From Dorea formicigenerans (GTDB lineage Bacteria; Bacillota; Clostridia; Lachnospirales; Lachnospiraceae): 64,000 nt of DNA. Numbering within the stretch: the first letter of the stretch is position 1; the number at the start of each line of letters is the position of its first letter. A program made the position numbers and the translations under genes. Shown here piece by piece: positions 1 through 64,000 of this stretch. The DNA is taken from the NCBI RefSeq assembly GCF_025150245.1, contig NZ_CP102279.1:1423423-1487422 (forward strand). Direction: 5' to 3'. The notes below the pieces were generated by a model that worked only from the letters and a program-made list of their open reading frames with translations, ran no database searches and had not been told where the DNA came from.

Positions 1-927
1 AAAAAACCGTCGGTCGTTATGATCTGCATTACCTGTGTGGATGCCCTTCTTGGAACGGATATGGAGCGGGTGTGCAAAAAGGCGGAAGAACAGGTAGAGA
101 TTCCGGTCAGACCTTGTTATATGTATGCACTTACAAGAGAAGGCCGAAAACCACCGATGGTACATGTAAGGCAGTCCTTATATTCACTGCTTGAGCCGGG
201 AAAAAAGAAAGGCAATGTAGTCAATCTTTTGGGATTTTTCTCGCCGCTTGTGGATGACTGTGAAATTTATGATCTGCTGCACAGTGCGGGAGTGAAGACG
301 ATTCATGAGATTTCCAGATGTAAGGATTATATGGAATATCAGACTATGTCAGAAGCAAATTTCAATCTGGTACTGCACCACGAAGCAAGATTTGCAGCAG
401 AAGATTTTCACAACCGGCTTCAAATTCCATTTATCGAGCTTCGAAGACTTTATCAGATAGACAAGATTGAAAATCAGTATCATGCACTTGGTAATGCACT
501 CGGTGTTGCATTTTATGATGAAAAATATAAAAAGCAGGCAGAAGATGCACTGGAAAAATTCCGGCAGAGGTGTCCGGATGCTTCTTTTGCAATCGGAGAA
601 TGCCTGAACGCTGATCCATTTGAACTATCATTAGCCTTGATACGTTACGGATTTTCTGTACCGGAAATTTATGGGACAATCACGGTGGAGAACTTCACAT
701 ACATTCGTTCTCTGGCAAAAATAAGTCCAGAGACGAAAGTATTTTCCAATATGGAACCGACGATGATTTATTATGACCCGGCGAAAAGCGATGTGAATCT
801 GGCAATCGGAAAAGATGCCTGTTATTATCATCCGGATTGTCCATATGTCATGTGGAACGGGGAAGAACAGCCATATGGATATGCAGGAGTGAGAAGATTA
901 TTCGAACAATTACTGGAGGTAGTATAG
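1..927 (+). CDS. Nitrogenase component 1 alpha-like protein (D1), 5' end outside window
   Basis: The reading frame is open from base 1 to a TAG at 925-927, so the first ATG at 19 is internal and the N-terminus lies upstream of the window; 308 residues are visible. The opening ITCVDALLGTDM resembles the conserved cysteine and G-D-D region of NifD/NifE (Cys154 area), and the end (PYGYAGVRRLFEQLL) matches the family's C-terminal YGYDG motif. Where NifD has FeMo-cofactor ligand Cys275, this protein appears to carry His (NLVLHHEARFAAEDFH), so it should not hold FeMo-co in the usual way. The next gene overlaps it by one base, implying translational coupling into a D/K complex. It could be catalytic or a NifE-like scaffold; the substrate is unknown. 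The family call is firm and the role is inferred. Confidence 0.75.
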   Translation, partial: KKPSVVMICITCVDALLGTDMERVCKKAEEQVEIPVRPCYMYALTREGRKPPMVHVRQSLYSLLEPGKKKGNVVNLLGFFSPLVDDCEIYDLLHSAGVKTIHEISRCKDYMEYQTMSEANFNLVLHHEARFAAEDFHNRLQIPFIELRRLYQIDKIENQYHALGNALGVAFYDEKYKKQAEDALEKFRQRCPDASFAIGECLNADPFELSLALIRYGFSVPEIYGTITVENFTYIRSLAKISPETKVFSNMEPTMIYYDPAKSDVNLAIGKDACYYHPDCPYVMWNGEEQPYGYAGVRRLFEQLLEVV

Positions 928-2135
928 TGAGAGGACTTAGAAAATATCTGACACCATTTGCACCGGATCAGTCTGGTGCGGTGTCCGTGTTATATGAACT
1001 TGGGGGACTGATCGCAATCTGTGACGCCGGCGGCTGTACAGGAAATGTATGTGGTTTTGATGAGCCGCGCTGGTTTGAACAAAAAAGTGCCTTGTTCAGT
1101 GCGGGACTGCGTGATATGGACGCAATTCTCGGACGAGATGACCGTCTGGTGGAGAAGCTGGTGGATGCAGCTTCAAAGCTCGATGTAAAGTTTGTAGCAA
1201 TCATCGGGACACCGGTTCCGGCAGTAATCGGAACGGATTACAAGGCACTTGGAAGAATGTGCGAGAAAAAATTAAATATGCCTGTTATCACCATTGATAC
1301 AGATGGTATGGAATTATATGATGTGGGCGAAGAAAAAGCATGGCTGGAGCTTTTCCGGACATTTGCAGAAAAGGAAATGATTGATAAGGCAAGTGAAAGA
1401 ATTAAGCCGAATCTGGATATTGAGAAAAAACAGGGAAAGATCGGGGTTCTTGGATTAACGCCGCAGGACATAAGTGACCTTCAGGCACCAAAGAAGATTC
1501 GAGAATATTACCAGGAAAAAGAAGGAAAAGAAGCAATCTGCTACTGCATGGGAGAAAATGTCTGCCGGAGCACGGATGGTCTTGATAATCATCGAACAGC
1601 AGGAGAGGTTGAAAAAAATATTGTAGCTTCCCCGGCGGCTCTGGCAGCTGCGAAATATCTGGAAAAAACATTTGGCACACCTTATGAGGTCACTTACCCA
1701 ATTGTAGAAGAGCTGGTTCCGGATATGGATTATCGGAGAAAGAAAATCCTAATCGTGCATCAGCAGGTTATTGGAAATGCAATGCGTGCAGAAATCAGAC
1801 GAAGATGCCAGAAAGTAAATGGTGATCCAGCTGTTGATAACAATGCAGTTATTACGGTAGCAAGCTGGTTCATGATGAAGCAGGAACTCTCCGAAGAAGG
1901 TGACATTTCACTTCGAGAAGAAGATGATTATATGGAGCTTATCAAGAAAGAGGATTACGACATTGTTTTTGCAGATCCGATGATGAAACGCATGACTGAA
2001 GATGCTTATAAAATGGCTGGAACAGGTTGTGTGGCGGATGCACATGAGACGGAAAGAAAAAGAATTTTTATAGATGCCACACATTTTGCCGTGTCAGGAA
2101 AATTGCGTGAGGAAATGAAAAAGCGGGAGGCGTAG
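927..2135 (+). CDS. Nitrogenase component 1 beta-like protein (K1)
   Basis: I chose the GTG at 927 (402 residues): it overlaps the preceding TAG by one base and sits six bases after GGAGGT at 915-920. The longer frame back to 837 lies inside the upstream gene. The N-terminus (SGAVSVLYELGG, then CDAGGCTGN) matches the NifK/NifN entry region; Cys37 aligns by eye with NifK Cys95, and Cys32 and Cys42 lie nearby. The place of NifK Cys153 reads GTPVPAVIGTDY and has no Cys. K2 (9416-10576) is clearly a paralogue, sharing ALYELGG-type, GC, DEIRW/DEPRW and G-P-x-x-x-GTD patterns. It probably pairs with D1. Two bases separate it from hypF. Reaction unknown. Confidence 0.75.
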   Translation: MRGLRKYLTPFAPDQSGAVSVLYELGGLIAICDAGGCTGNVCGFDEPRWFEQKSALFSAGLRDMDAILGRDDRLVEKLVDAASKLDVKFVAIIGTPVPAVIGTDYKALGRMCEKKLNMPVITIDTDGMELYDVGEEKAWLELFRTFAEKEMIDKASERIKPNLDIEKKQGKIGVLGLTPQDISDLQAPKKIREYYQEKEGKEAICYCMGENVCRSTDGLDNHRTAGEVEKNIVASPAALAAAKYLEKTFGTPYEVTYPIVEELVPDMDYRRKKILIVHQQVIGNAMRAEIRRRCQKVNGDPAVDNNAVITVASWFMMKQELSEEGDISLREEDDYMELIKKEDYDIVFADPMMKRMTEDAYKMAGTGCVADAHETERKRIFIDATHFAVSGKLREEMKKREA

Positions 2136-2137
2136 AG

Positions 2138-4534
2138 ATGAAAGAAACATTGACCAGACGAATCCGTGTCTACGGAATTGTTCAGGGAGTCGGTTTTCGT
2201 CCAACTGTAAGCCGTCACGCAACGACTTGTAATATCCATGGGAGCGTCAGTAACAAAGGTCCTTATGTAGAGATTTTCGCACAGGCGCCAGAAGCACAGG
2301 TGGATAGATTTGTGACCATGATCCGTGAACAGTCTCCGAAACGTGCAGCAATCTTGAAGATGAATATAGAAGACGTTGAAAATCCGGAAATTTATAAAGA
2401 TTTTCAGATTGTTGAGAGCGAAAAGACGAAAGGGGAAATCTTTGTCTCTCCAGATATTGCAATCTGCGAAGAGTGCAAGGAAGAGATGTATCAGCCGGGG
2501 AACAGACGGTATCTGCATCCATTTATTAACTGTACATGCTGCGGACCGAGACTGACTATTTTAGATGCACTTCCGTATGACCGGGAACGTACCAGTATGA
2601 AAGAATTTCCAATGTGTCCGGACTGTGAACACGAATACCATGATCCAGAGGACCGCAGATTTGATGCACAGCCTGTTTGCTGCAATAATTGTGGACCACA
2701 GGTGTATCTGGCAGAAAGAAGCGAACGAGGACGAGACGCGGTTACTTACGCCAGACGCGTAATCGCGGAAGGCGGAATTGTGGCAGTCAAAGGAATCGGT
2801 GGGTTTCATTTGTGCTGTGATGCGACAAAGGAATCAGCCGTGGAACTTTTGAGGACAAGAAAAAAACGTCCGGTCAAACCATTTGCAGTGATGGCACGTA
2901 ACGAAGAGGCGGTGCGCAGTGTATGTGAACTTAGCGAAGAACAGGAAAAGATACTGACCGGGCATCAAAAACCGATACTGTTGCTGGATAAAAAAGAAGG
3001 CGTAAGCAAACTTGCAAAATCGGTAGCTCCTTTTAATCCGAAGGTGGGGATAATGCTTCCTTATGCACCGGTTCAACTATTGTTATTTCAGTATGATGAC
3101 GGCATTCAGATGCCGGATTTTCTCGTGATGACCAGTGGAAATATTTCCGGTGCACCAATTTGCAGAGATGACCGGGAAGCAAAAGAGGAACTGTCACATT
3201 TATGCGACTGCATACTTTCTCATGACCGGAAGATCCGTATCCGTGCAGACGATTCCGTGATGGATTTTTACCGGGAAGAACCGTATATGATCCGAAGAAG
3301 CCGGGGGTATGCACCACTCCCATATATGCTTTCAAAAGCGTGGCAAGGGCAGGTACTTGCTGTGGGCGGAGAATTGAAAAATGCATGTTGTATTGGACAT
3401 GATGACCGGTTTTATCCGGCGCCGTATGTAGGAGATCTGGAAGATCTTCGGACGGTGAAAGCGCTTCAGGAGACAATCACGCGACTGACTGCTTTGCTGG
3501 AAGTAGAGCCAGAGCTTGTAGTGGCAGATCTGCATCCGAAGTACAATTCCACAATGGTGGCGCATGAAATGGAGCTGCCAATGATACAAGTGCAGCATCA
3601 TTATGCGCACGTTTTATCCTGTATGGCGGAAAATGACTGCGCAGATCCAGTCATTGGCGTTTCCTTTGATGGAACCGGATATGGAACGGATGGTACTATC
3701 TGGGGCGGTGAGATTCTGTACGCAGATTATGAACATTTCGAACGAATAGGCAGTATTGAGCCATTCTGGCATGTAGGCGGAGACATTGCTTCCCAAGAAG
3801 GATTTCGTATTGCAGTCTCCATCATTGGTGGACTTGTGAGGGAGAAAGAAAAAGCAAAAAATATCATAAAAGAATTGGAATTATGTACCGAACCAGAAGC
3901 AAATGTGATTCTTACTATGGCACAGCGACATTTGAATGCAATTGAGTCTACAAGTGCAGGAAGGTTGTTTGACGCAGTAAGTGCGATCTTGGGGATTCAA
4001 AAAAGCTCTACATTTGAAGGGGAAGCGTCCATGGCACTGGAATTCGCAGCAGAGGCATGGCAGAAAGAACATGAGGCAAAGAATACGGAAAATACCAAAA
4101 ACGCCAAAAATGCCGAGAATGTCAAGAATGCCCCAAATGCTAAGAATGGTAAGCATACAGATGTTAAGGAGCATGAACATATTTTCTTGCAGACGAATGC
4201 AATTGTCTGGCAGATGATCGAGGGCAGAAGACAAGGGGAAGATGTCGGAAAGCTTGCGTATATATTTCATCAGTTGCTTGCAATGGAGATCTGCGCTGCC
4301 TGCGAAAATGTACGAACGCAGAAGAAATGTAATCAGGTGGCGCTAAGCGGCGGCGTATTTCAGAACCGTCTATTGCTGGAACTCGTGGAAAAGGAACTTT
4401 TAAATCGAAAGTTCCAGGTATTGCGGCATCATCTGATTCCACCAAATGATGGCGGTATCGGGCTTGGCCAGGCAGTTTACGGCATGGCATATCTGAATAA
4501 AAAGAAGCAGACAGATAGTGAAAACAGATCTTGA
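2138..4534 (+). CDS. hypF: Carbamoyltransferase HypF
   Basis: HypF uses carbamoyl phosphate and ATP to carbamoylate the C-terminal Cys of HypE, the first step in making the cyanide ligands of the hydrogenase Fe(CN)2CO group. The 798 residues show the full domain order: acylphosphatase (GIVQGVGFRPTV near 15), two zinc-finger blocks with four CxxC pairs (about 110-190), YrdC-like domain (about 200-380), and a Kae1-like domain with HHYAH, SFDGTGYGTDG and LSGGVFQN. The start follows GGGAGG closely. Oddity: residues about 649-672 are eight Asn-x-(Lys/Glu) tripeptides encoded by 9-base tandem units at 4082-4153, an insertion not expected in the family. Embedding between nitrogenase-like genes is the unusual context. 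The family assignment is very secure. Confidence 0.96.
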   Translation: MKETLTRRIRVYGIVQGVGFRPTVSRHATTCNIHGSVSNKGPYVEIFAQAPEAQVDRFVTMIREQSPKRAAILKMNIEDVENPEIYKDFQIVESEKTKGEIFVSPDIAICEECKEEMYQPGNRRYLHPFINCTCCGPRLTILDALPYDRERTSMKEFPMCPDCEHEYHDPEDRRFDAQPVCCNNCGPQVYLAERSERGRDAVTYARRVIAEGGIVAVKGIGGFHLCCDATKESAVELLRTRKKRPVKPFAVMARNEEAVRSVCELSEEQEKILTGHQKPILLLDKKEGVSKLAKSVAPFNPKVGIMLPYAPVQLLLFQYDDGIQMPDFLVMTSGNISGAPICRDDREAKEELSHLCDCILSHDRKIRIRADDSVMDFYREEPYMIRRSRGYAPLPYMLSKAWQGQVLAVGGELKNACCIGHDDRFYPAPYVGDLEDLRTVKALQETITRLTALLEVEPELVVADLHPKYNSTMVAHEMELPMIQVQHHYAHVLSCMAENDCADPVIGVSFDGTGYGTDGTIWGGEILYADYEHFERIGSIEPFWHVGGDIASQEGFRIAVSIIGGLVREKEKAKNIIKELELCTEPEANVILTMAQRHLNAIESTSAGRLFDAVSAILGIQKSSTFEGEASMALEFAAEAWQKEHEAKNTENTKNAKNAENVKNAPNAKNGKHTDVKEHEHIFLQTNAIVWQMIEGRRQGEDVGKLAYIFHQLLAMEICAACENVRTQKKCNQVALSGGVFQNRLLLELVEKELLNRKFQVLRHHLIPPNDGGIGLGQAVYGMAYLNKKKQTDSENRS
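4082..4153 (+). repeat. Eight 9-base tandem coding repeats inside hypF
   Basis: Eight consecutive in-frame 9-base units encode Asn-Thr-Glu, Asn-Thr-Lys, Asn-Ala-Lys, Asn-Ala-Glu, Asn-Val-Lys, Asn-Ala-Pro, Asn-Ala-Lys and Asn-Gly-Lys. The units are related but degenerate. They form a hydrophilic, probably unstructured loop in the Kae1-like domain of HypF. A 9-base period preserves frame, so copy number could vary between strains without destroying the gene. Confidence 0.85.
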
Positions 4535-4569
4535 AAGATAAAAAGAATAGATTATGGGAGGTTAAGAGC

Positions 4570-4779
4570 ATGTGTGTTGGATTATCAGCAAAGGTAGTGC
4601 GAATAAATGAAGGCATGGCAGTGGTAGATGCTGATGGAGCAAAGAGGGAGGTTTCTGCGGAACTTCTGGATGAACTGGAGCCGGGAGATTATGTAATGGT
4701 ACATGCAGGAGTTGCAATCGCGAAGATTACGGATGAAGATGAAAGTGAGACAGATCAGCTCATGGAGGATTTATTATAA
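4570..4779 (+). CDS. hypC: Hydrogenase maturation chaperone HypC
   Basis: HypC is a small chaperone that, with HypD, carries the iron on which CO and cyanide ligands are assembled. The start at 4570 gives the diagnostic N-terminus MCVGLSAKVV, in which Cys2 is the essential iron/HypD-binding residue; the longer frame from 4531 would bury it. GGGAGG lies just upstream. At 69 residues it has the usual family size, with the expected acidic C-terminus and the GDYVMVHAGVAI segment. It overlaps hypD by one base (TAATG), so the partner proteins are co-translated. In hydrogenase systems HypC also docks on the large subunit; no such subunit is visible here, so its final acceptor is open. Confidence 0.93.
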   Translation: MCVGLSAKVVRINEGMAVVDADGAKREVSAELLDELEPGDYVMVHAGVAIAKITDEDESETDQLMEDLL

Positions 4780-5837
4780 TGGAAGAAAAAAAGAAAACAG
4801 CCAGAGAGATCATCGAAGGCTATGATGGTCCTCCGGTGCGGATCATGGAAGTGTGCGGAACCCATACACATGAGATTTTCAGACTTGGAATCCGGAAACT
4901 TTTGCCAGAACAGGTGGAACTGATTTCGGGACCGGGGTGTCCGGTCTGTGTAACACAGGTCGGATTCATTGACGAAGCAATTTATCTGGCACTGGAAAGG
5001 CAAGTGACGATCTGTACATTTGGTGATCTTGTACGTGTACCGGGAACTAATATGAGTCTTGCCGGGGCAAGAGAAAAGGGTGCGAAAATCCGTATTGTTT
5101 ATTCTCCAGTAGATGCGAAGGAGTATGCCAAAGAACATCCAAAGGAGCAGGTTACATTCCTTTCAGTCGGATTTGAGACCACCACTCCGTCTGCTTGTCT
5201 TTCTGTGAAAAAAGCAAGGGAAGAGGGCTTGACGAACTACTCGATTCTGACAGCGAATAAAACGATGCCGCAGGCATATGAAGCATTGAAGGGAAGCGCA
5301 GACATTTTCCTGTATCCGGGACATGTTAATGCAATCACCGGGACGAAGCTGTGCGAAGAACTGGCAAAAGAAGGAGTCAGCGGTGTGGTAGCAGGATTTA
5401 CAGCAAAAGAACTTTTGACAGCGCTGGCAGTGGCACTGGCACGGTTTCAGGAAGGCAGGCCATTTTTTGTAAATTGTTATCCGCGTGTAGTAACAGAGAA
5501 TGGAAGCCCACAGGCGCAGAAGCTGGTAGAAGAGATGATGGAACCTTGTGATAGTGAATGGAGAGGACTTGGCGTAATCAAAGGTTCAGGAATGAGACTT
5601 CAAGAGGAATGGAGCGCATTTGACGCACGGAAGAAATACAAGATTCCGTCGATTCAGGGAAAAGCAAATCCTGCATGCCGGTGCGGAGATGTTCTTCAGG
5701 GAAAATGTAAACCTTCTGATTGTAAGGTATTTGGTAAGGTCTGTACACCACAGCATCCGGTTGGCGCATGCATGGTGTCAGGAGAAGGTGCATGTTCCGC
5801 GTACTATATGTACGGCGAAGCAGAAAAAATGAAATAA
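4779..5837 (+). CDS. hypD: Hydrogenase maturation scaffold HypD
   Basis: HypD is the iron-sulfur scaffold on which Fe(CN)2CO is built with HypC and HypE. The 352 residues contain the hallmark MEVCGTHTHEIFR and SGPGCPVCVTQ motifs near the N-terminus, GFETTTPS in the middle, YPGHVNAITG, and the C-terminal cysteine block (ACRCGD, CKPSDCKVFGKVCTP) that binds the [4Fe-4S] cluster. All key cysteines appear intact, so the protein should be active. It begins on the last base of hypC and is followed 20 bases later by hypE. With hypF, hypC and hypE present, ligand synthesis is complete in this operon, whereas nickel-insertion genes are not seen. Confidence 0.96.
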   Translation: MEEKKKTAREIIEGYDGPPVRIMEVCGTHTHEIFRLGIRKLLPEQVELISGPGCPVCVTQVGFIDEAIYLALERQVTICTFGDLVRVPGTNMSLAGAREKGAKIRIVYSPVDAKEYAKEHPKEQVTFLSVGFETTTPSACLSVKKAREEGLTNYSILTANKTMPQAYEALKGSADIFLYPGHVNAITGTKLCEELAKEGVSGVVAGFTAKELLTALAVALARFQEGRPFFVNCYPRVVTENGSPQAQKLVEEMMEPCDSEWRGLGVIKGSGMRLQEEWSAFDARKKYKIPSIQGKANPACRCGDVLQGKCKPSDCKVFGKVCTPQHPVGACMVSGEGACSAYYMYGEAEKMK

Positions 5838-5857
5838 AAAGCTGGGAGTGATATATT

Positions 5858-6877
5858 ATGAATAATGGAATAAAAGATCAGACAGTCACCATGGCACACG
5901 GTGCCGGAGGACGTCAGACATCAGAATTAATCGATAACATATTTGCGGCACATTTTGCAAATCCGGATTTGACTGCGGATGATGCGGCTGTGTTAAATCC
6001 GCCAGTTGGGAAAATGGCAGTGTCTACCGATGGATTTATCGTATCACCTGCATTTTTCCCAGGAGGAAATATCGGAAAACTGTCTATTTGCGGAACAGTC
6101 AATGATCTGGCGTGTATGGGAGCAAAGCCACTGTATCTGACCTGTGCATTTGTCATTGAGGAAGGATTTCCAATGGACAAACTGGAAGAAATTGCGTCAG
6201 CAATGGAAAAAACCGCCAAAGAAGCAGGTGTTCACATCGTGTCCGGTGATACAAAGGTAGCCGGAAAAGGGCAGGTGGACGGAGTATTTATCACAACAAC
6301 AGGAATGGGACAGATTGAAGATGGAGTTAAAGTCGGCGGCGAGCTTGCAAAACCCGGTGATGCGGTTATTGTAACAGGAGATATCGGACGTCATGGCTGT
6401 ACAATCCTGCTTGAGAGAGAAGATTTGGGAATTGAGGCCGATATCAAGAGTGATTGTGCACCCCTTTGGAAGACGGTGGAAGCAGTGATGAACAGGACAC
6501 ACGATCTGCATGTTATTCGTGATGCGACACGTGGCGGCGTGGGAACTGTATTATATGAAATTGCGAAGCAGAGCCAGGTAGGCGTACAGCTTGACAGCGC
6601 CAATATTCCGGTTCAGCCGGAAGTAAGGGGTGTCTGTGGCATGTTGGGACTGGAACCATTGTATCTTGCATGTGAAGGAACTATGGTCATCATTGCACCG
6701 AAGGAAGAAGCAGCGAAGATTGTGGAGACATTGCGTCAGTGCCCATATTCAGAAAATGCTGCTATTATTGGTGAAATTACAGAAGAACAGCCGGGAAAAG
6801 TTGTAATGATGACGGAGATTGGAACCCAGGCATTATTGCCACAGCCAGGCGGAGAATTATTGCCGAGAATCTGCTAA
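5858..6877 (+). CDS. hypE: Hydrogenase maturation dehydratase HypE
   Basis: HypE is an ATP-dependent dehydratase of the PurM/SelD/ThiL fold. It converts the carbamoyl group on its own C-terminal Cys into a thiocyanate, the cyanide donor for HypCD. The 339-residue protein starts with the family pattern (MAHGAGGRQTSELI), carries SGDTKVAG and DATRGGVGTVLYE for nucleotide and metal binding, and ends exactly in PRIC, the strictly conserved tail whose Cys is modified. The intact tail argues for real cyanide chemistry rather than a decayed relic. GGGAGTG precedes the start. It is separated by 38 bases from a TM1266-type gene, and the operon then continues to the NifH-like gene. Confidence 0.96.
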   Translation: MNNGIKDQTVTMAHGAGGRQTSELIDNIFAAHFANPDLTADDAAVLNPPVGKMAVSTDGFIVSPAFFPGGNIGKLSICGTVNDLACMGAKPLYLTCAFVIEEGFPMDKLEEIASAMEKTAKEAGVHIVSGDTKVAGKGQVDGVFITTTGMGQIEDGVKVGGELAKPGDAVIVTGDIGRHGCTILLEREDLGIEADIKSDCAPLWKTVEAVMNRTHDLHVIRDATRGGVGTVLYEIAKQSQVGVQLDSANIPVQPEVRGVCGMLGLEPLYLACEGTMVIIAPKEEAAKIVETLRQCPYSENAAIIGEITEEQPGKVVMMTEIGTQALLPQPGGELLPRIC

Positions 6878-6915
6878 GATCAGATTACTTAGAAATAAGA
6901 GCAGGGAGAGAAAGT

Positions 6916-7188
6916 ATGGAAACAAGAGTAGCAGTGATTTCTATTATTGTAGAAAACCCGGAGGCGACGGAGCAGTTGAATCAATATCTGCATGAGTCTG
7001 GAAAATATATTATTGGAAGAATGGGAATCCCGTACCGTCAAAAAGGAATCCATATTATCAGTATTGCGATTGATGCGCCGCAGGACGTGATCAGTGCGCT
7101 TTCTGGAAAAATAGGGCGCCTTAAGGGAGTGTCGGCAAAGACTGCTTACTCCAATGTCATCACCAAACCGGAGGAATTATCATGTTAA
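6916..7188 (+). CDS. TM1266-type small ACT-like regulator
   Basis: This 90-residue protein matches the TM1266 family, annotated as a putative iron-only hydrogenase system regulator with a NikR/ACT-like fold. Visible hallmarks are the strand [13 protein letters not shown], the central [18 protein letters not shown], and the [16 protein letters not shown] end. Such genes usually sit beside hydE, hydF or hydG; here it lies between hypE and a nifH-like gene. It overlaps the next gene by seven bases, so the two are translationally coupled. No DNA-binding domain is visible, so a metal- or metabolite-sensing or assembly role is as likely as transcription control. Family call good, function unproven. 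Confidence 0.8.
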
Positions 7189-7937
7189 AAATTGCAGTTT
7201 ATGGCAAAGGCGGTATCGGAAAATCTACGACAGTATCCAATATGGCGGTCGCACTGGCTGAAAAAGGATTATCAGTTATGCAGATTGGCTGTGACCCAAA
7301 GGCAGATTCTACGATTGCCTTGCGCGATGGAGAACCTATGCCGGCAGTATTGGATATCTATAATGAGAAAAAAGGCAATGTGACTTTGAAAGAGATTACA
7401 AGAATCGGATACAAAGGAGTTGTCTGTGTGGAGTCAGGAGGACCGACCCCGGGACTTGGCTGTGCAGGACGCGGAATTATCACTGCACTGGAGAAACTAA
7501 AAGAGACCGGAGCATATGAAGTCTACAAACCGGACGTAGTCCTTTACGATGTACTTGGCGATGTAGTGTGTGGCGGATTTTCCATGCCTATGCGGAGTGG
7601 GTATGCAGACTATGTATTTGTTGTAACTTCGGGAGAAAATATGTCCATTCATGCCGGAGCGAACATTGCAATGGCACTGGAACGCTTCCAGAATCGCGGA
7701 TATGCAAAACTTGGCGGATTTATTCTGAACCGGAGAAATGTGCCAAGAGAAGAAGAAAAAGTGCAGGAACTGGCAGAAGATTTCCATAGTGGTACTATTG
7801 GGTACCTCTCCAGAAGCGAGCTTGTAATGGCAGCTGAAGAGCAGAAAAAAACGTTGATGGAGTGTTATCCTGACAGTGAGATGGCAGATGAATACCGTGC
7901 TCTGAGTGAGGCGGTTCTGGCGATATGTAAGAACTAA
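7182..7937 (+). CDS. NifH-like nitrogenase reductase homologue
   Basis: This is a homodimeric ATP-driven electron donor of the NifH/BchL/CfbC superfamily. Visible motifs are the P-loop GKGGIGKST at residues 8-16, CDPKADST at 37-44, Cys94 in GLGCAGRG and Cys130 in [11 protein letters not shown]. Those two cysteines per subunit hold the shared [4Fe-4S] cluster, so both ATPase and cluster sites are intact. At 251 residues it is somewhat shorter than nitrogenase NifH (about 270-290), as expected for a divergent member. GGAGG precedes the ATG, which overlaps the previous gene. It is the only reductase beside two component-1-like pairs, so one donor may serve both. The partner and reaction are inferred from the family. 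Confidence 0.92.
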
Positions 7938-8000
7938 GCTGCCGAGGCATTTTTGAACAAAATGTGAAATGTAGTGGGAAAGAATTTAGAGAGGGAATTT

Positions 8001-9419
8001 ATGTTAAAACGAGTAGGACAGACGGAAATGGAGAAAAACCATGTAACCCCGGAAGGAGCCATGATCAGAATAAAAGATGCGTCCTATCCGGCACCATTTC
8101 ATCCGGGATTGGAGTTTAACTCTCCGGTTCATGGAAACTGGAATATTGTACACACCGGAATGTTGATGCCGGAGACCATTCAGATATATGTCTGTGCAGA
8201 TAACTGTATGCGTGGTGTTGTATTGACGGCGGCCGAGATGAATGCGGCAGATCGTTTTTCATACGTGATCATCGAAGAAGACGATCTGTTGAACGGAAAT
8301 CTGGAGGATATCACAATTGAAGGCGTCACAGATGTATTAAAGAAACTGGAACGAAAACCCAAAGCAGTGCTCTTATTTACCGTGTGCCTCCATCATTTTC
8401 TTGGCTGTGATCTTAAGATGGTCTATGAGGAACTTGACAGGCGTTTCCCGGAAATTGCATTTGTACGCTGTTATATGGATCCGATTATGCAAAAAACTGG
8501 TCTGACACCAGATCAGAAACTGCGAAAAGCAATGTATGATCCATTAAAAGCACAAAAAGCAGATCCACATATCGTCACGTTGCTTGGACATAATTTCCCA
8601 TTGGACGAAACTTCTGACATCAAACGATTCCTGAAAAAATGTGGCTGTGAACTCAGAGAGATTACGACTTGTGATACATGGGACAAGTATGAGAAACTTG
8701 GTGAAGCGAATATATTTCTTTCTATCTATCCGACAGCAAAATACGGGGCGCAGACGCTGGCAAAAAGACTGGGACGAGAACACATTTACATGCCGGCAAG
8801 TTTTGATTATGAAGAGATAAAGCAGCAGATGGAAAGATTGGCAGAGATACTGGAAAAGACACTGGTATCTAAGATAATTCAGACGTCTGAAGAACAGATA
8901 GAGACATTAAATGTGTTGATAGATGCACAAAAAGATTTCTATTACGAAAAAGAGATTGAAGCTTGCGAAGAAACTATTAAAAAAGTAAGAGAAGTTGTTG
9001 GAGACACACCAATCGTCATCGACTATCTCATGCATCCGAGACCGCTTGGACTGGCAAAATATCTTTTAGAACATGGATTTTGTGTGGAAGCTGTTTATCT
9101 GGATGGTGTAAGCCCGGAGGAAGAACAGGAATTTTACTGGCTTAGCAAACATGCGCCGGAACTGGAGCTTCGCGCGACCATTCAGCCAAAGATGCGCGTG
9201 CTTCCAAGAAATCATGAAGGAAAAATGCTGGCACTGGGACAAAAAGCAGCATGGTTCACCCAGAGCCCATATTTTGTGAATGTAGTTGAAGGCGCAGGGT
9301 GGTATGGATTTGATGGAATCCGGAAAATGGCAGAACTTATGATCCGGGCTTACAAAGAAGAAAAAGAAGTGGAGGATCTGGTTGTGCGAAAAGGATGGGG
9401 GTGCGAAAGCTGCATATGA
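8001..9419 (+). CDS. Nitrogenase component 1 alpha-like protein (D2)
   Basis: I prefer ATG 8001 (472 residues) because GAGAGGGA lies just before it; the alternative GTG at 7974 has no clear ribosome site. Cys65 and Cys69 (VCADNCMRG) and Cys129 and Cys136 (TVCLHHFLGCD) occupy the region of NifD Cys88 and Cys154. The Cys62 equivalent seems lost, and the FeMo-co ligand Cys275 appears replaced by Ser in the segment IFLSIYPTAKYG. The C-terminus has the family GWYGFDGIRKM motif, then a tail ending CESCI that could bind metal. It overlaps K2 by four bases (ATGA). Most like BchN/CfbD-type minimal enzymes that bridge a [4Fe-4S] cluster, but the substrate is unknown. Confidence 0.8.
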   Translation: MLKRVGQTEMEKNHVTPEGAMIRIKDASYPAPFHPGLEFNSPVHGNWNIVHTGMLMPETIQIYVCADNCMRGVVLTAAEMNAADRFSYVIIEEDDLLNGNLEDITIEGVTDVLKKLERKPKAVLLFTVCLHHFLGCDLKMVYEELDRRFPEIAFVRCYMDPIMQKTGLTPDQKLRKAMYDPLKAQKADPHIVTLLGHNFPLDETSDIKRFLKKCGCELREITTCDTWDKYEKLGEANIFLSIYPTAKYGAQTLAKRLGREHIYMPASFDYEEIKQQMERLAEILEKTLVSKIIQTSEEQIETLNVLIDAQKDFYYEKEIEACEETIKKVREVVGDTPIVIDYLMHPRPLGLAKYLLEHGFCVEAVYLDGVSPEEEQEFYWLSKHAPELELRATIQPKMRVLPRNHEGKMLALGQKAAWFTQSPYFVNVVEGAGWYGFDGIRKMAELMIRAYKEEKEVEDLVVRKGWGCESCI

Positions 9420-10576
9420 GACAGACATACAAAATTATACCAATTTACACGGCGGATGTGTCGGGTGTCTGTTCTGCACTTTATGAACTGGGCGGTATGA
9501 CAGTGATGCATGATCCGTCCGGCTGTAATTCTACTTATAATACACATGATGAGATCCGCTGGTATGACCAGGACAGCCTGATCTACATCTCGGGACTTAC
9601 TGAAATCGATGCGATTATGGGAAATGATGAAAAGTTCCTGAATGATATCATGGATGCAGCACGGGAATTAAAACCGAGGTTTATTGCACTTGCCGGATCG
9701 CCGATTCCATATATGAACGGAACAGATTTTCCGGCACTGGCAGAAGTGCTGGAACAGGAACTTGGGATTCCTACATTTTCTGTACCGACCAATGGTATGC
9801 ACGATTATGTATATGGTGCAGGACTAGCTCTGGAGCAGATTGCAAGGCAGTTTGTGCCTGCAAAGGCAGTTTGCGAAGAGAAAAATATACAGCCACATAC
9901 GGTTAATCTTCTTGGTGTCACGCCACTTGATTTTGGAGCATATAGCCGTGCCGGATATATGAAAAAAAATCTGGAAAAATGTGGCTGGAAGGTGTTATCA
10001 ACCTGGGCGATGGGAGATGATCTTGAAGTATTGAGCCATGCACTGGAAGCAGAAGTAAATCTTGTTGTATCTTCCGTGGGATTGCGCACCGCAAAATATC
10101 TGGAAAAAGAATATAAAATGCCATATGTAGTTGGGACGCCAGTAGGAACATTTACAGAAGAAATCGTACAGGCATTGGAGAAGAAAGAACGATACCCATA
10201 TAAAAGATTACGTGAAGAAAATTCGGATAAGGAGCAGCCTGGAAGCGGCAAAAACGATAAAGAAGTTATGCTGATCGGTGAACCGGTCACGACAGAGTCA
10301 CTGGCTTTGGCTATTGAACAGAAATATGGAATACCAGTTCATGTATTATGCCCGTTACAGGAGACGGAAGATTTATTGTTTCGAACAAGCCGGCAGGTTC
10401 TTGGAGAGGAAGACATGGAAGAAGCTTTAAAAGATGCAGATATCATAGCAGCAGATCCAATGTACCGTCCGATCTGTCCGAAAAAATGTGAGTTCTACGA
10501 ACTTCCACATCTGGCATTTTCCGGAAGAATTTACAAGAAAAAGCTGGAAAAAATCGAAGATTTCTGGAAGTATTAA
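9416..10576 (+). CDS. Nitrogenase component 1 beta-like protein (K2)
   Basis: The start at 9416 uses the ATGA overlap with D2 and gives 386 residues; a second in-frame ATG at 9395 cannot be excluded. It is a paralogue of K1, with ADVSGVCSALYELGG, HDPSGC (Cys37, aligned by eye to NifK Cys95), DEIRWY, and GSPIPYMNGTDF where NifK has Cys153. Thus only Cys37 and perhaps Cys19 remain for cluster binding, suggesting a simple bridging cluster shared with D2 rather than an eight-iron P-cluster. A Lys/Glu/Gly-rich stretch near residue 270 resembles a linker. It ends the recognisable operon; about 100 non-coding bases follow. Confidence 0.78.
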   Translation: MRQTYKIIPIYTADVSGVCSALYELGGMTVMHDPSGCNSTYNTHDEIRWYDQDSLIYISGLTEIDAIMGNDEKFLNDIMDAARELKPRFIALAGSPIPYMNGTDFPALAEVLEQELGIPTFSVPTNGMHDYVYGAGLALEQIARQFVPAKAVCEEKNIQPHTVNLLGVTPLDFGAYSRAGYMKKNLEKCGWKVLSTWAMGDDLEVLSHALEAEVNLVVSSVGLRTAKYLEKEYKMPYVVGTPVGTFTEEIVQALEKKERYPYKRLREENSDKEQPGSGKNDKEVMLIGEPVTTESLALAIEQKYGIPVHVLCPLQETEDLLFRTSRQVLGEEDMEEALKDADIIAADPMYRPICPKKCEFYELPHLAFSGRIYKKKLEKIEDFWKY

Positions 10577-10680
10577 AATCAATGATAACTGCAGTGCATT
10601 TTATGAGCCATCTTATGTGATCGCAAGAGCATATCAGAACGGTGGGTTTTAAATGAAGGTATGTAAAAAGGAGGGAGCGT
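10577..10680 (+). other. Spacer with possible gene remnant after K2
   Basis: The 104 bases between K2 and the next gene contain a frame open from 10578 to a TAA at 10650-10652 that would end in ...YEPSYVIARAYQNGGF. It has no start or ribosome site and could be the tail of a lost gene or chance. Positions 10648-10680 include the AAAGGAGGGAGCG ribosome site of the downstream DUF3841 gene, and this leader is copied at about 12120. Confidence 0.3.
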
Positions 10681-11238
10681 ATGTCGAATATTACCGTCTG
10701 GACTAAACAGCATGAAAATGTGTTAAAAGAGTTGGAGACGACCGGTCGTTATATTGCGAAGCGGGAGTATATCAGGATGGATTTGAAAGAACAGGCTCCG
10801 GTCGTGCTGGAAGCTTATGACTGGCTGGTAAAGCACGGACCGGACAGAGCGAATAAACCGGCAGACGTGGAGTATCCGGTATGGGTGTCATTTACCAACG
10901 AAGGAACAATGATGAACAGTGAAAATACAGTAATTTTAGAGTTGTCACTGGATCCTGCAATCATTACATCAGTTAATATCGCAAAGTGGGGACATATTTT
11001 AAATTACGGATATATTCCGAAAGACGAAAATGACTTAAGACGCCACAGACAACTTCTGGATGATTATGGAATCAGTGATGTAAAAGCAGTTATTTCCCAG
11101 TTCTATCCACAGATTAAGCGTGAGATACAAAATAGCTGGGAGCGGTTGTTTGATGATACAATCCTTATGGGAAGCGATGCGAAATATGGAAATGTATGGG
11201 AGTTGAAGAGAGAATGGCTGACAGATGTAATACGATAA
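10681..11238 (+). CDS. DUF3841-like protein, copy A
   Basis: A 185-residue soluble protein of unknown function, starting after a strong AAGGAGGG site. The opening SNITVWTKQHENVLKELETTGRYIAK and the later segments (YDWLVKHGP, YPVWVSF, SWERLF, VWELKREWL) look like the DUF3841 family; that assignment is from memory of the pattern. No catalytic motif, signal peptide or membrane span is visible. The next gene is a divergent homologue that overlaps it by 25 bases, so the two may form a pair. Its first 70 or so codons and leader are duplicated at 12120-12360. I cannot assign a function. Confidence 0.7.
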   Translation: MSNITVWTKQHENVLKELETTGRYIAKREYIRMDLKEQAPVVLEAYDWLVKHGPDRANKPADVEYPVWVSFTNEGTMMNSENTVILELSLDPAIITSVNIAKWGHILNYGYIPKDENDLRRHRQLLDDYGISDVKAVISQFYPQIKREIQNSWERLFDDTILMGSDAKYGNVWELKREWLTDVIR

Positions 11239-11792
11239 GACTGTATTCTTTTCAGACTGATGTTGTATATCAGGTATTGAAACGGGACGGCGTATGTTAT
11301 TCAAAAGAAGAGTATGTACGAAAAAAATATAAGGAGTCTGCGAAGGTATTTATAAATGCATATGGCTGGTTTGTAAAGGAGGCGCAGCATATAGTTCCAA
11401 AACCAGAAGGAGCCGAGTATCCATACTGGGCATTCACAGATCTTTATAATGTGGATCAGACAGGAGATGGACATGTGCTGACGTTAGACGTGCCAATAGG
11501 AGAAGCAATCTTGTTCGACATGTTCGACTGGACGAAGATTATGCAGATGCATTATATCGGTGAAAATGAATCGGAAGAAGCAACATTTTCCGAAGAATTG
11601 AAAAATATGGGGATGAATGAATTTCAGATTATGACCAGTAATTTTTATCCGGAGCAGAAAGCGAGAATTCAGGAAAGCTGGAAACGTCTGTTTGGTCATC
11701 AGCAAGCAATCGAGGCGGGGGATAACAGTGGTGTTCACAGTGTGCAGGCAGGACTGTGGTGCATCAAAGATGAGTGGATTATAAAAGAATAA
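11214..11792 (+). CDS. DUF3841-like protein, copy B
   Basis: A 192-residue homologue of the preceding protein; the shared landmarks are an N-terminal strand and QxxV...K, INAYGWFVKEAQ, EYPYWAF, a late FYPEQKARIQESWKRLFG, and a final Trp-rich WCIKDEWI. ATG 11214 (after GAAGAGAG) is preferred over the in-frame ATG at 11196. The 25-base overlap with copy A implies coupling. It is substantially diverged from copy A, so the duplication is old, unlike the fresh partial copy at 12153. No function can be given. Confidence 0.65.
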   Translation: MADRCNTIRLYSFQTDVVYQVLKRDGVCYSKEEYVRKKYKESAKVFINAYGWFVKEAQHIVPKPEGAEYPYWAFTDLYNVDQTGDGHVLTLDVPIGEAILFDMFDWTKIMQMHYIGENESEEATFSEELKNMGMNEFQIMTSNFYPEQKARIQESWKRLFGHQQAIEAGDNSGVHSVQAGLWCIKDEWIIKE

Positions 11793-12152
11793 TCATTGTG
11801 AGTTTTCCCAAAATATGCTATAATTCCAAAAAAATCGCATAATTTGACAATTTGTGACATATCGTCTATTTTATGTAAGCAATTACTTGATGGATAAGTA
11901 TAACAAAGATATTATAGCAATAAATGATGTTGGGGTCAAAAGCCCCAACTATGATGCCTACGGATTGTTCCGTGCGTTGCACTTCCACAATCCTCCCCAT
12001 TATTCGCATATCGTGGGATTGTCATCCTACTTTTAGGCTCATATTGGGGCGGGGCCCAAGGTCTTTCATCCACTTATGAGCAAGCTCATGTGGATTTAGA
12101 CCTTTTGCCCCTGGCATCTTTTAAATAAAGGTATGTAAAAAGGAGGGAGCGT
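11793..12152 (+). ncRNA. Non-coding stretch with a structured RNA-like element
   Basis: No convincing gene lies here; a 60-codon frame at 11854 has no ribosome site and crosses the hairpins. Visible structure: GTTGGGG (11929-11935) pairs with CCCCAAC (11943-11949). ACAATCC (11987-11993) can pair either with GGATTGT at 11962-11968 or with GGATTGT at 12016-12022. A long stem at 12046-12111 has GGGGC/GCCCC, AAGGTCT/AGACCTT, ATCCAC/GTGGAT and ATGAGC/GCTCAT arms. The mutually exclusive pairing resembles a regulatory RNA or a small mobile repeat. It lies directly upstream of the duplicated DUF3841 fragment. Confidence 0.45.
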
Positions 12153-12360
12153 ATGTCGAATATTACCGTCTGGACCAAACAGCATGAAAATGTGTTAAAA
12201 GAGTTGGAGACGGCCGGTCGTTACATTGCGAAACAGGAGTATATCAGGATGGATTTGAAAGAACAGGCTCCGGTCGTGCTGGAAGCTTATGACTGGCTGG
12301 TAAAGCACGGACCGGACAGGGCGAATAAACTGGCAGACGTGGAGTATCCGGTATGGGTGT
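12120..12360 (+). repeat. Recent partial duplication of DUF3841 copy A
   Basis: About 240 bases, from TAAATAAAGGTATG through YPVWV, are nearly identical to 10648-10890, including leader, ribosome site and start codon; only scattered single-base differences are visible. The similarity stops abruptly at about 12358, after which the sequence is unrelated. The near identity shows a recent event. Confidence 0.85.
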
Positions 12361-12506
12361 GCGATCCGACTTTTACATCGGGCAGACGCTCAAGTGGCTC
12401 TGGGGCATGCAAAATCGGTGCGGCTGGCGCTCCAGGTAACTGGACAGGAATGCTATGGCAGGAGTGGTACTTTTTTCGACGCTTCCAAGGAGGGAGGCGT
12501 CGCTGA
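12153..12506 (+). pseudogene. Truncated DUF3841 copy A joined to foreign sequence
   Basis: The first 69 codons copy DUF3841 copy A almost exactly, with the same strong ribosome site. From about codon 70 the frame runs into unrelated, basic, Gly/Ser/Arg-rich sequence and stops at 12506 (117 residues). The tail does not look like folded protein and lies out of frame with a better-looking frame at 12394-12696. This is most simply a broken duplicate, though a short chimeric product could still be translated. Confidence 0.7.
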
Positions 12507-12696
12507 GAGTATTTGGACAGAAGTGCTTAATTTAAGCAAAGCACCGGGAGATTTCTGGGTGCTTCAGATGGCAGAGGACGGATATACCGTTGAAAAGTTC
12601 GTTTACCGGGAAGGTGATTACACCGTCTGGTACACATTAGAGCCAAAATCATATACGGTCTACTATGAAGACTATATGGCTGGCAAAGAAGAATAA
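12361..12696 (+). pseudogene. C-terminal remnant of an unidentified gene
   Basis: In the frame ending at 12696 the sequence reads as plausible protein, especially from KAPGDFWVLQMAEDGYTVEKF to the end MAGKEE. It has no credible start: the GTG at 12394 lacks a ribosome site. A different frame at 12362-12440 also looks protein-like (DFYIGQTLKWLWG), which suggests a frameshifted remnant. I do not recognise the family. It is followed 19 bases later by the prepilin peptidase. Confidence 0.45.
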
Positions 12697-12715
12697 GATA
12701 GATGAGTAGAATAAC

Positions 12716-13498
12716 ATGTTAATTGTATTAGAAAGTATTTTATGGGTGATCCGGTTCTTTTTCGGAGCCTGTATCTTTAGTTTTTTGAATGTGGTGATTG
12801 ACCGTTTGCCAAGAGCAGAAAGTGTGGTAAACGGAAGAAGTCATTGTACGAATTGTGGCAGAGTATTACATGCGTGGGAACTGATCCCGTGTGTCAGCTA
12901 CATATTCCTGCGCGGACGATGTGCAGGTTGTAAAAGCCGCATTCCGGGAAGAGATTTCTTCGTGGAAGTGATTGGCGGCGCAGCATTTATCGGCTGTGGA
13001 ATTCGTTATGGCTGTGGCAGTCTTGGATTGTTATCAATGCGTGGTACAGTCATGTTGAGTTATTTTGGAATACTACTTGTGGTAGCCCTTATTGATTGGG
13101 ATACCCAGATTATTTATGATAGATTTCATATTTTTATATTGATATTAGCAATTGCAAATATATGGCTCGTTCCGGAGCACGGGCTTATAGACAGGCTGAT
13201 CGGAGCGCTGATCATCTCTGTTCCGATGCTGCTTCTGGCACTTGCAATCCCGGGAGCATTTGGCGGTGGGGATATCAAGTTAATGGCGGTCTCCGGAGCA
13301 TTTCTTGGGACAGGATCGGTAGTGTGCGCCATGTTTTTCGGGCTGCTGACAGGAGGCGCTTACGGAGCATTTATGCTAAAGAGCAAGAAATTAGGAAAAA
13401 AAGATGTATTTGCATTCGGACCATTTCTTGCATTCGGACTGGCGCTTGCGGCATTATATGGAAATCAGATCGTTACATGGTATCTGCATTTTTTATAA
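12716..13498 (+). CDS. Prepilin peptidase (type IV leader peptidase, A24)
   Basis: This membrane aspartyl protease cleaves and N-methylates type IV prepilin or pseudopilin signal peptides. The 260 residues show FLNVVIDRLP near the N-terminus, the cytoplasmic zinc-binding pair CTNCG...CAGC (about 42-70), the first active Asp in ALIDWDTQIIYDR, the second in GAFGGGDIKLMA, FAFGPFLAFG near the end, and seven to eight hydrophobic spans. All catalytic residues are present. The start is ATG 12716; the ribosome site is weak (GATGAGTAGAA). The nearby PilT remnant implies a type IV pilus or competence locus once stood here; no pilin gene is visible, so substrates must lie elsewhere. Confidence 0.92.
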   Translation: MLIVLESILWVIRFFFGACIFSFLNVVIDRLPRAESVVNGRSHCTNCGRVLHAWELIPCVSYIFLRGRCAGCKSRIPGRDFFVEVIGGAAFIGCGIRYGCGSLGLLSMRGTVMLSYFGILLVVALIDWDTQIIYDRFHIFILILAIANIWLVPEHGLIDRLIGALIISVPMLLLALAIPGAFGGGDIKLMAVSGAFLGTGSVVCAMFFGLLTGGAYGAFMLKSKKLGKKDVFAFGPFLAFGLALAALYGNQIVTWYLHFL

Positions 13499-13529
13499 AG
13501 AGAGTAACGAACAGTTACTAAAGAGATAA

Positions 13530-13688
13530 AAATCAGGTATAGATAAACAAGAAGCCGTATCTTCAGCGGCGAGCGGGATGCATACACTGAATATGGATCT
13601 TTCCAGATTGATGCAACAGGGATATATTACAAGAGAAGAAGCAATGAAATTTACTAATAATAAAGCAGAGTTAATACAGTATATGTAA
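13530..13688 (+). pseudogene. C-terminal remnant of a PilT-type ATPase
   Basis: The frame 13530-13688 reads AVSSAASGMHTLN, then LSRLMQQGYITREEAMKF, ending QYM*. This is the typical C-terminus of PilT/PilB-family secretion ATPases (GMxTxxxxLxxLxxxGxITxEEA). No Walker box or start precedes it; the frame opens only after a TAA at 13527. It is a leftover piece of a type IV pilus gene beside the intact prepilin peptidase. Confidence 0.6.
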
Positions 13689-13716
13689 GTAAAACAAAAA
13701 ACACGCTATTATGTAC

Positions 13717-13749
13717 AGGACCGTCACAAGAGGTGATAGGTCCTTTTTT
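13717..13749 (+). terminator. Intrinsic terminator after the pilus remnant
   Basis: AGGACC-GTCAC pairs with GTGAT-AGGTCCT, followed by a T tract. It insulates the forward genes from the convergent reverse-strand ABC operon that ends at 13801. Confidence 0.8.
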
Positions 13750-13800
13750 CATATAATAGGAAATTGCACATTCTTTGTTCTTCAAAAAAGAATTGAGATA

Positions 13801-14610
13801 TTAGTAATGCTTCCGGCACCAACGCTCAAGTAGATTGATGAGCGAATAGAGAAGTGTTGCCATGAGACAGAGAAGAAGGATACTCATAAGAAGCCAATCC
13901 ATCTTAAAGACCTGGCTCGCGTAGATGATCAGATATCCAAGCCCTTCTCTGGCAGCCAGAAATTCACCGATGATCACGCCTACGAGGCAGAGTCCGATGT
14001 TGACTTTCATGTTACTGATGATTGCCGGAAGAGAAAAAGGAAGTACGACTTTTAGAAGCGCGTGTCTCCGATTTCCACCCAGTGTATAGATGAGTTTCAG
14101 TTTCCCTGGATCGACGGTCATAAAACTGGTGTATAAGTTCAGAATGCTTCCAAAGATTGCTACAGACATTCCGGCGACGATAATTGTTGTTTTTGTTGCT
14201 CCAAGCCAGACAATAAGAAGTGGTGCCAGTGCAGACTTCGGCAGACTGTTCAGTACTACTAGGTAAGGATCCAGGATCTCTGATAACCGTCTGCTGAACC
14301 AGAGAAGAATGGTAACCAGAATACTGGTGGCGGTGACGAGCAGGAAGCTTAAGATTGTCTCGTATAGTGTGACATTGGTGTGCAGAAAAATGCTTTTATC
14401 CAGCACCATGCCCCAGAAACATAGTGCAATCTTTGACGGGCTGCTAAAGATGAAGGAGTCGATGATACCTACATTTGCAGTGAATTCCCAAAGAAAGAGA
14501 AAACTGAAAAGAATCAGAATCCGGGAGATACCGACAATGTATTTGTGCTTCTTTTGCTGTTTCAGATAGTTGATCTGATTTTCAGAAAGTTCATTTAAAA
14601 ATTCAGTCAT
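13801..14610 (-). CDS. ABC transporter permease, SsuC/TauC type
   Basis: A 269-residue inner-membrane permease of the nitrate/sulfonate/taurine importer class. It has a cytoplasmic N-terminus, about six membrane spans, and the ATPase-coupling EAA-type loop (GGNRRHALLKVVLPFSLPAI). The central SALAPLLIVWLGAT is typical. It overlaps the upstream ATPase gene by eight bases and is last in a two-gene operon. No substrate-binding protein is next to it, which is unusual, so the substrate (sulfonate, nitrate, thiamine precursor and others are all known for the class) cannot be named. Confidence 0.88.
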   Translation of the reverse strand: MTEFLNELSENQINYLKQQKKHKYIVGISRILILFSFLFLWEFTANVGIIDSFIFSSPSKIALCFWGMVLDKSIFLHTNVTLYETILSFLLVTATSILVTILLWFSRRLSEILDPYLVVLNSLPKSALAPLLIVWLGATKTTIIVAGMSVAIFGSILNLYTSFMTVDPGKLKLIYTLGGNRRHALLKVVLPFSLPAIISNMKVNIGLCLVGVIIGEFLAAREGLGYLIIYASQVFKMDWLLMSILLLCLMATLLYSLINLLERWCRKHY

Positions 14611-15370
14611 CTGTATTCAGCTCCTTCCATATTAAGTTGAAGTAATGTTTGAATTCCGGGGAGTTCCGGCGGTTCAAAGGAGTATCCTGTTCTAAATCAA
14701 AAATGAGTGGAACAGTCTGACGTATATTAGCCGGGCGTCCGGAAAGGACAATGATCCGGTCGGCAAGGGAGATGGCTTCTGACAGGTCGTGAGTTACAAG
14801 AACGGCTGATTTTCCTTCCTGCCGGATGATCTGACCAATATCGTCCCCGACATTTAAGCGGGTCTGATAGTCCAATGCGGAAAATGGTTCATCCAACAGT
14901 AGGAGATCTGGATCCAGAACGAGCGTACGGATCAGGGCGGCCCGCTGGCGCATGCCGCCGGAAAGTTCCGAGGGCCTTGCATTTTCAAACTGTTTTAGCC
15001 CATAGATGTCTAAAAGATTATGTGCCTTTTCCCTGGTCCTTGCAGTCAGCATATGCTGAATTTCCAGTCCTAAAATAACATTATTGTAAATGGTCCGCCA
15101 TTCAAAAAGTTCATCATGTTGTAACATATAGCCTACATTTGTAGTGCTTTCGTGAAGGTATTTCCCATTGATTTTAATGAAGCCTTTTTCCGGTATGAGA
15201 AGTCCGGCAATAATAGAAAGAAGCGTTGACTTTCCGCAACCCGAAGGTCCGACGATGGCAACGAATTCTCCTTTATTCAGGATAAAGGAGATGCCATTTA
15301 TGGCAGGAGTTTCTCCGTCCGGATTGTGATAAGCATAGTGAATATTCTTAAGTTCCAGTACTTGATCCAT
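14603..15370 (-). CDS. ABC transporter ATPase, SsuB/TauB type
   Basis: A 255-residue ATPase with Walker A GPSGCGKST, Q-loop MLQHDELFEW, signature LSGGMRQR, Walker B LLLLDEPFSALD and switch His in VLVTHDLSEA. It energises the permease encoded immediately downstream. GGAGG lies six bases before the ATG. No binding protein is found nearby. A Fur-like dyad 17 bases upstream of the start (15387-15405) hints at metal-responsive control, which is inference. Confidence 0.9.
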   Translation of the reverse strand: MDQVLELKNIHYAYHNPDGETPAINGISFILNKGEFVAIVGPSGCGKSTLLSIIAGLLIPEKGFIKINGKYLHESTTNVGYMLQHDELFEWRTIYNNVILGLEIQHMLTARTREKAHNLLDIYGLKQFENARPSELSGGMRQRAALIRTLVLDPDLLLLDEPFSALDYQTRLNVGDDIGQIIRQEGKSAVLVTHDLSEAISLADRIIVLSGRPANIRQTVPLIFDLEQDTPLNRRNSPEFKHYFNLIWKELNTDD

Positions 15371-15386
15371 GGAAACCTCCGCAAAT

Positions 15387-15405
15387 GATAATCCTATATC
15401 TTATC
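15387..15405 (-). promoter_or_regulatory. Possible Fur-like operator before the ABC operon
   Basis: A 19-base dyad beginning GATAAT and ending TTATC matches 13 of 19 positions of the classical Fur box by eye. It lies just upstream of the reverse-strand ATPase start, where a repressor could block transcription. AT-rich DNA produces such matches by chance, so this is tentative. Confidence 0.3.
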
Positions 15406-15502
15406 ATATGTATCTTGAAAGAAAATGTGTGGTCAGTTTTATATCAAACGAAAAATGTATATTTCCGTGGTCATAAAATGGTTCATAAATATGGATTTTC
15501 CC

Positions 15503-15531
15503 TTGTCATCTTGTTATGAAAAAGTTATAAT
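15503..15531 (+). promoter_or_regulatory. Promoter for queH
   Basis: TTGTCA and TATAAT are separated by 17 bases, with a predicted start near 15538 and a leader of about 20 bases to the queH ATG. Confidence 0.75.
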
Positions 15532-15558
15532 TGCATGTGAGTACGCAAGATAGGAACG

Positions 15559-16173
15559 ATGAGTATGAATTATCAAAAAGAATTAGACAAGTTATTGGAT
15601 ACACTGACAAAAGAAGGACGTGTTCCAAGGCTTCTGTTACACAGTTGCTGTGCTCCATGCAGCAGTTATGTGTTAGAGTATCTGAGCAATTATTTTGAAA
15701 TCACAGTGTTCTACTATAATCCGAATATTTATCCGGAGACAGAGTATACGAAGCGGATTCTGGAACAACAGAAACTGATCGATGATATGAATTTCAAATA
15801 TCCGGTCAGCTTTGTAGCGGGAGAATATGAGAAAGAGAAATTTTACGAGATGGCCAGGGGACTTGAGGAGGTCAAAGAAGGCGGCTCCCGGTGCATGAAA
15901 TGTTATGAGCTGCGTCTCAGAGAGACTGCAGAGATTGCAAAAGCAGGAGAATATGACTATTTTACAACCACGCTTAGCATCAGTCCACTGAAGAATGCAG
16001 CAAAGCTCAATGAAATCGGGCAGCGTCTGGCAAAAGAATATGGTGTGGAATATTTGATTTCAGATTTTAAGAAGAAAAATGGTTACAAGCGTTCCACAGA
16101 ACTGTCAAAAATTTATGGTTTGTACAGACAGGATTACTGTGGTTGTGAATTTTCTCAGAGACAACGAAAGTAA
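15559..16173 (+). CDS. queH: Epoxyqueuosine reductase QueH
   Basis: QueH performs the last step of queuosine biosynthesis, reducing epoxyqueuosine to queuosine in tRNA wobble positions. It is the non-cobalamin alternative to QueG. The 204 residues show the family cysteine pairs: HSCCAPCSSYV near residue 30, CMKCYELR near 115, and YCGCEFS at the C-terminus. These bind an iron-sulfur cluster and a second metal. YYNPNIYPETEY is also typical. ATG 15559 follows a weak AGGA site; ATG 15565 is an alternative. It has its own strong promoter. Confidence 0.93.
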   Translation: MSMNYQKELDKLLDTLTKEGRVPRLLLHSCCAPCSSYVLEYLSNYFEITVFYYNPNIYPETEYTKRILEQQKLIDDMNFKYPVSFVAGEYEKEKFYEMARGLEEVKEGGSRCMKCYELRLRETAEIAKAGEYDYFTTTLSISPLKNAAKLNEIGQRLAKEYGVEYLISDFKKKNGYKRSTELSKIYGLYRQDYCGCEFSQRQRK

Positions 16174-16180
16174 GACACTG

Positions 16181-16208
16181 TTGACTTTAGATAAAAATAT
16201 GGTACACT
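16181..16208 (+). promoter_or_regulatory. Probable promoter for argH
   Basis: TTGACT and TACACT are separated by 16 bases and lie 40 bases before the argH start. A GGAAAGGAAGAG ribosome site follows. Confidence 0.55.
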
Positions 16209-16248
16209 TTTATACAGTACAGTATTAAATGACGGAAAGGAAGAGATT

Positions 16249-17628
16249 ATGGCACAATTATGGGGAGGTCGTTTCACAAAAGAGACTGACCAGTTAGTAT
16301 ATAAGTTCAATGCATCTATCTCATTTGACCAGAGATTTTATGAGCAGGATATCAAAGGAAGTATGGCACATGTTACCATGCTTGCAAAGCAGGGAATCTT
16401 GACCGATGCAGAAAAAGAGACAATTATTACAGGACTTCAGGGGATTCTTGATGATGTGAAATCAGGAAAACTTGAGATTACTGATAAATATGAAGATATT
16501 CACAGTTTTGTTGAGGCAAACCTGATCGACCGTGTGGGAGATGCAGGTAAGAAGCTTCATACAGGACGAAGCAGAAATGATCAGGTTGCACTGGATATGA
16601 AGCTTTATATCCGTGATGAAGTGCAGGAGACAGATACATTGATCAAGGAGATGTTAGAGGCGATTCTTGGAATTATGGAGAATAACCTTGAGACATATAT
16701 GCCGGGATTCACACATTTACAGAAAGCACAGCCAATCACACTGGCTCATCACATGGGCGCGTATTTTGAGATGTTCAAAAGGGATCATGAGCGTATGAAA
16801 GACATTTATGCAAGGATGAATACATGTCCGCTTGGATCCGGAGCCCTTGCAGGAACGACTTACCCATTAGACCGTGCCTATACAGCAAAGCTTCTTGGAT
16901 TTGACGGACCAACTATGAACAGTATGGATGGTGTTTCTGACAGAGATTATCTGATTGAGTATTTGTCAGCGCTTTCCATGATTATGATGCATCTGAGCCG
17001 TTTCTCAGAGGAAGTGATCATCTGGAATTCTAATGAATATAAGTTTGTTGAGATTGATGATGCTTATAGTACCGGAAGCAGTATTATGCCGCAGAAGAAG
17101 AATCCGGATATTGCAGAGCTTGTAAGAGGTAAGACTGGACGTGTCTATGCTGCACTGACCGGACTTCTTGTTACAATGAAAGGAATTCCGCTTGCATACA
17201 ACAAAGATATGCAGGAAGATAAAGAACTTCCATTTGATGCAATCGATACAACAAAAGGATGCTTACAGTTATTTGCAGGCATGCTTCGTACGATGACATT
17301 TAAGAATGACCGCATGGAAGAGAGTGCAAAGCACGGATTTACAAATGCGACAGATGCAGCGGATTATCTTGTGAATCACGGAGTTCCGTTCAGAGACGCA
17401 CACGGAATTGTTGGACAGCTCGTGTTACTTTGTCTGGATAAGAAGATTCCGTTGGATGATCTTCCACTTGAGGAGTATAAGAAGATTTCACCTGTATTCG
17501 AGGAAGATATCTATGAAGCAATCAGTTTAAAGACATGTGTAGAGAAACGTAATACAACTGGTGCACCGGGTGTGAAACCGATGCAGGAAGCAGTGGATAG
17601 TTATAAAAAATATATGGAAGAGTACTAG
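16249..17628 (+). CDS. argH: Argininosuccinate lyase
   Basis: ArgH splits argininosuccinate into arginine and fumarate, the last step of arginine synthesis. The 459 residues match the family length. Visible motifs include QLWGGRF at the start, HTGRSRNDQVALD (about 105-117), the fumarase-superfamily signature GSSIMPQKKNPD with the flexible active-site Ser loop, and KGIPLAYNKDMQEDKE. The usual partner argG is not adjacent; the gene is instead followed 16 bases later by asd, so they may be co-transcribed. GGAAAGGAAGAG precedes the ATG. No arginine operator is evident. Confidence 0.97.
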   Translation: MAQLWGGRFTKETDQLVYKFNASISFDQRFYEQDIKGSMAHVTMLAKQGILTDAEKETIITGLQGILDDVKSGKLEITDKYEDIHSFVEANLIDRVGDAGKKLHTGRSRNDQVALDMKLYIRDEVQETDTLIKEMLEAILGIMENNLETYMPGFTHLQKAQPITLAHHMGAYFEMFKRDHERMKDIYARMNTCPLGSGALAGTTYPLDRAYTAKLLGFDGPTMNSMDGVSDRDYLIEYLSALSMIMMHLSRFSEEVIIWNSNEYKFVEIDDAYSTGSSIMPQKKNPDIAELVRGKTGRVYAALTGLLVTMKGIPLAYNKDMQEDKELPFDAIDTTKGCLQLFAGMLRTMTFKNDRMEESAKHGFTNATDAADYLVNHGVPFRDAHGIVGQLVLLCLDKKIPLDDLPLEEYKKISPVFEEDIYEAISLKTCVEKRNTTGAPGVKPMQEAVDSYKKYMEEY

Positions 17629-17644
17629 AAGGGAGACATACGAG

Positions 17645-18730
17645 ATGGATCAGAAATTAAGAGTCGGAATATTAGGAGCAACAGGAATGGTTGGACAGCG
17701 CTTTATTGCACTTCTGGAGAACCATCCATGGTTCGAGGTTGTAACAGTTGCAGCCAGCCCGAGATCAGCAGGCAAGACATATGAAGAAGCAATCGGAGAC
17801 CGCTGGAAAATGGATACACCGATGCCGGAAGGAGTTAAGAAACTGATCGTTGCGAATGTTAACGAAGTCGAGAAAGTAGCTTCTTCTGTAGACTTTGTAT
17901 TTAGTGCAGTTGATATGACAAAAGACGAGATTCGCGCAATCGAGGAAGCGTATGCGAAGACAGAGACACCGGTTGTCTCCAATAATAGTGCACACCGCTG
18001 GACAAAAGATGTTCCGATGGTAGTGCCGGAGATTAACTCAGACCACTTTGAGTTGATCAATGATCAGAGAAAACGTCTTGGAACAACTCGCGGATTTATT
18101 GCAGTAAAACCAAACTGCTCTATCCAGAGTTACACACCTTGCCTTGCAGCATGGAAAGAGTTCGGACCAAAAGAAGTTGTTGCTACAACATATCAGGCAA
18201 TTTCCGGAGCAGGTAAAACATTCAAAGAGTGGCCGGAGATGGTAGAGAATATTATTCCATACATCGGTGGAGAGGAAGAAAAGAGCGAGCAGGAGCCGCT
18301 TCGTGTTCTTGGAACATATGAGAACGGACAGATCACACTTGCAGATGCTCCGAAGATTACATGCCAGTGTCTGCGTGTGCCGGTTCTGAACGGACATACA
18401 GCCGCAGTATTTATCAACTTTGAGAAGAAACCTACAAAAGAGCAGCTTATTGAGAAACTGGAAAGCTTCAAAGGATTTCCGCAGGAGGCAGGACTTCCAA
18501 GTGCACCAAAGCAGTTTGTCCGCTACATGGAAGAGGATAACCGTCCACAGGTAAGATTAGACGTAGACTATGAGAACGGAATGGGTGTATCCATCGGACG
18601 TCTCAGAGAAGATTCTATGTTCGACTTTAAGTTCGTAGGACTTTCACACAATACAGTCCGCGGAGCAGCAGGCGGTGCCGTGCTTTGTGCAGAAGCTCTG
18701 ACAGCAAAAGGATATATTCAGGCAAAATAA
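17645..18730 (+). CDS. asd: Aspartate-semialdehyde dehydrogenase
   Basis: Asd reduces aspartyl phosphate to aspartate semialdehyde with NADPH, feeding lysine, threonine and methionine synthesis. The 361-residue protein has the nucleotide fold GILGATGMVGQRF near residue 8, the active Cys in VKPNCSIQSY, and AISGAGKTF with the substrate-binding region. The pattern resembles the archaeal/fungal subfamily rather than the E. coli one. A GGGAG site precedes the start. It is followed 21 bases later by a GntR-family regulator, which more likely controls the downstream catabolic cluster. Confidence 0.95.
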   Translation: MDQKLRVGILGATGMVGQRFIALLENHPWFEVVTVAASPRSAGKTYEEAIGDRWKMDTPMPEGVKKLIVANVNEVEKVASSVDFVFSAVDMTKDEIRAIEEAYAKTETPVVSNNSAHRWTKDVPMVVPEINSDHFELINDQRKRLGTTRGFIAVKPNCSIQSYTPCLAAWKEFGPKEVVATTYQAISGAGKTFKEWPEMVENIIPYIGGEEEKSEQEPLRVLGTYENGQITLADAPKITCQCLRVPVLNGHTAAVFINFEKKPTKEQLIEKLESFKGFPQEAGLPSAPKQFVRYMEEDNRPQVRLDVDYENGMGVSIGRLREDSMFDFKFVGLSHNTVRGAAGGAVLCAEALTAKGYIQAK

Positions 18731-18751
18731 TCACAGAGGGGATATGAATAC

Positions 18752-19447
18752 ATGGCAAAACAGGGAGGTCAGACTCCACTTTACGAACAAGTGGTCAAGA
18801 TGGTCAAAGATCAGATTGTATCCGGGGTTTATACAAAGGGAGATCTGTTGCCAAGTGAAAAAGAAATGATTGATAATTTTGGGGTCAGTCGAATCACCGT
18901 CCGGAAAGCATTATCGATTCTGTCTGATATGGGTTATATCCGAACAGAAAAAGGGCGGGGGAGCGAAGTGATTCTAGATGTAGAAGACTTGCTGTCACGT
19001 GGAAAATTTTCAGAAGAGATGACTGCATATCGCAGACTATGCATGGAAGCAACACAGGTTCGGATTTTGTTAGAGCCGGAGATCGCAAGACAGGTTGCGA
19101 TAAAGGCGACAGACGAGCAGCTTGCATCTCTTCGCATCTGGGAGAATCATATTCGGATGAAAAATCCAACGAATGAATTTCATTTGGCACTTGCAGAAAT
19201 ACTGGGTAATCAGGAACTTGTAGAAATGTTGCAACAGTTGATCGAGGTGGAGGAGTCAAAAGCGCCCAAAGATATGGTGTTGCCAGAACAACAGGAAAAG
19301 GTTGCACAGACATTAAGTTTACAACATCAGAAGATTTTGAGAGCAATCGAGGCGAGAGATGCTGAGTTCGCATATTTTTACATGAAAGAACATGAAAAAT
19401 ATGCAGAACAGATGTATGAAGATTATTTCAGACGTGTTATGGCGTAA
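18752..19447 (+). CDS. FadR-subfamily GntR transcriptional regulator
   Basis: A 231-residue repressor or activator. The N-terminal winged helix (LYEQVVKMVKDQIVSGVYTKG, then LPSEKEM and VSRITVRKALSIL) binds DNA. The C-terminal helical FCD domain (about 85-225) binds a small carboxylate or amino-acid effector. GGGG precedes the ATG. It sits directly upstream of a C-S lyase, a permease and oxidoreductase genes, and is separated from them by a large hairpin and a separate promoter, so it is a good candidate for their control. Operators are not identified. Confidence 0.88.
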   Translation: MAKQGGQTPLYEQVVKMVKDQIVSGVYTKGDLLPSEKEMIDNFGVSRITVRKALSILSDMGYIRTEKGRGSEVILDVEDLLSRGKFSEEMTAYRRLCMEATQVRILLEPEIARQVAIKATDEQLASLRIWENHIRMKNPTNEFHLALAEILGNQELVEMLQQLIEVEESKAPKDMVLPEQQEKVAQTLSLQHQKILRAIEARDAEFAYFYMKEHEKYAEQMYEDYFRRVMA

Positions 19448-19529
19448 TATATGTTAGAATTTAGATTAGATAGAACCATCTGGATATAATATAGCAAATT
19501 GTATTCATAAAAGTTAAAAGTCATAAAAG

Positions 19530-19575
19530 GATAACAAGAAAGGAAGTATAGAGATATACTTCCTTTCTTGTTATC
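19530..19575 (+). terminator. 21-bp perfect hairpin with GAGA loop
   Basis: A perfect 21-base stem (19530-19550 with 19555-19575) closed by GAGA, lying 82 bases after the regulator gene. There is no pure T tract after it, though its 3' arm is pyrimidine-rich, so it may act as a terminator or an RNA-stability element. The 3' arm (19559-19572) is exactly complementary to the downstream gene's ribosome site. Confidence 0.6.
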
Positions 19576-19709
19576 TAATTCTATAGATAGACATAACAAC
19601 ATGAAAATATTTATAGAAGATGTTCGTTAATATTTTGTGCAATACTGTCAAAAAAACGGCGAAGTTATTATGCGATAATACAGAAAAACGAGAAATGTTA
19701 TTTACATAA

Positions 19710-19738
19710 TTGATTAAACAGGGAAGATATGTTATGAT
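19710..19738 (+). promoter_or_regulatory. Promoter for the C-S lyase operon
   Basis: TTGATT and TATGAT are separated by 17 bases; transcription would begin near 19745, after the 21-bp hairpin and just before the ribosome site. Confidence 0.7.
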
Positions 19739-19784
19739 ATATAACAAGTTAGAAGTGCAACAAGAAAGGAAGGTCAAGGGAAAT

Positions 19785-20954
19785 ATGTATGATTTTGACA
19801 AAGTAGTTGACCGCAGAGGTACAAGTAGTATTAAGTGGAATGTACAATGGGATTTTGGTCAAAAAGACGGATTGCTTCCATTCTGGATCGCAGATACGGA
19901 CTTCGCATCTGAGCCGAAGATTCTTGAGGCAATGAAAAAAAGATGTGATCATCCGATTTTTGGTTATGCGGATCCATGGGATAGTGTGTATGATGCTATC
20001 CAGGGATGGTGGGATCGTAGACATGGATTCCACGCAGAAAAAGACTGGATGTTCATCAGCAGTGGTGTGGTAACCAATATTTACTTTAATATGCAGATGC
20101 TTGTTCCAAAAGGAGGGAAAATTCTTGCATTCACACCTGTATACGATCCATTCTTTGCAGCAATTGAAAACAGTGGACATGAATTAGTAGCATGTCCAAT
20201 GGATCGGGTTGATAATTACTTTACTATCAACTATGAAAGATTCGAGGATGAATTAAAGAATGGTGTAAAAGCGGTTATGTTCTGCAACCCACATAATCCG
20301 GTCGGACGTGTGTGGACAGAGGAAGAGCTCCGTAAGCTTGTTGAATTGTGTGTGAAATATGACGTATATCTTCTAAGTGATGAAGTACATGCAGACTATG
20401 CTTTGACACGCAACTATACAACGCTTGGAAAGTTCCCGGAGATTTATGACAAACTGATTATTTACACAGCAATCAGTAAGTCATTTAACATGGCAGGTCT
20501 TGTATCTTCTTGTCTGATTATTCCAAATGTGGAATTAAAGAAACAGGTAGTTGCAGATTTTGAGTCTCGTTGGATGTTCGGACCATGTGACCTTGCATTT
20601 ACAGCAATGGAAGCGGCTTATACATACGGTGACACATGGATGGATGAGGCACGCGCATATGTAAAAGCAAATGCAGATGCCACAGAGAAATTCATTGCAG
20701 AGAGAATGCCAAAAGTTCAGGTTACAAAGTATGAAGGAACATTCCTGATGTGGCTGGATATGAATTGTTATGGTCTGACAAGCGAAAAGATTACAGAGAT
20801 TCTTGCAAAAGAATATGGGGTAGCGCTCGGAGACGGCAGCCACTATGGAAAAGATGCAGAAGGATTTATGAGATTTAACATTGGTTGTGCAAGAGAGACT
20901 TTGATGAAAGGTCTGGAACTGATGGCAGCAATGTATGATAAGTATGTGAAATAG
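19785..20954 (+). CDS. MalY/PatB-type PLP-dependent C-S lyase
   Basis: A fold-type I PLP enzyme of the MalY/PatB family, which cleaves C-S bonds of cystathionine, cysteine or cysteine conjugates to give a thiol, pyruvate and ammonia through 2-aminoacrylate. ATG 19785 (389 residues) is chosen for GGAAGG 12 bases before; the in-frame ATG further upstream is poorly supported. Visible features: FDKVVDRRGTSSIKWN, LPFWIADTDF near the N-terminus, NPHNPVGRVW, SDEVHADY, and the PLP Lys in SKSFNMAGL. The next gene, an APC permease, follows after 16 bases. The family tolerates varied substrates, so cystathionine is only one option. Confidence 0.88.
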   Translation: MYDFDKVVDRRGTSSIKWNVQWDFGQKDGLLPFWIADTDFASEPKILEAMKKRCDHPIFGYADPWDSVYDAIQGWWDRRHGFHAEKDWMFISSGVVTNIYFNMQMLVPKGGKILAFTPVYDPFFAAIENSGHELVACPMDRVDNYFTINYERFEDELKNGVKAVMFCNPHNPVGRVWTEEELRKLVELCVKYDVYLLSDEVHADYALTRNYTTLGKFPEIYDKLIIYTAISKSFNMAGLVSSCLIIPNVELKKQVVADFESRWMFGPCDLAFTAMEAAYTYGDTWMDEARAYVKANADATEKFIAERMPKVQVTKYEGTFLMWLDMNCYGLTSEKITEILAKEYGVALGDGSHYGKDAEGFMRFNIGCARETLMKGLELMAAMYDKYVK

Positions 20955-20970
20955 GAATGAGGAGAACATT

Positions 20971-22296
20971 ATGGGTGAAGAGAAGAAACAGGGAGAACTG
21001 AAAAAAGTTCTTGGCCTTGGGGATTTGATGGGAATCGGTATCGGACAGATCATCGGTTCAGGTATTATGTCACTGACAGGTATTTGCATTGCGCTGACAG
21101 GTGCAGGAACACCATTTGCTTTCCTGACAGCAGCACTTCTTGTTTTGTGTCCAAACATGGTTCTGGCTGTTCTTGGAGCAGCAGTACCGGCGACAGGTGG
21201 CATGTATACATATGTACGTGATTACATAGGAAGAAAGACTGGATTCTTTTATCTGGCACTTCTGGTAGCAGGACAACTAGTCCTTGCAATGTTTGCGATT
21301 ACGTTCGCAGTTTACATGCATGATCTGCTTCCGGGAACAAATCAGACAGTTGTAGCATTTGTACTTTTAACAGTTTGCTTTATTATGAACATCCTTGGTG
21401 TTGAGATGGCTGCAAAACTTCAGAACATCCTCGTTATTGTTCTGGTAGCTGCAATGGCATTATTCATTATCTTTGGGTTGCCAAAGGTTGACTGGTCAGC
21501 ATTTGACAGCATCGATAAAATTATGCCAAACGGATTTATTAACTTTATGACAGGTGCGAGCTTGCTTACATTTGCCACAGGTGGAGCGGAGTTCTTAAGT
21601 GAGCTTGGCGGAGAGATGAAGAATCCTGGACGTGATCTTCCGAGAGCGATGATCGGCTGTACAGTAGTAGTAGCTGTTATCTATGCATTTATCGGAGTTG
21701 TCGCAGCAGGAGTCCTTCCGGTTGACCAGATTGCAGGCGAAAGCTTATCACTTGTAGCAAAAGAGATTTTCCCGAAAGGATTGTATGTATTTTTCGTTGT
21801 TGGTGGAGGAATGTTTGCAGTAGCATCTACACTGAATGCAAGTTTTACTTGGGTAACAAAAGGTCTTCTTGTTGCAGCTGAGGAAGGCTGGCTTCCAAAG
21901 AAAGCGGCATATGTTGGAAAAAGGGGAACACCGGTTGTACTGCTTACAGTATTTTACATTATTGGTGCAATTCCGATTCTTACAGGCATGAGCCTTGAGA
22001 CAATTTCAAGACTTGGTAATGGTCTGAGCCTGATTTATGTATTATTCCCAATTGCTACAGGATATCTGATTTATAAGAAAAATCCAGAAGCTATGGCAAA
22101 ATCACCATTCAAAGTTGGAAAAGTTCCACTTTATATCTTTACAACAATAGGTCTGATTGGATATGTAATTGCAGCTGCTTTGAACTTTGCTGATATTCAG
22201 AACGCATGGCAGATGATCGTTGTATTCTTTGCAATCGTAATTATCTATGCGTTTGTAAGAGAAAAGAAAGTAAAAGAAATTGTTGGAGAAAAATAA
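20971..22296 (+). CDS. APC-superfamily amino acid permease
   Basis: A 441-residue membrane transporter with about twelve spans. The N-terminal IGIGQIIGSGIMSLTG is the APC substrate-binding helix with its Gly-rich break, followed by the typical TGGMYTYVRDY. GAEFLSELGGEMKNPGRDLPRA is the family loop after span 6. A clear GAGGAG site precedes the ATG. Adjacent to the C-S lyase, it probably brings in that enzyme's amino-acid substrate; exchange against a product is also possible. Two inverted repeats follow the stop, partly separating it from the flavoprotein gene. Confidence 0.9.
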   Translation: MGEEKKQGELKKVLGLGDLMGIGIGQIIGSGIMSLTGICIALTGAGTPFAFLTAALLVLCPNMVLAVLGAAVPATGGMYTYVRDYIGRKTGFFYLALLVAGQLVLAMFAITFAVYMHDLLPGTNQTVVAFVLLTVCFIMNILGVEMAAKLQNILVIVLVAAMALFIIFGLPKVDWSAFDSIDKIMPNGFINFMTGASLLTFATGGAEFLSELGGEMKNPGRDLPRAMIGCTVVVAVIYAFIGVVAAGVLPVDQIAGESLSLVAKEIFPKGLYVFFVVGGGMFAVASTLNASFTWVTKGLLVAAEEGWLPKKAAYVGKRGTPVVLLTVFYIIGAIPILTGMSLETISRLGNGLSLIYVLFPIATGYLIYKKNPEAMAKSPFKVGKVPLYIFTTIGLIGYVIAAALNFADIQNAWQMIVVFFAIVIIYAFVREKKVKEIVGEK

Positions 22297-22310
22297 AAAC
22301 AATGCCGGAA

Positions 22311-22335
22311 ATCATAAATGTGGCACATTTATGAT
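22311..22335. promoter_or_regulatory. 12-bp perfect palindrome with one-base centre
   Basis: ATCATAAATGTG and CACATTTATGAT flank a single G. This is too tight for the full RNA hairpin but ideal for a dimeric DNA-binding protein. It begins 15 bases after the permease stop and lies about 85 bases before the flavoprotein start. Confidence 0.5.
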
Positions 22336-22339
22336 GGTG

Positions 22340-22365
22340 GAAGGGATGCCAGAAAGCATCCCTTC
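22340..22365 (+). terminator. 10-bp hairpin after the permease gene
   Basis: GAAGGGATGC pairs with GCATCCCTTC around a six-base loop. The following TTGTGG is a poor T tract, so it may be a leaky terminator or a processing element between the permease and oxidoreductase genes. Confidence 0.55.
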
Positions 22366-22418
22366 TTGTGGCAGAAAAGTACCTTATGCCTAAAAAAGCA
22401 CAATAAGGAGAAATTTAG

Positions 22419-23699
22419 ATGGAACGTTTTGCGATTGTTGGGTTTGGCTGTGCCGGATATCATGCCCTTGCCCAGATTCGGGAGAATGGCTGCGCAGCTC
22501 ATATAGATGTCTACAGTGATACCGATATGCCTCCGTACAATCCGATGCTGACTACTTATTATGTGGCTGGCAGACTTCCGTACGAAGGCTTGTTCCCGTT
22601 TGGAACACTGGAAGAGATTAGAAAAAAATATCAGGCTGATTTCATCACACAGGTGAGAGTAAAACAGATTCTGGCAAAAGAAAAAATCATTATTACAGAA
22701 GATGGCAAAGAGCAGAAATATGACAAGATTCTTGTCAGTACCGGTGCAACAGCGTTTGTTCCAGGTTCTTTTGCAACACTAAAAGATGCAAACTGTATGA
22801 GAACTGTAGAAGATGCGAAAAGTTTGAGGGAAAAACTGGAAAAGAAAGACTACAAGGATGCGGTAGTAGTCGGAGCGTCCATGGTAGGAATTAAAGTGGC
22901 AGAACTTCTTTATCACAGAGGCATTCATGTGACGCTGGCAGACATGGCACCACATATTTTTGCACTTGCAGCATATCCAAAAGTTTCAGAGATAATTGAG
23001 AAGAGACTTGCAGATATAGGAATTGATATGGCTTTCGGACAGGCAATTACGAAGGCGGATGAACATACGGATGAAGAAGGAAATGTGACAGGATATACGG
23101 TATATCTTGGAGACGGAAGTAAGATTGAGACAGATCTTCTGATTTTGAATATCGGTACAAGAGCAGCAACAGGTATTTTGAATCCAGAAGAAGTTACAAT
23201 TGAACGTGGAATCATCGTAAATGAAAAAATGGAAACAAGTGTTCCAGGCATTTATGCAGCAGGAGACTGCTGTCAGGGAAATAATTTACAGTCCGGACAG
23301 ACGATGATCATCGGTCTCTGGGCAAATGCAGGAGTTCAGGGGAGAGTTGCCGGAAACAATATATCTGGCAAGTCAGCTCAGACAGACGGGAATATTTTAC
23401 ATAACATTACACATTTCCTGGACATGGATTTTATTGGACTTGGAGATAACCGCCTGACTGGTGAGGTCTATGAATATGTGAATCCCGGCAAGGGATTCTA
23501 CTTACAGGCTGTCATAGATAATGGCAGACCGGTCGGGTTTAATATATTAGATAATTATGGAATTTCCGGAGTGCTAAAGGCACATTTGATCCGGATTCTG
23601 CGAGGAGAACCTTGCAGATTTACACCGGAGCAAAAAGGACAGCTCTTACATTTCGGAATCGAAGAGTATTTTATTGAGTATTTGGAGGCAGCACTATGA
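22419..23699 (+). CDS. FAD-dependent NAD(P)H oxidoreductase
   Basis: A 426-residue class I pyridine-nucleotide flavoprotein. The FAD-binding IVGFGCAGYHA begins at residue 6, the NAD(P)-binding VVVGASMVGIKVAELL lies near 148, and the second FAD motif GIYAAGDCCQG near 280. The N-terminal third resembles NirB and rubredoxin/ferredoxin reductases. No redox-active CxxxxC is seen. It overlaps the molybdoenzyme gene by four bases, so it is probably the NAD(P)H dehydrogenase module feeding electrons to it through the ferredoxin subunit. Substrate unknown. Confidence 0.87.
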   Translation: MERFAIVGFGCAGYHALAQIRENGCAAHIDVYSDTDMPPYNPMLTTYYVAGRLPYEGLFPFGTLEEIRKKYQADFITQVRVKQILAKEKIIITEDGKEQKYDKILVSTGATAFVPGSFATLKDANCMRTVEDAKSLREKLEKKDYKDAVVVGASMVGIKVAELLYHRGIHVTLADMAPHIFALAAYPKVSEIIEKRLADIGIDMAFGQAITKADEHTDEEGNVTGYTVYLGDGSKIETDLLILNIGTRAATGILNPEEVTIERGIIVNEKMETSVPGIYAAGDCCQGNNLQSGQTMIIGLWANAGVQGRVAGNNISGKSAQTDGNILHNITHFLDMDFIGLGDNRLTGEVYEYVNPGKGFYLQAVIDNGRPVGFNILDNYGISGVLKAHLIRILRGEPCRFTPEQKGQLLHFGIEEYFIEYLEAAL

Positions 23700-25834
23700 C
23701 GGATTTAGAAAAAAGAATCAAAGCGAAGATCCCGGGACCGGACACTGGAATTGAGATCAGACGCACCATGTGTGATATCTGTTCTCCGGGAATGCATTGT
23801 GGAATCAATGCTTATGTGAAAGATGGAAAAGTCATCAAAATCGAAGGCATGGACGGACATCCCTCTAACGATGGGAGACTTTGCAGCAAAGGGCTTGCAA
23901 ATCGTGAGTACATTTACCGGGAAGATCGTATCAAAACTCCACTGAAGCGGGTGGGAAAACGCGGGGAAGGAAAGTTTGAGCCGATTTCCTGGGATGAGGC
24001 TTATGCTGAGATTGCGGAACAGTTAAATAAATGCAAAAAAGATTACGGACCGGAGAGCGTTGCTTTTTATTCCGGATATTCCAAATGGTACAGACAGATA
24101 CTCCGAAGACTGGCTTATGCATTCGGAAGTCCGAACTATGGCTGTGAATCCAGTGCTTGTTACACGGCCGCATTTATGGCGTGGAAAGTAGCAGCAGGTG
24201 AGCAGGCAGATGGAGACTGGGACCATTCGGATTTGTTTCTTGGCTGGGCATTTAACCCATTTTATTCCAGTTACATGCAGGCGAGACATGCCATGGAACT
24301 AAAAGAAAAGGGTCTGAAATTTATTATCGTGGATACAAGAAGAACACCGGCAACAGAAAAGCTGGCAGATCTTTTTCTACAGCCAAAGAGCGGTACCGAC
24401 GGAGCACTTGCTCATGCGATTGCAAATGTTCTGATTGAGCGTGGCTGGATTGACAAGCCTTATATTGATGAATATGTGTATGGTTTTGAGGAGTATGCAC
24501 AGTATGTGAAAGGATTTAATGAATCCAATATTGAGGAGATTACGGGAGTTCCGTATGCTCAGGTCGTGCAGGCAGCTGAGATGATTCATGAGAATCCCAA
24601 AATGAGCTTTAATGAATCTTCTGCACCAATCTGCCACCATAGAAATGGTTTACAGAATTACCGTGCGATTACGGCGCTTCTTGCAATTACCGGAAACTTT
24701 GACCGGATTGGAGGTCAGATTCTGACTCCGCATACTTATATGCATGTGGCATGTGGATTCCCGACAAGAGAAGAAGAATATCTTTATGAGACAAAACCAA
24801 AGAATACAAAACTTCCTATCGGAGCCGGAAGATTTCCTCTTTGGGATTATCTGGAAGGAGAGATGCAGTCCATGGATTTGTCCAGGCAGATTCTGGAAGG
24901 TACACCGTATCCAGTAAAGGGAGTATTTGCACTTGGGTTAAATGTAAGAATGTTCCCGGAATCTAAGAAAATGTTCGAGGCACTTAGAAACCTTGAGTTT
25001 TATGTAGATACAGACTTATTTATGACAGATGCTGCAAAATATGCTGATATCGTGTTGCCAGCATGCTCTTCTTTTGAGCGTGGAGAATTCAAGCCTTACC
25101 GTGGAGGACTTGCATGGTACACCAATTCGGCGATCGAGCCGATCGGAGAGGCGAGAAGCGATGTGCAGATCTGTACGGAACTTGCCCGTGTTATGGATCT
25201 TCCAGACGAGTCGTTAAAACAAGGCTATGATTATTTTATCCAGCATTATATTCTGGATGATTATCATGTGAAAGTAGAAGACTTAAAGAAAGTCGAATTG
25301 CCAGTGAAGATCGCTGAGGTTACGCCGTATGTTCCGATGCAGGATCTGAAAAAAGGACTGAAAACTCCGACTGGAAAATTTGAGTTAAAGAGTGCGATTA
25401 TTGAACAACACCCGGAATGGGGACTGGATGCATTGCCGACTTACAAAGAACCGTTGGACGATGCCGATCCGGAAAAATATCCATTTGTATTTACATCTGG
25501 ATCCCGAATTCCGAATGCGCTTCACAGCAGACTGCATAAAGTACCTAGAAACCGCTCTTTGAGACCAAATCCGACTGCAGATATGAATGCACTGGATTGT
25601 GAAAAAATCGGAGTAAAAGAAGGAGATAAGATTGAAATCTCCACAGAGCGCGGTGCAATCACAGTCAAGGTAAAACCGACTATGACCGTTCCAGAAGGGC
25701 TTGTTAATCTGTTCCATGGTTATTCTGAAGCTGATGCAGAGAGTATTATGGACGAAAATCACCTGGATCCATATTCAGGATTTCCGGCATATCGGTCGAC
25801 TCGGTGTATGGTAAGAAAAAAGGAGGAGGCATAA
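23696..25834 (+). CDS. Molybdopterin bis-PGD oxidoreductase, catalytic subunit
   Basis: A 712-residue DMSO-reductase superfamily enzyme. Cys26, Cys29, Cys35 and Cys63 form the N-terminal [4Fe-4S] site (CDICSPGMHC...LCSKG). In the segment SPNYGCESSACYTAA, Cys155 aligns by eye with the molybdenum ligand of PsrA/PhsA-type reductases. GLNVRMFPES and the C-terminal molydopterin-binding domain (FTSGSRIPNALHSR) are visible. No Tat signal is present, so it acts in the cytoplasm. It forms a three-gene unit with the flavoprotein (4-base overlap) and the ferredoxin (4-base gap). The reaction could be sulfoxide, polysulfide, thiosulfate or another reduction; sequence alone does not decide. Confidence 0.88.
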   Translation: MTDLEKRIKAKIPGPDTGIEIRRTMCDICSPGMHCGINAYVKDGKVIKIEGMDGHPSNDGRLCSKGLANREYIYREDRIKTPLKRVGKRGEGKFEPISWDEAYAEIAEQLNKCKKDYGPESVAFYSGYSKWYRQILRRLAYAFGSPNYGCESSACYTAAFMAWKVAAGEQADGDWDHSDLFLGWAFNPFYSSYMQARHAMELKEKGLKFIIVDTRRTPATEKLADLFLQPKSGTDGALAHAIANVLIERGWIDKPYIDEYVYGFEEYAQYVKGFNESNIEEITGVPYAQVVQAAEMIHENPKMSFNESSAPICHHRNGLQNYRAITALLAITGNFDRIGGQILTPHTYMHVACGFPTREEEYLYETKPKNTKLPIGAGRFPLWDYLEGEMQSMDLSRQILEGTPYPVKGVFALGLNVRMFPESKKMFEALRNLEFYVDTDLFMTDAAKYADIVLPACSSFERGEFKPYRGGLAWYTNSAIEPIGEARSDVQICTELARVMDLPDESLKQGYDYFIQHYILDDYHVKVEDLKKVELPVKIAEVTPYVPMQDLKKGLKTPTGKFELKSAIIEQHPEWGLDALPTYKEPLDDADPEKYPFVFTSGSRIPNALHSRLHKVPRNRSLRPNPTADMNALDCEKIGVKEGDKIEISTERGAITVKVKPTMTVPEGLVNLFHGYSEADAESIMDENHLDPYSGFPAYRSTRCMVRKKEEA

Positions 25835-25838
25835 CATC

Positions 25839-26351
25839 ATGAAGAAATTTTTATTTTTTGATTCTGAAAAATGTTCTGCCTGCGGAGCCTGTGCGCTTGC
25901 ATGCATGGATCAGAACGATATTGATATTCCGGCAGGAGAACAGCCATTCCGGAATACATTTACACTAGAAGAAAAGACAGGTGCATTACATTTTTATTCG
26001 GTAAGCTGTATGCACTGTGAGGATGCTCCTTGTGTTATGGGCTGCCCTTGCGGCTGCCTCTATAAAGATAAGGAGACAGGATTTACACTGTATGATAATA
26101 CGAATTGCATCAGTTGTCATTCTTGCGCTATGGCATGCCCGTATGGAGTGCCGACATTCCGGGAAAATGGCAAGATGGAAAAATGTGATGCATGCATTGA
26201 AAGACAAAAAGCCGGAATGAAACCGGCATGCGTCAAAGTCTGCCCAACAGGGGCGCTTGTACTTCTGACAGAAGAAGAATTTAGGGAAAGACAGAGAATA
26301 GAGCAGGAAAAGAAAGCAAAACTGATGATGAAAAAGCAGTTCGAAAGATAA
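25839..26351 (+). CDS. Four-cluster ferredoxin subunit (DmsB/PhsB type)
   Basis: A 170-residue electron-transfer subunit with four cysteine groups: CSACGACALAC near the start, CEDAPCVMGCPCGC, CISCHSCAMACPYG, and CDACIER with CVKVCPTGAL. Each would bind a [4Fe-4S] cluster, forming the wire to the molybdenum subunit encoded just upstream. GGAGG lies before the ATG. There is no membrane anchor subunit nearby; the FAD gene upstream may replace it, making a soluble NAD(P)H-linked complex. Confidence 0.92.
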   Translation: MKKFLFFDSEKCSACGACALACMDQNDIDIPAGEQPFRNTFTLEEKTGALHFYSVSCMHCEDAPCVMGCPCGCLYKDKETGFTLYDNTNCISCHSCAMACPYGVPTFRENGKMEKCDACIERQKAGMKPACVKVCPTGALVLLTEEEFRERQRIEQEKKAKLMMKKQFER

Positions 26352-26375
26352 GTTGAGGAAAGGACTTTAAGGTTT

Positions 26376-27248
26376 ATGGCAGTAGGATTTATATTTGTGG
26401 CACTTTCAGCTACATGTCTTGGTGTGATGCCCTCATTTCAGAAGCAGGTGTTACTGGATGGTTTGCCGATGAACAGTCTGATGTTCTATGTGAACTGGAT
26501 TATCACACTGGTGTGTCTGGTTATGGCATTGGTAAAGAAAAGGAGTTTTAGAGCTTTGAAGATACAGATTGTCCAGTCACTTCTGATGGGTGTATTTGGA
26601 CTTCTTATCACAGCATTATTATTGAATAACAGCTATCTGTATCTACCGGTTGGAACAGCGATTATGTTGAACTTTTTATACCCGTCTATTGTATGCATTG
26701 TGATGGGAATAGTATTTAAAGAAGGATTTAGCAAATACCAGATTGCGGCGATTGTTGTATCTGTGATCGGAATGGGCTTTTTAACAGGAGCAGGTGGAAA
26801 TATGCCGATGATCGGAATTGTTCTTGCTGTTGCATCCGCATTCGTATATGGTGGATATCTGATTGCGAATGAAAAAGGACCGGCAAATGAATTACCGATT
26901 GAAGTGAAGCTTTTTTATGTATCACTTCCGGGAACAATTTTGTACTGTTTTATTGCTCCGATGACAGGCACTTTAGTTGCACCGCCAAAGAGCATAGATG
27001 TTGCATTTATCATTGCAGTAGGCTTATTTAATGCAGGCGGATATTTCTTTATGATGTATGGAATCAGTAAACTCGGAGCAGCAATCGCATCTTTTGTCTC
27101 CATGCTGGAGCCAATTGTCAGTGTGATTTTCAGTACACTCTGGTTCCATGATCCGGTCACGATTGGGATAGTAGTCGGAGGTGGACTTGTCATGGCAAGT
27201 ATCTTGCTGATTGCCATAGACGGGGCGAAGAAGGGAAATAGTGCATAG
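26376..27248 (+). CDS. EamA/DMT-superfamily transporter
   Basis: A 290-residue drug/metabolite transporter with ten predicted spans in two EamA repeats; repeat ends such as LNFLYPSIVCIVMG and SFVSMLEPIVSVIFSTLW show the Pro-Glu pattern. This family usually exports amino acids or related metabolites. It begins 24 bases after the ferredoxin gene and ends 52 bases before ridA, so it belongs to the operon and may expel a product such as a thiol or excess amino acid. No selectivity can be read. Confidence 0.88.
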   Translation: MAVGFIFVALSATCLGVMPSFQKQVLLDGLPMNSLMFYVNWIITLVCLVMALVKKRSFRALKIQIVQSLLMGVFGLLITALLLNNSYLYLPVGTAIMLNFLYPSIVCIVMGIVFKEGFSKYQIAAIVVSVIGMGFLTGAGGNMPMIGIVLAVASAFVYGGYLIANEKGPANELPIEVKLFYVSLPGTILYCFIAPMTGTLVAPPKSIDVAFIIAVGLFNAGGYFFMMYGISKLGAAIASFVSMLEPIVSVIFSTLWFHDPVTIGIVVGGGLVMASILLIAIDGAKKGNSA

Positions 27249-27300
27249 CAATCCGGACGGATTGTTACATATAAAATTAAATTTGCAGGAGGAAACTATC

Positions 27301-27681
27301 ATGAGTAAAAGAAACGTAAACAGTGAAAAAGCACCGGCAGCAATCGGACCATATTCACAGGCAATCGAAGTGGAAGGAACGATTTATGTGTCTGGTCAGC
27401 TCCCGATTGATGCAGCAACAGGAGAATTTGCATCAGATGAGATCAAAGGACAGACAAAGCAGTCTCTGGAAAATATTGCAGCAATCCTCAAAGAAGCAGG
27501 ATGCACAATGGAGAATGTCGTAAAAACAACAGTTTTATTGCAGGATATGAATGATTTTGCAGCAATGAACGAAGTATACGCCGGATATTTCTCAGCACCA
27601 TTCCCGGCAAGAGCAGCTTTCGAAGTAGCAAAACTTCCAAAAGGTGCAAAGGTTGAGATTGAAGCTGTTGCAAAACGCTAA
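27301..27681 (+). CDS. ridA: RidA family enamine/imine deaminase
   Basis: RidA hydrolyses reactive enamines and imines, chiefly 2-aminoacrylate released by PLP enzymes, to keto acids and ammonia. ATG 27301 follows GCAGGAGG and gives 126 residues, the normal length; the open frame to 27241 is an extension. Motifs are APAAIGPYSQAIEV, YVSGQLPID, Arg in FPARAAFEV, and KGAKVEIEAVA at the end. As last gene of a cluster starting with a C-S lyase that releases 2-aminoacrylate, its presence has a direct chemical rationale. An intrinsic terminator follows. Confidence 0.95.
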   Translation: MSKRNVNSEKAPAAIGPYSQAIEVEGTIYVSGQLPIDAATGEFASDEIKGQTKQSLENIAAILKEAGCTMENVVKTTVLLQDMNDFAAMNEVYAGYFSAPFPARAAFEVAKLPKGAKVEIEAVAKR

Positions 27682-27710
27682 TGAAACAAATTACATGATA
27701 AGAGATAAGG

Positions 27711-27740
27711 AAATGCAGTTGATAGTCAGCTGCATTTTTT
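27711..27740 (+). terminator. Intrinsic terminator after ridA
   Basis: AATGCAG (27712-27718) pairs with CTGCATT (27730-27736), followed by a T run. It closes the C-S lyase to RidA transcription block. Confidence 0.85.
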
Positions 27741-27792
27741 GTGTCTGTCAGTAAAATTAATGATGTGGGATAATGATGCGAAAATATAATTC

Positions 27793-27821
27793 TTGTACAT
27801 TTGTTTATGGTATGTTATACT
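27793..27821 (+). promoter_or_regulatory. Upstream promoter of the AAA ATPase leader
   Basis: TTGTAC and TATACT are separated by 17 bases. The predicted start near 27828 coincides with the first base of the 27830-27853 hairpin. Confidence 0.65.
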
Positions 27822-28006
27822 ACTTTCACGCAGATAATGTTCTTATTATCTGCAAAAGTATCTAATAATTTCAATCATTTCGGAGCCTAAGAATGATCGG
27901 GCATAAATTCCAAAGTGATGAACAGTTGAGAAACAATATAGTGCGAAATTTGCCTCCGGATATATTTACTCCTGGCTGTTGCCGTGCTATTTTGCTGGGA
28001 GGAAGG

Positions 28007-28035
28007 TAGAAATGAAAAAGGAAGTGTGCTATACT
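28007..28035 (+). promoter_or_regulatory. Second, extended -10 promoter for the AAA ATPase
   Basis: TAGAAA, 17 bases, then TATACT preceded by TGC (extended -10). Transcripts from here could only use the ATG at 28075, which has AGGAG eight bases before it. Confidence 0.55.
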
Positions 28036-28074
28036 AAAACGAATAAGAAAAGAAGAGTAACAGGAGAGACAGGA

Positions 28075-29295
28075 ATGAAATATGCAGATCCTTATACTCC
28101 GGGTGCAGGATTTATGCCAGGACATATTGCAGGACGAAAAGAGACACTGGAAAGAGCAGAAAAATATTTGAATACAATCGTATTAGGATATCCTCAGCAG
28201 TCCGTAATTTATTACGGATTACGTGGTGTAGGAAAGACGGTGTTGTTAAATGCAATAGAATGTAAAACGGATGATATGCCAATTTTAATGGGACATATTG
28301 AGATTGCAGAGAAAAGAAATTTTACACAGCAGATTACGAATTATTCTAAAAAATTCATTCATAAGATGAGTTTTAAAGAAACTGCGAAAGATTTTGTCAG
28401 CAGAGTGCAGGACTTATTAAAAGCATTTACAGTCACTTATAATCCGGAAGATCAGTCTTTCAAAGTTGGAATGGAAGAACGGGAGTATATTGTGACAGGA
28501 GATCTGTCGGAGGATCTGACAGATTTATTTGTTGCAATGGGAAAGATGGCTGATAAAACCGGGTACGCAATTTGTTTTTTTGTTGATGAGATTCAGTATA
28601 TGAAAGAGGAGGAGATTGCGGCTCTTGTAAATGCTATCCACAGGTGTAATCAATTGCGCTTGCCTCTTATGATTTTTGGTGCCGGATTGCCTAAGATTTT
28701 GAAAACGCTTGGAAAAGTGAAATCATATTCGGAAAGACTTTTTCGTTTTGAGGAGATTGATGCATTATCAGGGCAGGATGCAAAGGATGCCATCGTAAAG
28801 CCGGCAGAGCCACTTGGCGGAAGTTATACAGAAGAAGCTTTAAGATGGATTATCAGTGAGACGCAAGGATATCCGTATTTTATACAGGAATTATGCAGTG
28901 CTATATGGGAGCATCTGAATCCGGAACAGACGGTGATAGGTATCGATGATGTAAAAGGGGCCGTTTTAAAATTTTATGAAAATCTCGACCGCGGATTTTA
29001 CAGGCTTCGTTATGACCGATGTACACCAAAAGAAAAAATGTTTATTTTTGCAATGGCGAAATGTGAGAAATTACCATGTTCGATTTCGAATGTCGCTAAA
29101 ATTATGGAAACAGAAGTCTCTTCAATATCGCCTTACCGGGCACAACTCATTAATAAAAGTATGATCTATGCAACGGGATATGCGGAGATTGATTTCACAG
29201 TGCCGGGGTTCGACCAGTTTTTAAAACGTTTGAATCCGGAACTTCAATTAGATGAGGTAGAGAAAGTTCAGAAAGGGGATGCAGGTGATGAGTAA
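28075..29295 (+). CDS. AAA/STAND-type ATPase with winged-helix tail
   Basis: A 406-residue ATP-binding protein of unknown role. The start MKYADPYTPGAG fits relatives and has AGGAG upstream; ATG 28012 is an in-frame alternative. Walker A is GLRGVGKTVL near 46-55, Walker B CFFVDEIQY near 170, followed by a sensor-like FGAGLPKIL and a C-terminal winged-helix-like domain (from about 315). The layout recalls Orc1/Cdc6-like or STAND ATPases. It overlaps ppk1 by eight bases, so the two are co-translated, hinting at a link to polyphosphate or stress that is otherwise unsupported. Confidence 0.75.
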   Translation: MKYADPYTPGAGFMPGHIAGRKETLERAEKYLNTIVLGYPQQSVIYYGLRGVGKTVLLNAIECKTDDMPILMGHIEIAEKRNFTQQITNYSKKFIHKMSFKETAKDFVSRVQDLLKAFTVTYNPEDQSFKVGMEEREYIVTGDLSEDLTDLFVAMGKMADKTGYAICFFVDEIQYMKEEEIAALVNAIHRCNQLRLPLMIFGAGLPKILKTLGKVKSYSERLFRFEEIDALSGQDAKDAIVKPAEPLGGSYTEEALRWIISETQGYPYFIQELCSAIWEHLNPEQTVIGIDDVKGAVLKFYENLDRGFYRLRYDRCTPKEKMFIFAMAKCEKLPCSISNVAKIMETEVSSISPYRAQLINKSMIYATGYAEIDFTVPGFDQFLKRLNPELQLDEVEKVQKGDAGDE

Positions 29296-31393
29296 GGAGC
29301 TTTTAAATTATACACAGAACCGGGAACTTTCCTGGTTGAAATTCAATCACAGAGTATTGGAAGAAGCGCAGGATGAGTCAGTACCGCTATTGGAGCGGAT
29401 GAAATTCGTGGCGATTTTTACCAGCAATCTGGATGAATTCTTTATGATTCGTGTTGGAAGTCTTTATGATATGGTGCACACAGATGCCAAGGCAAAAGAC
29501 AGCCGGTCCGGCATGACAGCGCAGGAGCAGATCCATGCAATCCTGACAGAAGTTGCACCTTTATATAAAGAGCGCGATAAGACTTATGCTGAGATAAAAA
29601 AAGAATTACATCCATATGGTGTGTGTGGGCTTGATTATAAAGAGTTGGAGCCTCAGGAAAAGAAATATGTAAAGCATTATTTTAAAACTCAGATATTACC
29701 AATTCTTTCACCTCAGATCGTGGATGCGAATCATCCATTTCCGCATCTTTTGAATAAAGAATTGTATGTAACGGCAAGTTTGAAGATGGATAACAAAAGT
29801 ATGATGGGAATTGTTCCGGTGCCACAGTTCGTGTCGGACATTTTGTGCCTTCCGGGACATGATATCCGATACATTCGTATGGAAAAGGTCATCCTGGAGC
29901 ATCTGAACCTGGTATTTCCGAAGTACGAAGTGTCGGAAGCGAATTATATCTGTGTAACGAGAAATGCTGATGTGTCTCCGGATGACGAGGCTTTGGAAGT
30001 GACGGATGACTTCCGGTATCTTATGCAGCAGACTATTCACAAACGCCGCCGTATGGCGGTAGTCAGACTGGAGACTGCAAATAAACTGTCTGAAGAGACA
30101 CAGAAATATTTCTGTGAGAAGTTTGAGATTGAGCCGAATCAGATTTTTCGAACAAAGATGCCGATGAAATTAGATTATATTTTTGGTATCAGTGGGAATT
30201 TACCGGAAGCTATGAAACGCTCTCTGACTTATACGCCATTTTCGCCACAGAACAGTGGACATGTGGCAGCAGGTAATGTGATGCGCCAGATAAAGAAAAA
30301 AGATATCCTGTTATTCTTTCCGTATGAGAGTATGGATCCGTTTTTGCGCCTTATAAAAGAAGCGTCGGTGAATCCGGATGTTATGACGATCAAGATTACG
30401 ATTTATCGTCTGGCAAAGAAAGCAAGGCTGGTAGAATATCTGTGTGCGGCAGCAGAAAACGGAAAAGAAGTAACGGTTCTGATCGAACTGCGTGCAAGAT
30501 TTGATGAGCAGAATAATATTGACTGGTCTGAGCGCCTGGAAGAAGCAGGGTGCCGTGTGATCTATGGATTTGACGGTTATAAGGTGCATTCAAAGATTTG
30601 TCTTATTACTTATAGAAGCCGCGGAGAAATCCAGTATATTACACAGATTGGAACTGGTAATTACAATGAAAAGACAGCGGCAATGTATACAGATTTGTCG
30701 CTCATGACAGCAAATTCGGCAATAGGGAAAGATGCGGCAGAATTCTTTAAAAATATGTCAATTGGTAATCTGGCAGGACAATATGATTATTTGATCGTAT
30801 CACCGACCAGCCTGAAGCAGAAGATTCTTTATCTGATGGATGAGGAAATCAAAAAAGGTTCTAATGGGCGGATCATTATGAAAATGAATTCTGTTACGGA
30901 TGTAGATTTTATACAGAAAGTATCAGAAGCATCACGTTCAGGAGTGAAAGTGGATCTGATCGTGCGGGGAATCTGTTGTATTTTGCCGGGTGTAACTGGC
31001 TATACGGACAATGTCCGTGTGATGAGTGTTGTCGGAAGATATCTGGAGCATCCGCGTATTTTCAGTTTTGGAAGTGGAAATGATCAGAAGATTTATATTG
31101 GATCAGCAGACATGATGACACGTAATACTGAGAAGCGTGTAGAAGTAGCTGCCCCGATACTGGATCAGGATATCTGCAGGCAGATCAATCACTATTTGAA
31201 AGTGATGTTAAGTGATAATGTAAAAGCAAGAGTTCTTGGAAGTGACGGAAAATACAGGCGTAAAGAGCAGAAAGAACCGTATATTGATTCACAGAATGTC
31301 TTTATGCAAGAGGCATTGCAGGCAAAACCGCCACAGGAAGTACCGGAGAAAATTGGTTTATTGAAGAGAATCGGACGGATATTCAGCAGGTAA
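29288..31393 (+). CDS. ppk1: Polyphosphate kinase 1
   Basis: Ppk1 reversibly polymerises the gamma phosphate of ATP into polyphosphate. ATG 29288 is preferred because AAGGGG lies nine bases before it, whereas ATG 29279 would touch that site. The 701 residues show the N domain (NRELSWLKFNHRVLEEA), the PLD-like catalytic domains with KVHSKICLI containing the autophosphorylated His, GTGNYNEKTA, and SADMMTRNTEKRVEV. All expected key residues are present. It overlaps the ATPase gene and is followed by topB after 88 bases. Confidence 0.96.
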   Translation: MSKELLNYTQNRELSWLKFNHRVLEEAQDESVPLLERMKFVAIFTSNLDEFFMIRVGSLYDMVHTDAKAKDSRSGMTAQEQIHAILTEVAPLYKERDKTYAEIKKELHPYGVCGLDYKELEPQEKKYVKHYFKTQILPILSPQIVDANHPFPHLLNKELYVTASLKMDNKSMMGIVPVPQFVSDILCLPGHDIRYIRMEKVILEHLNLVFPKYEVSEANYICVTRNADVSPDDEALEVTDDFRYLMQQTIHKRRRMAVVRLETANKLSEETQKYFCEKFEIEPNQIFRTKMPMKLDYIFGISGNLPEAMKRSLTYTPFSPQNSGHVAAGNVMRQIKKKDILLFFPYESMDPFLRLIKEASVNPDVMTIKITIYRLAKKARLVEYLCAAAENGKEVTVLIELRARFDEQNNIDWSERLEEAGCRVIYGFDGYKVHSKICLITYRSRGEIQYITQIGTGNYNEKTAAMYTDLSLMTANSAIGKDAAEFFKNMSIGNLAGQYDYLIVSPTSLKQKILYLMDEEIKKGSNGRIIMKMNSVTDVDFIQKVSEASRSGVKVDLIVRGICCILPGVTGYTDNVRVMSVVGRYLEHPRIFSFGSGNDQKIYIGSADMMTRNTEKRVEVAAPILDQDICRQINHYLKVMLSDNVKARVLGSDGKYRRKEQKEPYIDSQNVFMQEALQAKPPQEVPEKIGLLKRIGRIFSR

Positions 31394-31481
31394 AAAATTA
31401 ATTTGCTAGTATTCTATGAGGGTGATAAGAATTCGGATGTAATTAATAAAAAAGGTAAAGTAAGGAGTTAACGTAATAAAT

Positions 31482-33692
31482 ATGGGGAAATCACTATATA
31501 TAGCTGAGAAACCCAGTGTTGCACAGGAGTTTGCGAAGGCATTGAAGCTGAACACCAGAAGGCAGGACGGGTATCTGGAATCAGAGGATTCCATTGTGAC
31601 CTGGTGTGTAGGACATCTGGTGACTATGAGTTATCCGGAGGAGTATGATCCTGCCTTGAAAAAATGGAGTCTTCAGACGCTGCCGTTTATACCGACAAGA
31701 TTCAAATATGAAGTTATACCGTCGGTAGCGAAACAGTATAAGATTGTAGCAGGGCTTTTGAACCGACCGGATGTAGAGACTATCTATGTCTGTACCGATT
31801 CAGGACGCGAGGGAGAATATATTTACCGTCTGGTAGAACAACAGGCGCAGGTACATGGAAAAAATAGACGAAGAGTGTGGATCGATTCCCAGACAGAGGA
31901 GGAAATACTGCGAGGAATCCGCGAGGCAAAGGATTTAAGTGAGTATGACAATCTGGCAAGTGCTGCTTATCTGCGAGCCAAGGAAGATTATCTCATGGGA
32001 ATCAATTTTTCAAGATTATTGACATTAAAATATGGAAATAGCATTTCTAATTATCTTGGAACGGATTATTCAGTTGTTTCTGTAGGGCGTGTAATGACTT
32101 GTGTTCTTGGAATGGTTGTAAGAAGAGAACGCGAGATCCGTGAGTTCATCGAGACACCGTTTTATCGTATTCTTGCGACAATTGGAGAACAGGGTCAGAC
32201 ATTTGAAGGAGAATGGCGCGCAGTAAAGGGTTCCAAGTGGTTCGAGTCATTTGATCTATATAAGGAAAATGGATTTAAAGAGCGCGAAAAGGCGCAGCAG
32301 GTCATAGATTATCTGACGCAGGAACAACCGGTAACAGGTCAGATTGCGTCCATTGAAAAGAAAAAGGAAAAGAAAAATCCACCGTTGTTATTTAACTTGG
32401 CGGAGCTGCAGAATGAATGTTCGAAACGCTTTAAAATCAGTCCGGATGAGACACTGAAAATTGCGCAGGAACTTTATGAAAAGAAATTGACGACCTATCC
32501 GAGAACCGATGCGCGTGTGCTTTCCACGGCTGTGGCAAAAGAGATACATAAGAATCTCAATGGACTTATGAAATATGAGTCGGCAGTTTTGTTTTTACAG
32601 GAGATTGTAGGATTCGGAAGTCATAAAGGTCTGGCGAAGACAAGATATGTCAATGACAAACAGATTACCGATCACTATGCCATTATTCCAACCGGACAAG
32701 GCATGAGTGCGCTAAGTGGACTTTCCTGGACGTCACGGGCGGTCTATGATGTAATCGTAAGACGATTTTTAAGTATATTTTATCCGGCGGCGGTTTATCA
32801 GAAGGTTGCCATTACAACAAAGGTAAAAGAAGAGTCTTTCTTTGCAAGCTTTAAAGTACTGGCAGAGCCTGGCTACTTAAAAGTTGTGGGAGTTCCGGGA
32901 GAAAAGAAGGGAGAATCTGGCAGCGCTGCAGGAGCAGAAGACAGAAATGTAAGTGGAAGTGTGACTTCCGCAGAAACAGGTGATGGTTCCGGTGATAACA
33001 ATTCGGGTGACAATGGTGACGGTAACGAAGATATGGCATCGTCCCAGGCATTTTTTGAAAAAATCCAAAGCCTGAAAAAAGGGATGACTCTCCCAATCCA
33101 GGGAATGGAGATTAAGGAAGGAAAGACATCTCCACCGAAACGCTATAATTCCGGTTCTCTGATTCTTGCTATGGAAAATGCAGGACAATTGATTGAAGAT
33201 GAAGAGCTTCGCGCACAGATTAAAGGAAGTGGAATCGGAACCAGTGCGACCAGAGGTGAAATCCTAAAGAAGCTTTTTAACAATAAATATCTGGCACTCA
33301 ATAAGAAGACACAGATTGTCACACCGACCATGCTTGGAGAAATGATCTATGATGTGGTTGACCATTCTGTACGGTCGCTTTTGAATCCGGAGCTGACAGC
33401 AAGCTGGGAGAAGGGGCTGACCTATGTGGCTGACGGAGATATCACCTCTGACGAGTATATGATGAAACTGGACCGCTTTGTGTCCAGCCGCACGGAAGGC
33501 GTCAAAGGACTGAATAATCAATATCAGCTCCGCGCCTGTTATGACCGGGTTGCACCGTTCTATAAGAATGAGAAGCAGACGATGAAGTACACAAAATCCA
33601 GGCGTGCAAAGAGTGGAACAAAGACCAGTGCAAAATCGGGCAGTAAGTCTAGTGGAAGAAAGAGTACAAAGACAGCAAATGCCAGCAAATAG
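31482..33692 (+). CDS. topB: DNA topoisomerase III (type IA)
   Basis: A single-strand passage topoisomerase. The N-terminal Toprim domain (LYIAEKPSVAQEFAKAL, then TDSGREGEYIYR) binds magnesium; the catalytic Tyr lies in LTTYPRTDAR; GIGTSATRGEILKKL is conserved in the family. At 736 residues it is near normal length. Oddities are a Gly/Ser/Asp/Asn-rich insertion (about 478-525) and a Lys/Ser/Thr-rich basic tail of about 30 residues, probably non-specific DNA contact. The nearest AAGGAG is 14 bases before the ATG, unusually far. A plasmid or ICE relative is possible, but no mobile genes surround it. Confidence 0.93.
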   Translation: MGKSLYIAEKPSVAQEFAKALKLNTRRQDGYLESEDSIVTWCVGHLVTMSYPEEYDPALKKWSLQTLPFIPTRFKYEVIPSVAKQYKIVAGLLNRPDVETIYVCTDSGREGEYIYRLVEQQAQVHGKNRRRVWIDSQTEEEILRGIREAKDLSEYDNLASAAYLRAKEDYLMGINFSRLLTLKYGNSISNYLGTDYSVVSVGRVMTCVLGMVVRREREIREFIETPFYRILATIGEQGQTFEGEWRAVKGSKWFESFDLYKENGFKEREKAQQVIDYLTQEQPVTGQIASIEKKKEKKNPPLLFNLAELQNECSKRFKISPDETLKIAQELYEKKLTTYPRTDARVLSTAVAKEIHKNLNGLMKYESAVLFLQEIVGFGSHKGLAKTRYVNDKQITDHYAIIPTGQGMSALSGLSWTSRAVYDVIVRRFLSIFYPAAVYQKVAITTKVKEESFFASFKVLAEPGYLKVVGVPGEKKGESGSAAGAEDRNVSGSVTSAETGDGSGDNNSGDNGDGNEDMASSQAFFEKIQSLKKGMTLPIQGMEIKEGKTSPPKRYNSGSLILAMENAGQLIEDEELRAQIKGSGIGTSATRGEILKKLFNNKYLALNKKTQIVTPTMLGEMIYDVVDHSVRSLLNPELTASWEKGLTYVADGDITSDEYMMKLDRFVSSRTEGVKGLNNQYQLRACYDRVAPFYKNEKQTMKYTKSRRAKSGTKTSAKSGSKSSGRKSTKTANASK

Positions 33693-33750
33693 GTACAATA
33701 AAAAAGATTAAAAAAATAATAAGTAAACTGTGAGCAGGAGGAGTTTAGAA

Positions 33751-34419
33751 ATGTTCGAAGAAATGACAGTAGCAAAGATGTATAATCTTAATGAGACAAT
33801 TGCAAAGGATATCTTTGAAGGAGTGACTTACCCATGGGAAGTACTTCCGAAGATCAGTGATTTCATTGTAAAACTGGGAGAGACACTTCCGGCAGACGAG
33901 TATGATAAAGTAGGAGAAAATGTGTGGATTGCAAAATCTGCAAAAGTATTTGAATCAGCATATATCCACGGACCGGCAATCATCGGAAAAGATGCAGAGG
34001 TTCGCCACTGCGCATTTATCCGTGGCAATGCAATTGTAGGAGAGGGAGCCGTAGTCGGAAACTCTACAGAACTTAAGAATGTTATACTGTTCAATAAAGT
34101 ACAGGTTCCACATTACAACTATGTTGGAGATTCCGTACTTGGATACAAAGCACATATGGGAGCAGGATCTATCACTTCCAATGTAAAATCAGACAAGAAA
34201 CTGGTCGTAGTAAAATCGCCAGAAGGACAGATTGAGACCGGAATCAAGAAATTCGGAGCCATGCTCGGTGATGAAGTAGAAGTTGGCTGCGGAACAGTAT
34301 TGAATCCGGGAAGTGTAGTCGGAAGCCACAGCAATATCTACCCGCTGTCCAGTGTCAGAGGATTCGTACCTGCAAACAGTATCTACAAAAAGCAGGGTGA
34401 AGTAGTAGAGAAATATTAA
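33751..34419 (+). CDS. Left-handed beta-helix (hexapeptide) acyltransferase-like protein
   Basis: A 222-residue protein starting after GGAGGAG; the open frame to 33730 covers the ribosome site. From about residue 50 it has hexapeptide repeats (IAKSAKVFESAYIHGPAIIG, then AFIRGNAIVGEGAVVG, later VGCGTVLNPGSVVG) forming a left-handed beta-helix, as in GlmU or sugar-nucleotide acetyltransferases. HYNYVGDSVLGYKAHMGAGS resembles the GlmU acetyl-CoA site. The short N-terminal part is not a nucleotidyltransferase. Role is probably acyl transfer to a sugar nucleotide; substrate unknown. Confidence 0.8.
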   Translation: MFEEMTVAKMYNLNETIAKDIFEGVTYPWEVLPKISDFIVKLGETLPADEYDKVGENVWIAKSAKVFESAYIHGPAIIGKDAEVRHCAFIRGNAIVGEGAVVGNSTELKNVILFNKVQVPHYNYVGDSVLGYKAHMGAGSITSNVKSDKKLVVVKSPEGQIETGIKKFGAMLGDEVEVGCGTVLNPGSVVGSHSNIYPLSSVRGFVPANSIYKKQGEVVEKY

Positions 34420-34443
34420 AAATCCGCATGTATCTAATTATAT

Positions 34444-34495
34444 AAAAACACAGAAAGAGGCTGTACACGATTGTACAGCCTCTTTCTGTGTTTTT
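34444..34495. terminator. Bidirectional 24-bp hairpin terminator
   Basis: A 24-base perfect stem (34444-34467 with 34472-34495) around CGAT, flanked by A and T runs, so it can terminate in both directions. It ends the acyltransferase transcript. Confidence 0.93.
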
Positions 34496-34567
34496 AGAAA
34501 TATCTGGCATGCGGAAGGCAGTGCCCCAAAAAACGGAAGAGGTGACAGAAAAAACAAGTTCTCTGTA

Positions 34568-34596
34568 TTGACAATACATTTCCCGTATGGTATTGT
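34568..34596 (+). promoter_or_regulatory. Promoter with overlapping dyad for the symporter
   Basis: TTGACA and TATTGT are separated by 17 bases. ACAATAC (34571-34577) and GTATTGT (34590-34596) form an inverted repeat over both promoter boxes, a natural place for a repressor. Confidence 0.65.
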
Positions 34597-34679
34597 ATAG
34601 AAAGACTTTAACACTTTAAAGCGCAACGGTTTAAAGCAACGAATTCAAACAAAAGACTAGTTATTTGGAGGAATGAGAG

Positions 34680-36269
34680 ATGTCAAAGGAAGTATTATGT
34701 ATTATCTTGCTTGTCGTGTTCTTTGCGATTATGATCTATGTCGGATTTTATTCCAGAAAGCATGCGGCAGATGTGAATGGTTTTGTTCTTGGAGGGCGTG
34801 GCGTTGGTCCGTGGCTGACGGCTTTTGCATTTGGAACGTCATATTTTTCAGCTGTTATTTTTGTAGGCTATGCGGGACAGTTTGGATGGAACTTTGGTCT
34901 TGCCAGTACATGGGCGGGGCTTGGAAATGCATTTATCGGGTCATTGCTTGCATGGAATGTGCTTGGAAGAAGAACACGTATTATGACACAGCATGTAGAT
35001 GCTAAGACGATGCCGGATTTCTTTGGTAAGAGATTTGACAGTGTGCCGCTTAAGGTAACGGCATCGGTCATTGTATTCATTTTCCTGATTCCGTACACGG
35101 CGTCCTTATACAATGGACTTTCCAGTCTCTTTGGACTTGTGTTTGATATTCCGTACTGGCTTGTTATTTTAATTATGGCGGTACTGACTGGATTCTATGT
35201 TATTTTCGGTGGATACATGGCAACGGCGATCAATGATTTTATTCAGGGAATCATTATGCTGTTTGGAATCTGCGCAGTAATCGGAGCAGTACTTGCCGAC
35301 AATGGAGGATTTCAGGAGGCAACAAAGGCGTTGGCTTCTGTGACAGGCGACGCGGGCTGGCAGGGAGCATACACCGCATTTCTTGGACCGGATCCGCTGG
35401 CACTTTTATTTGTGGTAATTCTGACTTCCCTTGGAACATGGGGGCTGCCACAGATGGTCGGTAAATTTTATGCCATTAAGAGCGAGAAAGATATACATAA
35501 AGGAACGGTTATATCCACAGTGTTTGCCATTATTGTTGCCGGAGGCTGTTATTTCCTTGGAGGATTCGGAAGACTGTATGCAGATAAAGTAACCATCAAT
35601 CCAGCCACCGGAAAACCGCTGTTTGACACCATTGTGCCGACCATGTTATCTACACTTCCGGCACTTGTCATAGCGGTGGTCATTGTGCTTGTATTATCCG
35701 CATCTATGTCCACTCTTTCATCACTGGTGCTGACATCAAGTTCTACATTTACACTGGATGTGATCAAGCCTGCATCTAAGAAAGAAATGTCTGAGAAAAA
35801 GCAGGTGTTTGTTATGAGAGTGTTTATTGTATTTTTTATTTTTATATCGGCAGTGATTGCAATCTTTAAAGATGCACATCCGGAAGTAACATTTATCGCA
35901 CAGATGATGGGAGTTTCCTGGGGTGCTCTTGCAGGATCATTTTTGGCACCGTTCTTATATGGATTATACTGGAAAGGCGTGACAAAAGCTTCTGCATTTG
36001 TTTGTTTTATATGGGGGTGTGCGGTAGCAGTAATCCAGCTTGTCATTACACTTGGAGGAGTTGATGTGAGCGGCTGGGAACCGGTACTTGGATACATTTT
36101 CAAATCTTCAATCAATTCCGGTGTGATCGCTATGGTCGGTGGACTTATTCTTGTTCCGGTTGTAAGTCTCTTTACAAAGAAACAGGCGAAGAAAGTAATC
36201 GATGATCTGTTTGCATGTTATGAAGAGAAAGTTATGACGACAAGAAAAGAAGCTCTTGAGGATGAGTAA
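34680..36269 (+). CDS. Sodium:solute symporter (SSS family)
   Basis: A 529-residue sodium-coupled importer with about thirteen membrane spans. GGRGVGPWLTAFAFGTSYFSA near residue 40 is the family's first-repeat signature, and LSASMSTLSSLVLTSSSTFTLDVI carries the Ser/Thr sodium-binding residues of span 8. GGAGG precedes the ATG. It stands alone between two terminators, with its own promoter. Related proteins carry proline, pantothenate, acetate or pyruvate; the sequence does not choose. It fits the sodium-based energy economy suggested by the decarboxylase. Confidence 0.92.
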   Translation: MSKEVLCIILLVVFFAIMIYVGFYSRKHAADVNGFVLGGRGVGPWLTAFAFGTSYFSAVIFVGYAGQFGWNFGLASTWAGLGNAFIGSLLAWNVLGRRTRIMTQHVDAKTMPDFFGKRFDSVPLKVTASVIVFIFLIPYTASLYNGLSSLFGLVFDIPYWLVILIMAVLTGFYVIFGGYMATAINDFIQGIIMLFGICAVIGAVLADNGGFQEATKALASVTGDAGWQGAYTAFLGPDPLALLFVVILTSLGTWGLPQMVGKFYAIKSEKDIHKGTVISTVFAIIVAGGCYFLGGFGRLYADKVTINPATGKPLFDTIVPTMLSTLPALVIAVVIVLVLSASMSTLSSLVLTSSSTFTLDVIKPASKKEMSEKKQVFVMRVFIVFFIFISAVIAIFKDAHPEVTFIAQMMGVSWGALAGSFLAPFLYGLYWKGVTKASAFVCFIWGCAVAVIQLVITLGGVDVSGWEPVLGYIFKSSINSGVIAMVGGLILVPVVSLFTKKQAKKVIDDLFACYEEKVMTTRKEALEDE

Positions 36270-36329
36270 AAAAATGACAGAAAAATTGAGTCTTGAACTC
36301 AAAAAAGCATAAGAATATTAAAAAAAATC

Positions 36330-36366
36330 AAGGAAAGTGATTAAATATGTCACTTTCCTTTTTTTT
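36330..36366 (+). terminator. Intrinsic terminator after the symporter
   Basis: AAGGAAAGTGA pairs with TCACTTTCCTT around nine bases, followed by a run of Ts. Confidence 0.93.
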
Positions 36367-36442
36367 ATTCCTGTGTTAGTATGAGTGAGTCTTAAAAAAA
36401 GACAACTAATTTGATGAAAATTAATTTGGAAGGATGATAGAT

Positions 36443-38431
36443 ATGAATAATTTTGAAAAGTACGAAAAGACTTATTTTATGCCACCGGTCGTCACATATG
36501 ATTGGGTGAAGAAGACAGAGATTGAAAAACCGCCGGTATGGTGTAGTGTTGACCTGCGAGATGGTAACCAGGCGCTGATCGAGCCAATGAGTCTTGAGGA
36601 AAAGTTGGAGTTCTTCCAGATGTTAGTAGATATCGGATTTAAGGAGATTGAGGTTGGATTCCCGGCAGCATCCGATACCGAGTACAAGTTCATGAGAACG
36701 CTGATTGAGAAGAATATGATCCCAGATGATGTGACCGTTCAGGTACTGACTCAGGCAAGAGAGCATATTATTAAGAAGACATTTGAAGCTGTTAAGGGTG
36801 CGCCTCATGCGGTGATCCATCTGTACAACTCCACATCTGTTGCACAGAGAGAGCAGGTATTCAGAAAAAGCAAAGAGCAGATCAAGAAGATTGCAGTCGA
36901 TGGAGCAGAATTACTTCTGAAGCTGGCAAATGAGACAGATGGTAACTTTACATTTGAATACAGCCCGGAGAGTTTCTCTGGAACAGAGGTTGATTATGCG
37001 GTCGAAGTTTGTAATGCAGTCTTAGACGTATGGAAACCAAGTGCGGACAACAAGGCAATCATCAATATTCCGACAACCGTTGAAAATGCGATTCCACATG
37101 TATTTGCATGCCAGTTAGAGTATGTAGATAAGAACCTGAAATACAGAGATAATGTTGTATTAAGTCTTCATCCACACAATGACCGTGGTTGTGGTGTTGC
37201 AACTGCGGAACTTGGAATTCTGGCAGGAGCTGACCGTATCGAAGGTACATTATTTGGAAATGGAGAGCGTACCGGTAATGTAGATATTGTGACATTAGGT
37301 TTAAATATGTTCTCTCACGGAGTGGATCCAAAGCTTGATTTTACTGATATGCACCATATTCGCGAAACTTATGAGAGACTGACAAGAATGCATGTCTATG
37401 AGCGTCAGCCGTATGCAGGAGATCTGGTATTTACAGCATTTTCAGGATCACATCAGGATGCTATTGCAAAAGGAATGGCGTGGAGAGAAGAGAAGAAGTG
37501 CGATACATGGACAGTTCCATATCTGCCGATCGATCCACAGGATGTTGGAAGAAAATACGATTCAGATGTTATCCGCATCAACAGCCAGTCTGGTAAAGGT
37601 GGTGTGAACTACATTCTGAAACAGAGCCATGGAATCAATCTTCCAAAAGAGATGCGTGAGGAAGTCGGATATCTTGTGAAAGGTATTTCTGACCGTGCAC
37701 ATAAAGAGCTGACTCCGGAACTTGTATATCAGATTTTCTCTGATAACTACATTAATACAAAACCGGTATTTCATATTGACGAGTGTCATTTCAAACAGGT
37801 CAATGGAATTACAGCTGAGGTTACGATCAATCATGAGAAAGAGAGCCAGGTCATCACCGCAACGGGTAATGGACGTTTGGATGCGGTCAGCAATGCAATC
37901 AAACAGTATTTCAACGTCAGCTATGAACTGAGCTTTTACGAGGAACATTCTCTGACAAAAGGATCATCCTCCAAGGCTGTTGCATATGTTGGTATAATCT
38001 GCCAAGGAAAGACATTCTGGGGTGCTGGAATTGACGCCGATATTATCAAGGCATCCATTGAGGCACTCACAGTTGCAGTTAATAAGCTGGAAGAGATTGG
38101 AAATTCCAATACATGTAAAGACACACGTATGATTGAAATTATGAATTATATTCAGGAGAACTATATTGATATTACATTAGATGACCTTGCTGAGAAGTTC
38201 TTCTTGTCTAAACCATACATTTCCAAATACATTAAGGAGAAATCCGGCGTCACATTTGGAGAACTGGTAAAGAAAATCCGTATGAAGAAAGCAAGAGCAC
38301 TTCTTAAGAGCAGCAATATGACAGTGGAAAATATTGCATTATCTGTCGGATATCAGAATGTGGAGCATTTCAATCGATTGTTCAAAAAGGCATATAATAT
38401 GACTCCAATTCAATTTAGAAATGAAAAATAA
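36443..38431 (+). CDS. 2-Isopropylmalate synthase fused to an AraC-type HTH domain
   Basis: A single uninterrupted 662-residue frame. ATG 36443 has GGAAGG nine bases upstream; ATG 36434 would abut it. Residues 1-550 are a LeuA of the yeast-like type: SVDLRDGNQALIEPM near 35-49, LHPHNDRGCG with the metal-binding His pair, and a C-terminal regulatory domain (about 430-545) of the kind that binds leucine. Residues about 558-662 are a complete AraC/XylS DNA-binding domain with two helix-turn-helices (LDDLAEKFFLSKPYISKYI and VENIALSVGYQNVEHFNRLF). The usual leuBCD genes are not beside it. This looks like a leucine-sensing enzyme that could also bind DNA; that role is inference. Between two terminators, it is a single-gene unit. 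Confidence 0.93.
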   Translation: MNNFEKYEKTYFMPPVVTYDWVKKTEIEKPPVWCSVDLRDGNQALIEPMSLEEKLEFFQMLVDIGFKEIEVGFPAASDTEYKFMRTLIEKNMIPDDVTVQVLTQAREHIIKKTFEAVKGAPHAVIHLYNSTSVAQREQVFRKSKEQIKKIAVDGAELLLKLANETDGNFTFEYSPESFSGTEVDYAVEVCNAVLDVWKPSADNKAIINIPTTVENAIPHVFACQLEYVDKNLKYRDNVVLSLHPHNDRGCGVATAELGILAGADRIEGTLFGNGERTGNVDIVTLGLNMFSHGVDPKLDFTDMHHIRETYERLTRMHVYERQPYAGDLVFTAFSGSHQDAIAKGMAWREEKKCDTWTVPYLPIDPQDVGRKYDSDVIRINSQSGKGGVNYILKQSHGINLPKEMREEVGYLVKGISDRAHKELTPELVYQIFSDNYINTKPVFHIDECHFKQVNGITAEVTINHEKESQVITATGNGRLDAVSNAIKQYFNVSYELSFYEEHSLTKGSSSKAVAYVGIICQGKTFWGAGIDADIIKASIEALTVAVNKLEEIGNSNTCKDTRMIEIMNYIQENYIDITLDDLAEKFFLSKPYISKYIKEKSGVTFGELVKKIRMKKARALLKSSNMTVENIALSVGYQNVEHFNRLFKKAYNMTPIQFRNEK

Positions 38432-38450
38432 ACAGAATTTATAGACCTAT

Positions 38451-38487
38451 AAAAGCGGTTTTGAGCTAATTGCCCAAACCGCTTTTT
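38451..38487 (+). terminator. Intrinsic terminator after the synthase fusion
   Basis: AAAAGCGGTTT pairs with AAACCGCTTTT, with an extended partly paired inner stem and a short T tail. Confidence 0.9.
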
Positions 38488-38556
38488 GATTTTTAACAAA
38501 AGTCATAAATAATTAACAAAATTTGTCAAATCCTTAACAAATGTGCCTTGTAGGCG

Positions 38557-38585
38557 TTGCCATTTTTCGGTAAAAAAGTTATAAT
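38557..38585 (+). promoter_or_regulatory. Promoter of the sodium decarboxylase operon
   Basis: TTGCCA and TATAAT are separated by 17 bases, 58 bases before the first gene. The match is close to consensus, consistent with high expression. Confidence 0.8.
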
Positions 38586-38643
38586 AAATTCGGCGAAATT
38601 TTGGTATAACCATATTTTAATAAAGAAAATGGAGGGCTAAATT

Positions 38644-40083
38644 ATGGGCAACATGGCAACAGAAAATGCAGCAGGTAATCGCATTGAACAGTTACTTGAT
38701 GCAGGCAGCTTTGTTGAAATCGGCGGAGCAGTAACAGCCAGAACAACAGATTTCAACATGCAGGAAAAGAAAACTCCGGCAGACGGTGTCATTACCGGTT
38801 ATGGAGTGATCGATGGTAATCTGGTATATGTGTACAGCCAGGACGCTTCAGTATTGAAGGGATCAATTGGTGAGATGCATGCCAGAAAGATCGCGAACAT
38901 TTATGATATGGCAATGAAGATGGGGGCTCCTGTTATTGGACTTGTAGATTGTGCAGGTCTCAGACTTCAGGAGGCAACAGACGCACTTGAGGCATTTGGA
39001 ACATTATATTTAAAACAATCACTTGCATCAGGAGTAATTCCACAGATTACAGCAATTTTCGGAACCTGTGGCGGAGGCTTGTCCTTAGTACCAGCTCTTA
39101 CAGATTTTACATTTATGGAAGAAAAGAATGCGAAGTTATTCGTAAATTCTCCGAATGCGATTCCAGGAAATACAGTAGATAAATGTGATACATCTTCTGC
39201 AAAATTCCAAAGTGAAAAGACAGGTCTTGTAGATGGTGTCGGAACAGAAGAAGAGATTCTTTCAGAGATTCGTACATTAGTAAGCATTTTACCATGTAAT
39301 AATGAGGAAGATGCATCATACACAGAATGTTCAGATGATCTGAATCGTGCATGTTCAGAGATTGAAAATGCAACAGAAGATACGGCAATAGCCCTTGCTG
39401 AAATCGCAGATGATCATGTATTCTTTGAGACTCAGAAGAATCATGCGAAAGACATGGTAACAGGCTTTATTCGTTTGAATGGTATGACAGTTGGTGCTGT
39501 TGCGAACAGATCTAAAGTTTATGATGAGAATGCAGAAGTTGTAGAAGAGTTTGATGGAGCACTTTCTGCAAGAGGCGCAAGAAAAGCAGCCAGATTCGTA
39601 GAGTTCTGTGATGCATTTAATATTCCGGTTCTTACACTGACGAATGTATCAGGATTTGCAGCAACTATGTGTGCAGAAAGAAGCCTTGCAAAGGCAGCAG
39701 CAAAATTAACTTATGCATTTGCAAATGCAACTGTACCAAAAGTTAACGTTGTAATCGGAAAAGCATTTGGAAGTGCTTATGTGACAATGAACAGTAAATC
39801 TCTTGGTGCTGATATGGTCTATGCATGGCCGACAGCAGAAATCGGAATGATGGAAGCAGATCTTGCAGCAAAAATTATGTATGCAGATGCTGATGCTGAG
39901 ACAATCAACGAGAAAGCAAAAGAATATGCCGAGCTTCAGTCCAGTCCGGTTTCCGCAGCAAGAAGAGGTTATGTAGATACAATTATCCAGCCTGCTGACA
40001 CTAGAAAATATGTCATCGGAGCATTTGAGATGTTATTTACAAAAAGAGAAGAAAGCCCGATGAAAAAGCATGGAACAGTTTAG
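38644..40083 (+). CDS. Acyl-CoA-type carboxyltransferase subunit (MmdA/GcdA-like)
   Basis: A 479-residue carboxyltransferase of the crotonase-fold family that moves CO2 from an acyl-CoA such as methylmalonyl-CoA to biotin. Two crotonase-like halves are visible: the first with KKTPADGVITGYGVIDG and GLVDCAGLRLQEA, the second with NRSKVYDENAEVVEEFDGALSARGARKAARFVEFCD and GKAFGSAYVTMNSK. It is followed by OadG-like, biotin carrier, membrane beta and pyruvate-type alpha genes. In sodium-pumping decarboxylases this subunit or the pyruvate-type alpha is normally the sole carboxyltransferase; both occur here. GGAGGG precedes the ATG. Confidence 0.88.
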   Translation: MGNMATENAAGNRIEQLLDAGSFVEIGGAVTARTTDFNMQEKKTPADGVITGYGVIDGNLVYVYSQDASVLKGSIGEMHARKIANIYDMAMKMGAPVIGLVDCAGLRLQEATDALEAFGTLYLKQSLASGVIPQITAIFGTCGGGLSLVPALTDFTFMEEKNAKLFVNSPNAIPGNTVDKCDTSSAKFQSEKTGLVDGVGTEEEILSEIRTLVSILPCNNEEDASYTECSDDLNRACSEIENATEDTAIALAEIADDHVFFETQKNHAKDMVTGFIRLNGMTVGAVANRSKVYDENAEVVEEFDGALSARGARKAARFVEFCDAFNIPVLTLTNVSGFAATMCAERSLAKAAAKLTYAFANATVPKVNVVIGKAFGSAYVTMNSKSLGADMVYAWPTAEIGMMEADLAAKIMYADADAETINEKAKEYAELQSSPVSAARRGYVDTIIQPADTRKYVIGAFEMLFTKREESPMKKHGTV

Positions 40084-40097
40084 AGAGGTGAGGCAAA

Positions 40098-40868
40098 GTG
40101 AAGAAAAAGATTAGCTTATTGCTCTGCCTGATGATGACCGCAATCGTATGCCTGACAGGATGTGGTAAGACACAGACTACTTTGGAATATGATGAGGCAA
40201 TGATTGAGCAGGAGACAGAGTTTCTGATAAACTACTGCCAGAATGTAGACAGTGATACACTGGCACAGTGGAACGACCAGAACGAATTCAGCAAAGAGTA
40301 TCAGTTCATGATGTCTGGATTGAAGTTCACACCGGACAGCTTTGATGGCGCAGTTGACAGCTGGCAGGCAGGAATCAAAGAATGCGGTGAGTATGTCGGA
40401 CATGGAGATTATACATTTGAAGCGAAAGATGATGAGCTGACAGTATCTGTACCGGCACAGTTCAAAGATCGTGATGCTACGATTGAATTTGTGTTTGATA
40501 AAGATTTATACCTTGAAAGTATGACAGTCAGTGCGAAGTTCTCACTTGGAGAGATTATGGAAAAGGCAGGCTTAAATACACTGCTTGGAATGGGAACTGT
40601 ATTTGCAGTACTGATCTTCATTTCATTCCTGATTTCTTTGTTTAAATACATTCCGGCAATCCAGAATGCATTTGGCAAGAAAAAAGATGAGCAGAAAGAA
40701 GAAACGAAAGCGGCTGTAAGTGAGACAGTCGAAGAAGTGGATGAAACTGATGATCTGGAATTGATTGCTGTTATTTCAGCAGCAATTGCAGCAGCAGAAG
40801 AGACAACGACAGATGGATTTGTTGTCCGCAGCATTAAGCGCCGTCCGTCAAATAAATGGAATTCATAG
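40098..40868 (+). CDS. OadG/gamma-like subunit with N-terminal lipoprotein domain
   Basis: A 256-residue protein. Residues 1-22 are a lipoprotein signal with lipobox LTGC (Cys22). Residues about 23-150 form an extracytoplasmic domain of unknown fold. A membrane span follows (about 158-182), then an acidic linker. The C-terminus, DDLELIAVISAAIAAAEE with VVRSIKRR and a final Trp, matches the OadG gamma-subunit tail that binds the alpha subunit. Gamma subunits are normally near 80-120 residues without a lipoprotein part, so this is an unusual fusion. GAGAGGTGAGG precedes the GTG-adjacent start. Role: assembly of the decarboxylase. Confidence 0.8.
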   Translation: MKKKISLLLCLMMTAIVCLTGCGKTQTTLEYDEAMIEQETEFLINYCQNVDSDTLAQWNDQNEFSKEYQFMMSGLKFTPDSFDGAVDSWQAGIKECGEYVGHGDYTFEAKDDELTVSVPAQFKDRDATIEFVFDKDLYLESMTVSAKFSLGEIMEKAGLNTLLGMGTVFAVLIFISFLISLFKYIPAIQNAFGKKKDEQKEETKAAVSETVEEVDETDDLELIAVISAAIAAAEETTTDGFVVRSIKRRPSNKWNS

Positions 40869-40892
40869 TGAGTAATTAAGGAGGATATCAGA

Positions 40893-41258
40893 ATGAAAAA
40901 TTATACAATTACAGTGAATGGTAATGTTTATGATGTAACAGTAGAAGAGACAGGAGCAGGCGCAGCACCTGCACCAGCTGCACCGAAAGCAGCACCAAAA
41001 GCAGCTCCAAAGGCAGCACCGAAAGCGGCAGCAGGAGCAGCCGGATCTATTGAAGTAAAAGCAGGAGCAGCCGGAAAAGTATTCAAACTTGACACTACTG
41101 TAGGTCAGGCAGTGAAGAAGGGTGATGCTGTTCTTACAATCGAGGCAATGAAGATGGAAATCCCAGTTGTAGCACCGGAAGATGGAACTGTAGCAAGCAT
41201 CAACGTAGCTGTTGGTGATGCAATCGAATCCGGAGCAGTATTAGCAACATTGAAATAG
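40893..41258 (+). CDS. Biotin carboxyl carrier subunit
   Basis: A 121-residue biotinyl protein. The C-terminal biotinyl domain has EAMKMEIP, with the biotinylated Lys at residue 87. Between the N-terminal strand segment and this domain lies a flexible Ala/Pro/Lys linker (about 22-50) made of repeated Ala-Ala-Pro-Lys units, which lets biotin swing between active sites. AAGGAGG precedes the ATG. It lies between the gamma-like and beta subunits and should serve the carboxyltransferases and the sodium-pumping beta subunit. Confidence 0.95.
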   Translation: MKNYTITVNGNVYDVTVEETGAGAAPAPAAPKAAPKAAPKAAPKAAAGAAGSIEVKAGAAGKVFKLDTTVGQAVKKGDAVLTIEAMKMEIPVVAPEDGTVASINVAVGDAIESGAVLATLK

Positions 41259-41292
41259 TACTGCCGACACATATACGACTGGAGGTTAAGAA

Positions 41293-42444
41293 ATGGAATA
41301 TATAACAACAACATTAGGAAACCTCGTGCATCAGACGGCGTTTTTTAGTCTTACATGGGGCAATGTGGTCATGATTGCGGTGGCTTGTTTCTTCTTGTAC
41401 CTGGCAATCAGACATGGATTTGAGCCTCTGCTTCTTGTGCCAATTGCATTTGGTATGCTGCTTGTAAATATCTATCCGGATATTATGTTGCATGCAGAGG
41501 ATGCATCAAATGGAACGGGTGGACTTCTCTACTATTTCTATAAGCTGGATGAGTGGTCAATTCTTCCGTCACTGATCTTCCTTGGAGTAGGTGCGATGAC
41601 AGACTTTGGACCGTTGATTGCGAATCCAAAGAGTTTCCTTCTTGGAGCAGCAGCACAGTTCGGTATTTTTGCTGCATACCTTGGAGCAATGTGCATGGGA
41701 TTCTCCGACAAGGCAGCGGCAGCAATCTCAATTATTGGAGGAGCAGATGGACCGACATCTATCTTCCTCGCAGGTAAACTGCAGCAGACGGCGATCATGG
41801 GACCAATTGCAGTGGCGGCCTATTCTTATATGTCACTGGTGCCGATTATTCAGCCACCGATTATGAAATTACTTACAACGGAGAAAGAACGTAAGATCAG
41901 AATGGAACAGTTAAGACCTGTATCTAAACTCGAGAAGATTCTCTTCCCGATTATTGTTACAATTGTAGTCTGCGTCATTCTTCCAACAACAGCACCACTT
42001 GTAGGTATGTTGATGCTTGGTAACCTGTTCCGTGAGTCAGGCGTCGTTAGACAGTTGACAGAGACAGCATCCAATGCATTGATGTATATTGTAGTTATCC
42101 TGCTTGGTACATCAGTAGGAGCTACAACAAGTGCGGAAGCATTCCTGAACTTTGATACATTGAAAATCGTTGTGTTAGGTCTGATCGCATTTGCATTTGG
42201 TACAGCAGCCGGAGTTGTATTTGGTAAAATCATGTGTGCGTTTACACATGGAAAAGTAAACCCTCTGATTGGTTCAGCAGGAGTTTCCGCGGTTCCTATG
42301 GCTGCGCGTGTATCTCAGAAGGTCGGTGCAGAGGCAGATCCAACGAACTTCCTTCTGATGCATGCAATGGGACCGAACGTAGCTGGTGTTATCGGTACTG
42401 CCGTAGCTGCAGGTACATTCATGGCAATCTTTGGAGTAATGTAA
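41293..42444 (+). CDS. Sodium-pumping decarboxylase beta subunit
   Basis: A 383-residue integral membrane protein with about nine to ten spans that decarboxylates carboxybiotin and exports sodium. [17 protein letters not shown] contains the conserved Asp region, [12 protein letters not shown] is the family signature with the second key Asp, and [14 protein letters not shown] plus [20 protein letters not shown] are typical near the end. GGAGG precedes the ATG. All landmarks of OadB/MmdB/GcdB are present, so the complex should pump sodium ions. Confidence 0.95.
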
Positions 42445-42484
42445 CAGTCAATATTGTAATTGACAATATATGGAGGAAATTATA

Positions 42485-43900
42485 ATGGCAGAAATTGAAA
42501 AAAAACCAATTAAGATAACGGAAACAGTTCTGCGTGATGCGCATCAGTCTTTGATCGCTACTCGTATGACTACAGAGCAGATGCTTCCGATTGTGGAAAA
42601 GATGGACAAAGTTGGATATCATTCTGTAGAGTGCTGGGGTGGTGCTACATTTGATGCATCTCTTCGTTTCCTGAAAGAAGATCCATGGGACAGACTTCGC
42701 AAATTCCGTGATGGATTTAAAAATACAAAATTACAGATGTTATTCCGTGGGCAGAATATCCTTGGATATCGTCCATATGCTGATGATGTGGTAAGATATT
42801 TTGTGCAGAAATCTGTTGCAAATGGAATAGATATTATTCGTATTTTTGACTGCCTGAATGATCTTCGCAACCTTCAGACAGCAGTAGATGCAGCAAATGA
42901 GGAAAAAGCAGAGGCGCAGGTAGCTCTTTCTTATACACTTGGTGATGCTTATACACTGGATTACTGGGTAGAGACAGCGAAGAGAATTGAGGATATGGGA
43001 GCAAGTTCTATCTGTATCAAAGATATGGCCGGACTTCTTGTACCATACAAAGCAACAGAGCTTGTACAGGCATTGAAAGAAGCTGTAAATCTTCCAATTC
43101 AGCTTCATACCCACTATACGTCAGGAGAGGCGTCTATGACTTACTTAAAGGCTGTAGAGGCAGGGGTCGATGTAATTGATACTGCAATGTCACCATTTGC
43201 GCTTGGAACATCACAGCCGGCTACAGAGGTTATGGTTGAGACATTTAAGGGAACTCCTTATGACAGCGGACTGGATCAGAACTTACTGGCAGAGATTGCT
43301 GATTACTTCAGACCGATTCGTGATGAGGCTCTTGAGAGTGGACTTCTGAATCCTAAGAACTTAGGTGTTAATATTAAGACACTTCTTTATCAGGTACCGG
43401 GAGGAATGTTGTCTAACCTGACTTCCCAGTTAAAAGAACAGGGAGCGGAGGATAGATTCTACGACGTGCTTGAGGAGGTCCCAAGAGTTCGTAAAGATCT
43501 TGGTGAACCGCCACTTGTAACACCATCTTCACAGATTGTAGGTACACAGGCTGTATTTAATGTGTTGATGGGAGAACGCTACAAAGTTGCAACACAGGAG
43601 ACAAAAGACATCTTAAGTGGAAAATATGGTAAGACAGCAAAACCATTTAACCCAGATGTCGTAAAGAAAGTTCTTGGAGATAATCCGGAAGTTATCACTT
43701 GCCGTCCGGCAGATTTGATTCCGGATGAGCTTGACACACTCAGAAAAGAATGTGCTCAGTGGATCCAGCAGGATGAAGATGTATTATCTTATGCATTGTT
43801 CCCACAGGTAGCAACAGAGTTTTTCAAATATCGTCAGGCACAGCAGACAAAGGTCGACCAGACAATTGCTGATACTGAGAATGGAAGTTATCCAGTATAG
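42485..43900 (+). CDS. Oxaloacetate decarboxylase alpha / pyruvate-type carboxyltransferase
   Basis: A 471-residue carboxyltransferase of the 5S/OadA/PycB type. ATG 42485 follows GGAGG at normal spacing; the open frame to 42470 would overlap the ribosome site. Motifs are TVLRDAHQSLIATR near the N-terminus, CIKDMAGLLVPY with the biotin-facing Lys, LHTHYTSG with metal-binding His residues, and MSPFALGTSQP. It ends before any biotinyl domain, so it relies on the separate carrier at 40893. It transfers CO2 between oxaloacetate/pyruvate and biotin. Combined with the acyl-CoA-type subunit, the complex could be bifunctional or a transcarboxylase-like pump. Confidence 0.94.
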   Translation: MAEIEKKPIKITETVLRDAHQSLIATRMTTEQMLPIVEKMDKVGYHSVECWGGATFDASLRFLKEDPWDRLRKFRDGFKNTKLQMLFRGQNILGYRPYADDVVRYFVQKSVANGIDIIRIFDCLNDLRNLQTAVDAANEEKAEAQVALSYTLGDAYTLDYWVETAKRIEDMGASSICIKDMAGLLVPYKATELVQALKEAVNLPIQLHTHYTSGEASMTYLKAVEAGVDVIDTAMSPFALGTSQPATEVMVETFKGTPYDSGLDQNLLAEIADYFRPIRDEALESGLLNPKNLGVNIKTLLYQVPGGMLSNLTSQLKEQGAEDRFYDVLEEVPRVRKDLGEPPLVTPSSQIVGTQAVFNVLMGERYKVATQETKDILSGKYGKTAKPFNPDVVKKVLGDNPEVITCRPADLIPDELDTLRKECAQWIQQDEDVLSYALFPQVATEFFKYRQAQQTKVDQTIADTENGSYPV

Positions 43901-43916
43901 CAGAATATAAAATAAT

Positions 43917-43971
43917 GAAAACGGGCGGAAAGTCAAAGATGCATTTATGCGGAAGATTTTCCGCCTGTTTT
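43917..43971 (+). terminator. Terminator of the decarboxylase operon
   Basis: AAACGGGCGGAAA pairs with TTTCCGCCTGTTT around a loop of about 25 bases, ending in a T-rich stretch. Confidence 0.8.
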
Positions 43972-44036
43972 ATTATGCTGGCTTAAAAAAAGATATCAGA
44001 GGTGCGCAGTAGAAGTATTTAAGGCAGATTTGAGAT

Positions 44037-44057
44037 AGAATTAAGACAGAATTAAGA
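44037..44057 (+). repeat. Direct repeat of AGAATTAAGA
   Basis: Two identical 10-base copies at 44037-44046 and 44048-44057, one helical turn apart, about 30 bases upstream of the regulator promoter. They may be an operator pair or simple low-complexity DNA. Confidence 0.35.
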
Positions 44058-44086
44058 TAGATGATTGAGATAGATAGGATTAAAGG

Positions 44087-44115
44087 TTGAAGATTTCTCT
44101 TTTACATCTTATAAT
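44087..44115 (+). promoter_or_regulatory. Promoter of the RpiR regulator operon
   Basis: TTGAAG and TATAAT are separated by 17 bases, about 30 bases before the ATG at 44148. Confidence 0.75.
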
Positions 44116-44147
44116 AGAAACGATGTAATAGAAAAGGAAGACGCTAT

Positions 44148-45050
44148 ATGGGAACACAAAATGAATTAGTGCAAAGATTAGAAGACGGATATAACAAGTT
44201 CAGTAAAGGGCAGAAAAAGCTGGCGGATTTTATCCGTGAAGATTATGATAAAGCAGCATTTATGACGGCTGCAAAAATGGGTGAAGAGGTTGGAGTCAGT
44301 GAATCGACAGTTGTAAGATTTGCAACAGCTCTTGGATATGAAGGTTATCCCCAGTTTCAAAGGGCGCTTGGCGAGATGGTCCGTACAAAACTTAATTCCA
44401 TTCAACGAATGGAAGTGACGTATGGACGGATCAGTCAAGGAGAGATTCTAACATCGGTTCTACAGTCGGATATAGAGAAGATAAAGCTGACAATGGAAGG
44501 AATTGACCATGAGGCGTTTGAAATGGCTGTAGACACGATTCTGAATGCAAGGCGAGTATATGTAGTCGGAATACGAAGCTGTGCACCACTTGCAAGCTTT
44601 CTGTCTTTCTATCTCAATTTGATTTGTGATAATGTGACAGCGGTTCATACGAACAGTTCCAGTGAAATCTTCGAGCAATTGCTGCGAATTGATGAAGAAG
44701 ATGTGATCATTGGGATTAGTTTTCCGAGATATTCTATGAGAACGCTTAAAGCATTGGAATTTGCAAGCAACAGAAAGGCTAAGGTAATCACGATTACGGA
44801 TAGTGTACATTCGCCGATGAACCTGTATTCTTCCTGTAATTTGATTGCAAGAAGTGATATGGCTTCAATCGTAGATTCTCTTGTAGCACCACTTAGTGTG
44901 ATCAATGCTCTTGTGGTGGCACTCTGCATGAAGAAGCAGAAAGAAGTAATCACTACACTGGAGGCGCTGGAAGATATCTGGGATGAGTATCAGGTCTACA
45001 GTGGAGATGAACTGAATATGGTAGGCGATACAGTCAAAATGAATGACTAG
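44148..45050 (+). CDS. MurR/RpiR-family transcriptional regulator
   Basis: A 300-residue regulator. The N-terminal HTH_6 domain (GQKKLADFIREDYDKAAFMT, then VSESTVVRFATALGYEGYPQFQ) binds DNA. The C-terminal SIS domain (about 120-270; VYVVGIRSCAPLASFLSFYL and TDSVHSPMNLYSSCN) binds a phosphosugar. GGAAGACG precedes the ATG. It begins an operon with an HI0933 flavoprotein, cmk and ispH, which are not sugar genes, so its regulon may lie elsewhere. Confidence 0.92.
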   Translation: MGTQNELVQRLEDGYNKFSKGQKKLADFIREDYDKAAFMTAAKMGEEVGVSESTVVRFATALGYEGYPQFQRALGEMVRTKLNSIQRMEVTYGRISQGEILTSVLQSDIEKIKLTMEGIDHEAFEMAVDTILNARRVYVVGIRSCAPLASFLSFYLNLICDNVTAVHTNSSSEIFEQLLRIDEEDVIIGISFPRYSMRTLKALEFASNRKAKVITITDSVHSPMNLYSSCNLIARSDMASIVDSLVAPLSVINALVVALCMKKQKEVITTLEALEDIWDEYQVYSGDELNMVGDTVKMND

Positions 45051-45068
45051 AATAAGAGGATAATATAA

Positions 45069-46313
45069 ATGAGTCATGTTATTGTAGTAGGTGGCGGAGC
45101 AGCGGGAATGTTTGCGGCAATTGCAGCGGCAAAAAACGGACATCAAGTCACGCTTTATGAAAAAAATGAAAAACTAGGAAAGAAAATATTTATTACTGGA
45201 AAAGGAAGATGTAATATTACAAATGCCGCAGATATGGAAGAGTTGTTTGATGCAGTTGTGACGAATTCTAAGTTTTTGTATAGCAGCTTTTATGGTTATA
45301 CGAATCAGAATGTGATAGATTTCTTTGAAGATGCAGGGGTGCCAGTGAAGATAGAGAGAGGAAATCGAGTGTTTCCAATCTCGGATCATTCGTCTGATGT
45401 TATCCGCGCATTGGAACGGGAAATGAAAAAAGTGGGCGTGAAAGTCTGCTTAAATACAGAAGTGAAAAGTGTAGAAGCTGAAAAAGGCAAGTTTAATAAG
45501 GTAGTATTAAAAGATACTACTACACAAACCGCAGATGCATGTATTGTTGCGACAGGTGGATTGTCTTACCGTTCCACAGGATCTACAGGTGATGGATTCC
45601 GATTTGCCGAAAACGTTGGTCATAAAGTAACACAATGCTTTCCGTCTCTTGTGCCGATGGAGACAAAAGAACCATGGATCTGTGAATTGCAGGGGCTTTC
45701 ACTTCGCAATGTAGAAGCAAAGATATTGGATGGAAAGAAAGAATTATATAAAGATTTTGGAGAAATGCTGTTTACACATTTTGGTGTCAGTGGTCCGTTG
45801 ATTATCAGTGCCAGCAGTTATGTAGGCAAAAAATTCATGGATAAAAATGGACAGAAAAAGGAACTGACATTGGAAATTGATCTGAAACCGGCTCTTACAG
45901 AAGAACAACTGGATCAGAGAGTGCTGAGAGATTTTGAAGAGAATCATAACCGGCAATTTAAAAATGCAATCACAAAGCTGTTTCCAACTAAATTAATTCC
46001 GGTCATGCTGGAACTTGGCGGGATTGATCCGGAGAAAAAGGTTAACAATATAGAGAAAGAAGAACGGAAACAGTTTGTTCATTTGATCAAGCATTTTCGT
46101 ATGACGCTTACCGGACTTCGCGACTATCCGGAAGCGATTATTACAAAAGGCGGAGTTAATGTGAAAGAAATTGATCCTGGAACGATGGAATCAAAGCTTG
46201 TAAAAGGGTTATATTTTGCGGGAGAAGTACTGGATCTGGATGCATTGACCGGAGGTTTTAATCTGCAGATTGCCTGGTCGACCGGATATGCGGCAGGAAA
46301 TGCAATCCAGTAA
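45069..46313 (+). CDS. HI0933/BaiN-family flavoprotein
   Basis: A 414-residue FAD-binding protein of the HI0933 family. The N-terminus has IVVGGGAAGMFAAIAAAKNGHQV and KLGKKIFITGKGRCNITN, the C-terminus GEVLDLDALTGGFNLQIAWSTGYAAG, all diagnostic. Members are widespread; one, BaiN, has been linked to bile-acid dehydroxylation in gut clostridia, but most have no proven function, and this gene sits with housekeeping genes. AAGAGG precedes the ATG. NAD(P)H-dependent reduction is likely. Confidence 0.9.
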   Translation: MSHVIVVGGGAAGMFAAIAAAKNGHQVTLYEKNEKLGKKIFITGKGRCNITNAADMEELFDAVVTNSKFLYSSFYGYTNQNVIDFFEDAGVPVKIERGNRVFPISDHSSDVIRALEREMKKVGVKVCLNTEVKSVEAEKGKFNKVVLKDTTTQTADACIVATGGLSYRSTGSTGDGFRFAENVGHKVTQCFPSLVPMETKEPWICELQGLSLRNVEAKILDGKKELYKDFGEMLFTHFGVSGPLIISASSYVGKKFMDKNGQKKELTLEIDLKPALTEEQLDQRVLRDFEENHNRQFKNAITKLFPTKLIPVMLELGGIDPEKKVNNIEKEERKQFVHLIKHFRMTLTGLRDYPEAIITKGGVNVKEIDPGTMESKLVKGLYFAGEVLDLDALTGGFNLQIAWSTGYAAGNAIQ

Positions 46314-46350
46314 TTAAAAGAAATATAAAGCAGATTAAGAAGGAGAAAAT

Positions 46351-47007
46351 ATGGGTTATAATGTTGCAATTGATGGCCCGGCTGGTGCAGGAAAAAGTAC
46401 GATTGCCAAACGGGTTGCGAAAGAAAAAGGATATATATATGTAGATACGGGAGCAATGTATCGCGCGCTTGCTGTCTATTTTTTGGACAAAAAAATTAAT
46501 CCGGAGAATCTGGATGCTATTGCCGCGGCATGTGAAGGTGCAGAAGTGAAAATACAGTATGAACAAGGTGAACAGCAAGTGTATCTGAATGGCGAAAATA
46601 TTACTTCCAGGCTTCGAAATGAAGAGGTTGGAAATATGGCTTCTAAAGTATCCGCGGTTCCGGAGGTGAGGGCACATTTGCTGAATCTTCAGAAAGAACT
46701 TGCAAGAACTCAGGACGTTGTGATGGATGGAAGGGATATTGGAACCTGCGTGTTGCCTGAAGCGGATGTGAAGATTTTCCTGACAGCAAGTGTGGAGACG
46801 AGAGCGCTCCGTAGATACAAAGAACTGGAAGAAAAAGGTGTTTCATGTGATTTGGAAGAAATTAAGAAAGATATCAAAGAACGCGATGAACGCGATTGTA
46901 CAAGAAAAATTGCACCTCTCAGACAGGCGGAAGATGCAGTGTTGATCGATAGCTCAGATATGACAATCGAAGAGGTTGTAAAAGCAATCACAGATAATAT
47001 CGTGTGA
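46351..47007 (+). CDS. cmk: Cytidylate kinase
   Basis: Cmk phosphorylates CMP and dCMP with ATP. The 218 residues have the P-loop GPAGAGKSTIAKR at 9-21, DTGAMYRALA, MDGRDIGTCVLPEADVKIFLTAS and the RDERDCTRKIAPLRQA lid region. AGAAGGAG precedes the ATG. The order cmk-ispH-S1 protein is common in Clostridia, where these genes sit in one transcript. Confidence 0.96.
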   Translation: MGYNVAIDGPAGAGKSTIAKRVAKEKGYIYVDTGAMYRALAVYFLDKKINPENLDAIAAACEGAEVKIQYEQGEQQVYLNGENITSRLRNEEVGNMASKVSAVPEVRAHLLNLQKELARTQDVVMDGRDIGTCVLPEADVKIFLTASVETRALRRYKELEEKGVSCDLEEIKKDIKERDERDCTRKIAPLRQAEDAVLIDSSDMTIEEVVKAITDNIV

Positions 47008-47030
47008 GAAAAAGAAAAGGTGGGATGAAC

Positions 47031-47888
47031 ATGCAGGTAGAACTGGCGAAATCGGCAGGCTTCTGCTTTGGTGTACAGAGAGCTGTGGATACAGTATATA
47101 AGCAAATTGAAGAAAATTCGGCAGAGAAGATCTACACTTATGGTCCGATCATTCACAATGAAGAAGTCATCAAAGATATGGAGAAAAAGGGAGTTGAAGT
47201 AATCCTGTCAGAAGAAGAACTCAAGCAGATAGAATCAGGAATCGTGATCATCCGTTCCCACGGCGTTCCAAAGAGAATCTGTGATCTTCTGGATGAAAAC
47301 GGAGTACGTTATGTAGATGCAACCTGTCCATTTGTGAAGAAAATACATAGGATCGTGGAAGAAAAAAGCCGGGACGGATATCATATTGTAATTATAGGAA
47401 ACCGTGAACATCCAGAAGTTATGGGAATTGAAGGATGGGCGCAAGGCCCGGCTACGATCATTCAGACAGAAGAGGAAGCAAGGGCATTTGAACTGGTCCC
47501 GGAGAGTGAAAAAGTTTGTGTAGTAGCACAGACGACATTTAATTACAATAAATTTAAAGATTTAGTTGAAATTATTTCTGAAAAGCGTTATGATATTATT
47601 GTTTTAAATACGATTTGTAATGCAACGAAAGAGCGTCAGGAAGAGGCTTATGACATTGCAAAGCGGGTGGATGCGATGATTGTCATCGGAGACAAGAGAA
47701 GCTCAAATACCCAAAAGTTATTTGAAATCTGCAGCAATGCATGTGCGGATACGTACTATATACAGACACTTGGCGATTTGAATATGAATCAATTAAGGTC
47801 CGTGGAAACAGTAGGTATTACAGCAGGGGCATCCACGCCCAATAAAATAATTGAGGAGGTTCAAAATAATGTCAGAATTAACTTTTGA
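47031..47888 (+). CDS. ispH: 4-Hydroxy-3-methylbut-2-enyl diphosphate reductase IspH
   Basis: IspH is the last enzyme of the MEP isoprenoid pathway; it uses a [4Fe-4S] cluster to make IPP and DMAPP. ATG 47031 gives the standard N-terminus and 285 residues, with AGGTGGG about seven bases before it; the GTG at 47004 and ATG at 47025 are less likely. The three cluster cysteines lie in AGFCFGVQRAV, DATCPFVKK and LNTICNATKERQ. The stop overlaps the start of the S1-domain gene by 20 bases. Confidence 0.96.
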   Translation: MQVELAKSAGFCFGVQRAVDTVYKQIEENSAEKIYTYGPIIHNEEVIKDMEKKGVEVILSEEELKQIESGIVIIRSHGVPKRICDLLDENGVRYVDATCPFVKKIHRIVEEKSRDGYHIVIIGNREHPEVMGIEGWAQGPATIIQTEEEARAFELVPESEKVCVVAQTTFNYNKFKDLVEIISEKRYDIIVLNTICNATKERQEEAYDIAKRVDAMIVIGDKRSSNTQKLFEICSNACADTYYIQTLGDLNMNQLRSVETVGITAGASTPNKIIEEVQNNVRINF

Positions 47889-48948
47889 ACAGATGTTGGA
47901 AGAGTCTTTAAAAACAATTAGAAACGGAGAGGTAGTAGACGGTACTGTCATCGATGTTAAACCAGATGAGATCGTTTTAAATATTGGTTACAAAGCAGAT
48001 GGTATCATTACAAGAAGTGAGTACACGAACGACAGCAATGCAGATCTTACTACTATGGTATCCGTAGGTGACCCTATGACAGTGAAGGTTCTGAAAGTAA
48101 ACGACGGAGAAGGACAGGTGTTGCTGACATATAAGAGATTAGCTGCCGAGAAAGGTAATGAAAGATTAAAAGAGGCTTATGAGAACCATGAAGTTCTGAA
48201 AGCTCCTGTTACACAGATCCTTGGCGGAGGTCTCAGTGTAGTAGTTGATGAAGCAAGAGTATTTATTCCTGCAAGCCTTGTGTCAGATACTTATGAGAAA
48301 GATTTGAGCAAATATCAGGACCAGGAAATTGAATTTGTGATCAGCGAGTTCAATCCAAGAAGAAACCGTGTAATCGGTGACAGAAGACAGCTTCTTGTTG
48401 CTGAGAAAGCTGAAAAACAGAAAGAGCTGTTTGAGAAGCTTCATGTTGGTGATACAGTAGAAGGTGTTGTTAAGAATGTTACTGACTTTGGTGCATTTAT
48501 CGATCTTGGTGGAGTTGACGGACTTCTTCATATTTCAGAGATGTCCTGGGGACGTGTTGAGAATCCGAAGAAAGTATTTAAAGTTGGCGATGAGTTAAAG
48601 GTTCTTGTAAAAGATATTCACGATACAAAGATTGCTCTTAGCCTGAAATTCCCAGAGTCTAATCCATGGGCTAATGCTGCAGAAGATTATGCTGTTGGAA
48701 CAGTAATTACAGGTAAAGTTGCAAGAATGACAGACTTCGGTGCATTTGTAGAACTTGCGCCTGGAGTAGATGCATTACTTCATGTATCTCAGATTTCAAA
48801 AGCACATGTTGACAAACCGTCAGATGTACTGAAAGTTGGAGAAGAAGTAACAGCTAAGATTGTTGATCTGAATGAAGCAGAGAAGAAGATCAGCCTTAGC
48901 ATGAAAGCTCTTGAGGCAGCTGATGAAGAGACAGCTGACGCTGAGTAA
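47869..48948 (+). CDS. S1-domain RNA-binding protein (RpsA-like)
   Basis: A 359-residue protein with four S1 domains, at about 20-90, 105-170, 190-260 and 275-345; the last two carry VKNVTDFGAFIDLGGVDGLLHISEMSWG and MTDFGAFVELAPGVDALLHVSQIS. It resembles ribosomal protein S1 but is shorter than the six-domain E. coli form, as is usual in Firmicutes. GAGGAGG lies within the end of ispH. The overlap with ispH echoes the IspH-S1 fusions known in some Clostridia. Role: mRNA binding in translation, inferred. Confidence 0.92.
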   Translation: MSELTFEQMLEESLKTIRNGEVVDGTVIDVKPDEIVLNIGYKADGIITRSEYTNDSNADLTTMVSVGDPMTVKVLKVNDGEGQVLLTYKRLAAEKGNERLKEAYENHEVLKAPVTQILGGGLSVVVDEARVFIPASLVSDTYEKDLSKYQDQEIEFVISEFNPRRNRVIGDRRQLLVAEKAEKQKELFEKLHVGDTVEGVVKNVTDFGAFIDLGGVDGLLHISEMSWGRVENPKKVFKVGDELKVLVKDIHDTKIALSLKFPESNPWANAAEDYAVGTVITGKVARMTDFGAFVELAPGVDALLHVSQISKAHVDKPSDVLKVGEEVTAKIVDLNEAEKKISLSMKALEAADEETADAE

Positions 48949-48970
48949 TAGATTATAAGATGCAAATAAT

Positions 48971-49004
48971 AAGGGGCGGAAAGTTGTAGAACTTTCGCCC
49001 CTTT
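48971..49004 (+). terminator. Terminator after the S1 gene
   Basis: AAGGGGCG and AAAGTT pair with AACTTT and CGCCCCTT, with one bulged G and a four-base loop, followed by a short T-rich stretch. About 120 bases without a gene follow, before rnfC. Confidence 0.75.
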
Positions 49005-49127
49005 ACTTTGTTAATAAAAGAACGAGCTGTATTACATAATATACAAGAAAATCGAAGCTAACACTGGAAAAATCAGATATTTTCTAGTATAGTATAAAAA
49101 GACAAATTAGGAAGGAAGGATAAAAGG

Positions 49128-50447
49128 ATGTCATTGTTAACATTTAAAGGTGGAGTTCATCCGAATGACGGCAAAGCTCTGGCAAAAGATAAAGCAATTG
49201 TCCAGGTACAGCCGAAAGGTGATCTGGTATATCCGATGTCACAGCATATCGGTGCACCGGCAGTACCGATTGTGGCAAAAGGTGACCATGTCCTTAGAGG
49301 ACAGATGATTGCGGAAGCCGGTGGTTTTGTATCAGCGCCAATTTACGCATCAGTTTCTGGAACCGTAAAAGTTATTGAACCGCGTTTCACTCCGGCTGGC
49401 TCCAAAGTCAACAGCATTGTGATTGAAAATGACGGAGAGTATGAGGAAGTTGAGTACAGTACACCAAAGGCAGTGTCAGAGATGTCAAAAGAAGAAATTC
49501 TGAATGCAATCGGAGATGCCGGAATTGTCGGTATGGGTGGAGCTGGATTTCCAACAAAGGTAAAATTATCTCCAAAAGAACCGGATAAGATCGATTATAT
49601 CATTGCCAATTGTGCGGAGTGTGAGCCTTATATTACAGCAGATTACAGACAGATTTTGGAGCATGGCGAGGAGTTAGTAGAAGGTATGAAGATAATTCTT
49701 CGACTGTTTGATAATGCAAAAGGTCTTTTTGGAGTAGAAGATAATAAACCGGACTGTATTGAAAAATTAAAAGAACTGACAAAAGATGAGCCACGTATGG
49801 AAGTGCTGAAACTCCAGACAAAGTACCCACAGGGGGGTGAGCGTCAGCTCATTTATGCAACAACTGGACGTGCGATTAATTCATCAATGCTTCCGGCTGA
49901 TGCTGGTTGTGTTGTAGACAATGTTGCTACGATTTCAGCAATTTACCGTGCAGTTGCAAAAGGTGAGCCATCTATGGATAGAATTGTAACAGTCAGTGGA
50001 GATGCAGTTCATGAACCTGGCAACTTCAAAGCGCCATTTGGTATGAATCAGGCAGAATTGATTGAAGCAGCTGGAGGCTATAAGGTTGATCCGGAGAAGA
50101 TTATTTCCGGAGGTCCGATGATGGGATTTTCTATGTTTACAGTGGATGTTCCGGTAACAAAGACTTCTTCATCCATTCTCTGCTTCACAAAGGATGAAGT
50201 TGCACAGTACGAGCCGACAGCATGTATTAATTGTGGAAGATGTGTGGAGGTCTGTCCAAGTCGTCTGATTCCATCAAGACTTGCAGATTATGCGGAACAC
50301 CATGATGAAGAAGCATTTACGAAACACGAAGGCCTGGAATGCATGGAATGTGGATCTTGTAGTTATGTCTGCCCGGCTAAGCGTCAGTTGAAGCAGGCAA
50401 TCGGTTCTATGAGAAAAACAGCACTTGCAAATCGCAAGAAGAAATAA
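49128..50447 (+). CDS. rnfC: Rnf complex subunit RnfC
   Basis: RnfC is the NADH-binding, peripheral iron-sulfur subunit of the Rnf ferredoxin:NAD+ oxidoreductase. The 439 residues have an N-terminal segment (FKGGVHPNDGKALAKDKAI), the Rossmann-like NADH/FMN region (VGMGGAGFPTKVKL and NCAECEPYITADYR), a SLBB-type domain, and two [4Fe-4S] motifs, CINCGRCVEVCP and CMECGSCSYVCP, at the C-terminus. It is first in the order C-D-G-E-A-B, typical of Clostridia. AAGGAAGGA lies before the ATG. No clear promoter stands out; a weak TATAGT box lies near 49088. Confidence 0.96.
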   Translation: MSLLTFKGGVHPNDGKALAKDKAIVQVQPKGDLVYPMSQHIGAPAVPIVAKGDHVLRGQMIAEAGGFVSAPIYASVSGTVKVIEPRFTPAGSKVNSIVIENDGEYEEVEYSTPKAVSEMSKEEILNAIGDAGIVGMGGAGFPTKVKLSPKEPDKIDYIIANCAECEPYITADYRQILEHGEELVEGMKIILRLFDNAKGLFGVEDNKPDCIEKLKELTKDEPRMEVLKLQTKYPQGGERQLIYATTGRAINSSMLPADAGCVVDNVATISAIYRAVAKGEPSMDRIVTVSGDAVHEPGNFKAPFGMNQAELIEAAGGYKVDPEKIISGGPMMGFSMFTVDVPVTKTSSSILCFTKDEVAQYEPTACINCGRCVEVCPSRLIPSRLADYAEHHDEEAFTKHEGLECMECGSCSYVCPAKRQLKQAIGSMRKTALANRKKK

Positions 50448-50470
50448 GAAAGAATAAGAGGTGAATCAAC

Positions 50471-51421
50471 GTGAGCGATCAAACATTAAAAATGTCATCA
50501 TCACCACATATCCGTGATAATATGACAACCAGCAAGATTATGCTCATGGTAGTAATTGCACTGCTGCCTGCATCTGCGTTCGGTATATATAATTTTGGAG
50601 TTCCGGCGCTCATTATGCTCATCAGTACGACAGCATCTGCAGTACTGACAGAATATATTTATGAAAAATTAATGCACAAAAAAATTACAATCGGGGATTA
50701 CAGTGCTGTTGTAACAGGACTGCTTCTGGGGCTTAATATGCCACCTACAGCACCATGGTGGATGGGTGCACTTGGAAGTGTATTTGGTATCTTGATTGTA
50801 AAACAGCTTTTTGGAGGTCTGGGACAGAACTTTATGAACCCGGCACTTGGAGCAAGATGTTTCCTTTTGATTTCTTTTACAAGTCAGATGACGACATTCG
50901 TCTATGACGGAGTAACAGGAGCAACACCACTGGCGCTTCTGAAGTCAGGGAAAGCTGTTAATTCTATGGACATGCTGATCGGAACAATTCCTGGAACAAT
51001 TGGTGAGACTTCAGTGATTGCAATTATCATTGGAGCAATCTTCTTAATTTTAATGGGAATTATTGATCTTCGTATCCCTGGTACATATATTGTGACATTC
51101 GTTATCTTTATTGGTATATTTGGACATTTCCAGAATCCGGCTGTAGGATTTTTTGATGCACAGTATATTACAGCACATCTGTGTGGCGGTGGACTGATGC
51201 TTGGTGCATGGTTCATGGCAACGGATTATGTAACATGTCCGATCACGCCAAAGGGACAATACGTGTATGGAATCTTGCTTGGAATTCTGACTGGACTCTT
51301 CCGTCTGTTCGGCGGTTCCGCAGAGGGAGTTTCCTATGCGATCATTATCAGTAACTTAATTGTACCATTGATCGAGAGAGTTACTCTCCCAAAACCATTT
51401 GGTAAAGGAGGAGAGAAATAA
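50471..51421 (+). CDS. rnfD: Rnf complex subunit RnfD
   Basis: An integral membrane subunit of 316 residues with a covalently bound FMN. It starts at GTG 50471 after AGAGGTG. About nine to ten hydrophobic spans are seen. The flavinylation motif is TGATPLALLKSG, in which the Thr of GAT carries FMN through ApbE. GQNFMNPALGARCFLL and ATDYVTCPITPKGQ are conserved. Its last base overlaps the rnfG ATG. Confidence 0.95.
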   Translation: MSDQTLKMSSSPHIRDNMTTSKIMLMVVIALLPASAFGIYNFGVPALIMLISTTASAVLTEYIYEKLMHKKITIGDYSAVVTGLLLGLNMPPTAPWWMGALGSVFGILIVKQLFGGLGQNFMNPALGARCFLLISFTSQMTTFVYDGVTGATPLALLKSGKAVNSMDMLIGTIPGTIGETSVIAIIIGAIFLILMGIIDLRIPGTYIVTFVIFIGIFGHFQNPAVGFFDAQYITAHLCGGGLMLGAWFMATDYVTCPITPKGQYVYGILLGILTGLFRLFGGSAEGVSYAIIISNLIVPLIERVTLPKPFGKGGEK

Positions 51422-52014
51422 TGAATAAGATTTTGAAAAACACATTGATTCTGACTGCTATCACTTTGATTGCAGGACTTGGACTTGGTCTCGTTCATGA
51501 GATAACTCTGAATCCAATCGCCCAGGCGCAGGAAAAGGCGAAAAAAGAAGCTTGGCAGGCTGTATTTCCAGATGCAAAGCTTGATGAGTTTAAAGAGACA
51601 GATGTAGATCAGAAGGCTGCAAAGCAGGCAATCAGTGATCTTGGTGTTAATGCAACTATTGACGAAGTCTGTACAGTTGGTGATACAGGATATGTCATCA
51701 CAACAACCGATAAGGACGGATATGGCGGAGATATTCAGGTTAGTGTTGGTATCCAGTCTGATGGTACTGTGACAGGTGTTTCCTTCCTTTCTATCAGTGA
51801 GACTGCAGGTCTTGGTATGAAAGCAAAAGAACCGTCTTTCTATGAACAGTATGTAGGAAAGAATCCGACAAAGTTTGCTGTGTCAAAAGATGGAGGAGAC
51901 GGTGAGCAGATAGATGCTTTAAGTGGTGCAACAATCACTTCAAGAGCAGTGACCGGAGCTGTCAATGCGGCCCTTGGCTATTATCAGAATGCATTTGGAC
52001 AGGGAGGTAATTAA
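51421..52014 (+). CDS. rnfG: Rnf complex subunit RnfG
   Basis: RnfG is a 197-residue subunit with one N-terminal membrane span and an FMN-binding domain on the outer face. The motif DALSGATITSRAVTGAV contains the Thr that receives FMN from ApbE. ETAGLGMKAKEPSF is also typical. Its ATG uses the final A of the rnfD stop. The apbE gene lies 2.6 kb downstream on the other strand. Confidence 0.95.
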   Translation: MNKILKNTLILTAITLIAGLGLGLVHEITLNPIAQAQEKAKKEAWQAVFPDAKLDEFKETDVDQKAAKQAISDLGVNATIDEVCTVGDTGYVITTTDKDGYGGDIQVSVGIQSDGTVTGVSFLSISETAGLGMKAKEPSFYEQYVGKNPTKFAVSKDGGDGEQIDALSGATITSRAVTGAVNAALGYYQNAFGQGGN

Positions 52015-52016
52015 AG

Positions 52017-52736
52017 ATGAATAAATGTACGGAAAGAGTTTATAATGGACTGATTAAAGAGAACCCTACTTTTGTTCTGATGCTTGGTATGTGTCCGACA
52101 CTTGCGGTTACGACATCTGCAATCAATGGAGTTGGTATGGGACTTTCAACAACAGTTGTACTGGTCCTTTCCAATATGTTGATTTCCATGCTACGTAAGA
52201 TCATACCGGATTCAGTCAGAATGCCGGCGTTCATTGTAGTTGTTGCTTCATTTGTAACAATTGTTCAGTTCCTGTTAGAAGGATTTGTGCCGAGTCTTTA
52301 TGATGCACTTGGACTTTACATTCCACTGATTGTAGTAAACTGTATCATTCTTGGACGTGCTGAGAGCTATGCTTCCAAGAACCCGGTTCTTCCTTCTATC
52401 TTTGATGGAATTGGTATGGGACTTGGATTTACATTTGGACTTGCATGCATTGGTATTGTTCGTGAGTTCATCGGAACAGGAGCAATTTTCGGAAAACAGA
52501 TTCTGCCGCTTGCAGATCTTGCAGCCGGACAGGGCGGTTATGTCCCGGTAACAATCTTTATCCTGCCACCAGGAGCATTCCTTGTTCTTGCATTCTTGGT
52601 TGCAGGTATGAATAAAATCAGAAAAAATGCTGAAAAGAAAGGCAAGAAAATCGCAGAGCCTCAAGGATGTTGCTCAGACTGTGCCGGATGTGCCGGATGT
52701 AGCGGAAAAGTATTTCCAACAGGCGATGAAGAATAG
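52017..52736 (+). CDS. rnfE: Rnf complex subunit RnfE with Cys-rich tail
   Basis: RnfE is a six-span membrane subunit homologous to RnfA and NqrD. ENPTFVLMLGMCPTLAVTTSA holds the conserved Cys near the N-terminus, and GLYIPLIVVNCIILGRAE the second, which bind an intramembrane iron-sulfur cluster with RnfA. At 239 residues it is longer than many relatives because of a C-terminal extension with Cys218, Cys219, Cys222, Cys225 and Cys228 (CCSDCAGCAGCSG). That tail could bind a metal or cluster. It follows rnfG after two bases. Confidence 0.93.
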   Translation: MNKCTERVYNGLIKENPTFVLMLGMCPTLAVTTSAINGVGMGLSTTVVLVLSNMLISMLRKIIPDSVRMPAFIVVVASFVTIVQFLLEGFVPSLYDALGLYIPLIVVNCIILGRAESYASKNPVLPSIFDGIGMGLGFTFGLACIGIVREFIGTGAIFGKQILPLADLAAGQGGYVPVTIFILPPGAFLVLAFLVAGMNKIRKNAEKKGKKIAEPQGCCSDCAGCAGCSGKVFPTGDEE

Positions 52737-52750
52737 GAGGAGTGCAGAGT

Positions 52751-53335
52751 ATGAAGACATTATCAGAATTACTGATTATTGCAATCGGTTCAGCTATTGT
52801 AAATAACGTTGTACTCAGCCAGTTTCTTGGAATTTGTCCATTCCTTGGAGTATCCAAAAAAGTTGAGACAGCTACAGGTATGGGAGGAGCAGTTGTGTTT
52901 GTTATTACACTTTCTTCCCTGTTGACAAGTTTGATTTATAAATTTATTCTTGTTCCATTAGGATTTGAATATCTGCAGACGATTGTATTTATATTATTTA
53001 TTGCAGCACTCGTTCAGTTTGTTGAGATGTTTCTGAAAAAAGCGATGCCATCACTTTATCAGGCACTTGGAGTATATCTTCCACTGATCACAACAAACTG
53101 TGCGGTTCTTGGTGTAGCACTTACAAATGTCCAGAAAGATTATACAATTTTAGAAGGCGTTGTAAATGGTGTTGGAACATCTGTTGGATTTTTGATTGCA
53201 ATCGTAATTATGGCAGGTATTCGTGAGAAGATTGAGTACAATGATATTTCAGAGTCCTTCCAGGGGACGCCAATTGTCTTGCTTACAGCATGTCTTATGG
53301 CAATTGCGTTCTGTGGATTTTCAGGACTGATATAG
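52751..53335 (+). CDS. rnfA: Rnf complex subunit RnfA
   Basis: RnfA is the 194-residue, six-span partner of RnfE. ATG 52751 is chosen over the ATG at 52742 because GGAGGAG ends about ten bases before it and the protein then begins with the family's MKTLSELLIIAIGSAIVNNVVLSQ. Conserved cysteines lie in FLGICPFLG and YLPLITTNCAVLG. The 14-base gap to rnfE and 12-base gap to rnfB show one operon. Confidence 0.95.
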   Translation: MKTLSELLIIAIGSAIVNNVVLSQFLGICPFLGVSKKVETATGMGGAVVFVITLSSLLTSLIYKFILVPLGFEYLQTIVFILFIAALVQFVEMFLKKAMPSLYQALGVYLPLITTNCAVLGVALTNVQKDYTILEGVVNGVGTSVGFLIAIVIMAGIREKIEYNDISESFQGTPIVLLTACLMAIAFCGFSGLI

Positions 53336-53347
53336 GAGGGATAGACA

Positions 53348-54139
53348 ATGAATATTACAGCTGTTATTATTGCTGCTGTTATCGTAGGTGGTACTGGCTT
53401 GTTCATTGGTGTATTCCTTGGACTTGCCGGAAAGAAATTTGCGGTTGAAGTAGATGAGAGAGAAGAGGCAATTCTTGGAGTGCTTCCGGGAAATAACTGT
53501 GGCGGTTGTGGATATGCCGGATGCTCCGGCCTTGCTGCAGCAATTGCAAAGGGAGAAGCGGAAGTTGGAAGCTGTCCGGTCGGAGGTGCACCAGTCGCAG
53601 CCAAGATTGGTGAGATTATGGGAGTGTCTGCAGGCGAGCAGATCCATGAAGTAGCATTTGTAAAATGTGGTGGAACATGTGAGCAGGCAGCAACAGATTA
53701 CGAATATCATGGAATTGGTGACTGTGTCATGGTCAATATGATGCAGAATGGCGGGCCAAAGACTTGTACATATGGATGTCTTGGAGAAGGAACGTGTGTG
53801 AAAGCCTGTCCGTTTGATGCAATCCACATTGTTGATGGCGTTGCTGTGGTTGATAAAGAAGCTTGTAAAGCTTGTGGAAAATGTGTTGCCGCGTGTCCTC
53901 GTAAATTGATTGAGATTGTGCCATATGACATGAAACATCTTGTAAAATGTAATTCTAAAGACAAGGGTAAAGATGTCATGAAGGCATGTAAAGTTGGATG
54001 CATTGGCTGCAAGATGTGTGAAAAAGCATGCCAGTTTGATGCTGTTAAGGTTCTGGATAATGTTGCGCATATTGATCCGGAAAAATGTACCGGATGCGGT
54101 GCATGTGCGGCAAAATGTCCGAAGAAAGTTATTCTCTAG
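53348..54139 (+). CDS. rnfB: Rnf complex subunit RnfB
   Basis: RnfB accepts electrons from reduced ferredoxin. The 263 residues have one N-terminal membrane span, a four-Cys domain (NCGGCGYAGCSGLA) near residue 47, and several [4Fe-4S] sites: CTYGCLGEGTCVKACP, CKACGKCVAACP, CIGCKMCEKACQF and CTGCGACAAKCP. This is the full clostridial form. AGGAGGG precedes the ATG. It closes the six-gene rnf set. Confidence 0.96.
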   Translation: MNITAVIIAAVIVGGTGLFIGVFLGLAGKKFAVEVDEREEAILGVLPGNNCGGCGYAGCSGLAAAIAKGEAEVGSCPVGGAPVAAKIGEIMGVSAGEQIHEVAFVKCGGTCEQAATDYEYHGIGDCVMVNMMQNGGPKTCTYGCLGEGTCVKACPFDAIHIVDGVAVVDKEACKACGKCVAACPRKLIEIVPYDMKHLVKCNSKDKGKDVMKACKVGCIGCKMCEKACQFDAVKVLDNVAHIDPEKCTGCGACAAKCPKKVIL

Positions 54140-54157
54140 AAAGAATTAAAGTGGAAG

Positions 54158-54637
54158 ATGGAGAAAAAACGTAATCTGAAACAAAGATTAAAAGTTGGAA
54201 AAACGATATTTTTTAAAGATGTGAAACATGCAAAATGGGCGATACTTTCAGTATTCGCCTATTTTGTGTTGCTTAGGAAATTTTTTATTACAATCTGTCC
54301 GGCTGTGCTGATTACCGGACTTCCGTGTCCGGGTTGTGGCATGACGAGAGCACTTATACGTCTTTTGCATCTGGATTTTGCGGGAGCTTGGCAGATGCAT
54401 CCATTTGTATATCTTTTTATGATTTTTATTCTGTGGTTCGGAATACGAAGATATATATTGGGAATTTCTGATACAAAAAAAGCATGGAAAATTCTTGCCA
54501 TGCTTGGAATATTGATGATTTTGTTTTATATCTGGCGGATGCTCCGGTATTTTCCCGGAAATCCGCCAATGAGTTATTATTATGGAAATGTGTTATTGAA
54601 TCTGCACCATATTATTAAAAGCTTCTTACAAATCTGA
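54158..54637 (+). CDS. DUF2752 membrane protein
   Basis: A 159-residue membrane protein with about four spans. Its hallmark is GLPCPGCGMTRALIRLLHLD followed by a His-Pro pair (MHPF), the DUF2752 signature. The two cysteines and His suggest metal or redox binding, but no function is established. It starts 18 bases after rnfB and so is probably co-transcribed with the Rnf genes; whether it helps Rnf is unknown. ATG 54158 follows GTGGAAGATGG. Confidence 0.82.
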   Translation: MEKKRNLKQRLKVGKTIFFKDVKHAKWAILSVFAYFVLLRKFFITICPAVLITGLPCPGCGMTRALIRLLHLDFAGAWQMHPFVYLFMIFILWFGIRRYILGISDTKKAWKILAMLGILMILFYIWRMLRYFPGNPPMSYYYGNVLLNLHHIIKSFLQI

Positions 54638-54663
54638 AAGATGAAAATAAGTATTTGCCGAAA

Positions 54664-55641
54664 TTACCGAAGAAAATTCTTTGTGTAGTGAATTTCGTTG
54701 TCATTTGTAATAAACAATGCATCTACATTTTCTAACTGATCGATCAGATCGTTGGCAGCTTCATATCCCATGAGATAACATACTGTACTCAGAGCATCAG
54801 CTGTCAGGGAAGAATCAGTAATGATTGTATCGCTGTACAATGTATTCTCACATGGATAACCTGTGCGAGGATCAAGAATGTGATGGTAAATTTTCCCATC
54901 TGCCTCAAAGTAACGCTGGTAAATCCCGGTTGTAACAACAGATTTATTTGCTACTTTGATGGAAGTGATCGGTTCTCCGGTCTCGCCAAATGGTTTCTGG
55001 ATTCCGATGTTATATTTGGAGCCGTCGGTCTTGGATCCGAGCAGAAGGATATTTCCTCCCAAATCTATGACTGCATGTTTTACACCATTTTTTTTCAGAT
55101 AATCTTTGATACGATCCGCAATATATCCTTTGGCAATAGCACCTACATCAATGGAAGCGTTTGGATCCAAAAGCTGGACGGTGTTATCAGATACGCTGAT
55201 ATTTTTGTAATTTACGTGACTGAGCGCAGAGGCAATTGCATCTGCATCTGGAACAGTTCCGGAACCAGAAGTAAAATCCCATAATTGGGAAACAGATCCA
55301 ATCGTGATATCAAAAGATCCATTGGATAAATCGCCGTAGTAGATACCTTTTTTGATAAGTGTCGCAGTATCAGAGGAAACAGCTACCGGCATGCCTTGGG
55401 CATGATTGATATTGTAAATGTCACTGCCTTCTACATACATAGAAAACATGGTATTGTATTTTTGACAAAGACTTTTTAATCCGCTCATGACATTCTTGTT
55501 TACAGGATCCAGAATCTGGACCTTTACAACTGTATCGTAAAGTGTGTCGGAATAAGTTTGGTCTTTTGCATTCGCAGAACTGCAGCCACATAAGAGCATG
55601 GCAACTGAACTTAGAACAGCAATCATTTGTTTTAGTTTCAT
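54664..55641 (-). CDS. apbE: FAD:protein FMN transferase ApbE
   Basis: ApbE uses FAD to attach FMN covalently to Thr residues of exported or membrane proteins. ATG at 55641 follows GGAG at good spacing; the longer frame to 55659 is less likely. The 325 residues begin with a lipoprotein signal (LLCGC, Cys20), so it works outside the membrane. Visible motifs are GSFDITIGSVSQLWDF, DVGAIAKGYIADRI, DLGGNILLLG and YHHILDPRTGYPC. Its obvious substrates are RnfG and RnfD next door, both of which carry flavinylation motifs. It is convergent with the DUF2752 gene and divergent from the NusG-II gene. Confidence 0.94.
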   Translation of the reverse strand: MKLKQMIAVLSSVAMLLCGCSSANAKDQTYSDTLYDTVVKVQILDPVNKNVMSGLKSLCQKYNTMFSMYVEGSDIYNINHAQGMPVAVSSDTATLIKKGIYYGDLSNGSFDITIGSVSQLWDFTSGSGTVPDADAIASALSHVNYKNISVSDNTVQLLDPNASIDVGAIAKGYIADRIKDYLKKNGVKHAVIDLGGNILLLGSKTDGSKYNIGIQKPFGETGEPITSIKVANKSVVTTGIYQRYFEADGKIYHHILDPRTGYPCENTLYSDTIITDSSLTADALSTVCYLMGYEAANDLIDQLENVDALFITNDNEIHYTKNFLR

Positions 55642-55677
55642 AATAATCTCCATTTTCAAGTATTTATAACTATGGTA

Positions 55678-55705
55678 ATTATAACATGAAATATGAGATA
55701 TGCAA
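55678..55705 (-). promoter_or_regulatory. Promoter of apbE
   Basis: On the reverse strand TTGCAT and TATAAT are separated by 16 bases, about 40 bases before the apbE start. Confidence 0.7.
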
Positions 55706-55789
55706 TGCTATTGTTCTTTCAGACACTTGACACTAGCTGCCTTGAGTTTAAGAAAGTGATTCTGGTGAAAGAAACAATCGAACATGTGG

Positions 55790-55818
55790 TTGCATAGATA
55801 GAAGTACTGTGCTAAAAT
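55790..55818 (+). promoter_or_regulatory. Promoter of the NusG-II/Gx transporter operon
   Basis: TTGCAT and TAAAAT are separated by 17 bases, about 20 bases before the ATG at 55840. Together with the apbE promoter it forms a divergent control region. Confidence 0.7.
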
Positions 55819-55839
55819 ATCCGTAGAGAGGTAGCCAAG

Positions 55840-56211
55840 ATGAAAAATAGATTGAAGAAAAAAGATATTGTACTAATGATCATCATTCTGGTAGTGGCGG
55901 GATCGTGTATGTTGTTACATAGGATTATTGGAGAGAAAAGTGCGGATTACATTACGGTAAAGGTGAATGGAAAGATAGAAGGCGTATATAGTCTGGCAGA
56001 TGATCAGGAGATCGTGCTGAATAATGGAAGCAATGTTTTGAAAATCAAGAATGGAGAAGCTGATATGATCCGTGCGGATTGCCCGGATCAGCTCTGTGTG
56101 AAGCAGAAGGCGGTTTCTAAGAATAAAGAAAGTATTATCTGCCTGCCGAATAAGATTATTGTGGAAGTTGACAGCCATCAGAACAGCCAGTATGATGCGG
56201 TAAGTAATTAA
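55840..56211 (+). CDS. NusG domain II-like membrane-anchored protein
   Basis: A 123-residue protein with a basic N-terminus, one membrane span (about 10-28), and an extracytoplasmic NusG domain II-like fold (about 38-118). ADCPDQLCVKQKAV with its two cysteines and ICLPNKIIVEV are the family marks. GAGAGGTAG precedes the ATG. Such proteins often travel with a Gx transporter and ApbE near rnf genes, as here. A role in cofactor or quinone-type redox upkeep is possible but unproven. Confidence 0.85.
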   Translation: MKNRLKKKDIVLMIIILVVAGSCMLLHRIIGEKSADYITVKVNGKIEGVYSLADDQEIVLNNGSNVLKIKNGEADMIRADCPDQLCVKQKAVSKNKESIICLPNKIIVEVDSHQNSQYDAVSN

Positions 56212-56307
56212 AGTTCAGAATTAGTGTCCGTGAAGCAGTAGCATTATGTGCCACAGCGGATAAAGAATAAGAAAGAGCAGCCTGATATAGTAGGAGGAGA
56301 CATAAAA

Positions 56308-56805
56308 GTGAAAAACCGCGTAGCATATTTTGGAGTATTTACAGCGCTTGCATTGATTTTTAGCTATATAGAAACTCTTGTTCCGATTTCGTTTGGAATC
56401 CCGGGAGTCAAGCTTGGGCTGGCTAATCTGATTATCGTGATTGCACTTTATAAGATACCGCTTAGGGAAGTGTATGTATTATCTATAGTACGTGTCCTTT
56501 TAAGCGGTGTTTTGTTTGGAAATTATTTTAGTATTGCGTATAGTCTGGCAGGTGGATTACTTAGTTTAACTGTGATGGCACTTTTGAAAAAGGCAGGAGG
56601 ATTCAGTGTTATTGGAATCAGTATTGCAGGCGGTGTCTGTCACAATATTGGACAACTGGTTGTTGCAATGATTGTTGTTGAGACATTTGCAATGTCATAT
56701 TATATGCCGGTGCTTCTTGTTGCCGGACTGATTACGGGATTTTTGATCGGTGTTGTTGCAGATCAGGTGCTTAGGAGAATAAGCGATATTATGTTTTTAG
56801 AGTAG
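56308..56805 (+). CDS. Gx transporter family / heptaprenyl diphosphate synthase component I-like
   Basis: GTG 56308 after AGGAGGAG gives 165 residues with five or six membrane spans; the longer frame from 56248 lacks support. FGVFTALALIFSYIETLVP near the N-terminus, PGVKLGLANLIIVIALY and ISIAGGVCHNIGQL are the Gx-transporter marks. The fold resembles ECF S-components. It is annotated in databases both as Gx transporter and as HepS component I; the substrate is not settled. It sits between the NusG-II gene and ruvA. Confidence 0.85.
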   Translation: MKNRVAYFGVFTALALIFSYIETLVPISFGIPGVKLGLANLIIVIALYKIPLREVYVLSIVRVLLSGVLFGNYFSIAYSLAGGLLSLTVMALLKKAGGFSVIGISIAGGVCHNIGQLVVAMIVVETFAMSYYMPVLLVAGLITGFLIGVVADQVLRRISDIMFLE

Positions 56806-56824
56806 AAGGAGCAGAGGAGGTACT

Positions 56825-57436
56825 ATGATATCGTATATACGAGGTGAGCTGGCTGCTCAATATGAAGATAAAGTAATTGTAGATGTAGGAGGCGTAGGAT
56901 ATGGAATTTATATGTCAGCGCAATCTATGAGTAAGCTTCCACCGATTGGAAGTGAAGTGAAGATACATACTTATTTGAATGTCAAGGAAGATTCAATGCA
57001 GCTGTTTGGATTTCTGACAGTAGATGATTTGAATGTATTTAAGTTACTGATCGGAGTCAGTGGAATCGGACCTAAAGGAGGTCAGGCAATTCTGTCGGTA
57101 TTGTCACCAGATGATCTGAGGTTTGCAGTTATGGCTGATGATGTGAAAGCCATTTCATCCGCACCGGGGATCGGGAAAAAAACAGCGCAGAAGTTGATTG
57201 TGGAACTTAAGGATAAGTTGAGCATCGAAGATGCTCTGGAACATGCAATAACAGAAGATGGTGCTTTAAAAGCCCAGATGTCAACAGGAGGAGAGATTCA
57301 AAGCGAAGCGGTTCAGGCGCTGGTTGCATTGGGATACGGCAATACAGAAGCACTGAAAGCTGTGAAACAGGTGGAAATCACACCAGATATGCAGGTGGAA
57401 GAATTGCTTAAACGAGCATTGAAGTTCATGTTCTGA
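56825..57436 (+). CDS. ruvA: Holliday junction DNA helicase subunit RuvA
   Basis: RuvA binds four-way junctions and loads RuvB. The 203 residues start with [28 protein letters not shown] (OB domain), contain helix-hairpin-helix motifs [15 protein letters not shown] and [19 protein letters not shown], and a C-terminal RuvB-binding domain from about 155. GGAGGT precedes the ATG. It is followed 19 bases later by ruvB. Confidence 0.97.
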
Positions 57437-57455
57437 TTACTGCAAGGGGAGAGAT

Positions 57456-58463
57456 ATGAGCAGGAGAATTATAACAACAGAGAATCTGGAAGAGGATGTC
57501 AAGATTGAAAGTCACCTAAGGCCCCAGCTTTTAGATGATTATATTGGACAGGAAAAAGCAAAAGAGATTTTAAAAGTATACATTACTGCAGCAAAAGAGA
57601 GGGGGGAAACCCTGGATCATGTACTTTTTTATGGCCCTCCAGGCCTTGGTAAAACAACACTGGCCGGAATTATTGCTAATGAGATGCATGTGAATATTAA
57701 GATTACATCTGGACCGGCAATCGAAAAGCCGGGTGAGATGGCAGCAATCCTCAATAATCTGCAGGAGGGAGATGTACTTTTTGTAGATGAAATTCATCGT
57801 TTGAATCGTCAGGTGGAAGAAGTTCTTTATCCGGCTATGGAAGATTATGCGATAGATATTATGATTGGAAAGGGAGCAAGTGCCAGATCCATTCGACTGG
57901 ATCTTCCGAAGTTTACATTGGTGGGAGCAACAACTCGTGTCGGCATGCTGACGGCACCGCTCAGAGACCGATTTGGTGTGATTCACCGATTGGAGTTTTA
58001 TACAGTTGAAGAACTTAAGAGAATTATTGCCCGGTCAGCAAAGGTTCTTGATGTAGGGATAGATGATGCCGGAGCTACTGCACTTGCGAGACGTTCCAGG
58101 GGGACGCCGAGACTTGCAAATCGTCTTTTGAAACGTGTGAGAGATTTTGCTCAGGTGAAGTATGATGGATATATTACAGAAGATGTGGCGAATTATGCAC
58201 TGGATCTTCTTGACGTAGATAAGTGTGGACTAGATCAGACAGACCGGAATCTTTTAATGACGATCATAGAAAGATTTGATGGCGGTCCTGTTGGACTGGA
58301 TACTCTGGCGGCTTCTTTGAGTGAGGATTCAGGAACAATAGAGGATGTGTACGAGCCATATTTATTGAAGAATGGATTTATTCAGAGAACACCGAGAGGG
58401 CGGATCGTGACAGATCTTGCGTATGCACATTTAGGGATTTTGAAGCAAAATCATGAAAAATAG
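57456..58463 (+). CDS. ruvB: Holliday junction DNA helicase subunit RuvB
   Basis: RuvB is the AAA+ motor that drives branch migration. The 335 residues have the N-terminal [19 protein letters not shown], Walker [12 protein letters not shown] near 65-75, Walker B LFVDEIHR, sensor ATTRVGML, the arginine finger in PLRDRFG, and the winged helix ending [30 protein letters not shown] precedes the ATG. The pair ruvAB is complete. Confidence 0.97.
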
Positions 58464-58492
58464 TTGGTTTTTATGACAGTTTAGTTTATAAT
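58464..58492 (+). promoter_or_regulatory. Promoter of zapA
   Basis: TTGGTT (58464-58469) and TATAAT (58487-58492) are separated by 17 bases; the -35 begins directly after the ruvB stop. Confidence 0.75.
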
Positions 58493-58535
58493 AAATTATA
58501 TTCATAAGAAATAGCAGAGTTTGTGGGAGGCTTTT

Positions 58536-58949
58536 ATGGCATCATCAAAGAATTTTACAGAAGTTTTAATTGGAGGAAAAGTATTCACTTTAAGTGGATT
58601 TGAAAGTGAAGAATATCTGCAGAAGGTATCTACATATTTGAATCATAAGATTGACGAATGCAGCAGTAGTGAGGGATATCGTAAGCAGAGTGCAGAGACA
58701 AGAAGTGTTCTGCTGGCACTTAATATTGCGGATGATTATTTTAAAGCACGAAAACAGGGCGGTACACTGGAAAGTGATATTGAAGCAAAAGATAAAGAGA
58801 TGTATGATCTGAAGCATGAACTGATATCTGTACAGATCAAATTAGAGAATGCGGATAAAGCATTGGACAAGTTAAAGGAAGAGAACAAGGAACTTCAGAT
58901 GAAGATTGTTCAACTGGAGACAGAGATTAAGAATAATAAAGAGAATTAG
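58536..58949 (+). CDS. zapA: Cell division protein ZapA
   Basis: ZapA bundles FtsZ filaments. ATG 58536 follows GGGAGG; the frame open to 58521 includes the ribosome site. The 137 residues begin with a beta strand (FTEVLIGGKVFTLSGFES) and the family helix with TRSVLLALNIADDYFKARKQ, then a long coiled coil from about 80 to the end rich in Lys and Glu. The coiled coil is longer than in E. coli ZapA, as common in Clostridia. Confidence 0.9.
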   Translation: MASSKNFTEVLIGGKVFTLSGFESEEYLQKVSTYLNHKIDECSSSEGYRKQSAETRSVLLALNIADDYFKARKQGGTLESDIEAKDKEMYDLKHELISVQIKLENADKALDKLKEENKELQMKIVQLETEIKNNKEN

Positions 58950-58956
58950 AATATGA

Positions 58957-58985
58957 GAGGGGCTGTCGGATTGACGGCCCTTTTT
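58957..58985 (+). terminator. Intrinsic terminator after zapA
   Basis: GGGGCTGTC pairs with GACGGCCC, with one G-T pair, followed by TTTTT. Confidence 0.85.
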
Positions 58986-59094
58986 AAAGATAAAGATACC
59001 GGAATGACAGAAAAATCATAGAAAATGACAGAGAATTAAAAACTCCTGAATCCTGGTATTCTTGAATAATAATTAATTTAAGGACGAAATCAGA

Positions 59095-61257
59095 ATGAAA
59101 AGAGAAATTGAGATACTTGCGCCGGCGGGTTCATGGGAATGCCTGGAAGCAGCGGTCTGTGCCGGAGCAGATGCGATATATATAGGGGGGAGCCGTTTCG
59201 GGGCAAGGGCGCATGCGGATAATCTGAATGAGGAACGCATGTTGGAAGCAATTGACTATGTGCATCTGCACGGACGTAAATTATATATGACAGTCAATAC
59301 GTTATTGAAAGAGCAGGAACTGGGAGAACTTGTAGATTATCTCTGCCCATATTACGAACAAGGGCTGGATGCAGTGATTGTGCAGGATATCGGGGCTATG
59401 CGCTTGATTCGGGAAGCATTTCCGGATCTTCCGCTTCATGTAAGTACTCAGGCAACTGTGACACAAACACTGAGCGCACAACTTTTTCAGAGAATGGGAG
59501 CAGAGAGAATTGTGCCGGCAAGAGAGTTGTCTCTGGAAGAAATTAAGAATATGAAAAATGCAACTGGTCTGGAGATAGAATGTTTTGTGCATGGTGCTTT
59601 GTGTTACTGCTATTCCGGACAGTGCTTAATGAGCAGTATGATTGGCGGGCGGAGTGGAAACCGCGGGGAGTGTGCGCAGCCATGCAGACTTCCATATCGA
59701 GTTGAAAGTCGAAAATCTGCAGATCTAATGAGCCTGAAAGATCTTTGTACGATTGATATGATACCCGAACTTGTTGAGGCAGGAATTGATTCTTTTAAGA
59801 TTGAAGGGCGCATGAAACAGCCGGATTATGTATATACGGTGGCGCAGATGTATCGGAAATATACAGATATTTATCTGCAAAAAGGGAAAAAAGGGTTCCA
59901 TGTCACAAAGGAGGACAAAGAAAAGCTGGAAAATTGTTACCGCCGAAGAGGGTACTGTGATGGGTACTACAGAAAGCAGAACGGAAAAGAGATGCTTTCT
60001 TTGAAGCGTCCCGGAAAAGAGACGGAACTGAAGAAAGAAAAAATGGATTACATATTACAGGAAAAAATTGACGGAACCCTAAATCTTGCAGAAGGCACTG
60101 TCTCAGAACTGACTGTATGGCTGCATGACAGACCGGAAATGACGGTAACTGTGACAGGAGATATGGTCCAGACTGCAAAAAATCAACCCCTTGCGGCAGA
60201 ACGGATCGAAAAGCAGATACGGAAAACCGGAAATACTCCGTTTGTATTTGAAGAGGTGTATATCGATGTGTCTGGAAATCTGTTTCTGCCGATGCAGAGT
60301 CTGAATGAACTACGTAGAGCAGCGCTCTCGGATCTGGAAGTGCAGATTACAGAAGAATATCGCCGGCATATGATCTGGTCGGAGATTCAGGCAGAAGACA
60401 TGTCTGATAATAAGTTTGAAAATAGCAGAAGAAATTATGAGTTTCAGATTTCAGTAGAGACAGTGGAACAGTTAAAGCTGGCTTTAGCCAGGGAATATGT
60501 TGATCGCATCTTTATATCTGATGCAATCGCATTTGATGAAACAGTTATCGACATGTTAGAAGAATACCGCTTAAACATGAGAGATAAAAAACATGAATCA
60601 AAGATTTGTCTGGCGATGCCATACATTTTCAGGGAAAAAGCAATGAATATCTACAAGGTATATTTTGAGAAGATCAGCCAGTATTATGAAGGTGTTCTTG
60701 TTCGGAACTGGGAAGCTTTAGAATGGATGAAATCAAAAGGATATAAAGGGGAGATTCTGTCAGATTATAATTTGTACGGATGGAATAACAGGGCAATAAA
60801 AGAATTGTCAGAACTTGGAATTGATCAGTATACGTCTTCCGTTGAATTGAATTTCCGGGAGCTTAGTGAACTGTCTAGGGGAGGTAATCTGATTGTCTAC
60901 GGGTATCAGCCTGTAATGATTACAGCAAACTGTATCAGAAGGACGATGGAGGGCTGTCTTGGAAAAGATAGTATGTTATATATTACAGATCGCCTTGGAA
61001 ATAAATTTCCTGTTAAAAATTACTGTAAATACTGTTATAATGTAATATATAATTCAGCTCCGATTGTTCTTTTGGATCAGAAAAATGAAATCAGGAGCCT
61101 GGAACCATCTGGAATCCGTCTGAATTTTACATTAGAAAAAGAACGGGAGATGGAACAAATCTTAGAAAGTTATAAAAATGTTTTTCTGGAGGATAAAGAG
61201 ATACCGATGCCAGATATCAGTTTTACCAGAGGACATTTTAAGCGAGGAGTAAAGTAG
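59095..61257 (+). CDS. U32-family peptidase / RlhA-like protein
   Basis: A 720-residue protein. Residues 1-290 are the U32 domain: EILAPAGSWECLEAAVCAGADAIYIGG, then ECFVHGALCYCYSGQCLMSS and NRGECAQPCRLPY, with conserved cysteines that bind iron-sulfur in this family, and DSFKIEGRMKQPDYV. The remainder (about 370-720) matches the longer collagenase-like members. Related E. coli proteins RlhA and TrhP hydroxylate rRNA and tRNA, so a role in RNA modification is more likely than proteolysis. The ribosome site AAGGACG is modest. The FtsW/RodA gene follows closely. Confidence 0.85.
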   Translation: MKREIEILAPAGSWECLEAAVCAGADAIYIGGSRFGARAHADNLNEERMLEAIDYVHLHGRKLYMTVNTLLKEQELGELVDYLCPYYEQGLDAVIVQDIGAMRLIREAFPDLPLHVSTQATVTQTLSAQLFQRMGAERIVPARELSLEEIKNMKNATGLEIECFVHGALCYCYSGQCLMSSMIGGRSGNRGECAQPCRLPYRVESRKSADLMSLKDLCTIDMIPELVEAGIDSFKIEGRMKQPDYVYTVAQMYRKYTDIYLQKGKKGFHVTKEDKEKLENCYRRRGYCDGYYRKQNGKEMLSLKRPGKETELKKEKMDYILQEKIDGTLNLAEGTVSELTVWLHDRPEMTVTVTGDMVQTAKNQPLAAERIEKQIRKTGNTPFVFEEVYIDVSGNLFLPMQSLNELRRAALSDLEVQITEEYRRHMIWSEIQAEDMSDNKFENSRRNYEFQISVETVEQLKLALAREYVDRIFISDAIAFDETVIDMLEEYRLNMRDKKHESKICLAMPYIFREKAMNIYKVYFEKISQYYEGVLVRNWEALEWMKSKGYKGEILSDYNLYGWNNRAIKELSELGIDQYTSSVELNFRELSELSRGGNLIVYGYQPVMITANCIRRTMEGCLGKDSMLYITDRLGNKFPVKNYCKYCYNVIYNSAPIVLLDQKNEIRSLEPSGIRLNFTLEKEREMEQILESYKNVFLEDKEIPMPDISFTRGHFKRGVK

Positions 61258-61265
61258 GTGAAAAA

Positions 61266-62738
61266 TTGGTAAACATTATTGTTGAATTGTCAAAATATCT
61301 GATGATCATATTGATGACTTCGTACACATTCTTGTGTTTCAGTATTTTTGGATATCAAGATCCGGATAAAAAGAAGAGTCTTTTAAGGCAGCAGAATGTG
61401 CTGATGTTCATGATACATATTATTGCATATTTGGTCATGTACTTGGAACAGGAGGATATCAAGCTTCTTGCATTTTATCTGATGCAGGTAGTGCTGTTTG
61501 GAACTACTATATTGCTATATACGAATATTTATCCGAGAGTGTCCAGATTGGTCGTAAATAATATGTGTATGCTATTATGTATCGGTATGATCATGTTGAC
61601 GAGACTAAGTTATTCCAATGCAGTAAAACAGTTCGTTATTGCAGCAGGTGGTGTGGCAATCAGTCTGGTAGTACCAGTCGTGATCCGAAAGGTGAAAAAG
61701 CTTTCGGAATGGAGAAAGGTTTATGCAATTATTGGTATTGTATCTCTGGCTCTTGTCATTGTAATTGGTTCTGTGTCTTATGGAGCAAAGCTTGGTTTTC
61801 AGGTGGCAGGAATTAACGTTCAGCCGTCTGAGCTTGTGAAAATTGTATTTGTATTTTTTGTGGCTTCCAGTTTTAAACAGTCCATGGCATTTAAAGATAT
61901 CGTTGTGACAACAGCACTAGCAGCGTTTCATGTATTGATTTTGGTTGCGTCAAAGGATCTTGGAGCTGCACTGATTATATTTGTAGTGTACTTGGTTATG
62001 CTGTATGTGGCAACCAGACAGCCCTTATATGTATTGGCAGGACTAGGAGCCGGAAGTGTAGCTTCAGTGGGGGCATATTACTTGTTTAATCACGTTAGGA
62101 ACCGTGTAATCGCCTGGAAAGATCCGATTGCTTCATATAGCGGAAGCGGATATCAGGTGGCACAGTCTTTATTTGCAATTGGAACAGGAAGCTGGTTCGG
62201 TATGGGACTGTTCCAGGGACAGCCAGATACGATTCCTGTTGCATCGTCAGATTTTATCTTTTCTGCAATCTGCGAGGAGATGGGGCTGATTTTCGGATTA
62301 TGCATGACGTTGGTATGTGTTAGTTGTTATGTAATGTTTTTAAACATTGCGATGCAGCTTCGCAATATGTTTTATAAACTGGTAGCACTGGGGCTTGGAA
62401 CTTGTTACATTTTTCAGGTGTTCTTGAATATTGGAGGAGTAACAAAATTCATTCCATCTACTGGAGTGACACTTCCGCTTGTCAGTTACGGAGGAAGTTC
62501 TATACTCAGTACATTGATCATGTTTGCAATTATTCAGGGACTTTATATTTTAAGAGAAGACGAGGAAGAGAATCTTGAAAGAAAAAAGAAGGAAAGGTTA
62601 CGAGCAGAGAGAGGCAGAGGAGAGGTTAAAAAGAGAGCGCGAAAAACGGCAGATGTCCCGCAGAGAGCGAAAAGAAGCAGACCGGCAGGACAAGCGCCGA
62701 GAAAAGAAAAAGCGCGCCCGCAACAAAGAGTTCGCTAG
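61266..62738 (+). CDS. FtsW/RodA/SpoVE-family glycosyltransferase
   Basis: A SEDS peptidoglycan polymerase, 490 residues with about ten spans. TTG 61266 is the start I prefer: AGGTGA lies just before and the only nearby GTG runs into a stop. Motifs are GFQVAGINVQPSELVKI, KDLGAALIIF, YQVAQSLFAIGTGSWFGMGLFQGQ and FIPSTGVTLPLVSYGGSS. The C-terminus is a Lys/Arg-rich tail of about 65 residues, of which the last 54 codons overlap, in another frame, the N-terminus of the following class B PBP. SEDS and class B PBP pairs act together. Confidence 0.9.
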   Translation: MVNIIVELSKYLMIILMTSYTFLCFSIFGYQDPDKKKSLLRQQNVLMFMIHIIAYLVMYLEQEDIKLLAFYLMQVVLFGTTILLYTNIYPRVSRLVVNNMCMLLCIGMIMLTRLSYSNAVKQFVIAAGGVAISLVVPVVIRKVKKLSEWRKVYAIIGIVSLALVIVIGSVSYGAKLGFQVAGINVQPSELVKIVFVFFVASSFKQSMAFKDIVVTTALAAFHVLILVASKDLGAALIIFVVYLVMLYVATRQPLYVLAGLGAGSVASVGAYYLFNHVRNRVIAWKDPIASYSGSGYQVAQSLFAIGTGSWFGMGLFQGQPDTIPVASSDFIFSAICEEMGLIFGLCMTLVCVSCYVMFLNIAMQLRNMFYKLVALGLGTCYIFQVFLNIGGVTKFIPSTGVTLPLVSYGGSSILSTLIMFAIIQGLYILREDEEENLERKKKERLRAERGRGEVKKRARKTADVPQRAKRSRPAGQAPRKEKARPQQRVR

Positions 62739-64000
62739 AGTCACATATATTTTTGTAGCACTGTTTATTGCTATGATGGGTTATATCTCTTATTTTAATG
62801 TTGTGAAAAGCAGAGATATCATCAGCAGCCCTTATAATAAGAGGCAGGATTCTTATGCGGACCGTGTGATCCGCGGAAAGATTCTGGACAGAAATGGAAA
62901 TGTGCTGGCTCAGACAAATGTGGCAGAAGATGGGACAGAGACAAGAGAATATCCGTACAATAATATATTTGCTCATGTGGTCGGTTATACTGCTCAGGGA
63001 AAATCTGGTCTGGAGTCTGTTTCTAACTTTGAACTTCTGACTTCCAATGCATTTTTTGTAGACAAATTAAAAAATGAATTCCAGGATAAGAAAAACCAGG
63101 GAGATAATGTAGTAACGACACTGGATACAAATCTCCAGGAAGCAGCTTATGATGCACTTGGTTCTAATAAAGGCGCAGTAGTTGTTATGGATCCAAGTAC
63201 AGGAAAGATTTTAGCTATGGTTTCAAAACCTGATTTTGATCCGAATACAGTCAGCCAAAACTGGGATGAACTCAGCACAAGTGAGGATAGTGTGCTTCTG
63301 AATCGTGCAACGCAGGGGCAGTATGCACCTGGTTCTACGTTTAAACTTGTAACAACACTGGAGTTCATGCGTGAAAATGCAGATTTTGATTCCTATTCCT
63401 ATAACTGTACAGGTTCTATTGAAAGTGGTGATGTTACAATTCATTGCTATGGTGGACACGTACACGGACAGGTGACTTTGAGGGATAGTCTTGCGTATTC
63501 ATGTAATACTTCATTTTCCAATATCGGAAGATCACTGAATGCAGACACTTACAAGGATACTGCGCAAGAGCTTCTGTTTAATAAGAAACTTCCGTCTGTC
63601 CTGCCGTACAGCAAGAGTCAGTTTACGTTGACTTCATCGGACACGGAGGCAGAGCGGATGATGACTGCCATGGGACAGGGAAAAACACAGGTAAGCCCAT
63701 ATCATATGGCTTTGATCACGTCAGCAATTGCCAATGGCGGAACATTGATGAAACCATATCTGGTAGATTCTGTTACCAACAATGCAGGAAATGTGATCGA
63801 GAAGACAAAACCGGAGAAATATAAAGATCTGATGACTTCCAAAGAGGCGGCGCAGCTCAAAGATTATATGACGGCTGTTACCGATTATGGAACAGCATCT
63901 GTACTTGGTGGACAAAACTACACGGCTGCAGGAAAGACCGGAACGGCAGAATATAGCTCAGATAAGGAAAAAGATCATTCCTGGTTCGTTGGAATTGCTA
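62575..64000 (+). CDS. Class B penicillin-binding protein, 3' end outside window
   Basis: An open frame runs to the window end; about 475 residues are visible. TTG 62575 after GAGGAAGAG is the best start; ATG 62653 is a second option with no clear ribosome site. The N-terminus is highly charged, then one membrane span (VTYIFVALFIAMMGYISYF) and the start of the periplasmic part with RGKILDRNGNVLAQ. The transpeptidase domain shows the catalytic Ser in GSTFKL (codon at 63334), SCN in AYSCNT, and KTG in AGKTGTAEY (63934). It pairs with the FtsW/RodA gene, which it overlaps by 164 bases. Confidence 0.9.
   Translation, partial: MKEKRRKGYEQREAEERLKREREKRQMSRRERKEADRQDKRREKKKRARNKEFARVTYIFVALFIAMMGYISYFNVVKSRDIISSPYNKRQDSYADRVIRGKILDRNGNVLAQTNVAEDGTETREYPYNNIFAHVVGYTAQGKSGLESVSNFELLTSNAFFVDKLKNEFQDKKNQGDNVVTTLDTNLQEAAYDALGSNKGAVVVMDPSTGKILAMVSKPDFDPNTVSQNWDELSTSEDSVLLNRATQGQYAPGSTFKLVTTLEFMRENADFDSYSYNCTGSIESGDVTIHCYGGHVHGQVTLRDSLAYSCNTSFSNIGRSLNADTYKDTAQELLFNKKLPSVLPYSKSQFTLTSSDTEAERMMTAMGQGKTQVSPYHMALITSAIANGGTLMKPYLVDSVTNNAGNVIEKTKPEKYKDLMTSKEAAQLKDYMTAVTDYGTASVLGGQNYTAAGKTGTAEYSSDKEKDHSWFVGIA

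Follow-up and report, generated by a model that had tools for sequence, protein, structure and literature searches.

A nitrogenase-like operon with HypFCDE as a probable HydG-independent maturation system for [FeFe]-hydrogenase

The operon described here, from the gut bacterium genome of Dorea formicigenerans, is best read as a system that matures [FeFe]-hydrogenase independently of HydG, a reading to which we assign a probability of roughly 80%. HypFCDE proteins, with a HypD of their own clade, and nitrogenase-like H-D-K sets co-occur with HydF and [FeFe]-hydrogenase-type genes, and HydG over the cut-off is absent from all but two of the operon-bearing genomes tested; this genomic side of the case is strong. 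Most likely, the Hyp proteins and the ATP-driven nitrogenase-like reductases replace HydG and would together supply the Fe-CO-CN unit of the H-cluster. Assembly of the H-cluster has been taken to require HydG, which as a tyrosine lyase produces CO and CN, and HypFCDE are the classic maturases of [NiFe]-hydrogenases.

Gene content and organization of the operon

The window, a stretch of 64,000 nucleotides from D. formicigenerans (Lachnospiraceae; GCF_025150245.1, NZ_CP102279.1, positions 1,423,423-1,487,422, forward strand), contains all ten genes named in the initial annotation, intact and on a single strand, with overlaps of at most 25 bases and gaps of at most 38 (Table 1). The operon had been taken to start inside the window, but its actual start lies upstream, where a second NifH-like gene (H1) directly precedes D1. 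The finding of H1 gives the operon two H-D-K sets, in the order H1-D1-K1-hypF-hypC-hypD-hypE-TM1266-H2-D2-K2. The start of hypC, previously placed at TTG 4531, is better read as ATG 4570, giving a Met-Cys start.

Table 1. Genes of the operon in window coordinates; negative positions lie in the DNA upstream of the window.
Gene	Description	Position	Strand	Profile match
H1	second NifH-like gene	-1155..-400	+	
D1	nitrogenase component 1-like (NifE/NifD-like)	1..927 (gene from -395)	+	Oxidored_nitro 99 bits
K1	nitrogenase component 1-like partner	927..2135	+	Oxidored_nitro 54 bits
hypF	carbamoyltransferase (cyanide-ligand synthesis)	2138..4534	+	TIGR00143 759 bits, cut-off 466
hypC	distinct subfamily, MCVG start	4570..4779	+	TIGR00074 64 bits, cut-off 48 (computed on the longer TTG form)
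hypD	scaffold for Fe-CN-CO unit	4779..5837	+	TIGR00075 385 bits, cut-off 193
hypE	thiocyanate maker on own C-terminal Cys	5858..6877	+	TIGR02124 432 bits, cut-off 252
TM1266	putative regulator, known from [FeFe]-hydrogenase maturation operons	6916..7188	+	TIGR03959 117 bits, cut-off 61
H2	NifH-like ATPase/iron protein	7182..7937	+	Fer4_NifH 285 bits
D2	nitrogenase component 1-like	7974..9419	+	Oxidored_nitro 59 bits
K2	nitrogenase component 1-like partner	9395..10576	+	Oxidored_nitro 97 bits

HypF, HypC, HypD, HypE and the TM1266-type protein of the window all exceed their NCBIfam cut-offs. HypF retains its acylphosphatase, zinc-finger, YrdC and Kae1-like domains; the MCVG start of HypC recurs in all 71 related sequences, a few of which share a genome, and HypE ends in LPRIC, likewise in all 63 relatives with a match reaching the C-terminus. 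The NifH-like and D/K-like proteins exceed the Pfam cut-offs for Fer4_NifH and Oxidored_nitro. The P-loop and cluster-cysteine motifs of H2 are intact, and invariant cysteines occur in D1 (83, 84, 141, 144 and 171; 29 sequences aligned), K1 (37 and 42; 28 sequences), D2 (78, 138 and 477; 26 sequences) and K2 (44; 25 sequences). The best NCBIfam match of D1 is NifE at 7e-19, far under the cut-off; profile searches with K1 returned NifE and NifN, and hmmsearch of D2 against the PDB returned only weak NifE matches. AlphaFold2 models were obtained for D1 (pLDDT 86), with a nitrogenase/NifEN fold, and D2 (pLDDT 85). As a lead, the fold match suggests that the operon may include a NifEN-like scaffold, binding a metal-cluster precursor and passing it on.

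Like NifHDK and NifEN, the operon has the nitrogenase fold, with two H-D-K sets in one run. It differs in that H1, D1, K1, H2 and D2 (the five such proteins scanned) fall below every NCBIfam cut-off for NifH, NifD, NifE, BchN and CfbC, and in that the D1 and D2 profiles lack a cysteine at the NifE position that we take to bind or anchor the NifE cluster. Nitrogenase was rejected as a function on these two grounds, the missing equivalog-level similarity and the missing cofactor-anchoring cysteine. The operon also resembles the Nfl, Mar, Cfb and Bch reductases in combining a NifH-like iron protein with a two-subunit reductase of the same superfamily, but its context is hydrogenase maturation. 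No tetrapyrrole or sulfur-salvage genes were seen in the run, and a tetrapyrrole reductase and a methylthio-alkane reductase, the latter as described in the available parts of PMC10418091 and PMC12552129, were rejected.

Hydrogenases and maturases in operon-bearing genomes

The absence of [NiFe]-hydrogenase subunits, hypA and hypB, first noticed around the operon, extends to the whole genome of the window: profile searches gave no [NiFe] large subunit over the cut-off, no HypA, and only sub-cut-off matches to HypB. A full [NiFe]-hydrogenase operon with hypA and hypB was sought elsewhere in this genome and none was found, which leaves the link to nitrogenase-like genes unrefuted. A hidden [NiFe] operon immediately upstream was discarded after examination of the 15.4 kb before the window and the negative whole-genome search for the large subunit. 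The genome does encode HydF (561 bits, cut-off 326) and HydE (610 bits, cut-off 255), ~1.1 Mb from the operon, together with two group A [FeFe]-hydrogenases over the cut-off. In both, H-cluster motifs 1 and 3 were located by script and motif 2 by eye, motifs 1-3 being taken as the HydA signature. The best HydG match (2.8e-55, 187 bits) lies below the cut-off of 312.

The survey of the family covered 200 Lachnospiraceae genomes with 200 genus codes; many of the genomes used, here and in the wider sample below, are draft or metagenome assemblies. H1-D1-K1-hypFCDE occurs in 11, all of which have HydF and none of which has HydG over the cut-off. Counted as operon-bearing were G091 and G136 (operon divided between two contigs), G071 (a D1-K1 fusion) and G069 (hypC uncalled), and the split genes for HydF in G085 and HydG in G047 were counted as present. 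We left out G002 and G022, with sub-cut-off HypD matches, and G051, since its hypD is similar to the [NiFe] type, with no nitrogenase-like gene beside it on the contig; G129 has a [NiFe] match but no HypD. HydG is thus missing from 11/11 operon-bearing genomes, compared with 9/108 other HydF-bearing genomes of the family (Fisher 1.6e-10). Besides the window's genome, the other ten operon-bearing genomes have an [FeFe]-hydrogenase-type gene, recognized by PF02906 match only. HydE was seen in five of the 11 (G000, G069, G071, G083 and G124), a count made without a genome-wide HydE search, and HydE or HydF adjoins the operon run in four (G025, G069, G071 and G083). Among HydF-positive, HydG-negative family genomes, three (G048, G117 and G134) have no Hyp but carry a relative of the H2-D2-K2 set, and six (G011, G114, G122, G128, G142 and G181) gave no K2 match at 1e-10 with K2 as the only query, so the lack of HydG can also have other causes.

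A wider sample comprised 80 D1 loci, the best of at least 461 relatives, from genomes or metagenome-assembled genomes of Bacillota and Actinomycetota; one member (G207, E. ramulus ATCC 29099) seems to be the same genome as G159 of the family survey. Conservation of the gene order, proposed earlier as a check, was evident in many genomes of the family survey and of these 80 loci, most of which have H1-D1-K1 directly before hypF. Genome-level tests used 47 genomes hand-picked from these 80 loci, the other 33 being left out: HydF exceeded the cut-off in 45 and HydG in two, Clostridium drakei and C. thailandense, where HydG and the operon occur together. C. ljungdahlii is one of those with no HydG over the cut-off. 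In 25 of the 47, the HydG model found no match better than 8e-24.

The same 80 loci indicate physical linkage. HydE and/or HydF lies inside the locus in 23 of the 80 (HydE in 15), and the remaining 57 have neither within the retrieved stretch. In 12 loci, HydE/HydF is on the same strand and overlaps a core gene or lies at most 57 bases from one; in the other 11, all with actinobacterial record titles, it is divergent and 48 to 5379 bases off. HydE-HydF is placed between D1 and K1 in two loci (L171 and L180), and hydF and the end of K2 share 3-13 bases in seven examined loci (L121, L130, L134, L141, L146, L043 and L050). The TM1266 gene, moreover, is the first of a TM1266-HydE-HydG-HydF run in six of 20 HydG regions examined, and the presence of such a HydEFG-operon gene in the run counts for [FeFe] maturation. 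The operon resembles HydE-HydF-HydG maturation in that its genomes have HydF and [FeFe]-hydrogenase-type genes (for the 47 further genomes, on the evidence of HydF) and in that HydE, HydF and TM1266 share its gene run in some loci; the difference is HydG, not over the cut-off in 11/11 family and 45/47 other operon genomes.

In a quick HydF tree, operon and HydG labels interleave, with at least four changes forced by supported branches, the pattern expected of repeated swapping. Support across this tree is weak, however, and the operon label clusters more on it than in shuffles (3/500 as low). A HypD tree separates the window's HypD and 28 other operon HypDs from 13 other HypD rows by a branch with 100/99 support, subject to a long-branch warning; the 13 were labelled by context or similarity, two of them (L065 and L078) are one protein, and another (L075, from G051) comes from a genome without a detected [NiFe] large subunit.

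Proposed route and competing explanations

In the proposed route, HypF and HypE would form cyanide from carbamoyl phosphate, and HypC and HypD would build a mononuclear Fe-CN-CO unit. The canonical HypCD product is Fe(CN)2CO, and each iron of the H-cluster precursor requires one CN and two CO; extra chemistry must therefore be assumed. The nitrogenase-like proteins could provide it: with ATP-driven, low-potential electrons they might, for example, reduce the iron or derive another CO from CO2, and so convert the unit to the low-valent, CO-richer form required by HydE and HydF. The 2Fe subcluster would then be completed by HydE and HydF and inserted into HydA. The operon's proposed role is thus delivery of CO and CN ligands to these two proteins. 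With somewhat better than even odds, we suggest that this constitutes a third natural route to an Fe-CO-CN centre: the two reductases would act on the Hyp-made organometallic iron complex itself, the product would feed HydE and HydF without HydG or tyrosine, the route and HydG would have been swapped repeatedly in evolution, and it would operate in common human gut genera and gas-fermenting acetogens.

The initial annotation had suggested that the Hyp-made iron group, or its precursor, may be installed in, or reduced by, a nitrogenase-like enzyme. There is good support for a coupling of Hyp-made iron chemistry to nitrogenase-like reductases rather than to a [NiFe]-hydrogenase. The form of that idea in which D1K1 or D2K2 would keep the iron group permanently as a cofactor, and so be a new Fe-CN-CO reductase acting on a substrate of its own, is disfavoured. 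The position of H1-D1-K1 before hypF fits such an enzyme, the scaffold NifEN is among the closest known folds, and relatives of the H2-D2-K2 set are also found next to FecBCD-type importer genes in the absence of Hyp. However, a permanent cofactor leaves unexplained the HydE and HydF genes in the same runs, the absence of HydG and the TM1266 gene, and we consider it unlikely.

That the hyp genes mature a [NiFe]-hydrogenase, with the nitrogenase-like genes as unrelated neighbours, is less plausible still. The operon's HypF, HypC, HypD and HypE are over their cut-offs with key residues, as in HypFCDE(AB) systems of [NiFe] maturation, and according to the available text of PMC9431212 each of eight Clostridium acetogens has a [NiFe] group 1a large subunit, so Hyp may also serve [NiFe] there. 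Nevertheless, the [NiFe] large subunit is absent from 10/11 operon-bearing family genomes and present in 18/19 other hypD-bearing ones; HypA is over the cut-off in only one of the 11 (G069) and HypB in two (G069 and G124), and the operon HypD sits on its own branch. The exception with a [NiFe] gene, G069, has a second, separate hypD near it, and the genome of the window already contradicts the idea. Equally improbable is that HydE and HydF use free cellular CO and cyanide with no CO/CN synthase, the operon having an unrelated role: the ~1% in vitro activation with HydE and HydF only and the speculation on free ligands in acetogens (both in the available part of PMC9431212), like the six genomes without a K2 match, agree with it, but it reduces to coincidence both the linkage of HydE/HydF with hyp and nitrogenase-like genes and the statistical exclusion of HydG.

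Relation to earlier work

The combination had been thought undescribed, which holds in part. Dos Santos et al. 2012 (PMC3464626), in the portion available, mentioned for Coprococcus catus and further Firmicutes an association between NifHEN-like and hydrogenase maturation proteins, noted two linked copies of NifHEN and raised a possible role in active-site metallocluster assembly. These C. catus genes are probably the same gene set as the operon; the available portion does not connect them with HydE/HydF or with the lack of HydG, HypAB and [NiFe]. Among the papers listed by our literature searches, none proposed that Hyp and nitrogenase-like proteins replace HydG. An excerpt of PMC9147875 names nitrogenase-like genes and HydE without linking them, and the accessible text of a gene-essentiality paper on C. 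autoethanogenum (PMC9004356) contains nothing on hyp or nitrogenase-like genes.

Of eight acetogens of industrial relevance, PMC9431212 (2022) reports five with HydE/HydF but no HydG and five with HypCDEF but no HypAB, with no explanation for either in the part available. A HydG-free route, if real, would answer both questions. Three metallocluster pathways would be joined, the nitrogenase superfamily would gain a new function, the assembly of organometallic cofactors, and biotechnology would have a new gene set for producing [FeFe]-hydrogenases. The hydrogenase potential of gut genomes would be read differently, and a call of 'incomplete maturation' from missing HydG would be wrong. The available text of PMC6306167 describes strong H2 release by Blautia coccoides.

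The operon and its nitrogenase-like proteins

The gene run described in the initial annotation (D1, K1, hypF, hypC, hypD, hypE, a TM1266-type gene, H2, D2 and K2, where H denotes NifH-like and D and K nitrogenase component 1-like proteins) was borne out in the window, and is larger than first described. The bases before the window supplied the start of D1 and a second NifH-like gene, H1, which precedes it; intergenic distances across the eleven operon genes range from –25 to +38 bases. Both NifH-like proteins carry P-loop and cluster-cysteine motifs, and the C-terminus of HypE reads LPRIC, whose cysteine is the carrier of the cyanide precursor; PMC12130793 names the PRIC motif. Two adjacent DUF3841 genes follow the operon, together with an ORF whose start almost repeats that of the first before diverging, apparently a partial duplication. 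Away from the hyp genes, the same genome (one contig of 3.19 Mb) has a third nitrogenase-like set, ordered K-D-H, with an ORF that clusters with ABC-transporter ATPases less than 6 kb from it.

Coordinates of the features in their respective frames (G, compared genome; L, fetched locus or region)
Feature	Frame	Position
H1	window (negative, upstream)	-1155 to -400
D1	window (negative, upstream)	-395 to 927
DUF3841 genes and ORF with repeated start, first stretch	window	10681-11792
DUF3841 genes and ORF with repeated start, second stretch	window	12153-12506
K-D-H set	L058 (434000-453900 of the window's genome)	9662-12761
D1 and K1, apparent fusion	L054 (G071)	7354-9792
ABC-transporter ATPase–TM1266 fusion	L035 (G175)	12732-13832

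Profiles of D1, K1, D2 and K2 yielded only distant matches to NifE, NifN, NifD and BchB structures. The AlphaFold2 model of D1 (pLDDT 86) matched nitrogenase and NifEN chains in Foldseek, the best being a MoFe-protein chain (E = 1.5e-17), and the D2 model had a pLDDT of 85. Cysteines are invariant at positions 83, 84, 141, 144 and 171 of D1, 37 and 42 of K1, 78, 138 and 477 of D2, and 44 of K2. In profile alignments, the NifE position that we take to be the cofactor anchor is not a cysteine in either D1 or D2, which fits the clades without FeMoco ligands and with few cluster cysteines described by Dos Santos et al. (PMC3464626). On these grounds, the proteins resemble ATP-driven reductases that carry an Fe-S cluster and whose cofactor site is either vacant or occupied by substrate.

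Relationship to [NiFe]-hydrogenase maturation

The absence of any hydrogenase subunit, hypA or hypB, reported earlier for the window, extends to the genome for the [NiFe] system: genome-wide searches recovered neither a [NiFe] large subunit nor HypA, and HypB matches only below the profile-model cut-off. In this genome, the operon is not a [NiFe] system. For comparison, 200 genomes of the family (Lachnospiraceae), representing 200 genus codes, were sampled, among which HypD exceeded the cut-off in 30 and the [NiFe] large subunit occurred in 20. H1-D1-K1-hypFCDE is found in 11, including two genomes in which it is split over contigs, one with a D1-K1 fusion and one without a called hypC. The large subunit is absent from 10 of these 11 and present in 18 of the 19 other HypD genomes (Fisher 3.8e-6); the one operon genome that has it, G069, carries two hypD genes, one in the operon and the other a few kb from the [NiFe] gene. 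HypA exceeded the cut-off in a single operon genome (G069) versus 7/7 [NiFe] genomes tested alongside, and HypB in two (G069 and G124) versus 6/7. In a HypD tree of 42 rows, which carried a long-branch warning, a branch with support 100/99 separates 29 operon HypDs from 13 other rows whose labels we assigned ourselves. The operon HypC begins MCVG in 71 of 71 related sequences, and four HypCs from [NiFe]-bearing genomes begin MCVA. In G071, D1 and K1 apparently form one reading frame of 812 residues.

Distribution and linkage of HydE, HydF and HydG

Among the [FeFe]-hydrogenase maturases, HydF exceeded the cut-off in 118 and HydG, the usual CO- and CN-making tyrosine lyase, in 101 of the 200 family genomes; all 11 operon genomes have HydF and none has HydG. 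Their best HydG-model matches range from 3e-60 to 1e-19 (2.8e-55 in the window's genome, with 187 bits where the cut-off is 312), the stronger of which are, by inference, ThiH. With two split genes scored as present, HydG is absent among HydF genomes from 11/11 with the operon versus 9/108 others (Fisher 1.6e-10), and HydF is present among HydG-less genomes in 11/11 with the operon versus 9/87 without it (1.5e-9). The window's genome encodes two group A [FeFe]-hydrogenases in which the H-cluster motifs, as we take them to be defined, are present (two by script, the third by eye). Matches to the [FeFe]-type catalytic domain (PF02906) occur in 185 of the 200 genomes, including all 11 with the operon, as against only 118 for HydF; many of these genomes may encode proteins lacking an H-cluster or use an unknown maturation route. 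The operon and HydG labels are intermixed on a rapidly built 60-row tree of HydF, where the operon label changes 14 times, at least four of the changes being forced by supported branches. This interleaving suggests repeated swapping of the operon and HydG rather than a single inherited pattern, on a tree that is weakly supported and in which the operon label is more clustered than in shuffles.

A D1-profile scan of genome contigs returned at least 461 relatives, of which the best 80 were kept. These include loci from Blautia, Coprococcus comes, Eubacterium ramulus, Roseburia faecis, Anaerobutyricum hallii and Anaerostipes, from Clostridium ljungdahlii, C. ragsdalei, C. carboxidivorans, C. drakei and others, and from MAGs titled Coriobacteriaceae, Atopobiaceae, Oscillospiraceae and more. 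In the 61 loci where 8 kb or more follow D1, we found hypF in 61, hypE in 60, hypD in 59, hypC in 55, D2 in 57, K1 in 51, K2 in 50, TM1266 in 36 and H2 in 34. The labels come from BLAST comparison with the proteins of the window, and divergent copies can therefore go unrecognised. Genome-level tests of 47 hand-chosen loci placed HydF over the cut-off in 45 (L147, one of the two misses, has a HydF piece at a contig end) and HydG in two, C. thailandense and C. drakei, the two genomes that have both systems. In 25 of the 47, some of them incomplete assemblies, the HydG model gave no match better than 8e-24, and these therefore yielded no lyase of HydG or ThiH grade; in C. ljungdahlii it matched nothing better than 7e-19.

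HydE and HydF also adjoin operon genes directly. Extended neighbourhoods of family genomes revealed the runs K2-HydF (G025), K2-HydF-HydE (G069 and G083) and hypE-HydE (G071); in G069 and G083 a single NifH-like gene serves both D-K pairs, suggesting that the two sets work together. HydE was seen in at least 5/11 operon family genomes. One or both maturases lie in 23 of the best 80 loci. In 12 they share the strand of a core gene and overlap it or lie no more than 57 bases away; in the other 11, all records with actinobacterial titles, they are divergent and separated from H1 or D1 by 48 to 5379 bases. Arrangements include HydE-HydF between D1 and K1 (L171 and L180), HydF-HydE-D2-K2-H1-D1-K1-hypFCDE (L162) and hypE-HydE-HydF (L165). 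Neither gene was seen in the stretch around D1 in the other 57 loci, and HydE and HydF of the window's genome adjoin each other ~1.1 Mb from the operon. Among 20 regions of HydG-bearing relatives, six contain the run TM1266-HydE-HydG-HydF (L189, L194, L195, L198, L199 and L202). Separately, an ABC-transporter ATPase is fused to a TM1266 domain beside H2-D2-K2 in G175.

A putative HydG-free route to the H-cluster

The operon is best read as a route to the H-cluster that dispenses with HydG and employs Hyp proteins and nitrogenase-like reductases. According to PMC12752695, the known pathway starts from tyrosine, which HydG converts into a mononuclear Fe(CN)(CO)2 synthon; HydE then reduces this synthon and dimerises it, and HydF completes and delivers the product. 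Carbamoyl phosphate is the source from which HypF and HypE produce cyanide, and HypCD holds Fe(CN)2CO; Fe(I)-CO and Fe(I)-(CO)2 have also been proposed as HypCD-bound states (PMC4161419). In the proposed route, the cyanide, the iron and an initial CO would come from HypFCDE. The nitrogenase-like sets would add the remainder, which may be low-valent iron or a further CO made from CO2, and HydE and HydF would then proceed as known. Nitrogenase iron proteins can reduce CO2 to CO. A defining feature of each known system was looked for and not found (HydG for the HydEFG system; the large subunit, HypA and HypB for [NiFe] maturation; the cofactor ligands for nitrogenase), and so we class the operon as a variant that probably acts in the manner of [FeFe]-hydrogenase maturation.

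A 2022 study (PMC9431212) reported HydE and HydF without HydG, and HypCDEF without HypAB, each in 5/8 Clostridium acetogens, with no straightforward explanation for the gaps and several scenarios listed; it also claimed HydG by motif in C. autoethanogenum, which is outside the genomes compared here, and suggested atypical HydG candidates in other acetogens. Because all eight acetogens carry a [NiFe] group 1a enzyme in that account, the Hyp set there may serve two clients. Among the matches listed from open-licence PubMed Central, nothing joins these facts or proposes a replacement for HydG, and a term search of a 2025 [NiFe] cofactor review returned nothing for FeFe, nitrogenase or HydG (PMC12134894).

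Several observations count against a replacement of HydG by the operon: the separate position of HydE and HydF in the window's genome, the 57 loci with neither gene seen around D1, and the two genomes with both systems. In addition, the operon was not found in nine family genomes that have HydF without HydG. Three of these (G048, G117 and G134) possess an H-D-K set related to H2-D2-K2, only distantly in G048, and no HypD; in G117 and G134 (L037 and L040) this set lies without Hyp genes near a FecBCD-type importer, HydF, TM1266 and, in L037, HydE, a context that raises the idea of an iron precursor being imported rather than made. With K2 as the sole query, the other six gave no match at 1e-10, and only G011, which has a [NiFe] gene, contains HypD. 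In G142 (L094) and G181 (L095), which have neither HydG over the cut-off nor a K2 match, HydF and TM1266 (joined by HydE in L094) stand beside an NMT1-type substrate-binding protein and other importer-like ORFs, a layout that is possibly a further HydG-less arrangement.
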